Shown: positions 1 through 47,551 of the stretch, in pieces | Layout: each line of letters begins with the position of its first letter | Position numbering within the stretch: position 1 is the first letter of the stretch | Source: Saprospiraceae bacterium | Lineage (GTDB): Bacteria > Bacteroidota > Bacteroidia > Chitinophagales > Saprospiraceae | Direction: 5' to 3' | Assembly: GCA_028285085.1 (NCBI GenBank) | Contig: JANQQI010000118.1 | Coordinates: 1-47,551 of the forward strand | DNA: 47,551 nucleotides | Notes under the pieces: generated by a model | Databases searched by the model: none | Told to the model about the DNA's origin: nothing | Seen by the model: the letters and a program-made list of their open reading frames with translations, nothing else | Translations under genes and position numbers: made by a program

Positions 1-89
1 TAAAATGAAACTACTAATTAATAGCATACACTAGTAATAAGAATCTAATGCTATAGTAATAAGAAATATTTTACTATACTTTTTAGATT

Positions 90-127
90 AAAAAAAACAA
101 CAGCGCCCCACATTGCTGTGAGGCGCT
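90..127 (-). terminator. Rho-independent terminator of the RHS gene
   Basis: Stem AGCGCC (102-107) pairs with GGCGCT (122-127) and continues, after a C/A mismatch, with CACA/TGTG around a TTGC loop. Read on the minus strand it is followed by GTTG and a run of eight T (97-90). It lies about 75 bases past the RHS stop codon, so little room remains for a co-transcribed immunity gene. Confidence 0.8.
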
Positions 128-200
128 TGGTTGTCAGTTATAACTTTGTAGCGTAGGTGATCAATTTAGAAAACATCAGCAAGAAAAAAATTAAACTTGC

Positions 201-3200
201 TTATTGTTTACTTCTCTTTTCTTCAATCTGTTGTTCAGTAGGAACATATAAGTATTTCGTCATATACTTTCCTCCTATTTTTTTCCAGCTCTTCTGTCTT
301 GCTATACTTGCTTCAGCGCTATGGACATTAGCAGGATGCTTGTCGACATGAAAATAATTTTCTTTTACTTCTTTTTTCGGATCTATAGGTTTACCTTCTG
401 CTGCACCAATAATATTTTGAGCTTTGAAGGCATTCTCTTCATCACTTTGATCATAAGCATCTCCGGCACCTGGGACTCCCTTTACCCCTTCTATAAAATC
501 AAGCTCACCATCCATAAATTGTCTACCATGTTCTAATTCATGCATTCCACGTGATTCATCACTTGTCTCAAAGTCAATACCAATGCCCGAATAAACATCA
601 ATTTCCACTCTATTTTTATCAAAATTAAAGTAAGCTTCACCACCTTTACCGTCTGGGCTTCTAGTGTCAAGTATATTAATATGAAATTCAATATCGGATA
701 CGCGCATTCTATCTAAATGGTCTAGAAATGCTTTAGCTTCATCCGTTCCAATATTTTCAAGTCTCTTAATAATACGATTTAAAAGCTTTTCATTGCCCGT
801 AAAATATCTTCCATCGACATCGTAGAAACGAATAGGATTATCTCCAGAAAAGTGATAAGGACTTAAATTGAGGTACTGTTCCGCCAACGGATCCACTGCA
901 TGCCATCTGCCGATCGCCGGATCGTACCAACGTGCACCGTAATCCAACCAGTCTAATCCGAAATTATCGTTCAGTTCTTTACCATTATACAAATAGGCAT
1001 TCTCTGGTGTGTTTACCATTTCTTTCCAAGGGCCGTTCATTTCCATCCCAAAGGGATAGTAATGGCTTTCCTGCAGAATTTCGGTGTAGGTGGAACCTAC
1101 TGGGAGACTATTACCACCAGCATTGAAAGGCTGTAGGTAACCATCCTGATTGAGGTCAGAAAAGACGACACGGGTATTCCCCAAGTGATCTCTGAGAAAG
1201 TATTCGTATTGCGGTTTGGGTCCATTATAGGTCACACGGCCTTCCTGATGATAGATCGCTTCCACCTCTCCTCCACTGTACTCAATCTCACCGGAATACT
1301 CTTTTTCAACGGCACCATCAACGATTTTGCGGAGCTTGTTGCCCATCGCATCGTAGATAATCTGAATAGTATTGCCGGTCGTATTGAAGGTAATGATCTC
1401 TGGCAAATTGAGGTAATTGTACATCACCGTCATCTTTTTGTTTTGATCCACGGTCAAGTTACCCGCACCGTTATAGTCGTAGTCACCACCGGCACCTTTG
1501 TAACCATAATCCTGATTACTGCCTTCGATAATTGATTCCAGGTGATTATTATTATCGTAAACGTAAGTGAGAAAATCAATCTGATCGAATTCATAAGAGA
1601 ACTGGCCACTGCCTTCATCACAGATGTTGGTTACCCCACGGCGCTTCAACCAATCGATATTGCCTTCCAGGTCGTAATCCATTTCTACGCCATACAGATT
1701 ATCCGTGCTGTAGAGTCCGTTTTGTACTTCTTTGAATAAGCCTTCCTTGAGGCGATCTAGCGGATCGTACCAGAAGCTGTAATTCTGGATCGCTTTGCCG
1801 GCTACTTTCCAAGTCATCCCGGAGATATTGCCGTTGAATTGGCCTGGAGATTCCACCAGATCATCACCACCTCCGTAAGTCAATTCGATCGCAAAAAGAT
1901 CAGGGTTGTCGATGCTGCCATTTGGCTGAGGGGTAATCCCTGTGGTATTCTTCCAAGTGATATTCAGCGATTGCTCTACGGCATCAACAAAATCGGTTTG
2001 AGTTTGTGTATTGGTGATTCCGGCAGTATTTAGCTCCACAATCAGAGCTGTTTCCAGACTATCCAAAATCGCCTGATCGGAATCTGCGTTGATCCAATGC
2101 GCCGACATATCTACCGACATGGTGTGCGTCGGTGAGTTATTGCTCATTCCGGTACTACCAACAACCTGGGTGCTTTGCTTTTCCACCAATTCGTAGAATA
2201 AATCGTGGTCGTAGTACTTCGATTCTTCCGTCACTTTGATCATGGAGGCCTGAACACCAGCAGCGAGATCGGAGTAGTTGTAATCTACAGTCACTCGGAT
2301 TGGCTTGATGCCTTCGAGCGTCAACGGGCAGATTGCACAGTCCGTATAGCCCAGATTCAGGCAACGGGTACAAGGATCATTGTCGAAGGCACAACTGCTG
2401 CAATTGAGAATCCCCAATTCTTGACAAGTTGTGCATTCATCCTGAATATTCCAGTAGGGACAATCGTTACACTTATAGCCATTTTGATTACAAAGTGCAC
2501 AAATTTCAGCCGGAGGATCACTTGGCGGTGTGCCGGTACAATTACTTTGGTCAAATTCGACAAACTCATTCGGCCAGTTGTATAAGTATTCAAATTCAAT
2601 ACTGGTCTGTAGAATGGTGATGGCTACCGTCGGCCCGTCTTGGCCAATCAAGACATCTTGATAAGGAATGTTATTTTGGTCCAGCCAGTTTTCCAAATCT
2701 ACTTCCAATAGACCAAGCTGGATAAGGTCATAAGGATAATTAATATCAACCAACATCCCTCCGGTCGTGTAAATACCAAATATCTGTGTCCCCAGCATAT
2801 TGAACTGTGCTCGATAGTCACATTTGTAACAATCCTCCGCAGGATCACAAATGGCGATCGTCTCGTTGTTTGAATCCCCATCATCAACCTGATTAATATT
2901 TGTCAGCCAACCACGCGAGTTGTATCCGTAATTGATCGTTTGCAGTACGGTCCCGGCAGGATCGTTGCCGGACAAGCGTTTTACCCACGGGCGGTCTTCA
3001 TTGTCGTAGCCCATGCGGCAAATATCAACGACGGGAAAAGCATCTACTCCATGCTCTACGCGCGTCACTCGGAAAGCATGATCGATGATGTTGGTGGTAC
3101 TAATATCAAGGCTTGGCACATAAGAAGAAGTGTGCTCACGCATGATATTTTTTATATTATCTGCATTATCGTAAGATGTAGAAATATCATCACTTCCGTT

Positions 3201-6200
3201 TACATAATTATCTGCAGCTTGAGCAACGACTCGCCCAAAAGCATCATAAGTAAAATCGGTCGATAGCCAGTCATTTGTACCTAACACTCGAACGCGTTGA
3301 GTAGATAACTTACCATTGAAAGCGCTATTAGAAGCACCAAAATTATTATCGTAAGTATTCTCAATGATATTCGTACTCGGTCCTTCGGGGCCATCCAGCG
3401 AAGTCACCCGCAAACGATCGTAAGTATCGTAGTAATTGTAAGTGCGGTGACCGTTGGGTAAAATGGTCAACTCCAGAAAGTCATTATCGTAGTAGAAATA
3501 CTCCGTCGCACCACCACCGGGGATCGTCTTTTGTGACAAACGATTGTGTTCATCGTACATGTAGTTATAGACATACTCCAGAGGTGTCGTCACTGTACCG
3601 ATATTACCGTAGCCATCAAAAGCAAAATAGGTATCTGCACTTTCTGTCTCCGACAGATGCTCTCGGCTCAAACGCGTCCGTTCCAACCCATCCTGAAACA
3701 CTTCAGATTCATTACCATTTTCATCAATAGTTTTAATCTTATACAGACTATTGGCTGGAAAACTATTGACTTCCAAATCCTCATTACTGCCATAACTCAT
3801 GGTCACGATACTCCCATCCGGGTGATCCACTTGCTGCATTCTACTCAGCGGTGAAAACTCATACTGATAGGCAACCGGGTCACTACCGATGGCGTATTTG
3901 ATCACTGGACGGCCAAAACCATCGTATTTGACCGATTGTATCACTTTATCCCCTTGATTGGGCGTGTAATCCAAACGGCGTGTCAAAAGGCTCCGCCCAA
4001 AGCCATCAAAAGTTTGTTCAGCTTTCTGCGCATCCGTTCCGTCTGGATAAGTCGTTTCAGAAGCGACTTTATTCTCACCGCCACCAGCTAATTGATACTG
4101 GTATTGATAGGTAGTCAACGACTTAGTTTGAGAAGGCGTGCCATTACCCAAAACCTCCGTGGTTTGCAGACGATGCAGATCATCATAGGTATAAGATATC
4201 CCGGTGCCATCCATATCGGTAGAGGATGACAGTTGCCGCAATAGATTATGTCCCCAAGTCCAGGTCCATTGATCGTAAGTCTTAGACTCTAATAATCCTT
4301 TATCCCAAGAATACAGTTCGGGAATAGTGTAGGCTTCCTTGAGCATCTGGTCGGGATAATCATCCGTATCATTATCATAAAATAACTGGAACTGTGGCTC
4401 CCAGACATTAATATCTCCTTCGATAGCATAGAAGTAGGTTGGAACAATTAGGTTATTGCTACCCAGCAATTCGTAACGCGTCTTACTCCCCTTCTGCACG
4501 GAACCCGTGGTTTTTTCCCAAAGCGGTACGGCCGTCATATTCCGGTTGAGCATCTCACTAAGCGCCAAACTCGAAATATGTGGATCACCTTCACTCAGAA
4601 TATCTTGCGCGTATTTAATTTCGGTAGTCATGCCCACACTCGCCCCAGAAACAGAGTACGTCTTCGGTACAAAGTACTGATTGTCGTAAGTATAAGAGCT
4701 AGTGGTCACCACCGGGCCGGAACCATCCGTTCCCCAAATACTTTCGGTAGTAGAGGTCAATTTATGCCATTGAGGAATATGAGAGTAGTAGATCATTTTC
4801 AACTGATGCGACAGGCCGCAATTTGGCTCGGCGGGGAAATAATTGCCGGTTTCATCTCTGAAAAGTAATGGCAATAAACAATTATTGCACATCACTTTAC
4901 CAGTCCAAATCCAATCAAATTCATTCCAATTAGTTGAATATTCGTTTACGATTTCTTTTACCTTCAAACCATTGATATCATAAACCTCTTTTTTTAATAG
5001 ATTGCCGTTATTAGCGTTAAAAAATCGGGGTACTCCCAATACCGTATAGTTACTGGAAGTTGTAGAGGTAGAAAAATCCTCATTCGCATAAGTCGATACT
5101 TCCGAACCGTATTTCACTTCGTCCTGATCTTCATATTCTTTGGTCACCGTGGTGTAGCCAACAATTCCTTGGGCGTGCATCCATGATAATGGCGCCAAAC
5201 TTGAAGAGGCAATGTTGACCTGATAGGCATAAGCGGTGTTTAGTAAGCCATTATATATTTCGCCTTCACCGATTCTGATACCAGCTTCCCCAGTAAAATC
5301 AGGAATTGAATTGAGAATGCCCGTAGAATTTCCATTTGGATCGACATAGCTAAAGTTGGTAGTAAGAATATTACCATTTGCATCATTCGTGGTTTTTTTT
5401 GCCACTCGAAGTCCTCCTCCTTGTTTGAAAAGCGATGTTAATTCCAATTCTGCCACATTAATACTTGCACTAAAAGTAGCACCACAATTTTGTAGACCAA
5501 GTGGCACATTCATGCTAAAGTTATAAGTTCCCGGATCAAGAAAAATGGTGGGTGGTAATAAAATATCCAATCCAAAATAAGCTTCGTATCGCCCCGTCCA
5601 GGTATCCCCCGGATTAGTTAAGAAGGTTGTTGGATCCAAGGTCAGAGTAGTTGAAAAACTAGGATCGCTAATCCCCGTAATGTCTACTTCCAAAAAAGCG
5701 GGGAAAGCATTAAGATCATTACAGCCTATACTGGCCCAAGTTGCATTGATAAAGACAGGCACACCGTCTATTCCACAAAGATTGGCACCATTCTCTCCAA
5801 CTACTACTTCCAAATTTGGATAATTTTGCATGAGCAAATCATCATCATCACACGGCGGATCGGGATCTAATGGATCAAAACAAGGAAAATCTGTGAACAA
5901 CGAAAGACCAAGTTCATTTAGCTGAGAATTAAATTTCAAATCATCGCCTGCATTATTGAACCGATGCATTTCGTAATCGAAAGTGGTTGATCCGCCTATA
6001 GGTGAAAAAATACTTTCGAGAATAAATGCTTTAGTCGGTTCTTCTTTTGCCTTTCTATCCGCTGCGACGATTGAACTAATGGTACAACTACCATTAATCG
6101 TTTCTTCACAAGTCAATGTACAAGAGGTAGAGCCACTGGGCTCGATGACATCTCTGACATAGTAAACTGAAGGAATGAGATTTCTATTATCGGCCGCATT

Positions 6201-7748
6201 ATTATAAAATCCCCAATAATCTTGCGACATGGATGTTTTTGCGGGTAATTTTGTTGCTTCATTATAGGAGAAGGTATATGGTTTTTCGAGACAAAAATCA
6301 TTTACACCACAAAATTCTATGGAATTGAGCTTTAGGCGCTTTAGATTATTATTATCTGTAATCAGAACTGAGATATCCGGTAAATCATCCACTAGTTCTG
6401 CCCAATCATTAAGCGGCTTGGGGGCATCAGAAGCAAAATAGTCCGTATTAAAAATAAATTCCTTATATGGGTTATTTCCAATTTTGACTTCTATCCTTTC
6501 TAATACCTTCCCACCTTTTAGGTCTTCTCGCACACCTGTTTTAGTATGAAAAAAAATGCGTTCCTCTATATCAGGGGAAGGGGAAGAAATATTTGCTAAA
6601 TCGACTCGATCATAACGAACGAGAGACACACTAGCAGAACGTTGGTTCTCGGGAATATTTACATTTGGCACACCACAGTCCAAAAAACAGCTATGATAAA
6701 TATGCAACCAGTTCTCACTAAAACCAGGGACAGGCTGAATACCATTAACCCCTGAAAAGGGTTCGTACGGTTCTTTATCGTAATTAAAGATAATCCGTCG
6801 ACCATTGACCGTTTGAATCTCCCGTAAAAACCAGGACGAAATATGACTAAAGGTGTAATTTTCCGCTTCATCAATGGGCAGACAATTATCACAGTTATAA
6901 TTATAAATAGGTCCATTGGGCGTTGGAGCCCGGAAATTATAGGTTTTCGAGTATGTTTTCTGCCTAGCCGCATCTACCGTTCCAAATAAAAAGACAGTAC
7001 CATCCTGAGCGGTGATTTTCCATCCCGGATTTTCGTAGGTAATTTTTAACCCATGATCGGTCAAAGGGATAAACACCTTATCATCGTTGAGAACAAATTT
7101 CCCGGAATAACCCATGAAGTTAAAAGCGAATACATCCGGCTCCAGATCAATTTCACTGTATTTGCATAGATCATCACCGGGGGTGTAGGGATTCCCGTCG
7201 TTTCCAATATAGTTTTCTGTGCTAACCATAGGATCAACGTGCACCGTAAAATTCGAGTTATTTTCAATCGGGTCTAATGGGATGAGGTTTCCAAAGGGTT
7301 GATCAATTGGATGGCCAGGCAAGCGATCAATCTGATTATCAAAGTTGCTGTAGTAGCCGGGATAAGAAGCCCCCGTCTCTCGATGCCTGAATCCAAAGTC
7401 ATCTTTATCCCGAATCTCGCGGGTAATGACCCCGCCGGCATTGAGTGACCAGCCGAGGCCCACCCAACTGGCTTCTTCTGTCACGCGATTTCCAGCGCTG
7501 TGATAACTGACACTAATCGGTACAGATACTTCTTTAGTTTGGAGCGTGTATAAGGGAATATTTATACCTGCAGTACCGGTATATTCATTAACGGGAATAT
7601 CGACATATTCCTTCAAGGCAGCTGCTTCGGGGCCCGCCGGTAAGTTGGCCATAGGACTTTGTAAGCCATTAATTTGTGCCTCAGCGATGGTATCTGCTAA
7701 AAACAGAGACAACAATATGAGGCTGATATATCTTGTGAATAATTTCAT
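201..7748 (-). CDS. Giant secreted RHS-repeat protein with metallopeptidase-like C-terminal tip
   Basis: This 2515-residue protein begins with a signal peptide (about 1-24). A conserved Bacteroidota RHS front follows (IPVNEYTGTAGINIPLY, SYHSAGNRV, GLGWSLNAGG), then a long YD/RHS-repeat region. Residues 1750-1807 hold six CxxC knuckles in three tandem units. The RHS core (DHLGNTRVVF, YYPFGMEMNG, YNGKELND, LDYGARWYDPAIGRWHAVDP) ends near DVDGR, residue 2314. The last 200 residues are a separate tip with HELEH (H2403, E2404, H2407), a zinc-metallopeptidase HExxH motif, and a downstream EEN that may supply the third ligand. Known of the family: RHS shells enclose a variable C-terminal toxin. Inferred: the tip is a protease-type effector, perhaps M91/NleD-like. 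The tip DNA is clearly more AT-rich than the repeat region, as expected for swapped toxin tips. The gene follows the T9SS-tagged gene by 28 bases. Confidence 0.9.
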   Translation of the reverse strand: MKLFTRYISLILLSLFLADTIAEAQINGLQSPMANLPAGPEAAALKEYVDIPVNEYTGTAGINIPLYTLQTKEVSVPISVSYHSAGNRVTEEASWVGLGWSLNAGGVITREIRDKDDFGFRHRETGASYPGYYSNFDNQIDRLPGHPIDQPFGNLIPLDPIENNSNFTVHVDPMVSTENYIGNDGNPYTPGDDLCKYSEIDLEPDVFAFNFMGYSGKFVLNDDKVFIPLTDHGLKITYENPGWKITAQDGTVFLFGTVDAARQKTYSKTYNFRAPTPNGPIYNYNCDNCLPIDEAENYTFSHISSWFLREIQTVNGRRIIFNYDKEPYEPFSGVNGIQPVPGFSENWLHIYHSCFLDCGVPNVNIPENQRSASVSLVRYDRVDLANISSPSPDIEERIFFHTKTGVREDLKGGKVLERIEVKIGNNPYKEFIFNTDYFASDAPKPLNDWAELVDDLPDISVLITDNNNLKRLKLNSIEFCGVNDFCLEKPYTFSYNEATKLPAKTSMSQDYWGFYNNAADNRNLIPSVYYVRDVIEPSGSTSCTLTCEETINGSCTISSIVAADRKAKEEPTKAFILESIFSPIGGSTTFDYEMHRFNNAGDDLKFNSQLNELGLSLFTDFPCFDPLDPDPPCDDDDLLMQNYPNLEVVVGENGANLCGIDGVPVFINATWASIGCNDLNAFPAFLEVDITGISDPSFSTTLTLDPTTFLTNPGDTWTGRYEAYFGLDILLPPTIFLDPGTYNFSMNVPLGLQNCGATFSASINVAELELTSLFKQGGGLRVAKKTTNDANGNILTTNFSYVDPNGNSTGILNSIPDFTGEAGIRIGEGEIYNGLLNTAYAYQVNIASSSLAPLSWMHAQGIVGYTTVTKEYEDQDEVKYGSEVSTYANEDFSTSTTSSNYTVLGVPRFFNANNGNLLKKEVYDINGLKVKEIVNEYSTNWNEFDWIWTGKVMCNNCLLPLLFRDETGNYFPAEPNCGLSHQLKMIYYSHIPQWHKLTSTTESIWGTDGSGPVVTTSSYTYDNQYFVPKTYSVSGASVGMTTEIKYAQDILSEGDPHISSLALSEMLNRNMTAVPLWEKTTGSVQKGSKTRYELLGSNNLIVPTYFYAIEGDINVWEPQFQLFYDNDTDDYPDQMLKEAYTIPELYSWDKGLLESKTYDQWTWTWGHNLLRQLSSSTDMDGTGISYTYDDLHRLQTTEVLGNGTPSQTKSLTTYQYQYQLAGGGENKVASETTYPDGTDAQKAEQTFDGFGRSLLTRRLDYTPNQGDKVIQSVKYDGFGRPVIKYAIGSDPVAYQYEFSPLSRMQQVDHPDGSIVTMSYGSNEDLEVNSFPANSLYKIKTIDENGNESEVFQDGLERTRLSREHLSETESADTYFAFDGYGNIGTVTTPLEYVYNYMYDEHNRLSQKTIPGGGATEYFYYDNDFLELTILPNGHRTYNYYDTYDRLRVTSLDGPEGPSTNIIENTYDNNFGASNSAFNGKLSTQRVRVLGTNDWLSTDFTYDAFGRVVAQAADNYVNGSDDISTSYDNADNIKNIMREHTSSYVPSLDISTTNIIDHAFRVTRVEHGVDAFPVVDICRMGYDNEDRPWVKRLSGNDPAGTVLQTINYGYNSRGWLTNINQVDDGDSNNETIAICDPAEDCYKCDYRAQFNMLGTQIFGIYTTGGMLVDINYPYDLIQLGLLEVDLENWLDQNNIPYQDVLIGQDGPTVAITILQTSIEFEYLYNWPNEFVEFDQSNCTGTPPSDPPAEICALCNQNGYKCNDCPYWNIQDECTTCQELGILNCSSCAFDNDPCTRCLNLGYTDCAICPLTLEGIKPIRVTVDYNYSDLAAGVQASMIKVTEESKYYDHDLFYELVEKQSTQVVGSTGMSNNSPTHTMSVDMSAHWINADSDQAILDSLETALIVELNTAGITNTQTQTDFVDAVEQSLNITWKNTTGITPQPNGSIDNPDLFAIELTYGGGDDLVESPGQFNGNISGMTWKVAGKAIQNYSFWYDPLDRLKEGLFKEVQNGLYSTDNLYGVEMDYDLEGNIDWLKRRGVTNICDEGSGQFSYEFDQIDFLTYVYDNNNHLESIIEGSNQDYGYKGAGGDYDYNGAGNLTVDQNKKMTVMYNYLNLPEIITFNTTGNTIQIIYDAMGNKLRKIVDGAVEKEYSGEIEYSGGEVEAIYHQEGRVTYNGPKPQYEYFLRDHLGNTRVVFSDLNQDGYLQPFNAGGNSLPVGSTYTEILQESHYYPFGMEMNGPWKEMVNTPENAYLYNGKELNDNFGLDWLDYGARWYDPAIGRWHAVDPLAEQYLNLSPYHFSGDNPIRFYDVDGRYFTGNEKLLNRIIKRLENIGTDEAKAFLDHLDRMRVSDIEFHINILDTRSPDGKGGEAYFNFDKNRVEIDVYSGIGIDFETSDESRGMHELEHGRQFMDGELDFIEGVKGVPGAGDAYDQSDEENAFKAQNIIGAAEGKPIDPKKEVKENYFHVDKHPANVHSAEASIARQKSWKKIGGKYMTKYLYVPTEQQIEEKRSKQ

Positions 7749-7776
7749 GACAATTAGCTTTTAATTTTTTGAAAAA

Positions 7777-8532
7777 TCATTGATTATCCTGGATGATAAT
7801 CTTTTGGGAAAGTTGCTTACCGACCGAGTCCTGCAAACGAATGAAATAGGCCCCAGCGGGATAATCGCTAACCGATAATTCCCAGCGGTGCTGCACACTC
7901 GTAGCGCTCAGCGGATGTGTTGCCGAATAGAGTGTTTTCCCAAGCAGACCAACAAGGGTAATGGTAACTTCATCCTGCAGGTGCTGGCCTTCTAGTTCCA
8001 CCGTGATATCCTGATCGGCGGGGTTTGGAAAGACCTTGAGGGCCAGATGAGCTGGGGACATTGCTACGCGTTGTACCAAGGTTTGGGGTCCTAGTTCAAT
8101 GACCATAGAAGTTTCCTTGTGATACACGATCGATTGTGCAGGCAAGGCCCCGGTATCGCCAGCCAAATGACAACCTATCGCTTCTCCGGCGAGCACCACG
8201 ACGCGATAACGGCCATCCGGTAGCTCGGAGAAGGTCGTCTGGCCATCTTCTGATGTTTGTCGGGCGACCGTGGCCCAGCGGTTGTTGACCCCACAAGCTG
8301 TGCTGATTTTCCCTTGGCCAGAGGTCACCTGACCGAGAGCTTGTAATTCAAAAACATAGGCTGGGACTTCTTCCGCTGTGGCGACATTGCAGCCATGGTA
8401 GCCGGCAGTACCAAGCGTCGTCGAGGTAGCGGTCAAGGCGTCATCCGCCCGATCAATAATAACTTCCGCCTGTAGCGAAACGGTCAGCAGGGACATAGCA
8501 ATCCCTGCTACAATGCTGTTCGTACCAATCAT
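7777..8532 (-). CDS. Secreted protein with T9SS type A sorting domain
   Basis: The 251-residue product starts with a hydrophobic signal peptide ending near SLQAE (residue 23). Its tail, from about residue 168, begins VFPNPADQDITVEL and ends in FIRLQDSVGKQLSQKIIIQ, the form of a type IX secretion C-terminal sorting domain that directs export and surface attachment. The middle has a carboxypeptidase-regulatory or SpaA-like beta look (TTFSELPDGRYRVVVLAG) with several Cys that may form disulphides. I do not recognise a specific function. It sits directly upstream of the RHS gene on the same strand and probably shares its transcript, so it may be a surface partner or adhesin for the RHS protein. 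Confidence 0.8.
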   Translation of the reverse strand: MIGTNSIVAGIAMSLLTVSLQAEVIIDRADDALTATSTTLGTAGYHGCNVATAEEVPAYVFELQALGQVTSGQGKISTACGVNNRWATVARQTSEDGQTTFSELPDGRYRVVVLAGEAIGCHLAGDTGALPAQSIVYHKETSMVIELGPQTLVQRVAMSPAHLALKVFPNPADQDITVELEGQHLQDEVTITLVGLLGKTLYSATHPLSATSVQHRWELSVSDYPAGAYFIRLQDSVGKQLSQKIIIQDNQ

Positions 8533-9636
8533 TGTAGTTGTATTTTAAAAATTAGAAAATAAATGCCCGGGCTTGTGTACGACGACACAAACCATTTTCA
8601 ACGCTTGCCTGGAAATCCTATAGCGGATCACAAGCTGTAATTTCAACCTACGTTAAGCGAAAAAAATACATGTCAACATAAAAAATATCGACAGTGCTGT
8701 TTGCCTTTTTAGAACAAGGTTTTTCACCTTTGCCTAATTAGAGACATCGACATAATGTTCTAATCTGATTAATTCCAGGATTGGGTTTAAGTATTGGCTT
8801 TATTAAACGTGTTGTATCATTTTGAAATTAATTTCAAAGGCAAATACATCGTTTATATTAACCAACAATTGCAGTAATTTAATTTGAGAGAAGATTATTA
8901 CCAATCAATAATAACTGAGAGTATTAAGGTGACTAACTACTTTATTAACAATTATTTCAATAATGAAAAAATAATTGCAAAAAAGCAGATCGACAATAAA
9001 TTGGTCTCAAAGAGAGAGAGAGGATGGGGTGTGATAAGTTTTGCATCTGTTCAATTTTAAAAAAAGCAAGAAATAAGGCAATCTTCGCATCGAAGCCATT
9101 AAGCTTTTATACGAAAAAGAGGATTTAATCCATTTTAACTGTTGCTTACAGCGAAGCAAACAACTACGACAAGCCACAAATAATCAGCAGCCTACACAAT
9201 AATTCAATAAAAAATGGTATACGAGCAGATGGTAAAGTATATGAGGAAGGCACATTGTAAAGATAGGTGAATCTCTAATAAGGTTCAAGTCTTTTGAGAA
9301 AAAAAGTGAAAATATTTTCTAGTGGCGGAATATTTAAAATGAGGCAGGAATACTTATCTGTTTCTCATAATTTCATTGTGGTTTTCTAAAAAAATTATTT
9401 CACCGAAAATATCATTACAGCTTATTTTTTGAACACCAAGATTTATTTTAACTATGAGATTCTTTAAATTCAATAAATACCATTTAAATTAAACTTAGTA
9501 AGATATTTTTTTGCGTGAGGCGTTCCAGACCGAAATAAATATATTGACGGTACCTAAAGACATGATTAGTTTTTTTTAGACTAATAAATCTCATTTTTAT
9601 ATTATCCAAAGCATGAGTCATACTTATGAGCTCACC
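8533..9636. other. Long AT-rich region without a convincing gene
   Basis: About 1.1 kb separates the T9SS-tagged gene from the terminator of the next gene. It is strongly AT-rich and full of stops in all frames. Visible items are a dyad TTGTGT-ACGACG-ACACAA (8573-8590) in the leader of the T9SS/RHS pair, a perfect 18-base palindrome TTTGAAATTAATTTCAAA (8821-8838), and an open stretch of 41 codons without a start codon (9077-9202, plus). I see no tRNA-like clover or IS end. Confidence 0.5.
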
Positions 9637-9673
9637 AAAAAAAATCTCAAAGCAAACTACACTTTGAGATTTT
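9637..9673 (-). terminator. Rho-independent terminator of the PepSY-like lipoprotein gene
   Basis: AAAATCTCAAAG (9641-9652) and CTTTGAGATTTT (9662-9673) form a perfect 12-base-pair stem around a 9-base loop. On the minus strand the stem runs into eight consecutive T. It lies 27 bases past the stop of the lipoprotein gene. Confidence 0.85.
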
Positions 9674-9700
9674 CAATTGAACAACTAATGAAAACAGGTA

Positions 9701-10180
9701 CTATCCATCTGAATCTTCTTCTTCACAAATGACGGTGCCGTCAGCTTCCAGTAATACTTCTAATTCAGAACCATCTCCTTTGATTTCTACTTGGTAGCGA
9801 TTGGTATCATCAAAGAGGTCTTGCCGCTCGGCTTCCTCGATACTGTAATTGGCATAGTTGCTGGCAATGCTACTACTCACCGCATCTGGTAAGCTCTCTG
9901 TAGAGATTTCAGTCTCGGAAAAAAGAAAGCTGCCTTCACTATCAAAGGTCAGTTCAATTTCGTTATCATTGTCATCCTCCAACTCTACTTCGTACACCGC
10001 AGTACCATCACAAAGGGTCTCCTCCTCGGATTCGTCAATCGAATACGCAGGATAGTTGCTCGCAATATAGTCTTCAATAATCTGTGGTAGCTCCACCATG
10101 GTATCATCATCACCATTACAGGACGTCAACATCGCCAGTCCGGCAAGCAGGGCAACGAAAGGTAAAAAGGTCTTTTTCAT
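9701..10180 (-). CDS. Lipoprotein with two tandem PepSY-like domains
   Basis: This 159-residue protein has a lipoprotein signal with lipobox LTSC (Cys21). Two similar units follow, at about residues 33-93 and 97-156. Each starts LPxxxxxxIASNYxxYSIxE and continues into a strand with alternating acidic residues (YEVELEDD, YQVEIKGD) and a closing DxEGSFL or EADGTVI. This is the layout of the PepSY-like/BLIP-like fold common in Bacteroidota periplasmic lipoproteins. The protein is very acidic, which would suit cation binding, but the function of the family is largely unknown. The gene stands alone with its own terminator. Confidence 0.8.
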   Translation of the reverse strand: MKKTFLPFVALLAGLAMLTSCNGDDDTMVELPQIIEDYIASNYPAYSIDESEEETLCDGTAVYEVELEDDNDNEIELTFDSEGSFLFSETEISTESLPDAVSSSIASNYANYSIEEAERQDLFDDTNRYQVEIKGDGSELEVLLEADGTVICEEEDSDG

Positions 10181-10290
10181 ATGGATTGATTTTATGGTTT
10201 AATGAAATCGCTTAACGCGTTATTCATTAGCCAATACGCAAGAAATGGATAGGGGCGTTGTTTGTAAAACCATTTTTTTAAAAATTTCCC

Positions 10291-10320
10291 AAAATAAAAA
10301 GCTCCTCATTTGAGGAGCTT
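10291..10320 (-). terminator. Rho-independent terminator of the GH18 gene
   Basis: AAGCTCCTC (10299-10307) and GAGGAGCTT (10312-10320) form a perfect stem with a four-base loop. On the minus strand the stem is followed by TTTTTATTTT. It lies about 70 bases past the GH18 stop codon. Confidence 0.85.
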
Positions 10321-10387
10321 GATCAATAACTATATAAGCAGTCTTCGATGTATTATTAATTAAGAGGCCAATGGTTCTCCTTTGGCT

Positions 10388-11233
10388 TTAGTATACCTCA
10401 TCCGTTTTCAGTCCTGATTTCATGGCACCAGAAGTAGGAAGATTATCGTGGATAGCTTTAGTGAACGCACCGTTGGGAAGCCCCGTACCACCACCCGGCC
10501 GCGAGGTGATATCGTAAGAAAAAGTATAGAGCATCATTCCTCCTTTTTGTCCACCATTCGGCTCCCATTGGCTGAATTTAATCACATCGTCAATCGGTGT
10601 GAAATTATTAGGTGGCTCCATACAACTAACGCCAATGACCAGTTTATCCGTAGAGCCAATTAAGTCAGCGTATGCGTTGAAGTTATCGATTGTGACTTGA
10701 AATCCGGGATAAGGCGTGTAGTCCATCGTCGTGACGTAATCCATGTAGCTGGCAAAACTCTGCACAAAATCTTTAGGGAACCACTGCCAGGGACTGTAGA
10801 TCGGGGTCGTGAAAGTCGCGTCTGGGCCGAGTGTCGTTTTTAATGCGTGGAGAACCTTCAAGACATTATCATTTGGTGAAGGTGGTTCAAAGTCAATATC
10901 TACACCATCTACGCCCCAGTCATCGACATGCTTTTTGACATTCTTGGCAAAGGCATCTATATCTTTGTCTGGAATACTAGTGAATTTATCCGAGAGAATT
11001 GAAAATAAGACCTTAGTACCGTTGGCCTGGACATCCTTTACCCAGCCCTTGATTGTATCCGCAGAATTCTGCTGGGTGAGAAAGCCGAAGTCTAATTCAT
11101 GGTTGTCATCAATTCCCACAAAAGCTAAAGGGACGATATCGACATAGGCGGGCATTTGGTTTAAAGTCGGTGATTGACCGGGCCCGGTAGGTTCTTGACC
11201 AATCCAGTAGTTAATAAATACTTGTTTACTCAT
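10388..11233 (-). CDS. Glycoside hydrolase family 18 (chitinase-like) protein
   Basis: The 281-residue protein is a short GH18 TIM barrel. The catalytic signature DxxDxDxE is intact as DGVDIDFE (residues 109-116), with E116 the expected acid/base and the aspartates for substrate-assisted catalysis through the N-acetyl group. FVGIDDN, VLFSILSD (strand 3) and MDYVTTMDYT (strand 6) fit the family. Members cleave chitin, or the chitobiose core of N-glycans (endo-beta-N-acetylglucosaminidases). The length and the lack of a carbohydrate-binding module resemble the small endoglycosidase type. No signal peptide is visible at the N-terminus (MSKQVFINYW), so export by the usual route is not predicted. 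It is divergently transcribed from the desaturase gene. Confidence 0.85.
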   Translation of the reverse strand: MSKQVFINYWIGQEPTGPGQSPTLNQMPAYVDIVPLAFVGIDDNHELDFGFLTQQNSADTIKGWVKDVQANGTKVLFSILSDKFTSIPDKDIDAFAKNVKKHVDDWGVDGVDIDFEPPSPNDNVLKVLHALKTTLGPDATFTTPIYSPWQWFPKDFVQSFASYMDYVTTMDYTPYPGFQVTIDNFNAYADLIGSTDKLVIGVSCMEPPNNFTPIDDVIKFSQWEPNGGQKGGMMLYTFSYDITSRPGGGTGLPNGAFTKAIHDNLPTSGAMKSGLKTDEVY

Positions 11234-11315
11234 CGTTTAGAGTTTTAGGGTTAAAAATCAGTAACAATTTGTAAACATTATACTTTTTATACATGCGTAC
11301 AATTACCCGTTTTCG

Positions 11316-11353
11316 CACCATGTGGTTTTTACCTACCACATCACCATGTGGTT
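11316..11353. promoter_or_regulatory. Three-half-site repeat in the GH18/desaturase divergent promoter region
   Basis: CACCATGTGGTT occurs twice in direct repeat (11316-11327 and 11342-11353), with the inverted half-site ACCACAT (11335-11341) between. This gives ATGTGGT forward, ACCACAT reverse, ATGTGGT forward in under 40 bases, between two divergent genes. It looks like an operator for a dimeric regulator. The regulator is unknown. Confidence 0.4.
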
Positions 11354-11393
11354 GAGGGTACTCCGGTTTGTCATCATTTTTGTGTTATACTAA

Positions 11394-12383
11394 ATGATTA
11401 TAAACCATCCGCTTATGACTCCCTTACAATACAATGCGAACGATCTTGATCTGAAAATCAAAGATCATGACCTCAAACCATTATTCAAGACCCACGCGTG
11501 GCGGCATGCCCTCGATATGCTATTCGACTGGACGATCATTGGTTTGACTATTTATGCTTGTATCCAATATTTTCATCCCCTACTCTATTTACTGGCCGTG
11601 GTTATCATTGGGGCGCGGATGCATGCCTTGGCGATTTTAATGCACGATGCCACCCATTTTCGTTTTTTGAAAAACCGGAAATGGAATGACTTACTGTCTA
11701 ACTGGTTGATTATGTTTCCGATTTTTACTTCCATCGAGACTTATCGCGATAACCATCTACGTCATCATCGCCATCTCAATACAGACCATGATCCCGATTG
11801 GATTGCGAAATTGGGTAAGCGGGAGTTTTCTTTTCCACAAAGCAAGCGAGAATTTATCCTCACGGTACTCTCCTATTTTGCACTTTATCAAGGCATCAAA
11901 GATGCGATATGGTTTCTCAAGCGCTTTGGACGTCCGCAAAAGGGTGGTGGGCCAAAAATTAAGCAGCCCAAAGGTCGCTTAATCTTCTACGTATTACTCT
12001 TCACTGGCCTAACACTTGTCGGAGGATGGTCCTATTATTTGTTGCTTTGGGTCGTCCCCTACTTGTCAACCTTCTTTATGTTCCAGTATATTCGTAGTGT
12101 AGCGGAGCATTTTGGCGAACTGGCTTACGATCATTTGCTCACTTCTACCCGTTCGGTCAAAACGAATTGGTTAGAGCGCTTTTTCATCTCCCCGCATCAC
12201 GTAGGTTATCATCTGGAACACCATCTCTACCCTGGCGTGCCTTATTATAATTTACCAAAGCTCCACGACCTTTTGATGACCGATGGGGATTACCATGGCA
12301 AAGCCCATATCACGCAAGGCTACCTGAGTGGATTGCTGAACGAGCTAGGGGCTGAAAAAATAGTAAAGGGAGCGATTGAGTAG
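11394..12383 (+). CDS. Membrane fatty acid desaturase / hydroxylase-like protein
   Basis: This 329-residue integral membrane protein has the three histidine boxes of the di-iron desaturase superfamily: HDATH (84-88), HLRHHRH (121-127) and HLEHH (near 275, within GYHLEHHLYPGVP). Hydrophobic pairs lie around residues 45-80, 100-115 and 200-225. Such enzymes use O2 and an electron donor to introduce double bonds or hydroxyls into acyl chains or carotenoids; the substrate cannot be told from sequence. The frame opens at 11394, but ATG at 11415 (MTPLQYNAND) is an equally possible start and would remove seven residues. Its stop lies two bases from the stop of the convergent neighbour. Confidence 0.85.
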   Translation: MIINHPLMTPLQYNANDLDLKIKDHDLKPLFKTHAWRHALDMLFDWTIIGLTIYACIQYFHPLLYLLAVVIIGARMHALAILMHDATHFRFLKNRKWNDLLSNWLIMFPIFTSIETYRDNHLRHHRHLNTDHDPDWIAKLGKREFSFPQSKREFILTVLSYFALYQGIKDAIWFLKRFGRPQKGGGPKIKQPKGRLIFYVLLFTGLTLVGGWSYYLLLWVVPYLSTFFMFQYIRSVAEHFGELAYDHLLTSTRSVKTNWLERFFISPHHVGYHLEHHLYPGVPYYNLPKLHDLLMTDGDYHGKAHITQGYLSGLLNELGAEKIVKGAIE

Positions 12384-12385
12384 TA

Positions 12386-13660
12386 TTAAAAAAGTAGATT
12401 GGTATCCGCATCGCGTAGGACAGTTGGGCCAAGTTCTAATAAGCCTTCAAAGCGAAATTGTACCCCACCGATGCGACCAATATCTTCCTTACAAGGATAA
12501 GTAAAAGCCTGTTCACCGTTGATCATAAGCTGAAACTCTTGAGGCAATTTGCGTATCTCGAGATCATACCACTGATTGGGGACGTAGCCAAAGCCGGACA
12601 AATCATGCCTCACCCCACTCACATTGTCTTCGGGGATGTAAGCACTCAAGCGCCCCACACAGCCCGGAATGCTAAAGTGTAGGATATATAAATCGTGTTC
12701 GGCGCGTATGAGCAACTGCCCAAAGTGGCAAGTACTCTCCGGTGCGGGAGCAACCAGCCGAAATCGAGTCGTAAAATTAAAGGCTTGGCTCTTGATCTGA
12801 GGTTCTTCCATAACCTTCATCAGACTTAGCAAATAAGGCTTTTTACGCTTGAGGAGAAAATCTTGTTCAGGCTTACTCAGACTGACTGCCTCCTCGGTAG
12901 ATTCCACATCCAGATAAAGCGGCATATCCAAATCAGGGTCCGCTACAATGGCACGCCAACCGTCAGAGGGTAGGTACAACAATTGCTCCTTGACGATGAC
13001 CCCATCAATGACCAGTTTAGCTTTGAAATAACCCGGATAAAAATAGGTGGTTGTCGCCAGCCCACTAGATTGATCCAGCGGAATCCGTTTGCGCTCATCC
13101 CAAGTCTGTTGCAACTCCAGGGTCGTATACTCAATATCTCCTATATCGTAGCGAAAAATCACGGTATTAGGAATGCCAATTGTGACCTTTTCCAATTCGA
13201 AGGTCACGGAATCACTCAAGATGACCGCCTCTTCTGCGGCGGGTGTACTCCCCCATCGCTGGGTCCACCCTAGAATGATTAGTAGAGCGAGGACTATTAA
13301 GCCAATCCCCCAAGCACGGTATTGGCGCTTGGGACTTTGTGGGATATCGGGTACTACCGCGGCTGCTTCTACGGGCTCCAATGTTCGGCGAAAGGCTCGC
13401 CAATTAGCATAGCCACCAAAACGCGATAAAATATCGAGGGTGGCGTCACTAGGGGAAGTAGTCGATTGAATACGTCCCCAAACGCGCTTCAAGGTGGTGA
13501 TGCTCAATCGCTCCCCGGTGGACTGCAAAATACGCTCGCTCAATTCCTGAAAATCCCGTCCGGTCCAGTCCTGGCTATTGCCCCAACTGAGCTGCGTTTC
13601 GATTTGTCGAAGTAATTCGACCATCGCATCCGGCATAGATATCGGCGTTGAACGATTCAT
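12386..13660 (-). CDS. Single-pass membrane protein with possible DNA-binding N-terminus and LamG-like C-terminus
   Basis: The 424-residue protein has three parts. Residues 1-98 are a charged helical region (DFQELSERILQSTGERLSITTLKRVWGR...TLDILSRFGGYANWRAFRRTL). I recognise this pattern as one often found in Bacteroidota proteins where it looks like a helix-turn-helix-type cytoplasmic domain. A transmembrane helix lies at about 115-132 (GIGLIVLALLIILGW). The remaining 290 residues would be outside and rich in beta strands, ending in a segment (WYDLEIRKLPQEFQLMINGEQAFTYP) that reads like a concanavalin/LamG-type jelly roll. It may be a membrane-anchored sensor-regulator, but no assigned function is known to me. 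The gene is divergent from moaA across 247 bases. Confidence 0.6.
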   Translation of the reverse strand: MNRSTPISMPDAMVELLRQIETQLSWGNSQDWTGRDFQELSERILQSTGERLSITTLKRVWGRIQSTTSPSDATLDILSRFGGYANWRAFRRTLEPVEAAAVVPDIPQSPKRQYRAWGIGLIVLALLIILGWTQRWGSTPAAEEAVILSDSVTFELEKVTIGIPNTVIFRYDIGDIEYTTLELQQTWDERKRIPLDQSSGLATTTYFYPGYFKAKLVIDGVIVKEQLLYLPSDGWRAIVADPDLDMPLYLDVESTEEAVSLSKPEQDFLLKRKKPYLLSLMKVMEEPQIKSQAFNFTTRFRLVAPAPESTCHFGQLLIRAEHDLYILHFSIPGCVGRLSAYIPEDNVSGVRHDLSGFGYVPNQWYDLEIRKLPQEFQLMINGEQAFTYPCKEDIGRIGGVQFRFEGLLELGPTVLRDADTNLLF

Positions 13661-13907
13661 CTAGTCAATTCTCAAATTTTAAACACAAGTGCAAAATAGC
13701 TTTTTCGAATCATACTTCCCGATAATTCTGACCGTGCTTTGCTTTGGGCCGACAAGTCCGGCAATTTTAACTAAGATCGACCGAGTAATCAGGATTAGTA
13801 ACTATTTTCTTAAACATTTTAACGATATTGAGATTAGTTGTAAAAGGATCATTAATAAGTAATGATTCAAGCCCAGTGGCCATTTTTACACCGCTCTAAG
13901 CCAAATT

Positions 13908-14888
13908 ATGAGACAATTACTTGATCAACATAATCGTATTGCTAGCTACCTGAGAATTGGGGTGACAGATCGTTGTAATTTGCGTTGCCGTTATTGTATG
14001 CCGGCGGAGGGAATTGACTTCAGTGATCGTAAAGAATTGCTGTCCTACGAAGAGATCATTCGCTTGGCCCATATCTTCCGCGAGCTGGGAGTGGACAAGG
14101 TCCGGTTGACCGGCGGAGAGCCTTTTGTGCGTAAGGGTATCGAACATCTGTTACAAGCATTGGCAAACATTTTCCCCAAGGTCAATATCACCACCAACGC
14201 CACTTTGCTACAGAATCATTTTGATTTACTGGAGCGCATCAATATCTCGGGATTAAATATTTCCATTGACTCTCTCCACCGCGAACGATTTCTGATGATC
14301 ACGCGCCGGGATAATTACGAACGAGTGATGGAGAATATTTTGGCTTGCCTATCCCGTGGCTTGCCCGTTAAGCTCAACGTCGTCACCATGCAGGGCGTCA
14401 ATGATATGGAAATCCTCGATTTCGTCGATTTTGCGATCCGACATCGGGTGGAGGTCCGCTTCATTGAGGCGATGCCGTTTAATCAGGATGATGGTAATAA
14501 AACAGTGTTTTTGTCCGCCCGTGATATTTTAAACCGTATTCAGGCGGTACATCCATCGATCCAAAAACTTGTCCCCAAAAATGCCTCCTCGTCGGATACG
14601 TACTTGATCGAAAATCAATACAAAATCGGGATTATTCCGGCTTACACCCGCTCGCTTTGCGCAAGTTGTAATCGCATTCGATTGACTCCAAAAGGTGAGT
14701 TTTTAACTTGTTTGTATTCCAAAACTGGTACCGACCTAAGGGCACTCTTACGCGATCCAAGCCTCGATGATGAAGCGATTGCCGCAGCGATTCTCAATAG
14801 CGTAGCTCATAAACTTAAAAGTGGATTTGAAGAAGAAGCCAAAAGAGGAGAAGAGGTTTTTTCCAGTATGACGTCGATTGGAGGATAA
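13908..14888 (+). CDS. moaA: GTP 3',8-cyclase MoaA
   Basis: This 326-residue radical-SAM enzyme performs the first step of molybdenum cofactor synthesis, rearranging GTP to 3',8-cyclo-GTP. The N-terminal cluster motif CNLRCRYC (C23, C27, C30) binds the SAM-cleaving [4Fe-4S]. VRLTGGEPFVRKGI and ITTNATLL are the usual SAM-site segments. The second cluster is in the C-terminal half (LCASCNRIRLTPKGEFLTCLYS). The chain ends in Gly-Gly, as functional MoaA requires. Length is typical. It is the first gene of a rightward set with moaC and mobA; moaC follows after 10 bases. Confidence 0.95.
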   Translation: MRQLLDQHNRIASYLRIGVTDRCNLRCRYCMPAEGIDFSDRKELLSYEEIIRLAHIFRELGVDKVRLTGGEPFVRKGIEHLLQALANIFPKVNITTNATLLQNHFDLLERINISGLNISIDSLHRERFLMITRRDNYERVMENILACLSRGLPVKLNVVTMQGVNDMEILDFVDFAIRHRVEVRFIEAMPFNQDDGNKTVFLSARDILNRIQAVHPSIQKLVPKNASSSDTYLIENQYKIGIIPAYTRSLCASCNRIRLTPKGEFLTCLYSKTGTDLRALLRDPSLDDEAIAAAILNSVAHKLKSGFEEEAKRGEEVFSSMTSIGG

Positions 14889-14898
14889 ATTTTAAAAA

Positions 14899-15366
14899 AT
14901 GAAACTGACACATCTTAATAAAGACGGCCAACCGGGTATGGTGGATGTGAGTGAGAAACAAATCACCGCTCGTGTAGCGACTGCTAGCGGGCGCATCCAA
15001 CTTGGTAAAGAAGTGATTGCCATCTTGGCTAAAGATGGTTTTAATACCAAGAAAGGCTCTATTGCTCAAACGGCGATCATCGCCGGTACGATGGCCGTCA
15101 AAAATACGTACAACACGATTCCGCTTTGCCACCAAATTCCAATTGCATCCTGCAAATTCGATATTCAACCCGATGAAGAAGGCTTTGGGATTAGTTGTAC
15201 CGTGAAAACCAATAGTCAAACTGGGGTAGAAATGGAAGCCCTGCATGGCGTTTCAGTGGCGGCTTTGACGATCTACGATATGTGCAAAGCGCTATCTCAC
15301 GATATGGTCATTTCAAACATTCAACTTGATAAAAAAACAGGAGGTAAAACAGATTATGAGCGATAA
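14899..15366 (+). CDS. moaC: Cyclic pyranopterin monophosphate synthase MoaC
   Basis: The 155-residue protein matches MoaC throughout: MVDVSEKQITARVATASG at the start, the central KGSIAQTAIIAGTMAVKNT, LCHQIPI, and the catalytic-site region GVEMEALHGVSVAALTIYDMCKA. It converts 3',8-cyclo-GTP to cyclic pyranopterin monophosphate after MoaA. The start codon lies 10 bases past moaA, and its last codons overlap the start of mobA, which indicates a translationally coupled operon. Confidence 0.95.
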   Translation: MKLTHLNKDGQPGMVDVSEKQITARVATASGRIQLGKEVIAILAKDGFNTKKGSIAQTAIIAGTMAVKNTYNTIPLCHQIPIASCKFDIQPDEEGFGISCTVKTNSQTGVEMEALHGVSVAALTIYDMCKALSHDMVISNIQLDKKTGGKTDYER

Positions 15367-16483
15367 ACATCAGAAGCATCCTCCTTTAAAAAGGACGCCA
15401 AAGTGGGCGTTCCACCGCAATGAATGGGCCGTATACGGTACCACCTGTGCGGGCGTGAAATCATTTTTTGATCGGCTGGGGATTGCTTTGGCGCCCACTC
15501 GTCTGGCTTATGTCGACGCTGACCACAGTGAGGAGCAGCAACAGAGTTTTCAGCAAATCGGTAAGAAGCAATTTCACTTTGCTCAACCCCTTGAATGGGG
15601 GGAATATGATGATCGCCTGTTCAATTGGCCCATCGATGCCGCTATTGTCAACGGCAACCACTACCCGGCCACTCGTCAAATTGTCATTATTAATTCTAAA
15701 AAACGGGACTCGCTCTTGCGGCGCATCGATCAGTTGACACAGATCGACATGATCCTGCTAGCCGAAGGGGAAAGCGCGCCCTATAATTTTTTAACCGATA
15801 AGATCAGCGCGCAAACGCCTATCCTCAGACTCGATGATACTGCAGGGATCGCTACCCTACTCCAAGACAAACTCGCAGCGAATATTCCACCGCTCAAAGC
15901 CTTGATCCTGGCCGGCGGAAAAAGCAAACGCATGCAAGCCGATAAAGCCCAATTGGCCTATCATGATGGTCAATCTCAAGTCGCTTATCTGGCTGGTATT
16001 TGCCAAGAATTGGGGCTAGAGACTTACATTTCCCGTTCTCACGAAGCCAGCGACGCACCTTACGAGGGCTTTCCGGTCATCAAAGACCGGCTCGTTGATA
16101 TGGGCCCATTTGGAGCCATTTGTTCGGCTTTTTTGCACGATCCTACCGCAGCTTATTTGGTTCTCGCTTGTGACTTGCCGTTAATCAATCGAGAAAGCAT
16201 CGTAACACTCATGCAGCAGCGCAATCCGAGCAAATACGGTACAGCTTACAAATTGGTAGATCAAGCCTTCCCCGAACCGCTCATCAGCATTTACGAGCCA
16301 AAGGTGTATCAGCGACTGCTCCGATTACTAACGCTGGGCTACGCCTGTCCACGCAAAATATTGATCAATAGCGAAGTGGAAATTATAGACTTGGTGGATG
16401 CCACTGTTGCTTTTAATGCCAACACGCCCGCGGAGCGGGACCAGGCATTGGCGATAATTCAAGGGCGAGCGCCTACCCAGTAG
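15356..16483 (+). CDS. mobA: MobA-type molybdenum cofactor guanylyltransferase with extra N-terminal domain
   Basis: The 375-residue product is two domains. Residues from about 183 on are a MobA nucleotidyltransferase: LILAGGKSKRMQADKAQL is the LAGGxSxRMGxDK nucleotide loop, and GPFGAICSAF and VLACDLPLI are the next family motifs. The first 180 residues (FHRNEWAVYGTTCAGVKSFFDRL, IVNGNHYPATRQIVIINS) resemble a MobB-like fold that lacks a Walker A lysine; that is inference. MobA makes the guanine dinucleotide cofactor. I start at ATG 15356 because it is preceded by AGGAGG (15339-15344) and overlaps the moaC stop by 11 bases; the frame also opens ten codons earlier at 15326. Its 3' end overlaps convergent moaE by 25 bases. 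Confidence 0.85.
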   Translation: MSDKHQKHPPLKRTPKWAFHRNEWAVYGTTCAGVKSFFDRLGIALAPTRLAYVDADHSEEQQQSFQQIGKKQFHFAQPLEWGEYDDRLFNWPIDAAIVNGNHYPATRQIVIINSKKRDSLLRRIDQLTQIDMILLAEGESAPYNFLTDKISAQTPILRLDDTAGIATLLQDKLAANIPPLKALILAGGKSKRMQADKAQLAYHDGQSQVAYLAGICQELGLETYISRSHEASDAPYEGFPVIKDRLVDMGPFGAICSAFLHDPTAAYLVLACDLPLINRESIVTLMQQRNPSKYGTAYKLVDQAFPEPLISIYEPKVYQRLLRLLTLGYACPRKILINSEVEIIDLVDATVAFNANTPAERDQALAIIQGRAPTQ

Positions 16484-16878
16484 CTGCCATCTTCCCAATG
16501 TTCTTTTTTCCAAATCGGGACGGTCTCCTTAAGGGTATCGATACAGTATTGGCACGCTTGGAAAGCGACATCGCGATGGACCGATGAAACGGCGATAATA
16601 ACGGCAATTTCAGTAATCCCAACCCGACCTGAACGATGGGCCATGGTGACCTTTTTTGCACCGAGTGTTTCAATACAATGCGCTGCAATCTTTTCCATTT
16701 CTTTCACGGCCATCGCATCGTAAGTCTCAAAATCGAGGTGAGTAACGGCCTTCCCTTTATTATGATTGCGGACAGTACCGACAAATAAACAAATCCCACC
16801 GCAGGCTTCATCTACGACAGATTGGTAAACCCCGTCCAGGGATAGGGGCTCAGGAGAAATGTATACGTTGGTTGCCAT
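16459..16878 (-). CDS. moaE: Molybdopterin synthase large subunit MoaE
   Basis: The 139-residue protein shows MoaE motifs: GGICLFVGTVRNHNKGKAVTHLDFETYDAMA, the AHRSGRVGI loop, and near the end IWKKEHWEDGSYWVG with the conserved active-site lysines. With MoaD it transfers two sulphurs to cyclic pyranopterin monophosphate to make molybdopterin. It is the last gene of the long leftward set and lies 14 bases after moaD. Its 3' end overlaps the mobA 3' end on the opposite strand. Confidence 0.95.
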   Translation of the reverse strand: MATNVYISPEPLSLDGVYQSVVDEACGGICLFVGTVRNHNKGKAVTHLDFETYDAMAVKEMEKIAAHCIETLGAKKVTMAHRSGRVGITEIAVIIAVSSVHRDVAFQACQYCIDTLKETVPIWKKEHWEDGSYWVGARP

Positions 16879-16892
16879 AATTTTTGTAAAAA

Positions 16893-17129
16893 TTAACCTC
16901 CACTGACCGGTGGAATGATGGCTATTTCATCACCCGCAGTCATGATGACATCATCTTTTGCGTAGACTTGGTTGACGGCAATCATGTAGCCTTTGAGTTC
17001 GGTAAAAGCCGGATATTTGGTATTCAAAATCCCGCGAAAATCACCCACCGACAAACCATCGATAGCAATTTGATGGATGTCTTGATCTACAATATCCTTG
17101 GCAATGCCGAAGCAAAAAATGTCAGTCAT
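16893..17129 (-). CDS. moaD: Molybdopterin synthase sulphur carrier MoaD
   Basis: The 78-residue protein is a ubiquitin-fold sulphur carrier. It ends in IAIIPPVSGG, with the C-terminal Gly-Gly that is adenylated and converted to thiocarboxylate. FCFGIAKDIV at the start and VYAKDDVIMTAGDEIAIIPP are typical of MoaD. The start overlaps the upstream mocA frame by 8 bases and moaE follows directly. No MoeB-type activating enzyme is encoded in this window. Confidence 0.92.
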   Translation of the reverse strand: MTDIFCFGIAKDIVDQDIHQIAIDGLSVGDFRGILNTKYPAFTELKGYMIAVNQVYAKDDVIMTAGDEIAIIPPVSGG

Positions 17130-17715
17130 AATTTTGAATATGTTCTAAATCTGATGGACGATCTAAATCCAGCCAACCTTCCGCAAATTCAACCATCGAC
17201 AATAAAGATCGGTTATTTTTTAGAATTTTTTTGGCGCCAACATCGCCGCTGATCTCATTAATCAAATGCCAGTGCTGACGGGGAAACAAACACGGAATCC
17301 CAAAGGTATCCCGATAGGCACTGACTATGATTTTGTCAGGTTGGTGTTGATGCTGCGCGAGTAATCGTTCGAAAATATTTTGATGAATGAATGGTTGATC
17401 CGCTACCGAAACAATAATAGAATCAACGGCCTCATCCGCTTGAATACGTTGAAAGCCCGTCTGAATCGAAGAGGCAATTCCCGTATGAAATTGTGGATTA
17501 TCGATAATACTAACGGGAAAAGGGCCGGCAATGCGATTGACCACTTCAGGATAGGCCCCGCTAACGATAAAAGTTTTGCTATTCGGTACGGCCAGTGCCG
17601 CTTCAATGGTGTTCTGCAAGAGGGATTTACCGTGGACCTCAATCTCCAGTTTACAACGCTCCATCCGGGATGATTTTCCGGCCGCGAGGATCAATATGGC
17701 GTTACGACTATCCAC
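17122..17715 (-). CDS. mocA: MocA-like molybdenum cofactor cytidylyltransferase / NTP transferase
   Basis: The 197-residue protein is a MobA/MocA-family nucleotidyltransferase. The N-terminal loop is LILAAGKSSRMERCKLEIEVHGKSLL (LAAGxSxRMGxxK form). VSVADQPFI is the MocA-type DQP motif, and YRDTFGIPCLFPR and GDVGAKKIL follow. MocA enzymes load CTP onto Mo-molybdopterin to give the cytosine dinucleotide cofactor. This is the cofactor of xanthine-oxidase-family enzymes such as bacterial CO dehydrogenase, so the placement in the cox set fits. Specificity for CTP is inferred from context and motif. Confidence 0.85.
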   Translation of the reverse strand: MDSRNAILILAAGKSSRMERCKLEIEVHGKSLLQNTIEAALAVPNSKTFIVSGAYPEVVNRIAGPFPVSIIDNPQFHTGIASSIQTGFQRIQADEAVDSIIVSVADQPFIHQNIFERLLAQHQHQPDKIIVSAYRDTFGIPCLFPRQHWHLINEISGDVGAKKILKNNRSLLSMVEFAEGWLDLDRPSDLEHIQNYD

Positions 17716-17740
17716 GTACAGATCGTTTGATAATATTTTC

Positions 17741-18934
17741 TTATCGGAATATCAAAATAGGATAAACCTCTCCTTTTTGATAAAGATCCTTCCCCTTCGT
17801 CAGTTCAATAAAGGCATCCGCCCGGACCAGATTCGCTAAATCTCCCGAACCATTACCCTTTTTCGGCATCGCTAAACATTTTCCATTTTGATCGTAAGAA
17901 ATATCCACTTCCAAAAAATAGGTCAAATCGGGCTTGAAATGGACATCAGCTTGCAATTCGGCGTAAATCGGCTTAGGCTGTCCATCCAGGAGGCACAAAT
18001 TCAACCAATGCTTAAAATATTTTTGGGTACACAAAAAGGAAGACACCGGATTACCGGGTAAGGCAAAAACCGTACAGCGATTCGTTTTACCAAACCAAAA
18101 GGGCTTACCCGGACGCTGACTAATTTTGTGAAACAACTTTTCTACCCCCAATTCCGACAACACCTCCGGTAAATAATCGAATTTACCTTTCGAGACACCA
18201 CCACTGAGGATCAGAATATCGTAAGTCGCCAAGTACTCCGCTAACTTCTCGCGTAACTCGGCTTTATCATCGTTCAGATGACTCGACATCGTCTCGAGCC
18301 CCATGCGCGATAAAGCTGCTTTGATCCGATAGACATTCGAACGGCGAATCTGATGGGCCTGGGGTGTTTCGCGAATATCAACCAATTCATCACCCGTAGA
18401 AATCACCATGGCCTTCGGCAGACGGGCCACCTGGATGAGGTCTCTCCCAATGCTGGCCCCCACCCCAATTTCCGCCGGCGAAATACGGGTGCCGCTCGGC
18501 ACAATCAATTCTCCTTGCTTACGATCTTCGCCCTTAAAGTGAATGTTTTGATAATGACTGACTTGATCCAGCAGGAAGGTTGCCGTATTATTTTCGATGG
18601 CTAAATCTTCGTAGCGAATGATGACATCCGTATTTAGAGGAGTCACCGCGCCGGTCATCACTTCGAGGCAATGTTCGTCATTTTGCAGGCGCATCTGTGC
18701 CATCCCTGCCGCCGCAATCCCTTCTATTGGAAAGCTACGCCGACCGCTGACAAACTGCTCGTACTTAATCGCAATACCATCCATAGTCACTCGATCGTAA
18801 GGTGGTAAGTCTCGATCCGTTCGCCAATCTTCACGCAGAATTCGGCCTTCGGCCGCTTCCAAAGGAATCGTTTCTACTCCAAAATCTTTTTTACAGGAAC
18901 TGATAATTTGAATCGCTTCTTCGACGGTGATCAT
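17741..18934 (-). CDS. moeA: Molybdopterin molybdenumtransferase MoeA
   Basis: This 397-residue protein carries the MoeA series: EAAEGRILREDW, LPPYDRVTMDGIAI (near 43-56), the MoCF-domain STGDELVDI (near 184), ILILSGGVSKGKFDYLPEVL (near 245) and ALPGNPVSSFLC (near 295). It ligates molybdate to adenylated molybdopterin. The usual partner MogA/MoaB is not in this window. The gene lies 40 bases after the coxI-like gene and 25 bases before mocA, inside the leftward set. Confidence 0.93.
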   Translation of the reverse strand: MITVEEAIQIISSCKKDFGVETIPLEAAEGRILREDWRTDRDLPPYDRVTMDGIAIKYEQFVSGRRSFPIEGIAAAGMAQMRLQNDEHCLEVMTGAVTPLNTDVIIRYEDLAIENNTATFLLDQVSHYQNIHFKGEDRKQGELIVPSGTRISPAEIGVGASIGRDLIQVARLPKAMVISTGDELVDIRETPQAHQIRRSNVYRIKAALSRMGLETMSSHLNDDKAELREKLAEYLATYDILILSGGVSKGKFDYLPEVLSELGVEKLFHKISQRPGKPFWFGKTNRCTVFALPGNPVSSFLCTQKYFKHWLNLCLLDGQPKPIYAELQADVHFKPDLTYFLEVDISYDQNGKCLAMPKKGNGSGDLANLVRADAFIELTKGKDLYQKGEVYPILIFR

Positions 18935-18974
18935 ATCGCGGCTATTTCAACATTTGCGGGTTAGAAAGTAACTA

Positions 18975-20072
18975 TTAATCTCGGTGGTGAATGGTGCCTT
19001 GTCGATATTTCAGGGAGGTCCCCTCGCGTTCGCGGAACACGGCTACAATTTCAGCGGTGATCGACAACGCAATTTCTTCGGGCGTCTCTGCGCCAATATC
19101 CAGGCCCACCGGAGCGTGAAAGTAATGAATCTGATCCAAATCGACGTCGGGTAATTCATCATTCATCTTGGCCATGCGTTTTTTTGGGCCAAGCATACCA
19201 ACGTAGGGCAAATCCATTTGCAAAAACTCGGGTAGCAAGGTCTTATCCCAATTATAATCGTGGGTCATCAAGATGACCGCCGTGTATTCATCTTGCGGGA
19301 TTTGATGAAAGGACTCATATTCATACACCTTGGCAGCTTGTGCAAAAATAGATTTGGACATTTTTTTCTTTCGCCCGACGACGTGGATTTCCCAGCCGAG
19401 TTCTTTAGCGATCCCAATCATGGCTCGCACATCGTAATTATCACCAACGACGACCAGCTTGGTTTCCGGGCGAATGAACTCTACCAGGACGCGCAATTGC
19501 TCACCCGTTTTATTGCTTAGGGTCACGATTTGCGGGCGACGTTTGATTCGCGTTTTGCGAATTTCTTCCATGAGCACCGCCGAGTCGATCGCACAAAAAT
19601 CAAGATCCGATAATTCATCATCCACGATAACTTCCAAACCAAGATATTCTTCTGTGGTTTCTACATTGATGATTTTCAATAGAATGGAAGCCTCTTTATT
19701 TGCTATAATTTTTTCCAGATTGGCAATGACATCTGAGCCAAAATCTTCGCTAATTGGTGTAAAAAGAACTTCTAGTCGTCCGTTGCAACCGAGGCCCACG
19801 CCAATTTGATTTTTGTCATCGTCCATCGTATCGTAAACCACTCGCGAAGGCTGATTATGAAAAATCGCTTTTTGCGAGCGTTTCAAGGCATCCCCTTCCA
19901 AACAGCCTCCGCTAATACCACCAACCCACTGCCCACTGCTACTGACCAGCATACGAGCACCGATTCGACGATAAGAAGATTCCTCTACGTTGACCACAGA
20001 AGCTAGTGCCAGTCTATGATTTTCGTGCGAAAAAGCGCGATAGGCTTTTAGAATATTTCTGATTTCTTTCAT
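18975..20072 (-). CDS. coxI: XdhC/CoxI family maturation protein
   Basis: The 365-residue protein has the XdhC_CoxI N-terminal domain (SSYRRIGARMLVSSSGQWVGGISGGCLEGDAL, GLGCNGRLEVLFTPI) and a C-terminal Rossmann domain (KLVVVGDNYDVRAMIGIAKELGW; ILMTHDYNWDKTLLPEFL). XdhC proteins bind molybdenum cofactor and help with its sulphuration and insertion into xanthine-oxidase-family enzymes. I start at ATG 20072, one base after the stop of the upstream gene. The frame extends 14 codons further to 20114, but those codons overlap the neighbour's conserved end. The symbol follows cox-cluster convention; orthology to a specific Cox protein is not proven. Confidence 0.88.
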   Translation of the reverse strand: MKEIRNILKAYRAFSHENHRLALASVVNVEESSYRRIGARMLVSSSGQWVGGISGGCLEGDALKRSQKAIFHNQPSRVVYDTMDDDKNQIGVGLGCNGRLEVLFTPISEDFGSDVIANLEKIIANKEASILLKIINVETTEEYLGLEVIVDDELSDLDFCAIDSAVLMEEIRKTRIKRRPQIVTLSNKTGEQLRVLVEFIRPETKLVVVGDNYDVRAMIGIAKELGWEIHVVGRKKKMSKSIFAQAAKVYEYESFHQIPQDEYTAVILMTHDYNWDKTLLPEFLQMDLPYVGMLGPKKRMAKMNDELPDVDLDQIHYFHAPVGLDIGAETPEEIALSITAEIVAVFREREGTSLKYRQGTIHHRD

Positions 20073-20073
20073 A

Positions 20074-21045
20074 TCAATGCACTTGTGCCATATATTTCTC
20101 GGGCGCTTTTTCAAAACTTACTTTACAACCGTCACAACAGAAATATACTTTTTCGTCTTTGTATTCAATAATGTGTTTAGCGGTACTTTTTTGCACCGGA
20201 ATATTGCAAACGGGGTTCATATAGTAATCGTCACCCAACTTAATATTTTGTGCGTTGGGTTCTTCTGTTTTCTCTTTGCGAAAATGCTCGATAATCTCCG
20301 CCAAAATACTAATCGCGACTTCATGCGGCGTCTTAGCGTTGATATCTTTTCCCGCCGGGGTTTTTATTTTTTTCAAATCATCAAAACTAACGCCCTGTCG
20401 TTTCAAATCCAGAAAAAGTGCGTTCGCCTTCATCCGACTTGCAACAAATCCCAAATAATCCGACGAAGAACGCAGGCCTTTCAGTAAGGCCACATTATCC
20501 CCTTCCCCCTGCGTACAGACTACGGTATAGAAACTGCTATCGGCCTGCTCCGCATCAAAATCGCTTAATAAGCTATGCCGATCTGCGTTAGGAAATTGGT
20601 GGGAGTCTAGTTCTGAAGTCACCACCTCCACGTGATATTCCATCGATTTTGCTACTCGCTCCAGGGCCATTGCAATATGTGAGGCGCCAAAAATGCGAAT
20701 CTTAGGATTTGGCAGTACCGGTTCGATGTATACATCCACCTCGCCACCACTTTGACAAGTCATGGTATATAATTTAGTATGTGTATCCAGTTTCTCAACG
20801 GCATTGGGTCGAATGCTCACCAGGCGGGGCTTTCGATCCTGCAGCGCGGCCAAGGCTTCCTTCAGCACGATTCCGCGCGTACAGCCCCCACCAATCCAGC
20901 CGTGTATTTTCCCATCATCGGTGATGATCGCCTTATCTCCCGGCTTACCAGATGACGGCTTTTTGCGCCGCACGATATAGGCCGTAGCATAAGCCTTGTT
21001 TTCATCGAGAAGGCTTTGTGCTTTTTGAATAAAACTGTTATGCAT
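20074..21045 (-). CDS. coxF: CoxF-like XdhC-family protein with fused C-terminal YHS metal-binding domain
   Basis: Residues 1-255 are an XdhC-family protein of the CoxF type: SSGKPGDKAIITDDGKIHGWIGGGC (31-55), CQSGGEVDVYIEP (97-109), a Rossmann segment (IRIFGASHIAMAL, near 117-128), and AKTPHEVAISILAEI near 237-251. Residues 271-323 are a YHS domain: YYMNPVCNIPV with C280, and VYFCCDGCKVSFEKAPEKY with C303, C304 and C307. YHS domains bind metal and occur in copper ATPases and oxygenases. Genetic work in Oligotropha linked CoxE and CoxF to copper insertion into CO dehydrogenase, so a fused metal-binding domain here is suggestive. It overlaps coxE by 8 bases. Confidence 0.88.
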   Translation of the reverse strand: MHNSFIQKAQSLLDENKAYATAYIVRRKKPSSGKPGDKAIITDDGKIHGWIGGGCTRGIVLKEALAALQDRKPRLVSIRPNAVEKLDTHTKLYTMTCQSGGEVDVYIEPVLPNPKIRIFGASHIAMALERVAKSMEYHVEVVTSELDSHQFPNADRHSLLSDFDAEQADSSFYTVVCTQGEGDNVALLKGLRSSSDYLGFVASRMKANALFLDLKRQGVSFDDLKKIKTPAGKDINAKTPHEVAISILAEIIEHFRKEKTEEPNAQNIKLGDDYYMNPVCNIPVQKSTAKHIIEYKDEKVYFCCDGCKVSFEKAPEKYMAQVH

Positions 21046-22174
21046 GGATTAATATATTTTCCAATTCCAATAAACTATTGAGGTTATGGGCCGCTCCGAA
21101 ATGATTGAGCTGAGGAAGCACCACTTGCATGCCCCGCTGAATCGGTTCGTAGCCCGTCATACCTTTTAAAGGATTTAACCAGATCAATCGTTTTGATTTC
21201 ATGCTGATTTTTTGGATCGCCGTATCCAGAATCTCCGGCTCGCCGGTATCCAAGCCATCACTTAGAATCAAGGTAAGGGTACTTCCATTCAAATAGCGTT
21301 TGTGGTACTGCTCATTGAACTCTCGAAGGCATTCACCAATCTTGGTCCCACTGGACCAGTGATCTGCGACCCGCGAGACCGAAAAAAAGGCCGTTTGAAT
21401 GTCTTTGTCATCCAACTGATCTGTGATGCGTCTTAGCTTCGTACTAAAAGTGAAGACTTCAATCTGCTTAAAATGCATGCGCAGTGACCAGAGGAATTTC
21501 AGCAAATAATAAGAGTATTTATCCATCGAACCACTGACATCGAGTAACACTAGCAAGCGAAATTTTTCGCGCTGCTTGGCTTCGCGGAATAGTTCGATGA
21601 TGTTACCACCGCGTTGTAGATTTTTCCGAATCGAGCGACCAATATTAATTTGGCCGGCATTAGTCCGCTTGCGTTTGCGCTTGATGCGGAGGCTCATTTC
21701 TCGAACCAGGCGCTCCGCCAATTCATCTAAAAGCTCAGATTGTACGGCCGTCAATTTGCTAAAATCGGTACTTTTCAAAGTATCCTTGGCATTAGCACCG
21801 GAGGTATTTTTCCCCTCGTCCAGCACACCTTCTTCCTTAGACTTGCCCAAGCCCGCCATGACGAGCGTATTTTGCGAAGCACGATGGATGTTCTTTTTGT
21901 TGTTGTAAGTGGATCTGGATTTGATGCGCGTCCCCTTCTCCAGCCAAAACTGGCGATAAAGCGGTGAGAATTTTTCCCGCTCCTCTTCAGTTTTACAAAA
22001 TAAGCTGGCAAGCGCATGCTCAAAAAAAGGCTGCTCCAGCCATATCCCGGACAGGGCCGTCAACATCGCATCCTTACTGCAGCTAATCCCGTTATTAAAT
22101 CCTTCGGTGCGGGCGAACTGATTGAAGCCCACCAAGGCGGCCGCAAATGATTGATAATTCGTGTAGTGATCCAC
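21038..22174 (-). CDS. coxE: CoxE-like VWA-domain protein
   Basis: The 378-residue protein has a helical N-terminal part (1-140), a basic linker (LRIKRKRKRTNAGQINIGRSIRKNL, near 162-186), and a VWA domain. The MIDAS motif is LLDVSGSMDKYSYYLLKFLW (DxSxS at 212-216), followed by VFTFSTKLRRIT and LILSDGLDTGEP. CoxE-type VWA proteins pair with the MoxR ATPase CoxD and act in building the Mo-Cu site of CO dehydrogenase. The gene follows the 57-residue ORF after 21 bases and overlaps coxF by 8 bases. Confidence 0.9.
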   Translation of the reverse strand: MDHYTNYQSFAAALVGFNQFARTEGFNNGISCSKDAMLTALSGIWLEQPFFEHALASLFCKTEEEREKFSPLYRQFWLEKGTRIKSRSTYNNKKNIHRASQNTLVMAGLGKSKEEGVLDEGKNTSGANAKDTLKSTDFSKLTAVQSELLDELAERLVREMSLRIKRKRKRTNAGQINIGRSIRKNLQRGGNIIELFREAKQREKFRLLVLLDVSGSMDKYSYYLLKFLWSLRMHFKQIEVFTFSTKLRRITDQLDDKDIQTAFFSVSRVADHWSSGTKIGECLREFNEQYHKRYLNGSTLTLILSDGLDTGEPEILDTAIQKISMKSKRLIWLNPLKGMTGYEPIQRGMQVVLPQLNHFGAAHNLNSLLELENILIHA

Positions 22175-22195
22175 TCTTACGATCCGTTCGCTGGC

Positions 22196-22369
22196 CTAGC
22201 CTTGCTCTCTGAGTTTTTTCATCTCAGCGATTCGTTGCCGTGCAGCGGCGGCGTCAACATTGAAGGTTCGCGTCCCGGTCAAATCAACAGAGTTGTAGTG
22301 CTTGGCACGAATTTCAGCGTCTTTCTTGATTTGTTCTTCTAGTTCTTGATATTCTTTTAGTAATGACAT
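22196..22369 (-). CDS. Small hypothetical protein of 57 residues in the cox set
   Basis: ATG at 22369 opens a 58-codon frame that starts MSLLKEYQELEEQIKKDAEI, contains VDLTGTRTFNVDAAAARQRI, and ends MKKLREQG. It is charged, predicted helical, and has no membrane segment or Cys. It lies 21 bases upstream of coxE on the same strand, and its codon use resembles the neighbours, which supports a real gene. I recognise no family. A role as a small partner of CoxD or CoxE is only a guess from position. Confidence 0.6.
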   Translation of the reverse strand: MSLLKEYQELEEQIKKDAEIRAKHYNSVDLTGTRTFNVDAAAARQRIAEMKKLREQG

Positions 22370-22795
22370 CTGTAGGTGGTTTTAAAAGTTTAAAATTATA
22401 GCGAGGGGTTATAAAATCGTTTATGTCTTAATTAGGGATGAGGAATTAATTACCCTGGTTATTGAATTTGAATCTTGATTTTGAAGTGGTGGTAGAGCAT
22501 TGGGCTTTGAGGGAGGGACCCACCCTCAGCCGCCACCGCCGGCCAACCTTTGGCCGCAAGAATTTTCGGGCATATCGCTCCCAGCCTTTGCCAAGAACAT
22601 TTTATGGACAAATGGTTAATTACAATCGTTTTCAGAAATATTTCTAATATCTATAGATTCCATTTTTCCAAAATTCCATAAAATCATATTACTTTATTCC
22701 TAAACTGACAACATAAAGCACTCATAATCAATGAGAAAAAATTTTAAAAAAAATCGGATTTTGGAATAAAAAAATCGACTATTTCTCCCTTTTCA
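22370..22795. other. Intergenic region between coxD and the small ORF
   Basis: About 425 bases without a gene, the largest gap inside the cox set. Its middle (22501-22575) is clearly more GC-rich than its flanks and folds: GAGGG/CCCTC (22509-22527) and GGCCAA-CCT-TTGGCC (22541-22555). The part next to coxD is a series of A/T runs. A weak -7-like TAATTTTA lies shortly upstream of the small ORF on the minus strand, so coxE and downstream genes may also have their own promoter. No T-tracted terminator is evident. Confidence 0.4.
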
Positions 22796-23662
22796 TCAGA
22801 ATATCTCTTGCTTCACCAGTTGAATATCCCGTTCGGATTTCAACAAGCACGACAGCGTAACATAGAGCGGATCATCTAAATCTTTCATCAGCATGATCCC
22901 TTTGGCCCAATCAATCGTCTCGGCGATACCGGGTGATTTATCCAATTTTAGTTGTCGCATTTTTTTAACGTAGGCCGCAATCTGTTGAGATAGACTCAGC
23001 TCGATATCGGGTAAATGCTTTTTAAGAATACGCATCTCCTTTTCCTCAGAAGGAAAATCTACCCAATGATACAAACAACGTCTTTTCAAAGCATCGCTTA
23101 ATTCGCGGGTACGATTGGAGGTCAAAACCACCAATGGCTTTTCTTTGGCTTTGACCGTGCCCAGCTCAGGGATACTGATCTGAAAATCGGAAAGCAATTC
23201 CAGCAGAAAAGCCTCGAACTCTTCATCGGCCCGATCAATCTCATCGATTAGAAGAATCTTTCTGGTATCCGTATCGATGGCTTGTAACAGCGGCCGTTTC
23301 AGCAGATATTCTTCGCCGAAAATATGCGCTTCTTTATCACGGGCACTCTTACCTGATTGCTCGTGAATCTTGATGGCCAATAATTGCTTTTGATAATTCC
23401 ACTCGTAAATGGCATTATTGACGTCGAGGCCTTCGTAGCACTGTAGGCGCACCAGATCATATCCCAACAACTGAGACAGAATATATGCAATCTGTGTTTT
23501 TCCCACGCCCGGACTGCCTTCCAGCAACAGTGGCTTTTCCAGCTTCAGCATGAGGAACAGAACAGTGGCTATGTCTTCCTCGATGACATAGCCAATCTCA
23601 TCAATCTTGGGAATGAGCTCTTTTGGATGTGAAAACAAAGGGAAATTATTTTTTGCGTCCAA
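22796..23662 (-). CDS. coxD: CoxD-like MoxR-family AAA+ ATPase
   Basis: The 288-residue protein is a MoxR AAA+ ATPase. Walker A is GSPGVGKT (49-56), Walker B LLIDEIDRADEEFEAFLLELL (near 137-157), sensor 1 VVLTSNRTRELSDALKRRC. In the cox system this protein, CoxD, is a chaperone-like ATPase needed to form the sulphur-bridged Mo-Cu centre of CO dehydrogenase, and it typically works with the VWA protein CoxE. The start overlaps the end of coxG by 17 bases. The cognate VWA gene lies downstream across the 425-base gap and the small ORF. Confidence 0.92.
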   Translation of the reverse strand: MDAKNNFPLFSHPKELIPKIDEIGYVIEEDIATVLFLMLKLEKPLLLEGSPGVGKTQIAYILSQLLGYDLVRLQCYEGLDVNNAIYEWNYQKQLLAIKIHEQSGKSARDKEAHIFGEEYLLKRPLLQAIDTDTRKILLIDEIDRADEEFEAFLLELLSDFQISIPELGTVKAKEKPLVVLTSNRTRELSDALKRRCLYHWVDFPSEEKEMRILKKHLPDIELSLSQQIAAYVKKMRQLKLDKSPGIAETIDWAKGIMLMKDLDDPLYVTLSCLLKSERDIQLVKQEIF

Positions 23663-24173
23663 AAATACTCTTCGCTACGGTACCGAGCATCGAGCCGGCT
23701 GTCATGGTGTTGTCGACTTCTTCACCGGCCAGCTTGGCTTTGAAGTTTGCCACAAATTGATTCAACAGCTGATCCGAAACATCATTGATCAAGCGTGAGC
23801 CAAATTGCGCTAACATCCCGACGATAGAAATCTCCATCTTGAAGTTCACCTGCGTCTTGCCATCTTCTTCCACTAAAAAGCCGTTCATCACCATATCCGC
23901 AGAACCTTTTCCTTTACTATCCAGTCCACGACCTTTCAAGGTCATTTTGTAGTCTGTATCATTACGCTCCAAAATTTCGATATCACCAGCGTAGCGTACC
24001 TTCATCGGGCCAAATTTTGTGACCACCTCACCTTTGTAATTGTTTTCATCTACCTTTTCGGTCAATACTGCTCCCGGTACACAGGTGACGATTTCCTCTG
24101 GATTCGCCAGGCTTTGCCACACTTTATCCATGGGCTCCTCAATGGTAAATTGTTTTTCAATTGTACTATTCAT
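23646..24173 (-). CDS. coxG: CoxG-like SRPBCC protein
   Basis: The 175-residue protein belongs to the CoxG branch of SRPBCC (START-like) folds: FTIEEPMDKVWQSLANPEEIVTCVPGA, YKGEVVTKFGPMKVRYAGD, MKMEISIVGMLAQFGSRLI in form, and a short basic tail. CoxG proteins accompany CO dehydrogenase genes and have been associated with membrane attachment of the enzyme. I start at ATG 24173 (MNSTIEKQF); the frame opens 12 codons earlier at 24209, inside the hairpin region that follows coxL. It overlaps coxD by 17 bases. Confidence 0.9.
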   Translation of the reverse strand: MNSTIEKQFTIEEPMDKVWQSLANPEEIVTCVPGAVLTEKVDENNYKGEVVTKFGPMKVRYAGDIEILERNDTDYKMTLKGRGLDSKGKGSADMVMNGFLVEEDGKTQVNFKMEISIVGMLAQFGSRLINDVSDQLLNQFVANFKAKLAGEEVDNTMTAGSMLGTVAKSIFGRKK

Positions 24174-24196
24174 GATGATTGGTTTATACAGGTTTA

Positions 24197-24230
24197 CAAA
24201 AAGAAGCACTCCGGTTCTCCGCGGAATGCT
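24197..24230 (-). terminator. Hairpin with T-tract between coxL and coxG (possible attenuator)
   Basis: On the minus strand AGCATTCCG (24230-24222) pairs with CGGAGTGCT (24213-24205), one T-G wobble, with an 8-base loop, followed by TCTTTTTG. It sits 17 bases past the coxL stop. A partial terminator here would let the structural genes be expressed above the maturation genes. Confidence 0.6.
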
Positions 24231-24246
24231 CCTTTTAAAATGATTA

Positions 24247-26616
24247 TTATTTAAAATACCCCACTTCCTTCAACTTCTTATAAAGTTTGAAAGGCGTTAC
24301 AGGGATTTCTAAATGCTCAATACCCAAATGAGATACTGCATCAACAATCGCATTGACGATGGCTGGCGGTGCACCAACCGTAGGCGATTCACCGACTCCC
24401 TTGGCACCAATCGGATGGTGAGGTGATGGCGTTACCGTATGCCCCGTTTCCCAATTTGGTGATTCCACGGCCGTAGGTACGAGATAATCCATGAAGGTGC
24501 CATTGAGGATATTGCCCGCTTCATCGTAAATCAATTCCTCGTACATGGCTGGTGCGATCCCTTGCGTCAAACCACCGTGTACTTGCCCCTGTACAATCAT
24601 TGGATTAATAATATTACCGCAATCATCAATCGCTACAAAGCGACGAACTTTGATATCACAGGTTTCAGAATCGATATCCACAATGCAGATATAAGCTCCC
24701 GAAGGGAAAGTCAGGTTGGGTGGATCGTAATAATGTGTCGTTTCAAAACCGGCTTCCATTCCCGGAGGATGGTTAGTATACGCGGCAAAGACAAGCTCCT
24801 GGATCGTTTTTGCTTTTTCGGGCGCGCCTTTGACGAAGAATTTGCCTGGTTCCCATTCGAGATCTTCTTCGCTGACCTCAAGCAGATAAGCCGCAATTTT
24901 CTTGGCCTTTGCGCGTAGCTTACGGGCCGCTACTGCTGCCGCTGCTCCCGCCGTAGGCGTACTTCGACTCGCATAGGTACCCAGACCATAAGGGGCCGTA
25001 TCGGTATCTCCCTCTTCAATTTGGATGTGCTCCATGGGGATACCCAGTTCTTCTGCGACGATCTGAGCGTAAGTTGTTTCGTGCCCTTGTCCTTGTGACT
25101 TAGTACCGAAACGCGCAATGGCTTTACCCGTTGGGTGTACACGGATTTCCGCAGAATCAAACATTTTCACACCCAGAATATCAAAATTCTTCGATGGCCC
25201 AGCACCAACAACCTCCGTAAAGGTCGAAATACCGATACCCATCCATTTACCTTGCTCACGTTTTTCGAGCTGCTCTTTGCGCAGTTCATCGTAGCCCACC
25301 GCATCCATAGCTTTTTGCAAGCCCGCGTGATAATCACCCGAATCGTAAGACCAACCCGTTGGTGATGCCCAAGGGAAATCTTCTTTCTTGATAAAATTAT
25401 CCATGCGGAGCTGCGCTGGATCTTTGCCCACTTCTTTGGCAAATTTATCCGTAATCCGTTCAATCGCATGCACGGCCTCCGTTACCCGAAAGGAACAGCG
25501 ATAAGCTACTCCTCCCGGAGGCTTGTTGGTATATACTGCATCGGCTTCCATGTAGGCAGCGCCATAATCGTAGGAACCTGTACCGATGGAGAATAAGCCC
25601 GTTGGGAACTTCGAAGGATTGGCCGAAGCATCGGTATAACCGTGATCCGCTAATACTTTGAAGCGCGTTGCTTGAATTTTACCGTCTTTGGTTCCCGCCA
25701 TCTCAGCGGTAATATGATAATCACGCGCGAAAGAATCCGCCTGAAGATTTTCACTCCGATCTTCAATCCATTTGATGGGCGCACCGGTTAGGAAGGATAC
25801 CGCAATAGCAATAACGTAGCCCGGATAAACCGGTACTTTTCCACCAAAACCACCTCCAATATCCGGTGAAATGACCCGAATTTTCTCCTCCGTCAATCCG
25901 ACGTGGCCAGCTACCAGCGCAATGACTGTACGAATCGCGTGTGGCGCTTGCGTGGTCATATACATCGTTAGGTGATTCTCCACCTTATTATAGGCAGCAA
26001 CACATCCACAAGTTTCGATCGAGGCAACGTGAATACGGGGGATATGCATCTGTTGCTTAACAACCACATCCGCGTTATCAAAAATTTGGTCTGTTTTGTC
26101 CTTATCACCAACCTCCCAATGCCAGATATGGTTATCCGTTTTGCCTTCCTTGTCGGAACGCAAGACCGGCGCATCTTCGTCCAATGCTTTAAATGGATCC
26201 ATCACTGGCTTCATTTGTTCGTACTCCACGATGACGGCCTCTTTACCATCCCGAGCGGTGTAGCGGTCCGTCGCAATTACGGCGGCCACTTCCTGAGCCT
26301 GATACATCACCGTGTCGGTAGGGAGTACCATCTGGGTATCAGACATCAGGGTCGGCATCCAGTGTAGGTTGTATTGTTCCAGGTCTTTGCCGGTTACGAC
26401 GGCAATTACGCCGGGTATTTCTAATGCTTTAGAAGCATCGATCTTTTTGATTTTAGCGTAGGCGTAGGGGCTGCGCACAATATCCATGTGTAGCATACCG
26501 GGCAACTTGACATCGTCGACATAGTTACCTTTGCCTTGGATAAATCGAGCATCTTCCTTTCGCTTTTTGGAGTGCCCCATTCCTCCGATTTCCTTAGAGG
26601 TTTTACATTTTATCAT
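24247..26616 (-). CDS. coxL: Form I aerobic carbon monoxide dehydrogenase large subunit CoxL
   Basis: The 789-residue molybdenum subunit carries AYRCSFR at residues 371-377 (25486-25506). This is the form I CO dehydrogenase loop AYxCSFR, with C374 as the copper ligand; form II and other family members have AYRGAGR-like loops. GVGES with E743 matches the catalytic glutamate. DIGGGFGGKVPVYPGY, TKSQGQGHETTYAQIVAEELGIP and VQGQVHGGLTQGIAPAMYEEL are cofactor-binding segments. Length is close to the roughly 809-residue Oligotropha protein. The enzyme oxidises CO with water to CO2, passing electrons through CoxS and CoxM. The N-terminus has no Tat or Sec signal, so it is cytoplasmic. It follows coxS after 86 bases. 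Confidence 0.93.
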   Translation of the reverse strand: MIKCKTSKEIGGMGHSKKRKEDARFIQGKGNYVDDVKLPGMLHMDIVRSPYAYAKIKKIDASKALEIPGVIAVVTGKDLEQYNLHWMPTLMSDTQMVLPTDTVMYQAQEVAAVIATDRYTARDGKEAVIVEYEQMKPVMDPFKALDEDAPVLRSDKEGKTDNHIWHWEVGDKDKTDQIFDNADVVVKQQMHIPRIHVASIETCGCVAAYNKVENHLTMYMTTQAPHAIRTVIALVAGHVGLTEEKIRVISPDIGGGFGGKVPVYPGYVIAIAVSFLTGAPIKWIEDRSENLQADSFARDYHITAEMAGTKDGKIQATRFKVLADHGYTDASANPSKFPTGLFSIGTGSYDYGAAYMEADAVYTNKPPGGVAYRCSFRVTEAVHAIERITDKFAKEVGKDPAQLRMDNFIKKEDFPWASPTGWSYDSGDYHAGLQKAMDAVGYDELRKEQLEKREQGKWMGIGISTFTEVVGAGPSKNFDILGVKMFDSAEIRVHPTGKAIARFGTKSQGQGHETTYAQIVAEELGIPMEHIQIEEGDTDTAPYGLGTYASRSTPTAGAAAAVAARKLRAKAKKIAAYLLEVSEEDLEWEPGKFFVKGAPEKAKTIQELVFAAYTNHPPGMEAGFETTHYYDPPNLTFPSGAYICIVDIDSETCDIKVRRFVAIDDCGNIINPMIVQGQVHGGLTQGIAPAMYEELIYDEAGNILNGTFMDYLVPTAVESPNWETGHTVTPSPHHPIGAKGVGESPTVGAPPAIVNAIVDAVSHLGIEHLEIPVTPFKLYKKLKEVGYFK

Positions 26617-26702
26617 TTGAAATTGAGTTTCTAAAATTGAATCAATGGTTTTAGGCTGAACCGCTGAAGCTTGATCTTCAGGGCCCGTCGTACAACAATG
26701 GG

Positions 26703-27206
26703 CTATACGAACTCAGGTTCGGTAGACGGCAATTCGCTACCATTCATCTTGGCAGCCGTCCATTGTATGGCTTTGACAATATTATTGTAGCCGGTGCAGC
26801 GGCAGAGATTCCCGGCAATTCCCCAGCGGATTTCTTCTTCCGTAGGATTGGGATTGTGCTCCAGCAATTCGATGGCGCGCATCATCATGCCCGGCGTACA
26901 AAATCCACAGTGCAGGGCGTGGTTGAGGTGAAAGCCCTCTTGAATAGGATGCAATCCTTCGGCGGTAGCCAAACCTTCTACGGTGGTAATTTCCTTACCA
27001 TTAGCCTGCACGGCCAAGAGGGTGCAAGATTTTGCAGATTTCCCGTCAACTAGAATGGTGCAAGCACCACAGCTTGAAGTATCACAACCAATGTGAGACC
27101 CTGTTAGAGAAAGTATTTCCCGCACCAGGTGGATAAGTAAAGTTCTGGGCTCAACATCTACAGTATGTTCAGTACCGTTGACTTTTAGAGTTATTGTCTT
27201 TTTCAT
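26703..27206 (-). CDS. coxS: Carbon monoxide dehydrogenase small (2Fe-2S) subunit CoxS
   Basis: The 167-residue protein has the two [2Fe-2S] domains of xanthine-oxidase-family small subunits. The plant-ferredoxin-like cluster is bound by C41, C46, C49 and C61 ([16 protein letters not shown]), the second by C100, C103, C135 and C137 ([16 protein letters not shown]). It relays electrons from the Mo-Cu site of CoxL to FAD in CoxM. All eight ligands are present. The gene lies between coxM and coxL in the canonical M-S-L order. Confidence 0.95.
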
Positions 27207-27345
27207 ATTCTATTTTTATGACAAACGGCGATTCAATTGGTAGGCTAAATCGCAGCTTGGTTTATTTGAGTATTTGATTAAAGTGGTAGGGGTAAAAATG
27301 AATGCAGTTATCTATTTTATACTCCTAATGCATTAATACGACCAG

Positions 27346-28212
27346 TTACTTTATCCGACCGAGTGCCCGATGAATCATCCGCTTCGTAATGACTTTAACC
27401 AAGTGGCGTTTGTAATCTTCATCACCCCGTAGGTCATCGCTAGGAGAGCAATCTTCGGATGCATAAAGGGCCGCATTGGCAATATCCTCTTCGGACAATT
27501 TAGTGCCGACCAAAGCAGCTTCCGAGCGTTCGGCACGCATAGGAAGTGGATTTACATTGGTCAAGCCTATACCGGCCTTGGTGCAAGTACCGTCGGCATC
27601 TAACTCGATAGCGACAGCTACCCCAGCGGTGGCGTAATCTCCGACTTTGCGCTCAGCCTTGTGATACGCTGATCCAAATCGGCCGGCGGGTGCCGGGATT
27701 TTAATCTCAGTCAAAATCTCACCGTGCTGTACCGCGGTCATATAAAATCCGTAGAAAAACTCATCAATTGATACACTTCTGGAGCCTTCGACATTCTCAA
27801 TCTCCACTTCTGCTCCCAGAGCAATCATTACCGCAGGATGATCATTGGCGGCATCACCGTGAGCAAGGTTCCCGCCGATGGTACCAAAGTTGCGTACTTG
27901 CGGATCGGCAATTAACTTGGTAGCATCACCAAAAATGTGATACTTATCTCTGACCAGATCAGAATGTTCGAGATCAGATTCTCTGGTCAGGGCACCTATT
28001 TTCAGAAAACCGTCTTCTTCTTTGACATAAGACAAGCCTTCAATGTTGTTAATGTCGATCAGACAAGTAGGTGCCGCAAAGCGTAGCTTCATCATCGGGA
28101 TAAGACTGTGCCCTCCGGCTAGGATTTTGGCTTCGTCTCCGTGTTCATGAAGCAATTGAATCGCCTCCTTGATCGTGGTTGGCGCTTCGTAATTGAATTT
28201 TTCTGCAATCAT
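27346..28212 (-). CDS. coxM: Carbon monoxide dehydrogenase medium (FAD) subunit CoxM
   Basis: The 288-residue flavoprotein has the two FAD pyrophosphate-binding loops of the family: AGGHSLIPMMKLR (32-44) and TIGGNLAHGDAANDHPA (111-127). The CODH-type C-terminal domain follows (RFGSAYHKAERKVGDYATAGVAVAI, AGIGLTNVNPLPMRA). It accepts electrons from CoxS and hands them to the respiratory chain. It lies 7 bases after the small membrane protein gene and 139 bases before coxS. Confidence 0.95.
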   Translation of the reverse strand: MIAEKFNYEAPTTIKEAIQLLHEHGDEAKILAGGHSLIPMMKLRFAAPTCLIDINNIEGLSYVKEEDGFLKIGALTRESDLEHSDLVRDKYHIFGDATKLIADPQVRNFGTIGGNLAHGDAANDHPAVMIALGAEVEIENVEGSRSVSIDEFFYGFYMTAVQHGEILTEIKIPAPAGRFGSAYHKAERKVGDYATAGVAVAIELDADGTCTKAGIGLTNVNPLPMRAERSEAALVGTKLSEEDIANAALYASEDCSPSDDLRGDEDYKRHLVKVITKRMIHRALGRIK

Positions 28213-28219
28213 GTTTAAA

Positions 28220-28663
28220 TTATTCTATAGATTTTACTTTTAGCATTTTTATCCTCATCAAAAATTTATTCGCAAAATAGAAGAAGCTACCATTGTACCA
28301 GATTCCAAAAAACAACAAAACGACCCCCAGGTAATACAAAGGCATCGAAATATAGAGGAACTGGCAGATTCCAATCAAGGCTACACCGGTCACCGCAATT
28401 ACCGTGGCTACAGTCGTTCGCTTACCACGTTTATTCATAATAATTCCAAGAATCACAAAGAGAGAAATACCCAAGGTCAGATAACCACTCCATCCGCCAA
28501 GATTAGGGTAGTAGGTTTTACCGCTACACAAGGTCATCGCACCGGTGTAGGCCATGATACAAAATGGGCATTTAGGCAGGATAGCCACTACCACTGCAGG
28601 TAAATAAGCATATATACTTTTTAAGATACCGCGCGATGGCTTTTCCTCTTTATGACAAGTCAT
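28220..28663 (-). CDS. Small polytopic membrane protein with CPFC motif, first gene of the cox operon
   Basis: The 147-residue protein has about four hydrophobic segments: AYLPAVVVAILPKCPFCIMA, GYLTLGISLFVILGIIM, ATVIAVTGVALIGICQFLYI and YYLGVVLLFFGIWYNGSFF. The first contains the dithiol CPFC, and the cytoplasmic or leader end has MTCHKEEK. Cys motifs in a first membrane helix recall mercury and copper transport proteins (MerC, MerF types), but I cannot assign a family. I chose ATG 28663 because a promoter-like TAATTTTG ends at 28694; the frame extends to 28696. It is 7 bases from coxM, so it is almost surely co-transcribed. Confidence 0.7.
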   Translation of the reverse strand: MTCHKEEKPSRGILKSIYAYLPAVVVAILPKCPFCIMAYTGAMTLCSGKTYYPNLGGWSGYLTLGISLFVILGIIMNKRGKRTTVATVIAVTGVALIGICQFLYISMPLYYLGVVLLFFGIWYNGSFFYFANKFLMRIKMLKVKSIE

Positions 28664-28693
28664 AGAGCAGAAATTTGGAATGTAACATGATAA

Positions 28694-28701
28694 CAAAATT
28701 A
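28694..28701 (-). promoter_or_regulatory. Candidate -7 element of the cox operon
   Basis: TAATTTTG on the minus strand matches the Bacteroidota -7 consensus TAnnTTTG exactly. A transcript starting a few bases downstream would place the membrane protein start at 28663 with a leader of about 24 bases, and would exclude the upper start at 28696. No clear TTG is found at the expected -33 spacing. Confidence 0.35.
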
Positions 28702-28980
28702 TTGTTCATAATAGTAAGGAAATCACGAATTTTTATTTTAAATTTCATTAGAGTGATGTTGTAAAATATTTCTAAAGGCAAGTATCTGAGGCTTTTGTAT
28801 CGGTTTTGGAGTACTCTATTCTTCTCCGCTTTGCAAGGGCGTATTTTCCCACCGTAACTACTTTCCTCCTTCTTTTCCTTTAGTAGCACGAAGTACCTAA
28901 CATTGTTTTTAAGTCCTTCCTCTGAATGAGCCTAAAAAGGCTCTCCTACTCTATCAGTTTTTTATTTCCCTGATTATCAA

Positions 28981-29001
28981 CCGTTCAAGCTAGCTGAACG
29001 G
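28981..29001. promoter_or_regulatory. 21-base dyad upstream of the 29099 gene
   Basis: CCGTTCA (28981-28987) and TGAACGG (28995-29001) form a perfect inverted repeat around AGCTAGC. It lies about 30 bases upstream of the -33 element of the next gene, where an activator would bind. A weaker hairpin GAGCC-TAAAAA-GGCTC lies at 28928-28943. Confidence 0.35.
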
Positions 29002-29029
29002 GATTGCACGAAGTTGAACAAGTTGGAAC

Positions 29030-29061
29030 TTGGCAAGTCGATCCAAGGGCCATTAGTTTTG
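29030..29061 (+). promoter_or_regulatory. Candidate promoter of the 29099 gene
   Basis: TTG (29030-29032), 21 bases, then TAGTTTTG (29054-29061), an exact fit to TTG-N19-21-TAnnTTTG. The predicted start would give a leader of about 30 bases before ATG 29099. Confidence 0.5.
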
Positions 29062-29098
29062 AAGCAGTTTCAACATCATTATTTAAATCTCTTCCGAT

Positions 29099-30199
29099 AT
29101 GCGATTCTATTCTTTCTTAGCCCTTTTACTTTTTTACTGCTATGCCTCAGCTCAATCGCCGATCAACATTCCTTTTGATGACGCTCGCTGGAACAAACAA
29201 GGCAATCATGAGCTTGTAGATTACCGAGGTCAAACGGCCTTAAAGATTGATGACGGGAAGGCGGGTTTACCCGACGTTAAATTTCTTAATGGCTTAATTG
29301 AGTTTGATATCGCCTTTGATGAAGGCCGTGGCTTTAAAGGCGTGCGGTTCCGCTGCCAGGATGACAATAATAGCGAAGAGTATTATCTCCGCCCGCACCA
29401 ATCCGGCAACCCGGACGCGATGCAATACACGCCCGTTTTTAATGGCTTTGCCGGTTGGCAGTTGTACCACGGCGAGAATCATTCTAATACCCACCGCTTT
29501 CGATTCGACGAGTGGATGCATGTTCGTCTGGCCATTTTTGGAGATCAGATGGAAATCTTTATTGATAATATGTCCGTTCCAATCCTCTACGTTTTTGATC
29601 TCAAACACGATGCACTGCCCGGTTTCGTGGAAGTTTATTCTTCGAATACCGTTTACTTTGCCAACTTCCAATACACCCCTTTGAACAGTTACAACTTTGT
29701 CAGCTCAACAAAAACGCCGCCGGCTATTGAACCAGGCACAGTTGCTAGTTGGGAAGTATCCAATGCCTTCGAGGCCGCTGCTCTTGGCCAAGGATTCACT
29801 CTCCCCAAGGCCTTACCCCAAAGCTTAAAATGGCAGCAACTATCCAGTGAATTTACGGGTCTAGCCAATGTCGCCAGCATTGCTAAGGCCACTCAAACCG
29901 AGCGAACGACACTTGCCAAGTTCAGTCTCTCCAGCGAAGCCGCACAAACCAAATGGCTGGAACTTGGCTACAGCGACGATGCGCAAGTATACGTGAATGG
30001 CCAATTGATCTATCGCGGGCAACGTCGCTTTCGCTCTCGGGATTATCGCTACCTCGGTACCATCGGTTATTTTGACGCGGTCGCTTTACCTCTTAAAGCA
30101 GGCGAAAATGAAGTCATCATTGCGTTAAGTGAAAACTTTGGTGGTTGGGGCGTCAAAGCCCGTTTTCCAGATATGAATGGTATCACCTTAAAGAAATAA
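29099..30199 (+). CDS. Secreted two-domain beta-sandwich protein
   Basis: The 366-residue protein has a signal peptide (MRFYSFLALLLFYCYASAQ). Residues about 22-197 read like a LamG/DUF1080-type concanavalin fold: NGLIEFDIAFDEGRGFKGVRFRC, HVRLAIFGDQMEIFIDN and FVEVYSSNTVYFANFQ. Residues about 215-366 look like a galactose-binding-like domain (DDAQVYVNGQLIYRGQ, LPLKAGENEVIIALSENFGGWGVKARF). Both folds bind carbohydrate or other ligands, and no catalytic residues are evident. It has no T9SS tail. It has its own promoter and terminator and is convergent with the TonB receptor gene. Confidence 0.7.
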   Translation: MRFYSFLALLLFYCYASAQSPINIPFDDARWNKQGNHELVDYRGQTALKIDDGKAGLPDVKFLNGLIEFDIAFDEGRGFKGVRFRCQDDNNSEEYYLRPHQSGNPDAMQYTPVFNGFAGWQLYHGENHSNTHRFRFDEWMHVRLAIFGDQMEIFIDNMSVPILYVFDLKHDALPGFVEVYSSNTVYFANFQYTPLNSYNFVSSTKTPPAIEPGTVASWEVSNAFEAAALGQGFTLPKALPQSLKWQQLSSEFTGLANVASIAKATQTERTTLAKFSLSSEAAQTKWLELGYSDDAQVYVNGQLIYRGQRRFRSRDYRYLGTIGYFDAVALPLKAGENEVIIALSENFGGWGVKARFPDMNGITLKK

Positions 30200-30236
30200 A
30201 AGAATGAGTTTAGTTAAGAGCATCAATTGCTCGCGT

Positions 30237-30272
30237 GCCCTCTTCGCCAAGTGCAGAAGGGGGCATTTTTTT
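30237..30272 (+). terminator. Rho-independent terminator of the 29099 gene
   Basis: GCCCTCTTC (30237-30245) pairs with GAAGGGGGC (30256-30264), with one T-G wobble, followed by A and seven T. It lies about 37 bases after the stop codon. Confidence 0.8.
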
Positions 30273-30277
30273 AACTT

Positions 30278-32938
30278 CTACCACTCCACACGAAACACCA
30301 GATTGGTTGTAAAGCCCAGATTGACCTTATCATTGTATTCCAAAAACGGATCGACATCCGGATTACCACCACGGATAAAAAATTCACGCTGAAAAATATT
30401 CCGTTGGTGATATACATTCATAAACGCGAGGCCAATTTGTCCGCGCCAACGATCTCGCTCTCCACGGAAGGAGTAACTGGCCGAAGCGTTGAGCTGGTGC
30501 TGCCAAGGTAAGCGCTCACTGTTGAAGTCGTTCTCCAGCGGAAAGATGATTTCGCGGGGGCCCATGTTTTGCTGATTGAGACGCACTTCAAAATTATCCA
30601 GCGATGAATGGGGACTACCAGAAGCCAGGCGCCAACCCAACGAAAATTCAAAAACACCGGGTGACCACATGTTTACCCACTGCAATTGATGCCGCTGATC
30701 GATCGGTGCTAAAAACTCACTATCAAAAAAAGTGGGAAAGCGATAATCGATTTCGCTCAGCGTATAACTCACCCAACTGCGATAATTTCCCCAACGTTTT
30801 TTAACCAATAAATCAATCCCTCTAATTTGGGCCATGCCAATATGGAATCGCCCGGCCAAATCTTCACTAAAGCCCGTTGCAATTGAGCTCAAACCGTCGA
30901 TATTTTTGCGATACGCCTGGACATCTATAAGCCACGAATCCTTTTCGAAGACCAATCCCAATTGGTATTGCTCCGCTTCCAAAATGGGCACTTCTCGACT
31001 TCCTGCAAGTGCCCAAACCGGCGTTTCGATACTCGCATCGTCTCCTTCAATCTCGTAAATCTGGCTTAGAAATTGGACATAACGCCCAGCGTTAGCATAA
31101 GCGCGAAACGCTTGCGAGAGATGATACCACAATTGAAGACGCGGCTCGAAGTAGAAATTGTCATCCGCCGCAAAGCGGGTCAGGCGCAAGCCGGCATCGA
31201 CGCCCCAACGCTGATATATTGGGCTGGTGTATTTGCCGTAGAGCACTTGTAGATTGGACTCGAAATCATTGATTTCGCTCCCTTCGATATTATTCTGATC
31301 CGTTCTTGTGATTTGATACCGCACATCGTAATCAACAAATTGATAGCCTAGTTGAAAGAAGTGCTGACTGGGGCTTTTCCAACTATTAATCAAATGCACT
31401 TGCCGTTCTTCAATCTCACTCATTTTGGCTCCGCTTTTATTCGGGCGAAGCATCCCGTCACGCAGCAATTGATAGTCGTAATCATAGCGGTAACGCGTTT
31501 GTAGTCCCATCAATTTAGTCGAAAGGCCGGGCCGCCATTCGCGCTTCCAACTAAGATTCAGGCCCTGACTTTCCAGATATAAAGTATCGGTCTGGGTTTG
31601 CATGGCGCGATCGTCATCAATTTCATCCGCAAAGTCATTATTTGCAAAAAAGGTCGCCAGGCTAATTTCATCTTTGAGGCCTAATCGGTAGTTCACTTTG
31701 AGGTTTGCATCCACAAAATTAAACCGGTCCTCGATCGTAATTCCCGGAGGCAGGCGATTGAGATCGATATTTTGCACCAAAATCCCTTGTTGAATGCGTC
31801 TGGATACATTATTGAAAGTGGGTGAACGCCAGGCATCAGTAATGGAACGACGTACAGAATAAATCACAGACAGCTTGCGGTCAAATGCTTTGAAATCGCC
31901 GTGAGTGTAGGCATTGATAAAGTTGAGGCCCGCTCCAAAATGGGCTTGCTGGTCGCGACGAGGCTCGGATCTTAAGTCGATAACCCCGGAAACACGCCCG
32001 CCGTACTCCGCACCAAAACCACCACGATAAACGGCCACCTTATTGATAATATAGGGATTGAAGGCCGAGAACATGCCAAAGTAATGTGCAGAGTGATAGA
32101 TCGGAATGTCTTCCCACAGGATCAAATTCTGATCGGGTGTCCCACCGCGGATATTAATTCCTGAAGCAGTACCATCGGGCGCGGAAATGCCGGGCAGAAA
32201 CTGTATCGATTGCAGAACATCTGCTTCGACTTGTCCCGGCAAGGGACCAATTTTATCCATATCTAAAACGGCCGCCGAGCTATGGCTATACAATTGTACG
32301 CCATCGGTCAGATATTCGGTAACAACCACAAAATCTTCTCCAAAACTGAGATAATCCAACGCAATTTGTGGGCACCCCCTTTGGGCATATTCGGTAGCTA
32401 GAAATTGCTTTTCACGGTAGCCGACGTAGCTCACCACAAGCGTATCCGATGACGATAAAAGCGATCGCATACGAAAGCTACCATCGGTTCGGCTATTCGT
32501 ACCGGCCCCTCCCCTTTTTAAATATATACTTGCAAACGGCAGCGACTCACCGGTCAGGCTATCAATTACAGTTCCACAGATGATTGTTCCGGGTAATGGT
32601 GGGGTATCAGTCGAGGGCTTTTTTGAGGTTAGCAGCACATAATTGTCATCAAGAATCTCAAATGACAGTGTTGTATTTTGAAGAATATTGGTTAGAAAAG
32701 TATTTAAATCCTCCCCAGCCGCACGATACGTAATGGAGATATTTTGAATGTCTTCTTCTTTATAGGAAAACAGAAGTCCATAGCGTGATTCGAGCTGGTT
32801 AATGACTTCTTCCAAAGAAGTAGCGTCGTATTCCAACTCAATATTTTGGGTAAAACCAGGTGTTATGATCCCTCCAAGCAATAGGCAAAGCACAATTCTT
32901 ATCCACTGCTTGGGAGTATTTGCCAAAACATTTCGCAA
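30278..32938 (-). CDS. TonB-dependent receptor with STN and carboxypeptidase-regulatory domains
   Basis: The 886-residue outer-membrane protein has, in order, a signal segment (1-31), an STN domain (about 32-105, LEYDATSLEEVINQLESRYG), a carboxypeptidase D regulatory-like beta domain (about 118-195, GTVIDSLTGESLPFASIYLK), a TonB plug (near 215-330, SIQFLPGISAPDGTASGINIRGGTPDQN), and a 22-strand-type barrel to the end. STN-bearing receptors signal through a FecR-type anti-sigma factor, which is encoded immediately upstream (33-base gap). The transported ligand is unknown. There is no SusD partner, so siderophore, metal or peptide uptake is as likely as glycan uptake. Confidence 0.9.
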   Translation of the reverse strand: MRNVLANTPKQWIRIVLCLLLGGIITPGFTQNIELEYDATSLEEVINQLESRYGLLFSYKEEDIQNISITYRAAGEDLNTFLTNILQNTTLSFEILDDNYVLLTSKKPSTDTPPLPGTIICGTVIDSLTGESLPFASIYLKRGGAGTNSRTDGSFRMRSLLSSSDTLVVSYVGYREKQFLATEYAQRGCPQIALDYLSFGEDFVVVTEYLTDGVQLYSHSSAAVLDMDKIGPLPGQVEADVLQSIQFLPGISAPDGTASGINIRGGTPDQNLILWEDIPIYHSAHYFGMFSAFNPYIINKVAVYRGGFGAEYGGRVSGVIDLRSEPRRDQQAHFGAGLNFINAYTHGDFKAFDRKLSVIYSVRRSITDAWRSPTFNNVSRRIQQGILVQNIDLNRLPPGITIEDRFNFVDANLKVNYRLGLKDEISLATFFANNDFADEIDDDRAMQTQTDTLYLESQGLNLSWKREWRPGLSTKLMGLQTRYRYDYDYQLLRDGMLRPNKSGAKMSEIEERQVHLINSWKSPSQHFFQLGYQFVDYDVRYQITRTDQNNIEGSEINDFESNLQVLYGKYTSPIYQRWGVDAGLRLTRFAADDNFYFEPRLQLWYHLSQAFRAYANAGRYVQFLSQIYEIEGDDASIETPVWALAGSREVPILEAEQYQLGLVFEKDSWLIDVQAYRKNIDGLSSIATGFSEDLAGRFHIGMAQIRGIDLLVKKRWGNYRSWVSYTLSEIDYRFPTFFDSEFLAPIDQRHQLQWVNMWSPGVFEFSLGWRLASGSPHSSLDNFEVRLNQQNMGPREIIFPLENDFNSERLPWQHQLNASASYSFRGERDRWRGQIGLAFMNVYHQRNIFQREFFIRGGNPDVDPFLEYNDKVNLGFTTNLVFRVEW

Positions 32939-32971
32939 ATCGCAGTTTTTTAGTACAGTATTCAGTTCTAA

Positions 32972-33898
32972 TTACTCATCATTGACAGTCAATTTAATCA
33001 TATCATTCTCTACAGCATACGGGATGGATAAAGGACTTAGACAACTTTTTAACGCCAATTCCAAATCACTATGCGGAATATTGCACGATAATACCTGTTC
33101 TACATTCACCGTACGCGCATCAAAGTTCACATTATACTGTCGCTCGATCTCCGCCAAGACCACATGTAATGGTACTTTTCTAAATCGACTGATCCCACTG
33201 ATCCAATCCGCAGCATCTTTAACCGGAACTTGCCATTCTTCGATAATTTGTCCGCCATCGAGTACACGAACAGCCCGACCGGGAGTCAATTCGCTGAGCT
33301 TAGTACCGTTTTTGGAATAAACGGCTACTTTGCCGCTTTGGCATTCCACATCCAGTGCTTCGCGCCGGGCACGCACATTGAACGACGTACCAAGAACTCT
33401 CACTTCACCGCCCGGTGTCATCACCGTAAAGGTTGATCCCTTTTGCACGCGGAAGAAAGCTTCACCTTGTAAGTTCAGTCGACGGTTGTCCTCCCAGGCC
33501 TTAGCATCGTAGCTCAAACGACTCTCAGCATTGAGTACAAAAGTTGATCCATCCGGCAAGGTCTCTTCCAGGCGTTCCTGGCGCGCCAGATCATATTCGA
33601 CCAGACTATTATTAGGCCAGATGAACCAGACCGCCAGTGCCAAAGCAATAGCTGCTGCGGCATATTGGACCCAGCGATTAAGGAAACGCCGCCTGGCGGG
33701 CGGGGGACTCTGCACTTTCTTCTCGCGCAAAATGTCTTGTAGCATGGCCGATTCGTCGAAAGCTGGCACTTCCAGATCTTCGGTATGTTGATACAGGCGC
33801 GCCAGCGAGTCGTATTCGGGACGCTGTTTAAATTGCGCTAACTCTTCCGCGGTGAGTTCTCCATTTATCCATTTGTGTAAAATCTTATCATCTTTCAT
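32972..33898 (-). CDS. FecR-family anti-sigma factor
   Basis: The 308-residue protein has a cytoplasmic N-terminal part (1-72), one membrane helix (about 77-94, YAAAAIALALAVWFIW), a FecR domain (ERLEETLPDGSTFVLNAESRLSYD, LNLQGEAFFRV, VLGTSFNVRAR, CQSGKVAVYS), and a C-terminal DUF4974/STN-like domain (PLHVVLAEIERQYNVNFD). It would hold the adjacent ECF sigma factor and release it when the TonB receptor signals ligand binding. Confidence 0.92.
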   Translation of the reverse strand: MKDDKILHKWINGELTAEELAQFKQRPEYDSLARLYQHTEDLEVPAFDESAMLQDILREKKVQSPPPARRRFLNRWVQYAAAAIALALAVWFIWPNNSLVEYDLARQERLEETLPDGSTFVLNAESRLSYDAKAWEDNRRLNLQGEAFFRVQKGSTFTVMTPGGEVRVLGTSFNVRARREALDVECQSGKVAVYSKNGTKLSELTPGRAVRVLDGGQIIEEWQVPVKDAADWISGISRFRKVPLHVVLAEIERQYNVNFDARTVNVEQVLSCNIPHSDLELALKSCLSPLSIPYAVENDMIKLTVNDE

Positions 33899-34081
33899 GA
33901 TTAGGTTTGTCGTAGTTGGGAGCTGAATAATGTTTTCTCAAGAGTTGTTTAAAAAGACTTGTCGCTCAGTTTAGTTTTAAGCGCCTGTTCATAAATTATT
34001 AAACAACTTCTCACCTTAAATACAACTGAAGCCTCAAAAGACCTACTTCTATTAAACAGATTTTTTATTTATCAATATTAA

Positions 34082-34594
34082 CTACCGGATTTTATCCGTC
34101 ACCCGACGCAAAGCCGCCAAGGCATTATACATTCGTTTTTCCACGGCTTGCTTACTAATATTGAGCAATGCGGCGATCTCTTTATAAGTCTTCTTATCGA
34201 TACGACTAAGCAGAAACACTTCTCTTTGTTTTTCCGGTAGGGCGGCAATAGCGGCCTCCAACTTTGCTTTCAATTCCTTTTCTTCTAACAAAAAGGCGGG
34301 GCTTTCGTGATCGGTATCGGAGGTAGGACGGCTTTGAAATTGCAAAACGACCTTTTGATGTTTGTACTCGTTGAGCAATAAATTCCGTGCAGTTTGAAAA
34401 ACGTAGCCCTGTGCTCCAGAGAGCAATACCGATCGGCAATTTTGCCAAAGACGCGAAAAGGCTTCCTGTGTCAAATCCTTGGACAGGCCCGAATTACCTG
34501 TTTTGTAATACAGATAATTGTAAAGTGTCTTTGAATAATCCTTAAAAATCGAAGTAAAAGTCGATTCTTCACAAATGGAACCAGACTCGGGCAT
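34082..34594 (-). CDS. ECF-type RNA polymerase sigma factor (FecI-like)
   Basis: The 170-residue protein has sigma region 2 (FTSIFKDYSKTLYNYLYYKTG...DLTQEAFSRLWQN) and region 4 (LPEKQREVFLLSRIDKKTYKEIAALLNISKQAVEKRMYNAL) with no sigma 1 or 3 domain, as in ECF factors. It heads the sigma, FecR, TonB receptor set and most likely drives the receptor gene. Confidence 0.93.
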   Translation of the reverse strand: MPESGSICEESTFTSIFKDYSKTLYNYLYYKTGNSGLSKDLTQEAFSRLWQNCRSVLLSGAQGYVFQTARNLLLNEYKHQKVVLQFQSRPTSDTDHESPAFLLEEKELKAKLEAAIAALPEKQREVFLLSRIDKKTYKEIAALLNISKQAVEKRMYNALAALRRVTDKIR

Positions 34595-34818
34595 TCTTCC
34601 TGGTATTATTTTACAGTACTAATAAATCACCACTCTTATAAAATCACGCTACCTCTACCTGTCATGTAGACTTTTTTAAAAAATTAATTTTTTTTTCGTC
34701 TTGGGGTAGGTCTTTCTAAAAGTGAGTTGTCTTTATTTCAAATCGGCGATTGAGGCGCCGTTATTCAAACCCAAATTTACAAAATCCAAGCAAGCTCTTT
34801 AGCGAATGCTAAAATAAA

Positions 34819-34832
34819 TGGGCCAAGGCCCA
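34819..34832. promoter_or_regulatory. Short dyad upstream of the cytochrome gene
   Basis: TGGGCC-AA-GGCCCA, a perfect 6-base-pair inverted repeat about 57 bases upstream of ATG 34890. It could be an operator; nothing else supports it. Confidence 0.25.
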
Positions 34833-34889
34833 CATGGCTATGCTATGCCCAAAGAGAATGTATCCTGAAAATAATTAAAACTAAAGATC

Positions 34890-36101
34890 ATGAGGATTTC
34901 GAGATTATTCATTTTCACCCTAAGTGTTCTGGTATTTGTTGCCTGCCAATCCGATGACGACTTTGTAGATACATCAATCGATGATCCGATGGATATCCCG
35001 GACATTAATGATGTGGACGATCCGACTCCCGAACCAGTGAATACGGATATCGTAGAACTGGGCCGTCAATTGTTTTGGGATCCCATTTTATCAGGTGAAA
35101 AAGACGTGGCTTGCGCCACTTGCCACCACCCTAATTTTGGCTATTCTGACGGCCGTGAATTGCCAATTGGTGTAGGTGGCGTTGGCCTCGGCCCGCAACG
35201 TATTGATGCCGTCAACGACGACATCGGCCTGGTGCCTCGAAATTCACCAACCATCATCAATACCGCTTTCAATGGCATGGATGAGCTCGGAAACTACGAT
35301 CCCGACCTTGCGCCGATGTTTTGGGATAATCGAACACTCAGCCTTGAAGCACAGGCGATTGGTCCGCTACATTCTTTTGAAGAGATGCGTGGTCATGCAT
35401 ACGACGAAGCGCTGACCATCGATAGCATCGTCGCTCGTCTTCAGTCTATTGATGCTTATCGCAACAGCTTTGAAGCTATTTTCAGTGGTTCCGATCCGAT
35501 CAATTCTAATACTATTGGTGAGGCTATCGCAGCGTTTGAGCGTACGATTACAGCTACAGATAGTCCTTTTGACCGCTTTCAGGCAGGCGATCAAAATGCG
35601 TTAACACAAGCCCAAATTCGTGGCATGAACCGCTTTAATCAGGTTGGCTGCGATGATTGCCACAGTGGGCCGATGTTTTCTGACTATCAGCTACACGTTC
35701 TTGGTGTACCGGACAATGATTTGCTCAGTTTTTCGGATGACGGAGCAAACGGTACCTACGCTTTTCGTACGCCGACCTTGCGTAATTTGTCGGATACCGG
35801 GCCATACTTCCATAATGGCGTCGCCGGGAATCTCCAGCAGTCGATTCAGTTCTACATTACAGCCCGTAATGCTGCGAACGGAGGTCCCGGTGGCCCGGGT
35901 GGCCCTCCCGGTGGTCTGGCCGCTAATCCAAACGTAAACGCTAATGAGTACGATCCCGAAATTCGCGATCTCGGCAATCTGAACCCCAATGACATCCAGG
36001 ATATTGTAGCCTTCATTCGGGCTCTTGACGATCCAAACTACGACCGTAGTGTTCCGTCGAGTGTACCGAGTGGTCTCTACCCTGGTGGCAACATCGACTA
36101 A
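34890..36101 (+). CDS. Di-heme cytochrome c peroxidase / MauG-family lipoprotein
   Basis: The 403-residue protein has a lipoprotein signal (VFVAC, Cys19) and an acidic linker. Two c-type heme sites follow: CATCH (C75, C78, H79) and CDDCH (C254, C257, H258). The family segments ELGRQLFWDPILSG, SPTIINTAF, MFWDNRTLSLEAQA, FRTPTLRNLSDTGPYFHNG and the C-terminal DIVAFIRALDD are present. These proteins reduce H2O2 or, as in MauG, oxidise protein residues. A Gly/Pro-rich insert lies near residues 330-343. The next gene, 79 bases on, is a heme peroxidase with a similar GGPGG-rich linker, which suggests a working pair. Confidence 0.88.
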   Translation: MRISRLFIFTLSVLVFVACQSDDDFVDTSIDDPMDIPDINDVDDPTPEPVNTDIVELGRQLFWDPILSGEKDVACATCHHPNFGYSDGRELPIGVGGVGLGPQRIDAVNDDIGLVPRNSPTIINTAFNGMDELGNYDPDLAPMFWDNRTLSLEAQAIGPLHSFEEMRGHAYDEALTIDSIVARLQSIDAYRNSFEAIFSGSDPINSNTIGEAIAAFERTITATDSPFDRFQAGDQNALTQAQIRGMNRFNQVGCDDCHSGPMFSDYQLHVLGVPDNDLLSFSDDGANGTYAFRTPTLRNLSDTGPYFHNGVAGNLQQSIQFYITARNAANGGPGGPGGPPGGLAANPNVNANEYDPEIRDLGNLNPNDIQDIVAFIRALDDPNYDRSVPSSVPSGLYPGGNID

Positions 36102-36180
36102 CCACAACGGCTTTCAACACCCCCAATTGCTACTACTTGCCAAACAGTACCTATTTCAAAAACTCTAAAATCTGCCAATT

Positions 36181-38316
36181 ATGAAGAAGCAACTGCAAGC
36201 ATTACAACGTGATCAGACTTTCTCGTGGATTCCACTGTTCTTTTTGATCCTGATTATCTGCTTGATTTCGGTAGATGCCGCCCAAGCACAAACTAGACGC
36301 GTCCGTATTAACGGAAAATCGGTCAAGCACGTAGAAAGAATCCAGGATGACTCCCGCTCAGCTAATTGCGTCCGTTTACCGGATCGCACCATCGATGGAA
36401 CCTGCAACAACATCAGTCAGGCCGATAGCGAATATTGGGGCGCATCCGATATTCAACTCTTTCGAGAGATGGCAGCCGCCTACGGCGCACCGGACTTTTT
36501 TAACGATATGGGAGGCAATTGTCGTCTAACCCCAAGAGCCATTTCAAATCTAGTGGTTGCCCAATCCGAGGATTTACCCAGCCCACGGAATTTAAGTTCG
36601 CTGGTCTTCACCTGGGGACAGTTTTTGGACCACGATATTGATTTGACCCCCGAAGGGGAAACCGAATATGTGCCGATTCTATTGCCGTCTGACGAATCAC
36701 TATTTACTTCGCCGATTCCATTCTTACGCTCCGAGGTACACGCGGGGAGTGGCGTCACGGATGATCGTGAACAAGAAAATCTAATTACATCCTGGATTGA
36801 CGCTTCGCAAGTTTACGGCTCAGAGGATTCCCGCGCCAGTTGGTTGCGTACGTTCAATAACGGTAAGCTCAAAACCTCCGCGGGTAACTTACTACCCTAC
36901 AATACCGTTGATGGGGATTTCGATAGTGCCATCGACACTGAGGCACCAAGTATGGCCGGAGATGGCGGCGGCACGACCAAGGTATTTGTCGCTGGAGACG
37001 TGCGGGCCAACGAACAACCCGGTTTAACCGCTTTGCATACCTTATTCGTTCTGGAGCATAACCGCATTTGTGACCAGCTCGTGGATCAAGGTCAAACGAA
37101 CGATGAGGACAACTACCAACGGGCCCGAAAAAGAGTCGGTGCGCTGATGCAAGCCATTACCTACAATCACTTTTTGCCAGCATTAGGTATTGATGTTACG
37201 CCTTACGGCGGCTACAACGATCAGGTGCAGCCGGATATCAGCAACATTTTTGCCACGGCAGCCTACCGCTTAGGGCACACCATGGTTACTGATGAAATTC
37301 CACTCTTGGCGCCCGACTGTCAGGCGGTGGATGGTGGTAGCCAACCCTTGTTATCTGGTTTTTTCAACCCGGCATTTACCAGTAACTACGGCATTGAAGT
37401 GATCTTACAGGGGCTGGCATCCCAGACACAGCAAAAGGTAGATGTAATGATCGTCGACAACCTGCGTAATTTCTTATTCGGCGACCCCTCTAGTGGTAGT
37501 GCATTTGGTCTAGACTTAGCTTCATTAAATATCCAGCGGGGCCGCGATCACGGTTTACCAGATTATAATTCGGTGCGGGCCTATTTCACTGGATTCCCGG
37601 CAGATGACTTCAGTAATATCACTGCTGATAACGATTTACAAAATGCTTTAGCGGCAGCCTACGGCAGTGTGTACGACATGGACTTGTGGGTTGGTCTGTT
37701 GGCTGAAGATCCTCTGCCGGGTTCTTCTGTCGGGTTGACCTTAAATGCCATTTTAGGCCAGCAATTCGAGCGATTACGAGATGGAGACTTTTATTTCTAC
37801 ATGAACGATCCGGCATTCACTAATCAGCAACGGAATCAATTCAACAATACCGATTTAGGGGATATTATCCGGCGTAACACCGCCATCCAAAATCTGCAAG
37901 ATGATATTTTCTTCGCCGCCAATTGTAATCCAAACGGTGGTGGTGGCGGAGGCGGCGGTGGTGGTGGAGGCGGAGGACCCGGTGGTGGACCCGGCGGCGG
38001 CGGACCTGGTGGTGGTGGTCCTGGTGGCCCGGGAGGCGGTGGCAACAATAATGGCCCCGGTCCTAACCAAATGAGCACAATGCCGAATCCTTCGACTGGT
38101 CAGATTTACCTCCAAGCAGAATTCGTAGAGGAGACAGAGCAAGCGAGTCTACAAGTACAAGATTTGAACGGAAAAACACTCTTCCGAGACCAAGTGTCCG
38201 TTGATGGTCACTTTCTCAACCACGATTTGGATTTGGAACGACTGCCACCTGGTCTTTACTTAATCACACTGCAAGCCAAAGATATAACGATCTCTAAGCG
38301 GATCGTGCTAGAATAG
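36181..38316 (+). CDS. T9SS-exported animal-type heme peroxidase
   Basis: The 711-residue protein has a long signal region (to about residue 36) and an animal heme peroxidase (peroxinectin/myeloperoxidase) domain. The distal site WGQFLDHDIDLTPEG gives D150 and H151; catalytic Arg275 is in VRANEQPGLTALHTLFVLEHNR; the proximal His366 is in AAYRLGHTMV; NIQRGRDHGLPDYN is the further hallmark. After residue 585 comes a nearly pure Gly/Pro linker of about 40 residues. The tail is a T9SS sorting domain (MPNPSTGQIYLQAEF ... GLYLITLQAKDITISKRIVLE). It probably makes hypohalous acids or oxidises phenolics at the cell surface. The neighbouring di-heme cytochrome may assist. Confidence 0.9.
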   Translation: MKKQLQALQRDQTFSWIPLFFLILIICLISVDAAQAQTRRVRINGKSVKHVERIQDDSRSANCVRLPDRTIDGTCNNISQADSEYWGASDIQLFREMAAAYGAPDFFNDMGGNCRLTPRAISNLVVAQSEDLPSPRNLSSLVFTWGQFLDHDIDLTPEGETEYVPILLPSDESLFTSPIPFLRSEVHAGSGVTDDREQENLITSWIDASQVYGSEDSRASWLRTFNNGKLKTSAGNLLPYNTVDGDFDSAIDTEAPSMAGDGGGTTKVFVAGDVRANEQPGLTALHTLFVLEHNRICDQLVDQGQTNDEDNYQRARKRVGALMQAITYNHFLPALGIDVTPYGGYNDQVQPDISNIFATAAYRLGHTMVTDEIPLLAPDCQAVDGGSQPLLSGFFNPAFTSNYGIEVILQGLASQTQQKVDVMIVDNLRNFLFGDPSSGSAFGLDLASLNIQRGRDHGLPDYNSVRAYFTGFPADDFSNITADNDLQNALAAAYGSVYDMDLWVGLLAEDPLPGSSVGLTLNAILGQQFERLRDGDFYFYMNDPAFTNQQRNQFNNTDLGDIIRRNTAIQNLQDDIFFAANCNPNGGGGGGGGGGGGGGPGGGPGGGGPGGGGPGGPGGGGNNNGPGPNQMSTMPNPSTGQIYLQAEFVEETEQASLQVQDLNGKTLFRDQVSVDGHFLNHDLDLERLPPGLYLITLQAKDITISKRIVLE

Positions 38317-38368
38317 ACAGTTCTAATTGAGGGGCTTGATTCGATTAATTCGAATCTTGCTGATCTAG

Positions 38369-38401
38369 CCCGACTTTCCATGGAAAGTCGGGTTATTTTT
38401 T
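38369..38401 (+). terminator. Rho-independent terminator of the peroxidase gene
   Basis: CCCGACTTTCCA (38369-38380) and TGGAAAGTCGGG (38381-38392) are a perfect 24-base palindrome followed by TTATTTTTT. A second hairpin, GATTCGA-TTAAT-TCGAATC (38338-38356), lies just before it. Confidence 0.85.
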
Positions 38402-38447
38402 GGGTTTGAAAAGGGGAACGTTTTCCATATTCTGGTATAAATAGAAT

Positions 38448-39527
38448 ATGGATCGAATAAATAAAACAAATCAGCAAGAACAAAAATCGGCTAAACCGTC
38501 TTCGAGAAGCACGCCGCATGCTACTTTCCAATTCAAAGACCTCCGACCGGAAAGCTTAATACAACAGCAGCAGCAAGCGAAGCTCCACCAAAGCCCACAA
38601 CTGCAATCTGTGGCTCAGCTAAAGGCAATGGCCCAAGCGGCTATGACTCATCCCGTTATTCAACCCAAACTGAAGATAGGTGATAACACCTATTCTGAAC
38701 TCAAAGCAATCAACCAAAACCCTGCTGATCGCGAAGCGTTTGATAGCTTGTCCTGGCAACAAAAAGGTATTATGAGATCCTTACTTTACGATAAAGGGAA
38801 AACGTTTGACTTCTACAGCGAGCTGGCCAAAATGGATAAAACCTTCACGGGGGCGAGTGGTGATATTGTAAATGGACCTTATCACCAGCATACTGATGCT
38901 AAGCATGACTTATCATTTCAATCGAGAGATGCAGAAGTTGCCATCTTACAAAAAGTTGATAATTATTTGCGCTCTCTAAATTTTCGGACCAAGTATCTAC
39001 ATTTCGATCTGTTCATCAGATTGAGTAAAGGCCCTTGTACAGCCTGCCGACAGTTATTCACCCAAAAATTTAAAGCACACTATCCCAATGCCCGTTTAAT
39101 TATTGAATACAATCAAACCCACGCACATGAAACGGCAGATGCCCCACTTAATTCTTCTCAAAGAAGACTAACCTATGGCTTCGAAGATGCCCAGGGCGTA
39201 AAGGGAAGTTATACAAAAGTATTGCCTGCAGGACATTCCATCATTTTGCACAGAGTAAAGGGCTACAGTGGAAGCACGCTCCATAACCTTCTGGATCAGT
39301 ATATGAAAAAATACAATTACGATAACAGTGAGGTGGATTCTTTTGTAGCGGCGACTCATTTTGTCAAAAAAGACGACCGAGTAGCCGTCAGCGACTGGCT
39401 AAAGCAAGCACTTTTAAAAACCGAGCAAGAAACACCAACCGAGAGAGACCAAGCAGTTATTTCCGGTATGACTTATCAGAAAAGAGGAAGTAAAGTCACC
39501 GCAGAAGCCCGTTTGATTATCATTTAA
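38448..39527 (+). CDS. Candidate contractile-injection-system cargo with deaminase-like toxin domain
   Basis: The 359-residue protein has no signal peptide. Its first 80 residues are low-complexity and Gln-rich, with SPQLQSVAQLKAMAQAA and HPVIQPKLKIG. The same kind of segment precedes DUF4157 and other cargo of extracellular contractile injection systems in Bacteroidota. The central domain has the two motifs of zinc-dependent deaminases: SRDAEVAILQ (D161, E163) and GPCTAC (C197, C200), about 35 residues apart. The first zinc ligand, usually His or Cys, is Asp here. Known: deaminase toxins act on nucleotides, DNA or RNA. Inferred: this is such an effector. No immunity gene or injection-system gene is seen nearby. 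Confidence 0.6.
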   Translation: MDRINKTNQQEQKSAKPSSRSTPHATFQFKDLRPESLIQQQQQAKLHQSPQLQSVAQLKAMAQAAMTHPVIQPKLKIGDNTYSELKAINQNPADREAFDSLSWQQKGIMRSLLYDKGKTFDFYSELAKMDKTFTGASGDIVNGPYHQHTDAKHDLSFQSRDAEVAILQKVDNYLRSLNFRTKYLHFDLFIRLSKGPCTACRQLFTQKFKAHYPNARLIIEYNQTHAHETADAPLNSSQRRLTYGFEDAQGVKGSYTKVLPAGHSIILHRVKGYSGSTLHNLLDQYMKKYNYDNSEVDSFVAATHFVKKDDRVAVSDWLKQALLKTEQETPTERDQAVISGMTYQKRGSKVTAEARLIII

Positions 39528-39579
39528 GTACAGATCAGCAAATCTGACTTCGGCGCCGTCCAAAAGCCACAAGTTTTCC

Positions 39580-39587
39580 TATTTTTG
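39580..39587 (+). promoter_or_regulatory. Possible -7 element of the 39592 gene
   Basis: TATTTTTG matches TAnnTTTG, but it ends only four bases before ATG 39592, which would make the transcript leaderless or nearly so. No good TTG is present at the -33 spacing. Confidence 0.25.
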
Positions 39588-39591
39588 TCGA

Positions 39592-40761
39592 ATGCATAAA
39601 AGTATTCAACTTGCTTTATTGTTTTTGCTTGGATTGCTGGACATGACCACTGGCCAAGCACAGATATTCATCCCCTTGACCAATCCATCCTTTGAGCTGG
39701 ATCAACCGGCTCTGAACCGACAAATATCCGGTTGGACTGCTTGTGAGCGTCCTTTCCAGATGGATTTACCTGCACTCATCAAGGATCAGATCGATAGCCT
39801 GCCCGTAGCACCTGCCGCGCACGGTGTACATTTTATTGGCTTGGTTGTCCGGGGGGATAGCACACAGGAGAGCTTGGCACAACGCTTAGCACAGCCCTTG
39901 AAAGCCGGACAGCAATACCGCTTCAGTTGTCAACTGAGTCGGACCGATAGTTTTATTGTCCAAAGTATGTCAGCTCCTAGGCAGGATTCCTTGCCCCCAC
40001 AGCTGACCAGGATTGATTATACCGGCACGGCCAAGCTAGAAATTTGGGGTGGCGGCGGGCCTTGCGATTTTGCCGAACGTTTGGCCAGCTCGCCGAACAT
40101 CGATACGATCGGATGGAGAGATTACAACTTTACACTATCGCCACAGTATAGCCATACTTATCTCATCTTTAGAGCGATGTGGGCCGACAGCAGTTATTAT
40201 GATGGCCATGTTTTACTGGATCGTTGTTCGCATCTGTTGCAATCAAATAACTACCTAGTTTTTAATGACTCGACGATGCAAGCCCGCTTACAGGTAGATG
40301 ATTTGAGGCAAGATAGCCTCGCTCAGTTTTTGAATAGCACACCAGCCATTTGGTCACAACTAGGGCGCTTTCCCGATAGTACAATGGTGCATCTGCGACG
40401 ACTTCGAGACGTTCGGTGGTTATTGAGCTATACTAAAAAAGAGAGTTTATTTTATTATTTGTACAAAACGCCCGAAGATAAAATGCGGCGTTTGAAGGAT
40501 CAATTTGAAGTATTTGGGATGTCAAAACTGGCAGAAACACTTGATCGATTGATTACCCTGAATGTACGACGTTATGAAAATGAAACGACTTCCTACCAAG
40601 ATTTTGCCTATTATGACAACGGTGAAAAACATTTGCGAGCGGCCCTTAAAGATGCCAATCCCAAGGCTTTGATGCGACTGTATTTGGAAAGTAATTTTGA
40701 GGAAATCATCCAAGAGTTGAATCAGCTGACTTTCCCCTACGAAGCTCGTCTATCGCAGTAA
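39592..40761 (+). CDS. Secreted hypothetical protein with jelly-roll-like N-terminal half
   Basis: The 389-residue protein has a signal peptide (MHKSIQLALLFLLGLLDMTTGQAQ). The front half starts IPLTNPSFELDQP and contains SGWTACERPFQ, HFIGLVVRGDSTQESLAQRL, GQQYRFSCQLSRTD and DGHVLLDRCSHL. This pattern is common in Bacteroidota exported carbohydrate-binding-like domains that begin NPSFE. The second half, from about residue 235, is helical and charged (RLKDQFEVFGMSKLAETLDRLITL), perhaps DMP19/DUF4375-like. The function is unknown. It converges with the symporter gene, with 8 bases between the stops. Confidence 0.65.
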   Translation: MHKSIQLALLFLLGLLDMTTGQAQIFIPLTNPSFELDQPALNRQISGWTACERPFQMDLPALIKDQIDSLPVAPAAHGVHFIGLVVRGDSTQESLAQRLAQPLKAGQQYRFSCQLSRTDSFIVQSMSAPRQDSLPPQLTRIDYTGTAKLEIWGGGGPCDFAERLASSPNIDTIGWRDYNFTLSPQYSHTYLIFRAMWADSSYYDGHVLLDRCSHLLQSNNYLVFNDSTMQARLQVDDLRQDSLAQFLNSTPAIWSQLGRFPDSTMVHLRRLRDVRWLLSYTKKESLFYYLYKTPEDKMRRLKDQFEVFGMSKLAETLDRLITLNVRRYENETTSYQDFAYYDNGEKHLRAALKDANPKALMRLYLESNFEEIIQELNQLTFPYEARLSQ

Positions 40762-40769
40762 CACAAAAA

Positions 40770-41681
40770 TTAAGCAGCCGCCTGTCGGGCCGCCCGATAT
40801 TTAAACCACATCGCCACCGAAAAGCCGGAAATCAAATGCCAGATGCCCCACCAGGCGGCAATCATCGCCATTCCACCGAGCCCGCCAAAGAAATTGAAGA
40901 TCAGAATGAGTCCCAGCCCGGAGTTTTGAATCCCCGTCTCAATGGAAATGGCTCGAACGTCCGGCATTGGTAAACGCATGCTTCGTGCAAACCAAAAGCC
41001 GAGTAACAGAGCAGCGGTATTGTGTACCAAGACAATGATAAAGACTTTACCGACGTGCTGTACGATATTGTCGTAATTACCGATCATCGCAAAAATCACA
41101 AAGCTGAAGAAGATGATGATACTCAGCCAACGGACCGGCCGCTGAATTTTTTGGCTAAAGGCCGGAAAGCGGTAATTGATCCACATGCCCAGCATCAGCG
41201 GCACAAAAACGAGCTGGATAATAGTGTACACCATCTTGGCGGCATCTACCGAAATAGACTGCCGCAAGGCTTCAGTCGCCGGTAGCCATTCTGACCAGAA
41301 GCCAAACGCCAACGGGGTGATGATAATTGCTGAGAGCGTAGTCACAGAGGTTAAGATCACCGAAAGTGCAGCATTCGCATCCGCCAGGTGAACCGCAAAA
41401 TTCGAAACGTTTCCGCCCGGGCACACCGCAATAAGTACCATCCCCAGAGCGATACTTGCCGGTGGATTGAAATACATCGCCAATAAGATTGTCAAAATCG
41501 GTAATAACAATAACTGGGAGACCAATCCGGTCAGCGGGGCCTTCGGTCGCCGGAATATCTTCTGGAAATCATCTAGCCGAATGTCCAGTGCTACGCCAAA
41601 CATCAAAAAGGCCAGGCAGATATTGAGCAAAGTGAGTTGCTCAGGGTTGAAGTTGATTTTGATCGCATCGATGCCTTCCAT
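40770..41681 (-). CDS. Bile acid:sodium symporter (BASS) family transporter
   Basis: The 303-residue protein is almost wholly hydrophobic with about nine helices. Family motifs include FLMFGVALDIRLDDF near the start, VLIAVCPGGNVSNFAVHLADANAALSVILTS (the GGNxSN crossover motif) and ISIETGIQNSGLGLILIFNFFGG (the second crossover ETGIQN). Bacterial members carry bile salts, keto-acids, pantoate or other organic anions with Na+; the substrate here is unknown. Confidence 0.9.
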   Translation of the reverse strand: MEGIDAIKINFNPEQLTLLNICLAFLMFGVALDIRLDDFQKIFRRPKAPLTGLVSQLLLLPILTILLAMYFNPPASIALGMVLIAVCPGGNVSNFAVHLADANAALSVILTSVTTLSAIIITPLAFGFWSEWLPATEALRQSISVDAAKMVYTIIQLVFVPLMLGMWINYRFPAFSQKIQRPVRWLSIIIFFSFVIFAMIGNYDNIVQHVGKVFIIVLVHNTAALLLGFWFARSMRLPMPDVRAISIETGIQNSGLGLILIFNFFGGLGGMAMIAAWWGIWHLISGFSVAMWFKYRAARQAAA

Positions 41682-41708
41682 CTGTGTCTACCGTTTGTTG
41701 GTCTTACC

Positions 41709-41716
41709 CAAATGTA
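41709..41716 (-). promoter_or_regulatory. Candidate -7 element of the symporter gene
   Basis: TACATTTG on the minus strand fits TAnnTTTG exactly and would give a leader of about 20 bases before the start at 41681. The -33 TTG is not clear. Confidence 0.35.
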
Positions 41717-41776
41717 AGCATTCTGCACGATTTTGGGATAAAAAGTCTAATTTGAAGTGTTGTAACTTGTATAGTC

Positions 41777-42361
41777 GTGCGTAGGTTAATTAAACGTTTC
41801 TTTTTCACCTTGGCAATCACCGTTTTGCTTACCGTCCTATTCCGAGGGCCAATTTTTCGTTTCTTTATTTCCTATCATCATTCAAGTATACATCCCGAAA
41901 ACTTAGCTTGTCCGGCAGTTCTTCAGCAAGAATTAGATAAATGGGCAAGACAATATCCCGAAGCTACACTGGCTGATAAAATCCAATTTGCTCAAACCAT
42001 CACCGCTAAGTCATTAAACTTTGTCAATCATCCTACCTCAAGCGAGTTAGAGCAAATGATTGTCAATGGCTCAGCACATTGTGTGGGCTATGCTCGGTTC
42101 ATGGTGGTTTGTATACAACAGCTTTGTAAAACGGAATTCGAGCAGCAACAGCTTTCTATTTCCCGAGCGCGAGGGCGACTTCATTTCATGGGATTTGATC
42201 TTCATCGCTTATTTTCTTCGCCTTTTTGGAAAGATCACGATTATGTGATGATCATCGACCGAGCACAACCACAGGTATTAGGATACGACCCTGTTCTCTA
42301 CGATTACCTAGATGTATCAAGCATAAAGCTTACAGATTGGGAGGGTAAAATAGAAGAATAG
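41777..42361 (+). CDS. Membrane-anchored transglutaminase-like protein
   Basis: The 194-residue product uses a GTG start and opens with a membrane anchor (RFFFTLAITVLLTVLF). A candidate thiol triad follows: C102 in NGSAHCVGYARF, H154 in FWKDHDYVMIID and D161 just after. Cys-GY followed by His-x-(W/Y)-x-x-x-x-D is the layout of the transglutaminase-like/cysteine protease fold. I cannot tell whether it is a protease, a peptide cross-linker or inactive. It is divergent from the symporter gene. Confidence 0.55.
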   Translation: MRRLIKRFFFTLAITVLLTVLFRGPIFRFFISYHHSSIHPENLACPAVLQQELDKWARQYPEATLADKIQFAQTITAKSLNFVNHPTSSELEQMIVNGSAHCVGYARFMVVCIQQLCKTEFEQQQLSISRARGRLHFMGFDLHRLFSSPFWKDHDYVMIIDRAQPQVLGYDPVLYDYLDVSSIKLTDWEGKIEE

Positions 42362-42669
42362 TGATATAAGATCTCCAAGCATTCAAAACCACTTGTCAGT
42401 ATCTGATTGCGCAGTCTGCTACCTACTGGATTGTAAGCATTAGATCCCGTCTTTAAAGAAGCTACTCCAAAATTCTTAGCGAGGTATAACGACGACTCTA
42501 ATTCCACTGGAATAAAGGGGCTGCTATATGAATAAGGCTAAGATAAACTCTGCCCAGTATGACAAACTGGAAAATATATTAAGGATTCAGAATAAACTAT
42601 AAATCTGGGATGATAAAGCAATTTATTTTGTCTCATCAAATTTAATTGACTCTTTCATTCTAATTTCAG
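42362..42669. other. Intergenic region holding gene remnants
   Basis: This stretch of about 308 bases is AT-rich with no intact gene. It holds the four-helix-bundle remnant on the minus strand listed separately, and otherwise nothing I recognise. It marks the change from the left part of the window to the more AT-rich block that starts at 42670. Confidence 0.4.
42463..42553 (-). pseudogene. Possible degraded four-helix-bundle (S23-type) gene fragment
   Basis: Minus-strand frames give, in order and in shifting frames, AEFI (42553-42542), LIHIAAPLFQ (42536-42507) and VELESSLYLAKNFGV (42507-42463). Joined, they resemble the conserved centre of S23-type four-helix-bundle proteins, which have an F-IA-GS-ELE-x-L-LA-x-x-LG pattern. 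At least two frame changes would be needed and the flanks do not match, so this is a fragment at most. Confidence 0.25.
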
Positions 42670-43077
42670 ATGCAATTCTTATCAAAAACATACATGACCT
42701 TATTGCTCATTTGGGCGATCGGAATGCTTATTTGGGGGCTTGCTGGTTTTTTTGAATACTTCACTGGTATTGTGCCATTCATACAATTGCAAAACGCAGC
42801 CTACCCAAATGGTGTTCAGTTCGTTCACTGGTTGCTCATCACTTTAACCGGGGGCGTATTCTTGTTTGGGTATATATTCCGGTGGAAATGGACGCCCTTT
42901 GCCATGATTCTGCTTTTTTCCAACTTGGCCATTTTATGTACAATCCAAACCTTTGATTTCATGTCAGAGCAATGGGGATATTCTCAATATTTTACGGAGA
43001 TCGTGTTTTACATTATTCACTCCTCATTTTTACTCATTTCTTCTGTTTCTAAATTGCGCTTTGAATTTAATTTATAA
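42670..43077 (+). CDS. Small four-helix membrane protein
   Basis: The 135-residue protein has four hydrophobic helices: YMTLLLIWAIGMLIWGLAGFF, HWLLITLTGGVFLFGYIF, PFAMILLFSNLAILCTI and IVFYIIHSSFLLISSV. I recognise no motif. It is the first of a rightward AT-rich gene block, with only three bases before the next start codon, so translation is probably coupled. Confidence 0.7.
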   Translation: MQFLSKTYMTLLLIWAIGMLIWGLAGFFEYFTGIVPFIQLQNAAYPNGVQFVHWLLITLTGGVFLFGYIFRWKWTPFAMILLFSNLAILCTIQTFDFMSEQWGYSQYFTEIVFYIIHSSFLLISSVSKLRFEFNL

Positions 43078-43080
43078 CAC

Positions 43081-43731
43081 ATGAAAAATATAATTATTGC
43101 GGGTGCTTCGGGGATGATTGGCAGTTTGATTTTAGAGCATTGCTTAGCCTCATCGAATATAGGTCAAGTGACTTCTTTGGTTCGTAAAAAAACGGATATC
43201 CAACATCCTAAATATGATGAAGTCATCATCAACAATTTTACTGACTATAGAAATCAAGCTGATTTATTTAAAAATAAAGATGCCGCTTTTTTCTGCATCG
43301 GTGTTTATACTGGACAAGTTTCGGATGACAAGTTTAGAGAAATTACAGTTGACTATGCGGTTGCTTTCGCGAAAGCATTAAAGATGAGTAGTCCAAATGT
43401 CAACTTGTGCTTTTTAAGTGGTGCAGGCGCTGATCGCACCGAAAAAAGCAGCACTTCTTTTGCGCGATATAAAGGAATGGCAGAAAATCAAATTTCTGCT
43501 ATGGGGCTAAATTTCCACATATTCAGGCCTGGCTATATTTATCCTGTAACGCCAAGAAGAGAGCCCAATTTGATGTATCGAATTATGAGAACACTTTATC
43601 CACTAATTAAGCTAATGGGAAACAACAGCAGTGTTAAGTCGACTGAATTGGCGGCGGCGATGTTTCAAGTCGGATTAGATGGTGCTCATGCGGAAGTATT
43701 AGAAAACAAAGACATTTTAAAATATTCATAA
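43081..43731 (+). CDS. NAD(P)-binding atypical SDR protein
   Basis: The 216-residue protein begins with a Rossmann loop IIIAGASGMIGSLIL (GxxGxxG at 8-14). NFTDYRNQADLFKNKDAAFFCIG and NLCFLSGAGADRTEKSSTSFARYKGMAENQI with a YK pair fit the NAD(P)H-binding/NmrA-like atypical SDRs, and FHIFRPGYIYP is a usual late motif. The substrate is unknown. It lies in the block with two SRPBCC proteins and a classical SDR. Confidence 0.8.
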   Translation: MKNIIIAGASGMIGSLILEHCLASSNIGQVTSLVRKKTDIQHPKYDEVIINNFTDYRNQADLFKNKDAAFFCIGVYTGQVSDDKFREITVDYAVAFAKALKMSSPNVNLCFLSGAGADRTEKSSTSFARYKGMAENQISAMGLNFHIFRPGYIYPVTPRREPNLMYRIMRTLYPLIKLMGNNSSVKSTELAAAMFQVGLDGAHAEVLENKDILKYS

Positions 43732-43818
43732 ACACCTTTAATGGAATAAATATTCATTTTCAAGTTCTAACACGAACTCCCAAACAAATTATTTCACAAC
43801 AAAAACAAGTACAAAATC

Positions 43819-44307
43819 ATGGAAAGTAACATTGAAAATATCAAAGTGGAGAAAATAAACCATTCCCATCGAAAGATTTACACTGACATAATTATTAATG
43901 CTAAACCTGAACAAGTTTGGTCCGTTTTGACTGACACCAAGTCTTATAAAAATTGGGCGGCTTTTTTGGTAGATATCCAGGGAGAGATAAAAGATGGCGA
44001 AAAAATTACCGCCGTTTTTCAAGTTAACCCTCAAAAAGAAAAATTCAATACAATTGAGCACATCATTTCGGTATCCGAAGGCGAAGAGTTTTTCTGGGCC
44101 GAAAAAGGCCCCGGAGGCATCAAAGACAATCATCACTTCAAGGTAGAATCTATCGAAAACGGGAATACTAAATTCATTCAATCAGATGAAATCATGAAAG
44201 GAATGACCTGGCTAATGGGAGGTAATTTATCAAAAATCTATGCGGAAGGGTACCAAGCATTTAATCGAAAATTAAAAGCTGAGGCAGAGCGAAGATTTAA
44301 TAAGTAA
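43819..44307 (+). CDS. SRPBCC (START-like) domain protein
   Basis: The 162-residue protein has the SRPBCC opening IYTDIIINAKPEQVWSVLTDTKSYKNW and ends with the long C-terminal helix (YAEGYQAFNRKLKAEAERRF). The fold makes a hydrophobic pocket for lipids or aromatic compounds. It is clearly a paralogue of the protein encoded at 45246 (shared A-P-x-x-x-W-x-x-L-x-D-x-x-S-Y-x-x-W). It follows the previous gene after 87 bases and precedes the SDR gene by 22. Confidence 0.85.
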   Translation: MESNIENIKVEKINHSHRKIYTDIIINAKPEQVWSVLTDTKSYKNWAAFLVDIQGEIKDGEKITAVFQVNPQKEKFNTIEHIISVSEGEEFFWAEKGPGGIKDNHHFKVESIENGNTKFIQSDEIMKGMTWLMGGNLSKIYAEGYQAFNRKLKAEAERRFNK

Positions 44308-44329
44308 TGAGCCATAAAAATCAGACTTC

Positions 44330-45235
44330 ATGAACTTCAAATTAAAAAATATTCCTTCCCAAAAAGGTCGAGTTGCAATCATTACCGGCGCGAATAATGG
44401 CATCGGCTTTGAAACTACTTTAGCAATGGCCAAATATGGGTTTAAGACAATCATGGCATGTCGAAATTTAGCAAAAGCAGAAAAGGCAAAAGCAGCTATC
44501 TTAGAAAAAATTCAGAATGCAGATCTAGATATCCTTCAATTGGATTTAAGTGATTTTAAAAGTGTAGAAACTTTTGCCGAAAACTTCAAAAACAAATATG
44601 ATCGTCTTGATATATTGATTAACAATGCTGGCGTTCTAATCTATTCGGGAAAAAAGAACAAAGCAGGTATTGAGCTTCAGTTCGCGACTAATCATTTGGG
44701 ACACTTTCTATTAACAAATCTATTATTGGAAAAAATGCCTGACAATTCTGCCTCCCGAATTGTCGCCTTGAGCAGTCTGGCACATAAAGAGGCAGAAATT
44801 TATTTCGATGATTTAAATTGCGAAGAAATAGAAGATAAAGGAGCAGCATACGGTCAATCCAAATTAGCGAATCTCATTTTTGCCGATGAGTTGAATCGTA
44901 GATTAAAAAAAAGGAATAAAAAAATCATCGCACTTGCTGTACATCCAGGTGGTTCGGATTCAGGACTTTTTGATGAAATGTCTAAAATAAAATATTATAC
45001 CTTTAAAATACTGTCACCTTTTATTTTACACTCTAATGCTTCTGCAGCCAAGCCAAGTCTTTTTGCCGCATTAAGCCCGGAGGTAAAAGGAGGAGAATAT
45101 TTTGGTCCGCAGGGTTTTATGGAATTTAGAGGAAAAGTAGGTGTAGCCAAACGAAGTAATTATTCCAAACGAGAGGATGTAGCAATAAAACTCTGGCAAT
45201 TATCCGAAGAAATGACCTCTCAAACTTTTTTATAA
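44330..45235 (+). CDS. Short-chain dehydrogenase/reductase, retinol-dehydrogenase-like
   Basis: The 301-residue protein has the classical SDR elements: TGANNGIG (19-26) for the cofactor, CRN (44-46), favouring NADP(H) by the Arg, NNAG (98-101), a catalytic Ser in IVALSSL (near 148), and YGQSK (Y174, K178). The retinol dehydrogenase/WWOX-like subgroup is suggested by TIMACRNLAKAEKAKAAI and FATNHLGHFLLTNLLL. The substrate is not predictable. Confidence 0.88.
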   Translation: MNFKLKNIPSQKGRVAIITGANNGIGFETTLAMAKYGFKTIMACRNLAKAEKAKAAILEKIQNADLDILQLDLSDFKSVETFAENFKNKYDRLDILINNAGVLIYSGKKNKAGIELQFATNHLGHFLLTNLLLEKMPDNSASRIVALSSLAHKEAEIYFDDLNCEEIEDKGAAYGQSKLANLIFADELNRRLKKRNKKIIALAVHPGGSDSGLFDEMSKIKYYTFKILSPFILHSNASAAKPSLFAALSPEVKGGEYFGPQGFMEFRGKVGVAKRSNYSKREDVAIKLWQLSEEMTSQTFL

Positions 45236-45245
45236 TTATAGGTAA

Positions 45246-45740
45246 ATGATGGCAGTTTTAATATCGAGGTGGATGATCGTGATTATTACTGTAAATGCTA
45301 TCCTACTGCTATTATATTTGGGAGGTCAAAAGTCGGTTCAAGCTGAGTTAATTATCGAAGCAAATCCACAAAAGATATGGGACATTCTAATGGATGAAGA
45401 AAGTTATCAAAAGTGGAATCAGGTTTTGATCCCCATAAAAGGTAAAATTGAACAAGGAAATATGTTGACTTACAAGTTAGTACTACCGGAAGGTCATCCT
45501 ATCGAGATTGGAATGAAAGTAGCGAAATTAGTTCCTCCGAAACTATTGAATCAAAATGGAGGTTTCCCGGGAATTTTCACTTACAACCATCGGTATATTT
45601 TAGAGCCAGTTGGAAATAGCACTAAGGTAACCATACACGAATATTTCAGGGGAATAGCTGTGCCCTTTTGGGATACCGGGTGGCTAGAACAAGCTTATAT
45701 TGATTTGAATAAATCGCTTCGCGAATACATTCTCGATTAA
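45246..45740 (+). CDS. Membrane-anchored SRPBCC domain protein
   Basis: The 164-residue protein starts with an N-terminal membrane helix (RWMIVIITVNAILLLLYLGG) followed by an SRPBCC domain (QAELIIEANPQKIWDILMDEESYQKWNQVLIPIKGKIEQG). It is paralogous to the protein at 43819 but anchored. The start lies 10 bases past the SDR stop, so the two are co-transcribed. It may present a lipid-like substrate to the SDR; that is inference. Confidence 0.8.
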   Translation: MMAVLISRWMIVIITVNAILLLLYLGGQKSVQAELIIEANPQKIWDILMDEESYQKWNQVLIPIKGKIEQGNMLTYKLVLPEGHPIEIGMKVAKLVPPKLLNQNGGFPGIFTYNHRYILEPVGNSTKVTIHEYFRGIAVPFWDTGWLEQAYIDLNKSLREYILD

Positions 45741-45741
45741 T

Positions 45742-45772
45742 TTGTGACCAAAGTCAAAAAATAGTATGTTTA
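45742..45772 (+). promoter_or_regulatory. Candidate promoter of the AraC-family gene
   Basis: TTG (45742-45744), 20 bases, then TATGTTTA (45765-45772), one mismatch from TAnnTTTG. It would start transcription about 15 bases before ATG 45793, giving the regulator its own promoter. Confidence 0.4.
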
Positions 45773-45792
45773 ATCCTGTCAACTGAAAACAG

Positions 45793-46701
45793 ATGAAAGA
45801 AATATTTCAGATAAAAAGCATTGCAGATATGCATGATGTTTTCGGACTATCGAAGCCTCAGCATCCACTGGTTTCAGTTATTCGGTTTAGGAATACTCAG
45901 ATCAAACCGGAATACCATCACATTCGTTGCGCCTTCGGTATGTATTGTATTACTCAAAAGAATGAAATCGATGGTAGCATGAGATATGGTCGTAATTCTT
46001 ATGACTTTCAAGAAGGTTCTATGCTATTTATCAAGCCCGGGCAAGTCCTCCGCTATGATGGTCATCAATCCACGGCGGAAGATCCTGGATGGGCTTTATT
46101 GTTTCATCCTGATCTCATTAGAAAATCTGAACTAAGTAAATCCATTGATAATTATTCGTTTTTCTCTTATGATATAACGGAAGCATTACATCTTTCTGAG
46201 GAAGAAAAACAATCGCTCGAGGAGGTAATCACAAAAATTGAGAAAGAATACCAGCAAAATATTGACCGCCATAGTCAGCGATTAATCATTTCCAATATCG
46301 AGTTGTTATTGAATTACTGCACGCGATATTATGATCGTCAGTTTTACACTCGTGAAAATTTGAACAAGGATATTTTATCAAAATTTGAGAACTTACTCAA
46401 AAACTACTATGCGGCTAATCATCAATTAGATACCGGCATACCTTCAGTGAGTTATTGTGGAAAAGAACTCAACCTATCCTCCAAATATTTAAGTGATTTA
46501 TTGAAAAAAGAAACAGGCAAAAATGCCAAAGCCCATATTGATGATTTCCTGATGAACAACGCTAAAAATCGTTTATTGAATTCCATGGAATCGGTGAGCG
46601 AGGTAGCTTACGCCTTGGGGTTTGAGTACGTTCAGCACTTTTCTACTATGTTTAAAGCAAAGATAGGGCTAAGTCCAAGTGAGTATAGGCGATTAAACTA
46701 A
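45793..46701 (+). CDS. AraC-family transcriptional regulator
   Basis: The 302-residue protein has an N-terminal cupin-like sensing domain (about 20-125: RYGRNSYDFQEGSMLFIKPGQVLRYDG) and a C-terminal double helix-turn-helix of the AraC type: LSSKYLSDLLKKETGKNAKAHIDDFLMNNAKNRLL and VSEVAYALGFEYVQHFSTMFKAKIGLSPSEYR. It lies 52 bases after the second SRPBCC gene on the same strand and is the obvious candidate regulator of the AT-rich block. Confidence 0.92.
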   Translation: MKEIFQIKSIADMHDVFGLSKPQHPLVSVIRFRNTQIKPEYHHIRCAFGMYCITQKNEIDGSMRYGRNSYDFQEGSMLFIKPGQVLRYDGHQSTAEDPGWALLFHPDLIRKSELSKSIDNYSFFSYDITEALHLSEEEKQSLEEVITKIEKEYQQNIDRHSQRLIISNIELLLNYCTRYYDRQFYTRENLNKDILSKFENLLKNYYAANHQLDTGIPSVSYCGKELNLSSKYLSDLLKKETGKNAKAHIDDFLMNNAKNRLLNSMESVSEVAYALGFEYVQHFSTMFKAKIGLSPSEYRRLN

Positions 46702-47138
46702 CTAAATAGCATGTCGCTGATAGAGGAAATCTGATCTGCCATCCTATCTCAAGGATTAACAGCGCTCAAAACCGTAAAATTCTATCCCTTCCTTCTCTTT
46801 AGAATAGTGCGTCACTTTGTATCTCTTCCGGTAGAATAAAGGCTTTGAACATCACCCCTCACCACCCATCTTTTTTTTCAAAACATTGACAATCAACTAC
46901 TTACACCAAAAACGGTTCTAACAACTTCGATATCCCTAACAGCTTTTGAGTCCAGTGTTTATACTGAGTGCCTTTGTTGCCCTAAGCCAAGTTTTAGAGT
47001 AATGCCGACGATTTCCACAAATAATTTTCACATCGTCCAACTTATTACTATTTTTAGACGGATCGAATCAAAACCCTGACTTTGTCGTATGTTAAAAGAG
47101 AATACGTCAAACCAGTCAACCTTCAGGAGCACAGCACT
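46702..47138. other. Intergenic region between the AraC gene and the edge gene
   Basis: About 437 bases with no open frame of note on either strand. A -7-like TGACTTTG with one mismatch lies upstream of the edge gene, without a clear -33. I see no hairpin with T-tract and no RNA gene. Confidence 0.4.
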
Positions 47139-47551
47139 ATGGCAAAAATATTCAATTGGGGCATCATCGGATTAGGAAAAATCGCTCATAAATTTGCCCA
47201 AGATTTACAAGTGATTAAAGGCGCCCGATTGCATGCCGTGGCTTCTCGAACCCTATCTAAGGCCGAGGAATTCGCAAAACAGTATCAGGCCAAACACGCC
47301 TACGGGAGTTACGAAGAAATGATGTCTTGCCCAAAACTAGATGTCATCTACGTGGCTACACCTCACGTGATGCACTGCGCGAATACGATCATGTGTCTCA
47401 ATCACAAGATTCCAGTCCTTTGCGAAAAGCCATTTGCGATGAATGCCGCGGAGGTCCGACGCATGATTGCCGCCTCAAAGAATAATAATACCTTCCTGAT
47501 GGAGGCGCTCTGGTCTCGCTTTTTACCGACCATCAAAAAAGCCATGCAATT
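47139..47551 (+). CDS. Gfo/Idh/MocA-family oxidoreductase, partial at the window edge
   Basis: The frame opens at ATG 47139 and runs off the window after 137 codons. The N-terminal Rossmann motif WGIIGLGKIAHKFA (GxGxxA form), AVASRTLSKAEEFA, the VIYVATPHVMH segment and VLCEKPFAMNAAE are the hallmarks of Gfo/Idh/MocA NAD(P)-dependent sugar or cyclitol dehydrogenases, with the conserved EKP lysine. FLMEALWSRFLP fits the dihydrodiol dehydrogenase-like subgroup. AGGAG (47124-47128) lies 10 bases upstream of the ATG, an unusual Shine-Dalgarno match for this phylum. Confidence 0.9.
   Translation, partial: MAKIFNWGIIGLGKIAHKFAQDLQVIKGARLHAVASRTLSKAEEFAKQYQAKHAYGSYEEMMSCPKLDVIYVATPHVMHCANTIMCLNHKIPVLCEKPFAMNAAEVRRMIAASKNNNTFLMEALWSRFLPTIKKAMQ

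Follow-up and report, generated by a model that had tools for sequence, protein, structure and literature searches.

Introduction

Aerobic CO oxidisers reportedly remove some 250 Tg of CO from the air per year, a figure ascribed to a 2019 survey. The locus examined here lies in a 47,551-nucleotide stretch of DNA from a Saprospiraceae bacterium (the window) and raises two questions: does it encode a form I molybdenum-copper CO dehydrogenase (CODH) or a look-alike, and how might copper reach such an enzyme? The copper route to the buried Mo-Cu site of CODH is poorly understood, and in the excerpted text of a 2014 maturation study the missing CODH maturation factors are called a challenge for the future (PMC4240915). 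Here, we name two concrete candidates.

Gene content of the locus

On the minus strand of the window, the list of open reading frames gives the order membrane protein-coxM-S-L-G-D-orf57-E-F-I, followed by molybdenum cofactor (Moco) genes (Table 1). An earlier note, made from the sequence alone, had claimed a full gene set on one strand. All of these genes are indeed present on the minus strand, but the span it gave (22196-28663) runs from the membrane protein through coxM, S, L, G and D to a 57-aa ORF, with coxE, coxF and coxI beyond its limits. Because the 147-aa membrane protein and the 57-aa ORF end exactly at the borders of this span, we take them to be the two extra genes that the note had mentioned. 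The 57-aa ORF matches no family in Pfam or NCBIfam, and its tblastn matches lie between coxD and coxE in 11 loci only (L027-L037), absence elsewhere not being firm with so short a query. Pfam recognises COXG, VWA_CoxE and AAA_5 in coxG, coxE and coxD, and XdhC_CoxI with XdhC_C twice, in coxF and coxI. Judging from its position and resemblance, the nucleotidyltransferase at 17122..17715 may be MocA, making the cytosine dinucleotide form of the cofactor.

Table 1. Features of the cox locus and the adjoining Moco genes, with window coordinates
Feature	Coordinates	Strand	Basis
147-aa four-helix membrane protein (first extra gene)	28220..28663	-	ORF, ATG start, homologues, alignment A1, hydropathy, charge pattern
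coxM, FAD subunit	27346..28212	-	Pfam FAD_binding_5 + CO_deh_flav_C; AGGHSL/TIGGN motifs
coxS, two-[2Fe-2S] subunit	26703..27206	-	Pfam Fer2_2 + Fer2; eight Cys
coxL, probable Mo-Cu catalytic subunit, form I	24247..26616	-	TIGR02416, AYRCSFR C374, E743, PDB matches, tree
coxG, membrane recruitment/electron transfer; start perhaps ATG 24173	23646..24209	-	Pfam COXG 88.7 bits
coxD, MoxR-type AAA+ ATPase	22796..23662	-	Pfam AAA_5; homologues at equivalent position in other loci
57-aa ORF (second extra gene)	22196..22369	-	ORF list
coxE, VWA protein, start uncertain	21038..22174	-	Pfam VWA_CoxE 178 bits
coxF, XdhC-type protein with C-terminal YHS domain	20074..21045	-	Pfam XdhC_CoxI, XdhC_C, YHS
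YHS domain of CoxF, residues 277-321, proposed copper-binding	20083..20217	-	PF04945 42.1 bits, cut-off 30.3
coxI, second XdhC-type protein	18975..20114	-	Pfam XdhC_CoxI, XdhC_C
moeA, molybdenum insertion	17741..18934	-	Pfam MoeA_N, MoCF_biosynth, MoeA_C
MobA/MocA-like nucleotidyltransferase	17122..17715	-	Pfam NTP_transf_3
moaE	16459..16878	-	Pfam MoaE
Second MobA-like nucleotidyltransferase, N-terminal half without family	15326..16483	+	Pfam NTP_transf_3, residues 192-345
moaC	14899..15366	+	Pfam MoaC
moaA	13908..14888	+	Pfam Radical_SAM + Mob_synth_C

Identity of the enzyme

As in form I clusters, coxM, coxS and coxL are adjacent in that order and accompanied by coxD, E, F and G. The motifs of CoxM and CoxS are in place, including the eight cysteines of CoxS at 41, 46, 49, 61, 100, 103, 135 and 137, and CoxL carries the copper ligand C374 in its loop VAYRCSFR and E743 in KGVGES, which bears out the motifs given in the earlier note. 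Against NCBIfam TIGR02416, CoxL scores 1219.9 bits (cut-off 991.15), and it shares 59.0% identity with the CoxL of Oligotropha across 99% of the query. Its best PDB matches are the solved CODHs, at 1029-1053 bits, with the next enzyme at 479. Among 97 loci with at least 50% CoxL identity, a set that includes repeats and counts the window's own gene three times, AYRCSFR recurs in 96 and SYRCSFR takes its place in one. In a FastTree phylogeny of 87 rows (partial L077, L089 and L103 left out), one of the checks the note had proposed, the window CoxL groups with known form I sequences and apart from AYRGAGR relatives, with support of 100.

A molybdenum hydroxylase that merely resembles CODH and does not act on CO could be imagined here, as the family has many members and further proteins of the xanthine oxidase family are encoded in the same genome. 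We nevertheless reject this reading as barely credible, given a margin of more than 200 bits over an equivalog cut-off, the copper-ligand loop, the distance in score between solved CODHs and the next enzyme, the full coxDEFG set and the separation in the tree. The cluster thus very probably encodes a form I MoCu CO dehydrogenase, as predicted from family score, active-site loop, accessory genes and phylogeny.

The genome has two matches to haem-copper oxidases and none to RuBisCO; the host is therefore likely a heterotroph and a carboxydovore, with CO as a supplementary energy source. CoxL would oxidise CO at a [CuSMoO2] site and, as established CODH biology suggests, electrons would travel via CoxS and CoxM to the quinone pool, aided by CoxG, and on to the haem-copper oxidases.

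Comparison with known clusters

The earlier note had presented form I enzymes in Bacteroidota as little studied. The lists of cultured CO oxidisers in excerpts of two papers name no Bacteroidota (PMC6794299; PMC13203968), but coxL from the phylum already appears in the excerpted 2019 survey (PMC6794299) and in those of two 2026 marine surveys (PMC13203968; PMC13240472), so that the implied rarity is weaker than claimed and we do not put it forward as novel.

With coxBCMSLDEFGHIK of Oligotropha (Afipia) carboxidovorans pHCG3, the window shares MSL and homologues of CoxD, E, F, G and I, and differs in having G before D, the extra membrane protein and the 57-aa ORF. MHYT proteins lie beside the Oligotropha cox genes, whereas Pfam shows none in the window proteins that were scanned. 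The claimed difference in gene order from Oligotropha therefore holds, yet it is not special to Bacteroidota and was likewise dropped as a novelty: Paraburkholderia aromaticivorans plasmid pBN2 has the same order M-S-L-G-D-E-F and, like the window, a CoxF with a YHS domain, although in contrast to the window no membrane protein was found by profile in its 26-kb stretch. The form I gene set itself is ordinary; the membrane protein and the CoxF tail are less so. Copper supply is where, on our reading, the cluster departs from the textbook CODH model.

The C-terminal tail of CoxF

The window's CoxF has its XdhC_CoxI and XdhC_C domains beside coxE, and its core MTCQSGG corresponds to MCPSHG of Oligotropha CoxF. 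The pattern [MNG]x0-1-C-x-S-x-G is present in 68 of 71 loci, a set that includes L097 (a partial match) and L056 (a gene split over two frames). At the C-terminus of the window's CoxF lies a YHS domain, well over the family cut-off (Table 1), that the earlier note had left unmentioned; this tail recurs in 65 of the 71 loci, mostly from Bacteroidota. A Rhodothermaceae MAG (L102) has in its place an HMA domain of the copper type (43.8 bits, cut-off 24.8), and by alignment the same exchange is found in all five further CoxL genomes of a phylum sample, four of them from one genus. One tail or the other occurs in bacteria and in an archaeon.

A YHS domain is not proof of copper. Unlike the window's protein, Oligotropha CoxF has no YHS tail, and neither tail is found in Oligotropha, Marivivens or one Myxococcota locus (L101), so that CODH maturation in general does not depend on the tail. 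At contig borders, one genome (G478) has CoxF-YHS 1.5 kb from a contig start and no CoxL match, and another (G022) has CoxL 23 bp from a contig end and no CoxF match. According to the excerpted maturation study, the CODH produced by coxE and coxF mutants of Oligotropha lacks copper (PMC4240915). Taken together, the domains point to a copper role for the CoxF tail, which we consider probable.

The membrane protein and its distribution

In alignment A1 (52 rows), M1, C3, C32, C35, C46 and Y110 of the membrane protein are invariant. This alignment derives from one of 60 rows, from which L065 and a second, weaker L042 match had been left out; 55 remained once L042 (which has N's) and L030, L038, L066 and L086 (no Met in the permitted range) were removed, and the near copies L046, L058 and L085 were then dropped. 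Hydropathy gives four helices, with C32 and C35 forming a CPFC pair in the membrane. Net positive charge is found at the N-terminus in 49 of 52 rows and in loop 2 and at the C-terminus in all 52, as against 13 in loop 1 and 5 in loop 3, a pattern indicating an N-in/C-in topology.

Of 70 usable loci, meaning those with coxM and >600 bp before it (10 of 80 were left out), 59 have a homologue upstream of coxM. Three of the Bacteroidota that carry coxMSL, the membrane protein and CoxF-YHS together are Flavihumibacter stibioxidans (L062), F. profundi (L069) and Niastella vici (L080). Across 198 genomes of the host family, CoxL is found in 34, scoring above the cut-off in 33 and truncated at the end of a contig in one; the membrane protein (>90 bits) is found in 32 and both in 30. 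The protein thus occurs in 30/34 genomes with CoxL and 2/164 without (Fisher 7e-29, kinship above the genus ignored). Counted per genus, 22 have both, 2 CoxL only, none the protein only and 88 neither, kinship above the genus being uncorrected. Since the protein is missing near coxM in 11/70 loci, including the close kin L027 (CoxL 94% identical), and from four of the 34 CoxL genomes (three from one genus, and G032), it must be dispensable or replaceable. As for the two genomes with the protein and no CoxL match, coxM starts at the contig end in G440, and in G452 the protein is followed by a ThiS-like protein, a propeller and an unrelated gene, with no coxM. In G354, a congener of G452, its neighbours are coxI and genes for a ThiS-like protein and a propeller, and coxMSL is on another contig; in G375 and G022 the contig stops before the expected coxM position. 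A ThiS-like protein was also observed in 11 of 15 long-gap loci.

A sample of 296 genomes from the phylum, with CoxL in 6, gave little on co-occurrence: a strong match was found in the window's genome only, and none in the five other CoxL genomes. Nor was the protein found in six named reference clusters or, with the window's sequence as query, among plasmids. The A1 profile found no usable match in the PDB (best E 3.1), and the protein matches no family over its cut-off, its only Pfam match at E 0.1 being a weak one to MFS_1.

Distant relatives and the link to copper

Profile comparison connects the protein to a PKCPxC membrane family found beside tyrosinase and SCO genes (hhalign 97.4%, E 1.3e-11, over the CPxC region and the helices), and a reciprocal profile search gives E 2.7e-7. 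Nine of the 13 relatives whose surroundings were read are copper-linked, not all independently (L159 and L181 are of one genus): a tyrosinase or haemocyanin gene adjoins seven and is one gene away in an eighth, and two are fused to SCO1/SenC, one of these also having such a neighbour. The A3 profile was built from six of the 13, of which three are copper-linked, as are six of the other seven. Four have no copper neighbour within the stretch read, and L165 shares its row of genes with the quinoprotein LodA. Weak A1 matches (G069, G105, G335, G396, G451 and the second matches of G354 and G026) were not counted, nor were G113, where no 90-aa ORF matched, and four MerC-like proteins without PKCxxC in L160-L163 (Pfam check: L160 only). 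The weak match in G451 is a cox remnant.

What such a protein does in a CODH operon can be read in several ways. A CxxC within a membrane-spanning helix is a typical trait of redox proteins as well, and the neighbourhood of L165 includes a quinoprotein oxidase, so the protein could act in thiol redox or in maturation more generally, for example by keeping metal-site thiols reduced, with no copper carried. The SCO1/SenC fusions and type-3 copper neighbours among the nine copper-linked relatives fit copper better, although SCO has itself been discussed as a thiol-redox protein, and we rate this reading as unlikely. It is still more doubtful that the protein transports some metal other than copper, or that it is a resistance protein of the MerC kind standing in the operon by chance. 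MerC (PF03203) is also a small membrane protein with early cysteines and is matched by 23/52 members at E <=0.1 (best 2e-5). However, the window protein has no MerC match at E 0.1, hhalign against 15 MerC proteins from related genomes shows a weak and partial similarity (42% probability) that aligns the later helices and not the cysteine region, the cysteine motif is CPFC rather than CxxHC, and in the host-family sample the protein accompanies CoxL and is hardly found without it. That same co-occurrence with structural genes would suit a protein that tethers CODH to the membrane or relays electrons, as thought for CoxG, but a coxG match is already present in 65/69 loci with room after coxL, and the relatives go with copper oxidases, not respiratory dehydrogenases, making such a role very improbable. 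A copper role for the membrane protein, suggested by its conserved cysteines and its relatives, is the reading we moderately favour.

There is a precedent in Marinomonas, where PpoB2 (COG5486), a transmembrane protein in the tyrosinase operon, is reported in the excerpted source to serve copper supply (PMC2855505). The window's protein likewise belongs to the operon of a single copper enzyme, and we regard PpoB2 as an analogue, homology being unsupported by any match. Pfam presumably holds a model for the PpoB2/COG5486 family, and the window protein matches MFS_1 only; for other members of the membrane-protein family, 25 of the 39 Pfam families matched are listed.

A proposed path for copper

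In the path we propose, the membrane protein would take up copper on the periplasmic side at C46 and pass it through the in-membrane CPFC pair (C32, C35) to C3 at the cytosolic face. There the YHS domain of CoxF would receive it, and CoxF, with CoxE, would deliver Cu(I) to apo-CoxL at its molybdenum site, sulfurated by CoxD. The genes and motifs, their conservation and co-occurrence, the copper-linked relatives and the YHS/HMA exchange are observed; copper as the cargo, the direction of transport and the hand-over are what we infer. As a whole, the explanation that a working form I CODH is served by a copper-supply path through the membrane protein and the CoxF tail seems to us somewhat better than an even bet.

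Outside the alphaproteobacterial model, CODH may have a copper line of its own, made up of a cysteine-ladder importer and a CoxF metallochaperone with an exchangeable YHS/HMA tail, Oligotropha being the exception that lost these parts or never had them; we see the chances of this as evenly balanced. In the same reading, the family to which the importer belongs would work for tyrosinases, haemocyanins and SCO proteins in other settings, with the importer as its CODH branch; this view could equally prove right or wrong.

In conclusion, the membrane protein and the CoxF tail are overlooked features of this cluster that may bring copper to the enzyme, and they may help annotators to spot true CO oxidisers in Bacteroidota.

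Identity and layout of the cluster

By sequence comparison, the cluster in the window is that of a form I CO dehydrogenase. Its CoxL exceeds the cut-off of the curated CoxL family TIGR02416 (991.15 bits) by > 200 bits; its best solved relatives are the CO dehydrogenases 1ffu, 1zxi, 1n5w and 8uem (1029-1053 bits), followed by quinoline 2-oxidoreductase at 479 bits, and it shares 59.0% identity with Oligotropha CoxL. AYRCSFR is found in 96 of the 97 loci (some of them repeats) with CoxL at at least 50% identity, and SYRCSFR in the other (Marivivens). In the phylogeny proposed in the earlier note (FastTree, 87 rows), the window CoxL groups with form I, and the outgroup, three AYRGAGR enzymes from Bacteroidota loci, separates from the remaining rows with support 100. 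It falls in a 71-row Bacteroidota clade, three rows of which are labelled otherwise or unlabelled; just outside lie a Rhodothermota row and Myxococcota and SAR324 rows, with Thermomicrobium next. The tree comes from a fast method, and its finer order is unreliable.

The minus-strand genes are ordered, in the direction of transcription, as a 147-aa four-helix membrane protein, coxM, coxS, coxL, coxG, coxD, a 57-aa ORF, coxE, coxF and coxI, followed downstream by moeA, a MobA/MocA-like transferase and moaE; facing them on the plus strand are moaA, moaC and a second MobA-like gene. The complete same-strand set claimed before (coxM-S-L, coxG, coxD, coxE, coxF, coxI) and the expected cofactor motifs of CoxL, CoxM and CoxS are all present, while the span of 22196..28663 assigned to it was too short, leaving out coxE, coxF and coxI.

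Locations of features in the window and in compared loci (L) and genomes (G)
Feature	Location	Strand	Remark
Membrane protein	window 28663-28220	minus	first in transcription order, before coxM
Second MobA-like transferase	window 15326-16483		residues 1-190 without any Pfam family match
Interval between coxD and the 57-aa ORF	window 22370-22795		426 bp without evident gene
G+C-rich patch in this interval	window 22523-22544		single occurrence in the window
Di-haem cytochrome c peroxidase/MauG-type protein, then animal-type haem peroxidase	window 34890-38316		the latter bears a long tract of glycine and proline plus a secretion-tail domain
ThiS-like small protein	L147:2368-2637	+	ends in GG; Pfam run on L147 copy
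BNR/sortilin-type beta-propeller	L147:2603-3730	+	360 aa; Pfam run on L147 copy
CoxF-YHS	G478:C72:1544-2512		full-length, 67% identical to the window's, near contig start
Membrane-protein relative, LodA and flavoprotein resembling LodB	L165:81-3636		in a row
Fragments of membrane protein and CoxF-YHS	L167, about 2150-2750		genome G451

The CoxF tail

The window CoxF carries at its C terminus a YHS domain; such small, cysteine-containing domains occur in proteins that handle metals. An HMM built here detected this tail in 65 of the 71 loci that gave a CoxF match, among them those of Thermomicrobium, Natronorubrum, Deinococcus and Paraburkholderia as well as three SAR324 loci. The Pfam YHS model scored over its cut-off in Thermomicrobium, Natronorubrum and Paraburkholderia and in the single SAR324 protein submitted to it, and just below it in Deinococcus (29.1 vs 30.3). 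The HMM did not find it in Oligotropha, Marivivens, L101 (Myxococcota), L097 (Myxococcota, a partial match), L079 (truncated where the contig ends) or L102. In the last, a Rhodothermaceae MAG, an HMA domain (MSCQHC) occupies the place of YHS, and alignment indicates an HMA-like tail (MSCAHC) in the other five genomes with CoxL in the phylum sample (296 genomes), four of them from one genus. That an unrelated metal-binding tail takes this position argues for metal binding as the function of the tail. Within the literature searched, which covered few subscription papers, we found no report linking YHS to XdhC, CoxF or CO dehydrogenase, and no mention of HMA in connection with any of the three. 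According to PMC4240915, Oligotropha coxE and coxF mutants make CO dehydrogenase without copper, and CoxF has been proposed as a copper carrier. Genome G478, given as 99% complete, holds a CoxF-YHS gene and no match to form I CoxL.

The membrane protein

The membrane protein has no Pfam or NCBIfam match above cut-off. Of the 70 loci holding coxM and > 600 bp before it, 59 have a relative of the protein upstream of coxM, at < 400 bp in 44 and at 1.2-1.7 kb in 15. All 15 long gaps, a subset within Bacteroidota, contain a BNR-type beta-propeller and 11 a ThiS-like protein; neither was found in the remaining loci or in the window. In the family sample (198 genomes), CoxL and the membrane protein occur together in 30 genomes, CoxL alone in 4, the membrane protein alone in 2 and neither in 162 (by genus 22, 2, 0 and 88). 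As to the two, in G440 coxM begins at the contig end, and in G452, as in its congener G354, the membrane protein lies beside coxI, the ThiS-like protein and the propeller, away from coxM, with coxMSL of G354 on a different contig. It is absent from the other five phylum-sample genomes with CoxL and is therefore a trait of one branch among form I clusters; an Acidobacteriota-labelled locus (L098) also has it. In genome G451, which has no form I CoxL match, a membrane-protein fragment (SPKCPFC) directly precedes a fragment of CoxF-YHS, without intervening coxMSL, an arrangement that resembles what the deletion of a cox cluster would leave behind.

M1, C3, C32, C35, C46 and Y110 are invariant across 52 aligned rows. 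Loop charges point to cytosolic N and C termini. Helix 1 would then have C46 at its periplasmic end and C32 and C35 inside it, with C3 on the cytosolic side; a path from C46 through C32/C35 to C3 would be a plausible inward route for a soft metal. A thiol-redox role for the protein is a possibility, and a chief doubt on the copper proposal.

On the side of copper, a second group, marked by the motif PKC(P/A)xC (aligned as A3, six sequences), emerged from profile searches; it is homologous to the cox membrane proteins by hhalign (97.4%) and reciprocal search. Among 13 members whose surroundings were read over a few kb, nine, not all independent, have a copper-protein link; these nine include six of the seven members outside A3. 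A tyrosinase gene adjoins the relative in L154, L159, L164, L181, L182 and L183, and a haemocyanin gene in L184; in L180 (Paraburkholderia caribensis plasmid), a single gene, for an unknown protein, separates a tyrosinase from a relative fused to SCO1/SenC, a fusion also seen in L155. No copper-protein neighbour was seen in the few kb read for L157 and L158 (one genus), L185 and L165; the LodA locus L165 is an exception to the copper pattern. The best precedent, though only as an analogue, is PpoB2 of Marinomonas, a membrane protein described in PMC2855505 as serving one copper enzyme within its own operon.

Proposed copper supply

Drawing on these comparisons, we propose that copper would enter the cell through the membrane protein and be taken up by the YHS tail of CoxF. 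CoxF with CoxE would then place Cu(I) on the sulfurated Mo site of apo-CoxL, prepared beforehand by CoxD, the steps after CoxF being those of the published Oligotropha model. We hold the explanation as a whole, a form I enzyme with this copper supply, to be moderately probable, our confidence being slightly lowered because one genus has the module separated from coxMSL and because the nine copper-linked relatives are not fully independent of one another. Loci without the membrane protein and the four relatives without copper neighbours are also among the chief doubts.

Occurrence and likely use

The earlier note was right to report a form I set in a Bacteroidota genome; the case for the rarity that it implied is weaker than it suggested, form I coxL being already known in the phylum. 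A 2019 survey counts Bacteroidota as one of the seven dominant phyla in soil that carry coxL (PMC6794299), and 2026 marine surveys also list them (PMC13203968, PMC13240472). CoxL was found in 34 of the 198 family genomes, and relatives are encoded on 182 stretches of the genome collection; the best 80 of 182 are 76-94% identical, the closest among them (94%) being from MAGs named Saprospiraceae and Lewinella. The window's genome has two haem-copper oxidase matches and no RuBisCO match; therefore, its bacterium is likely to use CO as a supplement.
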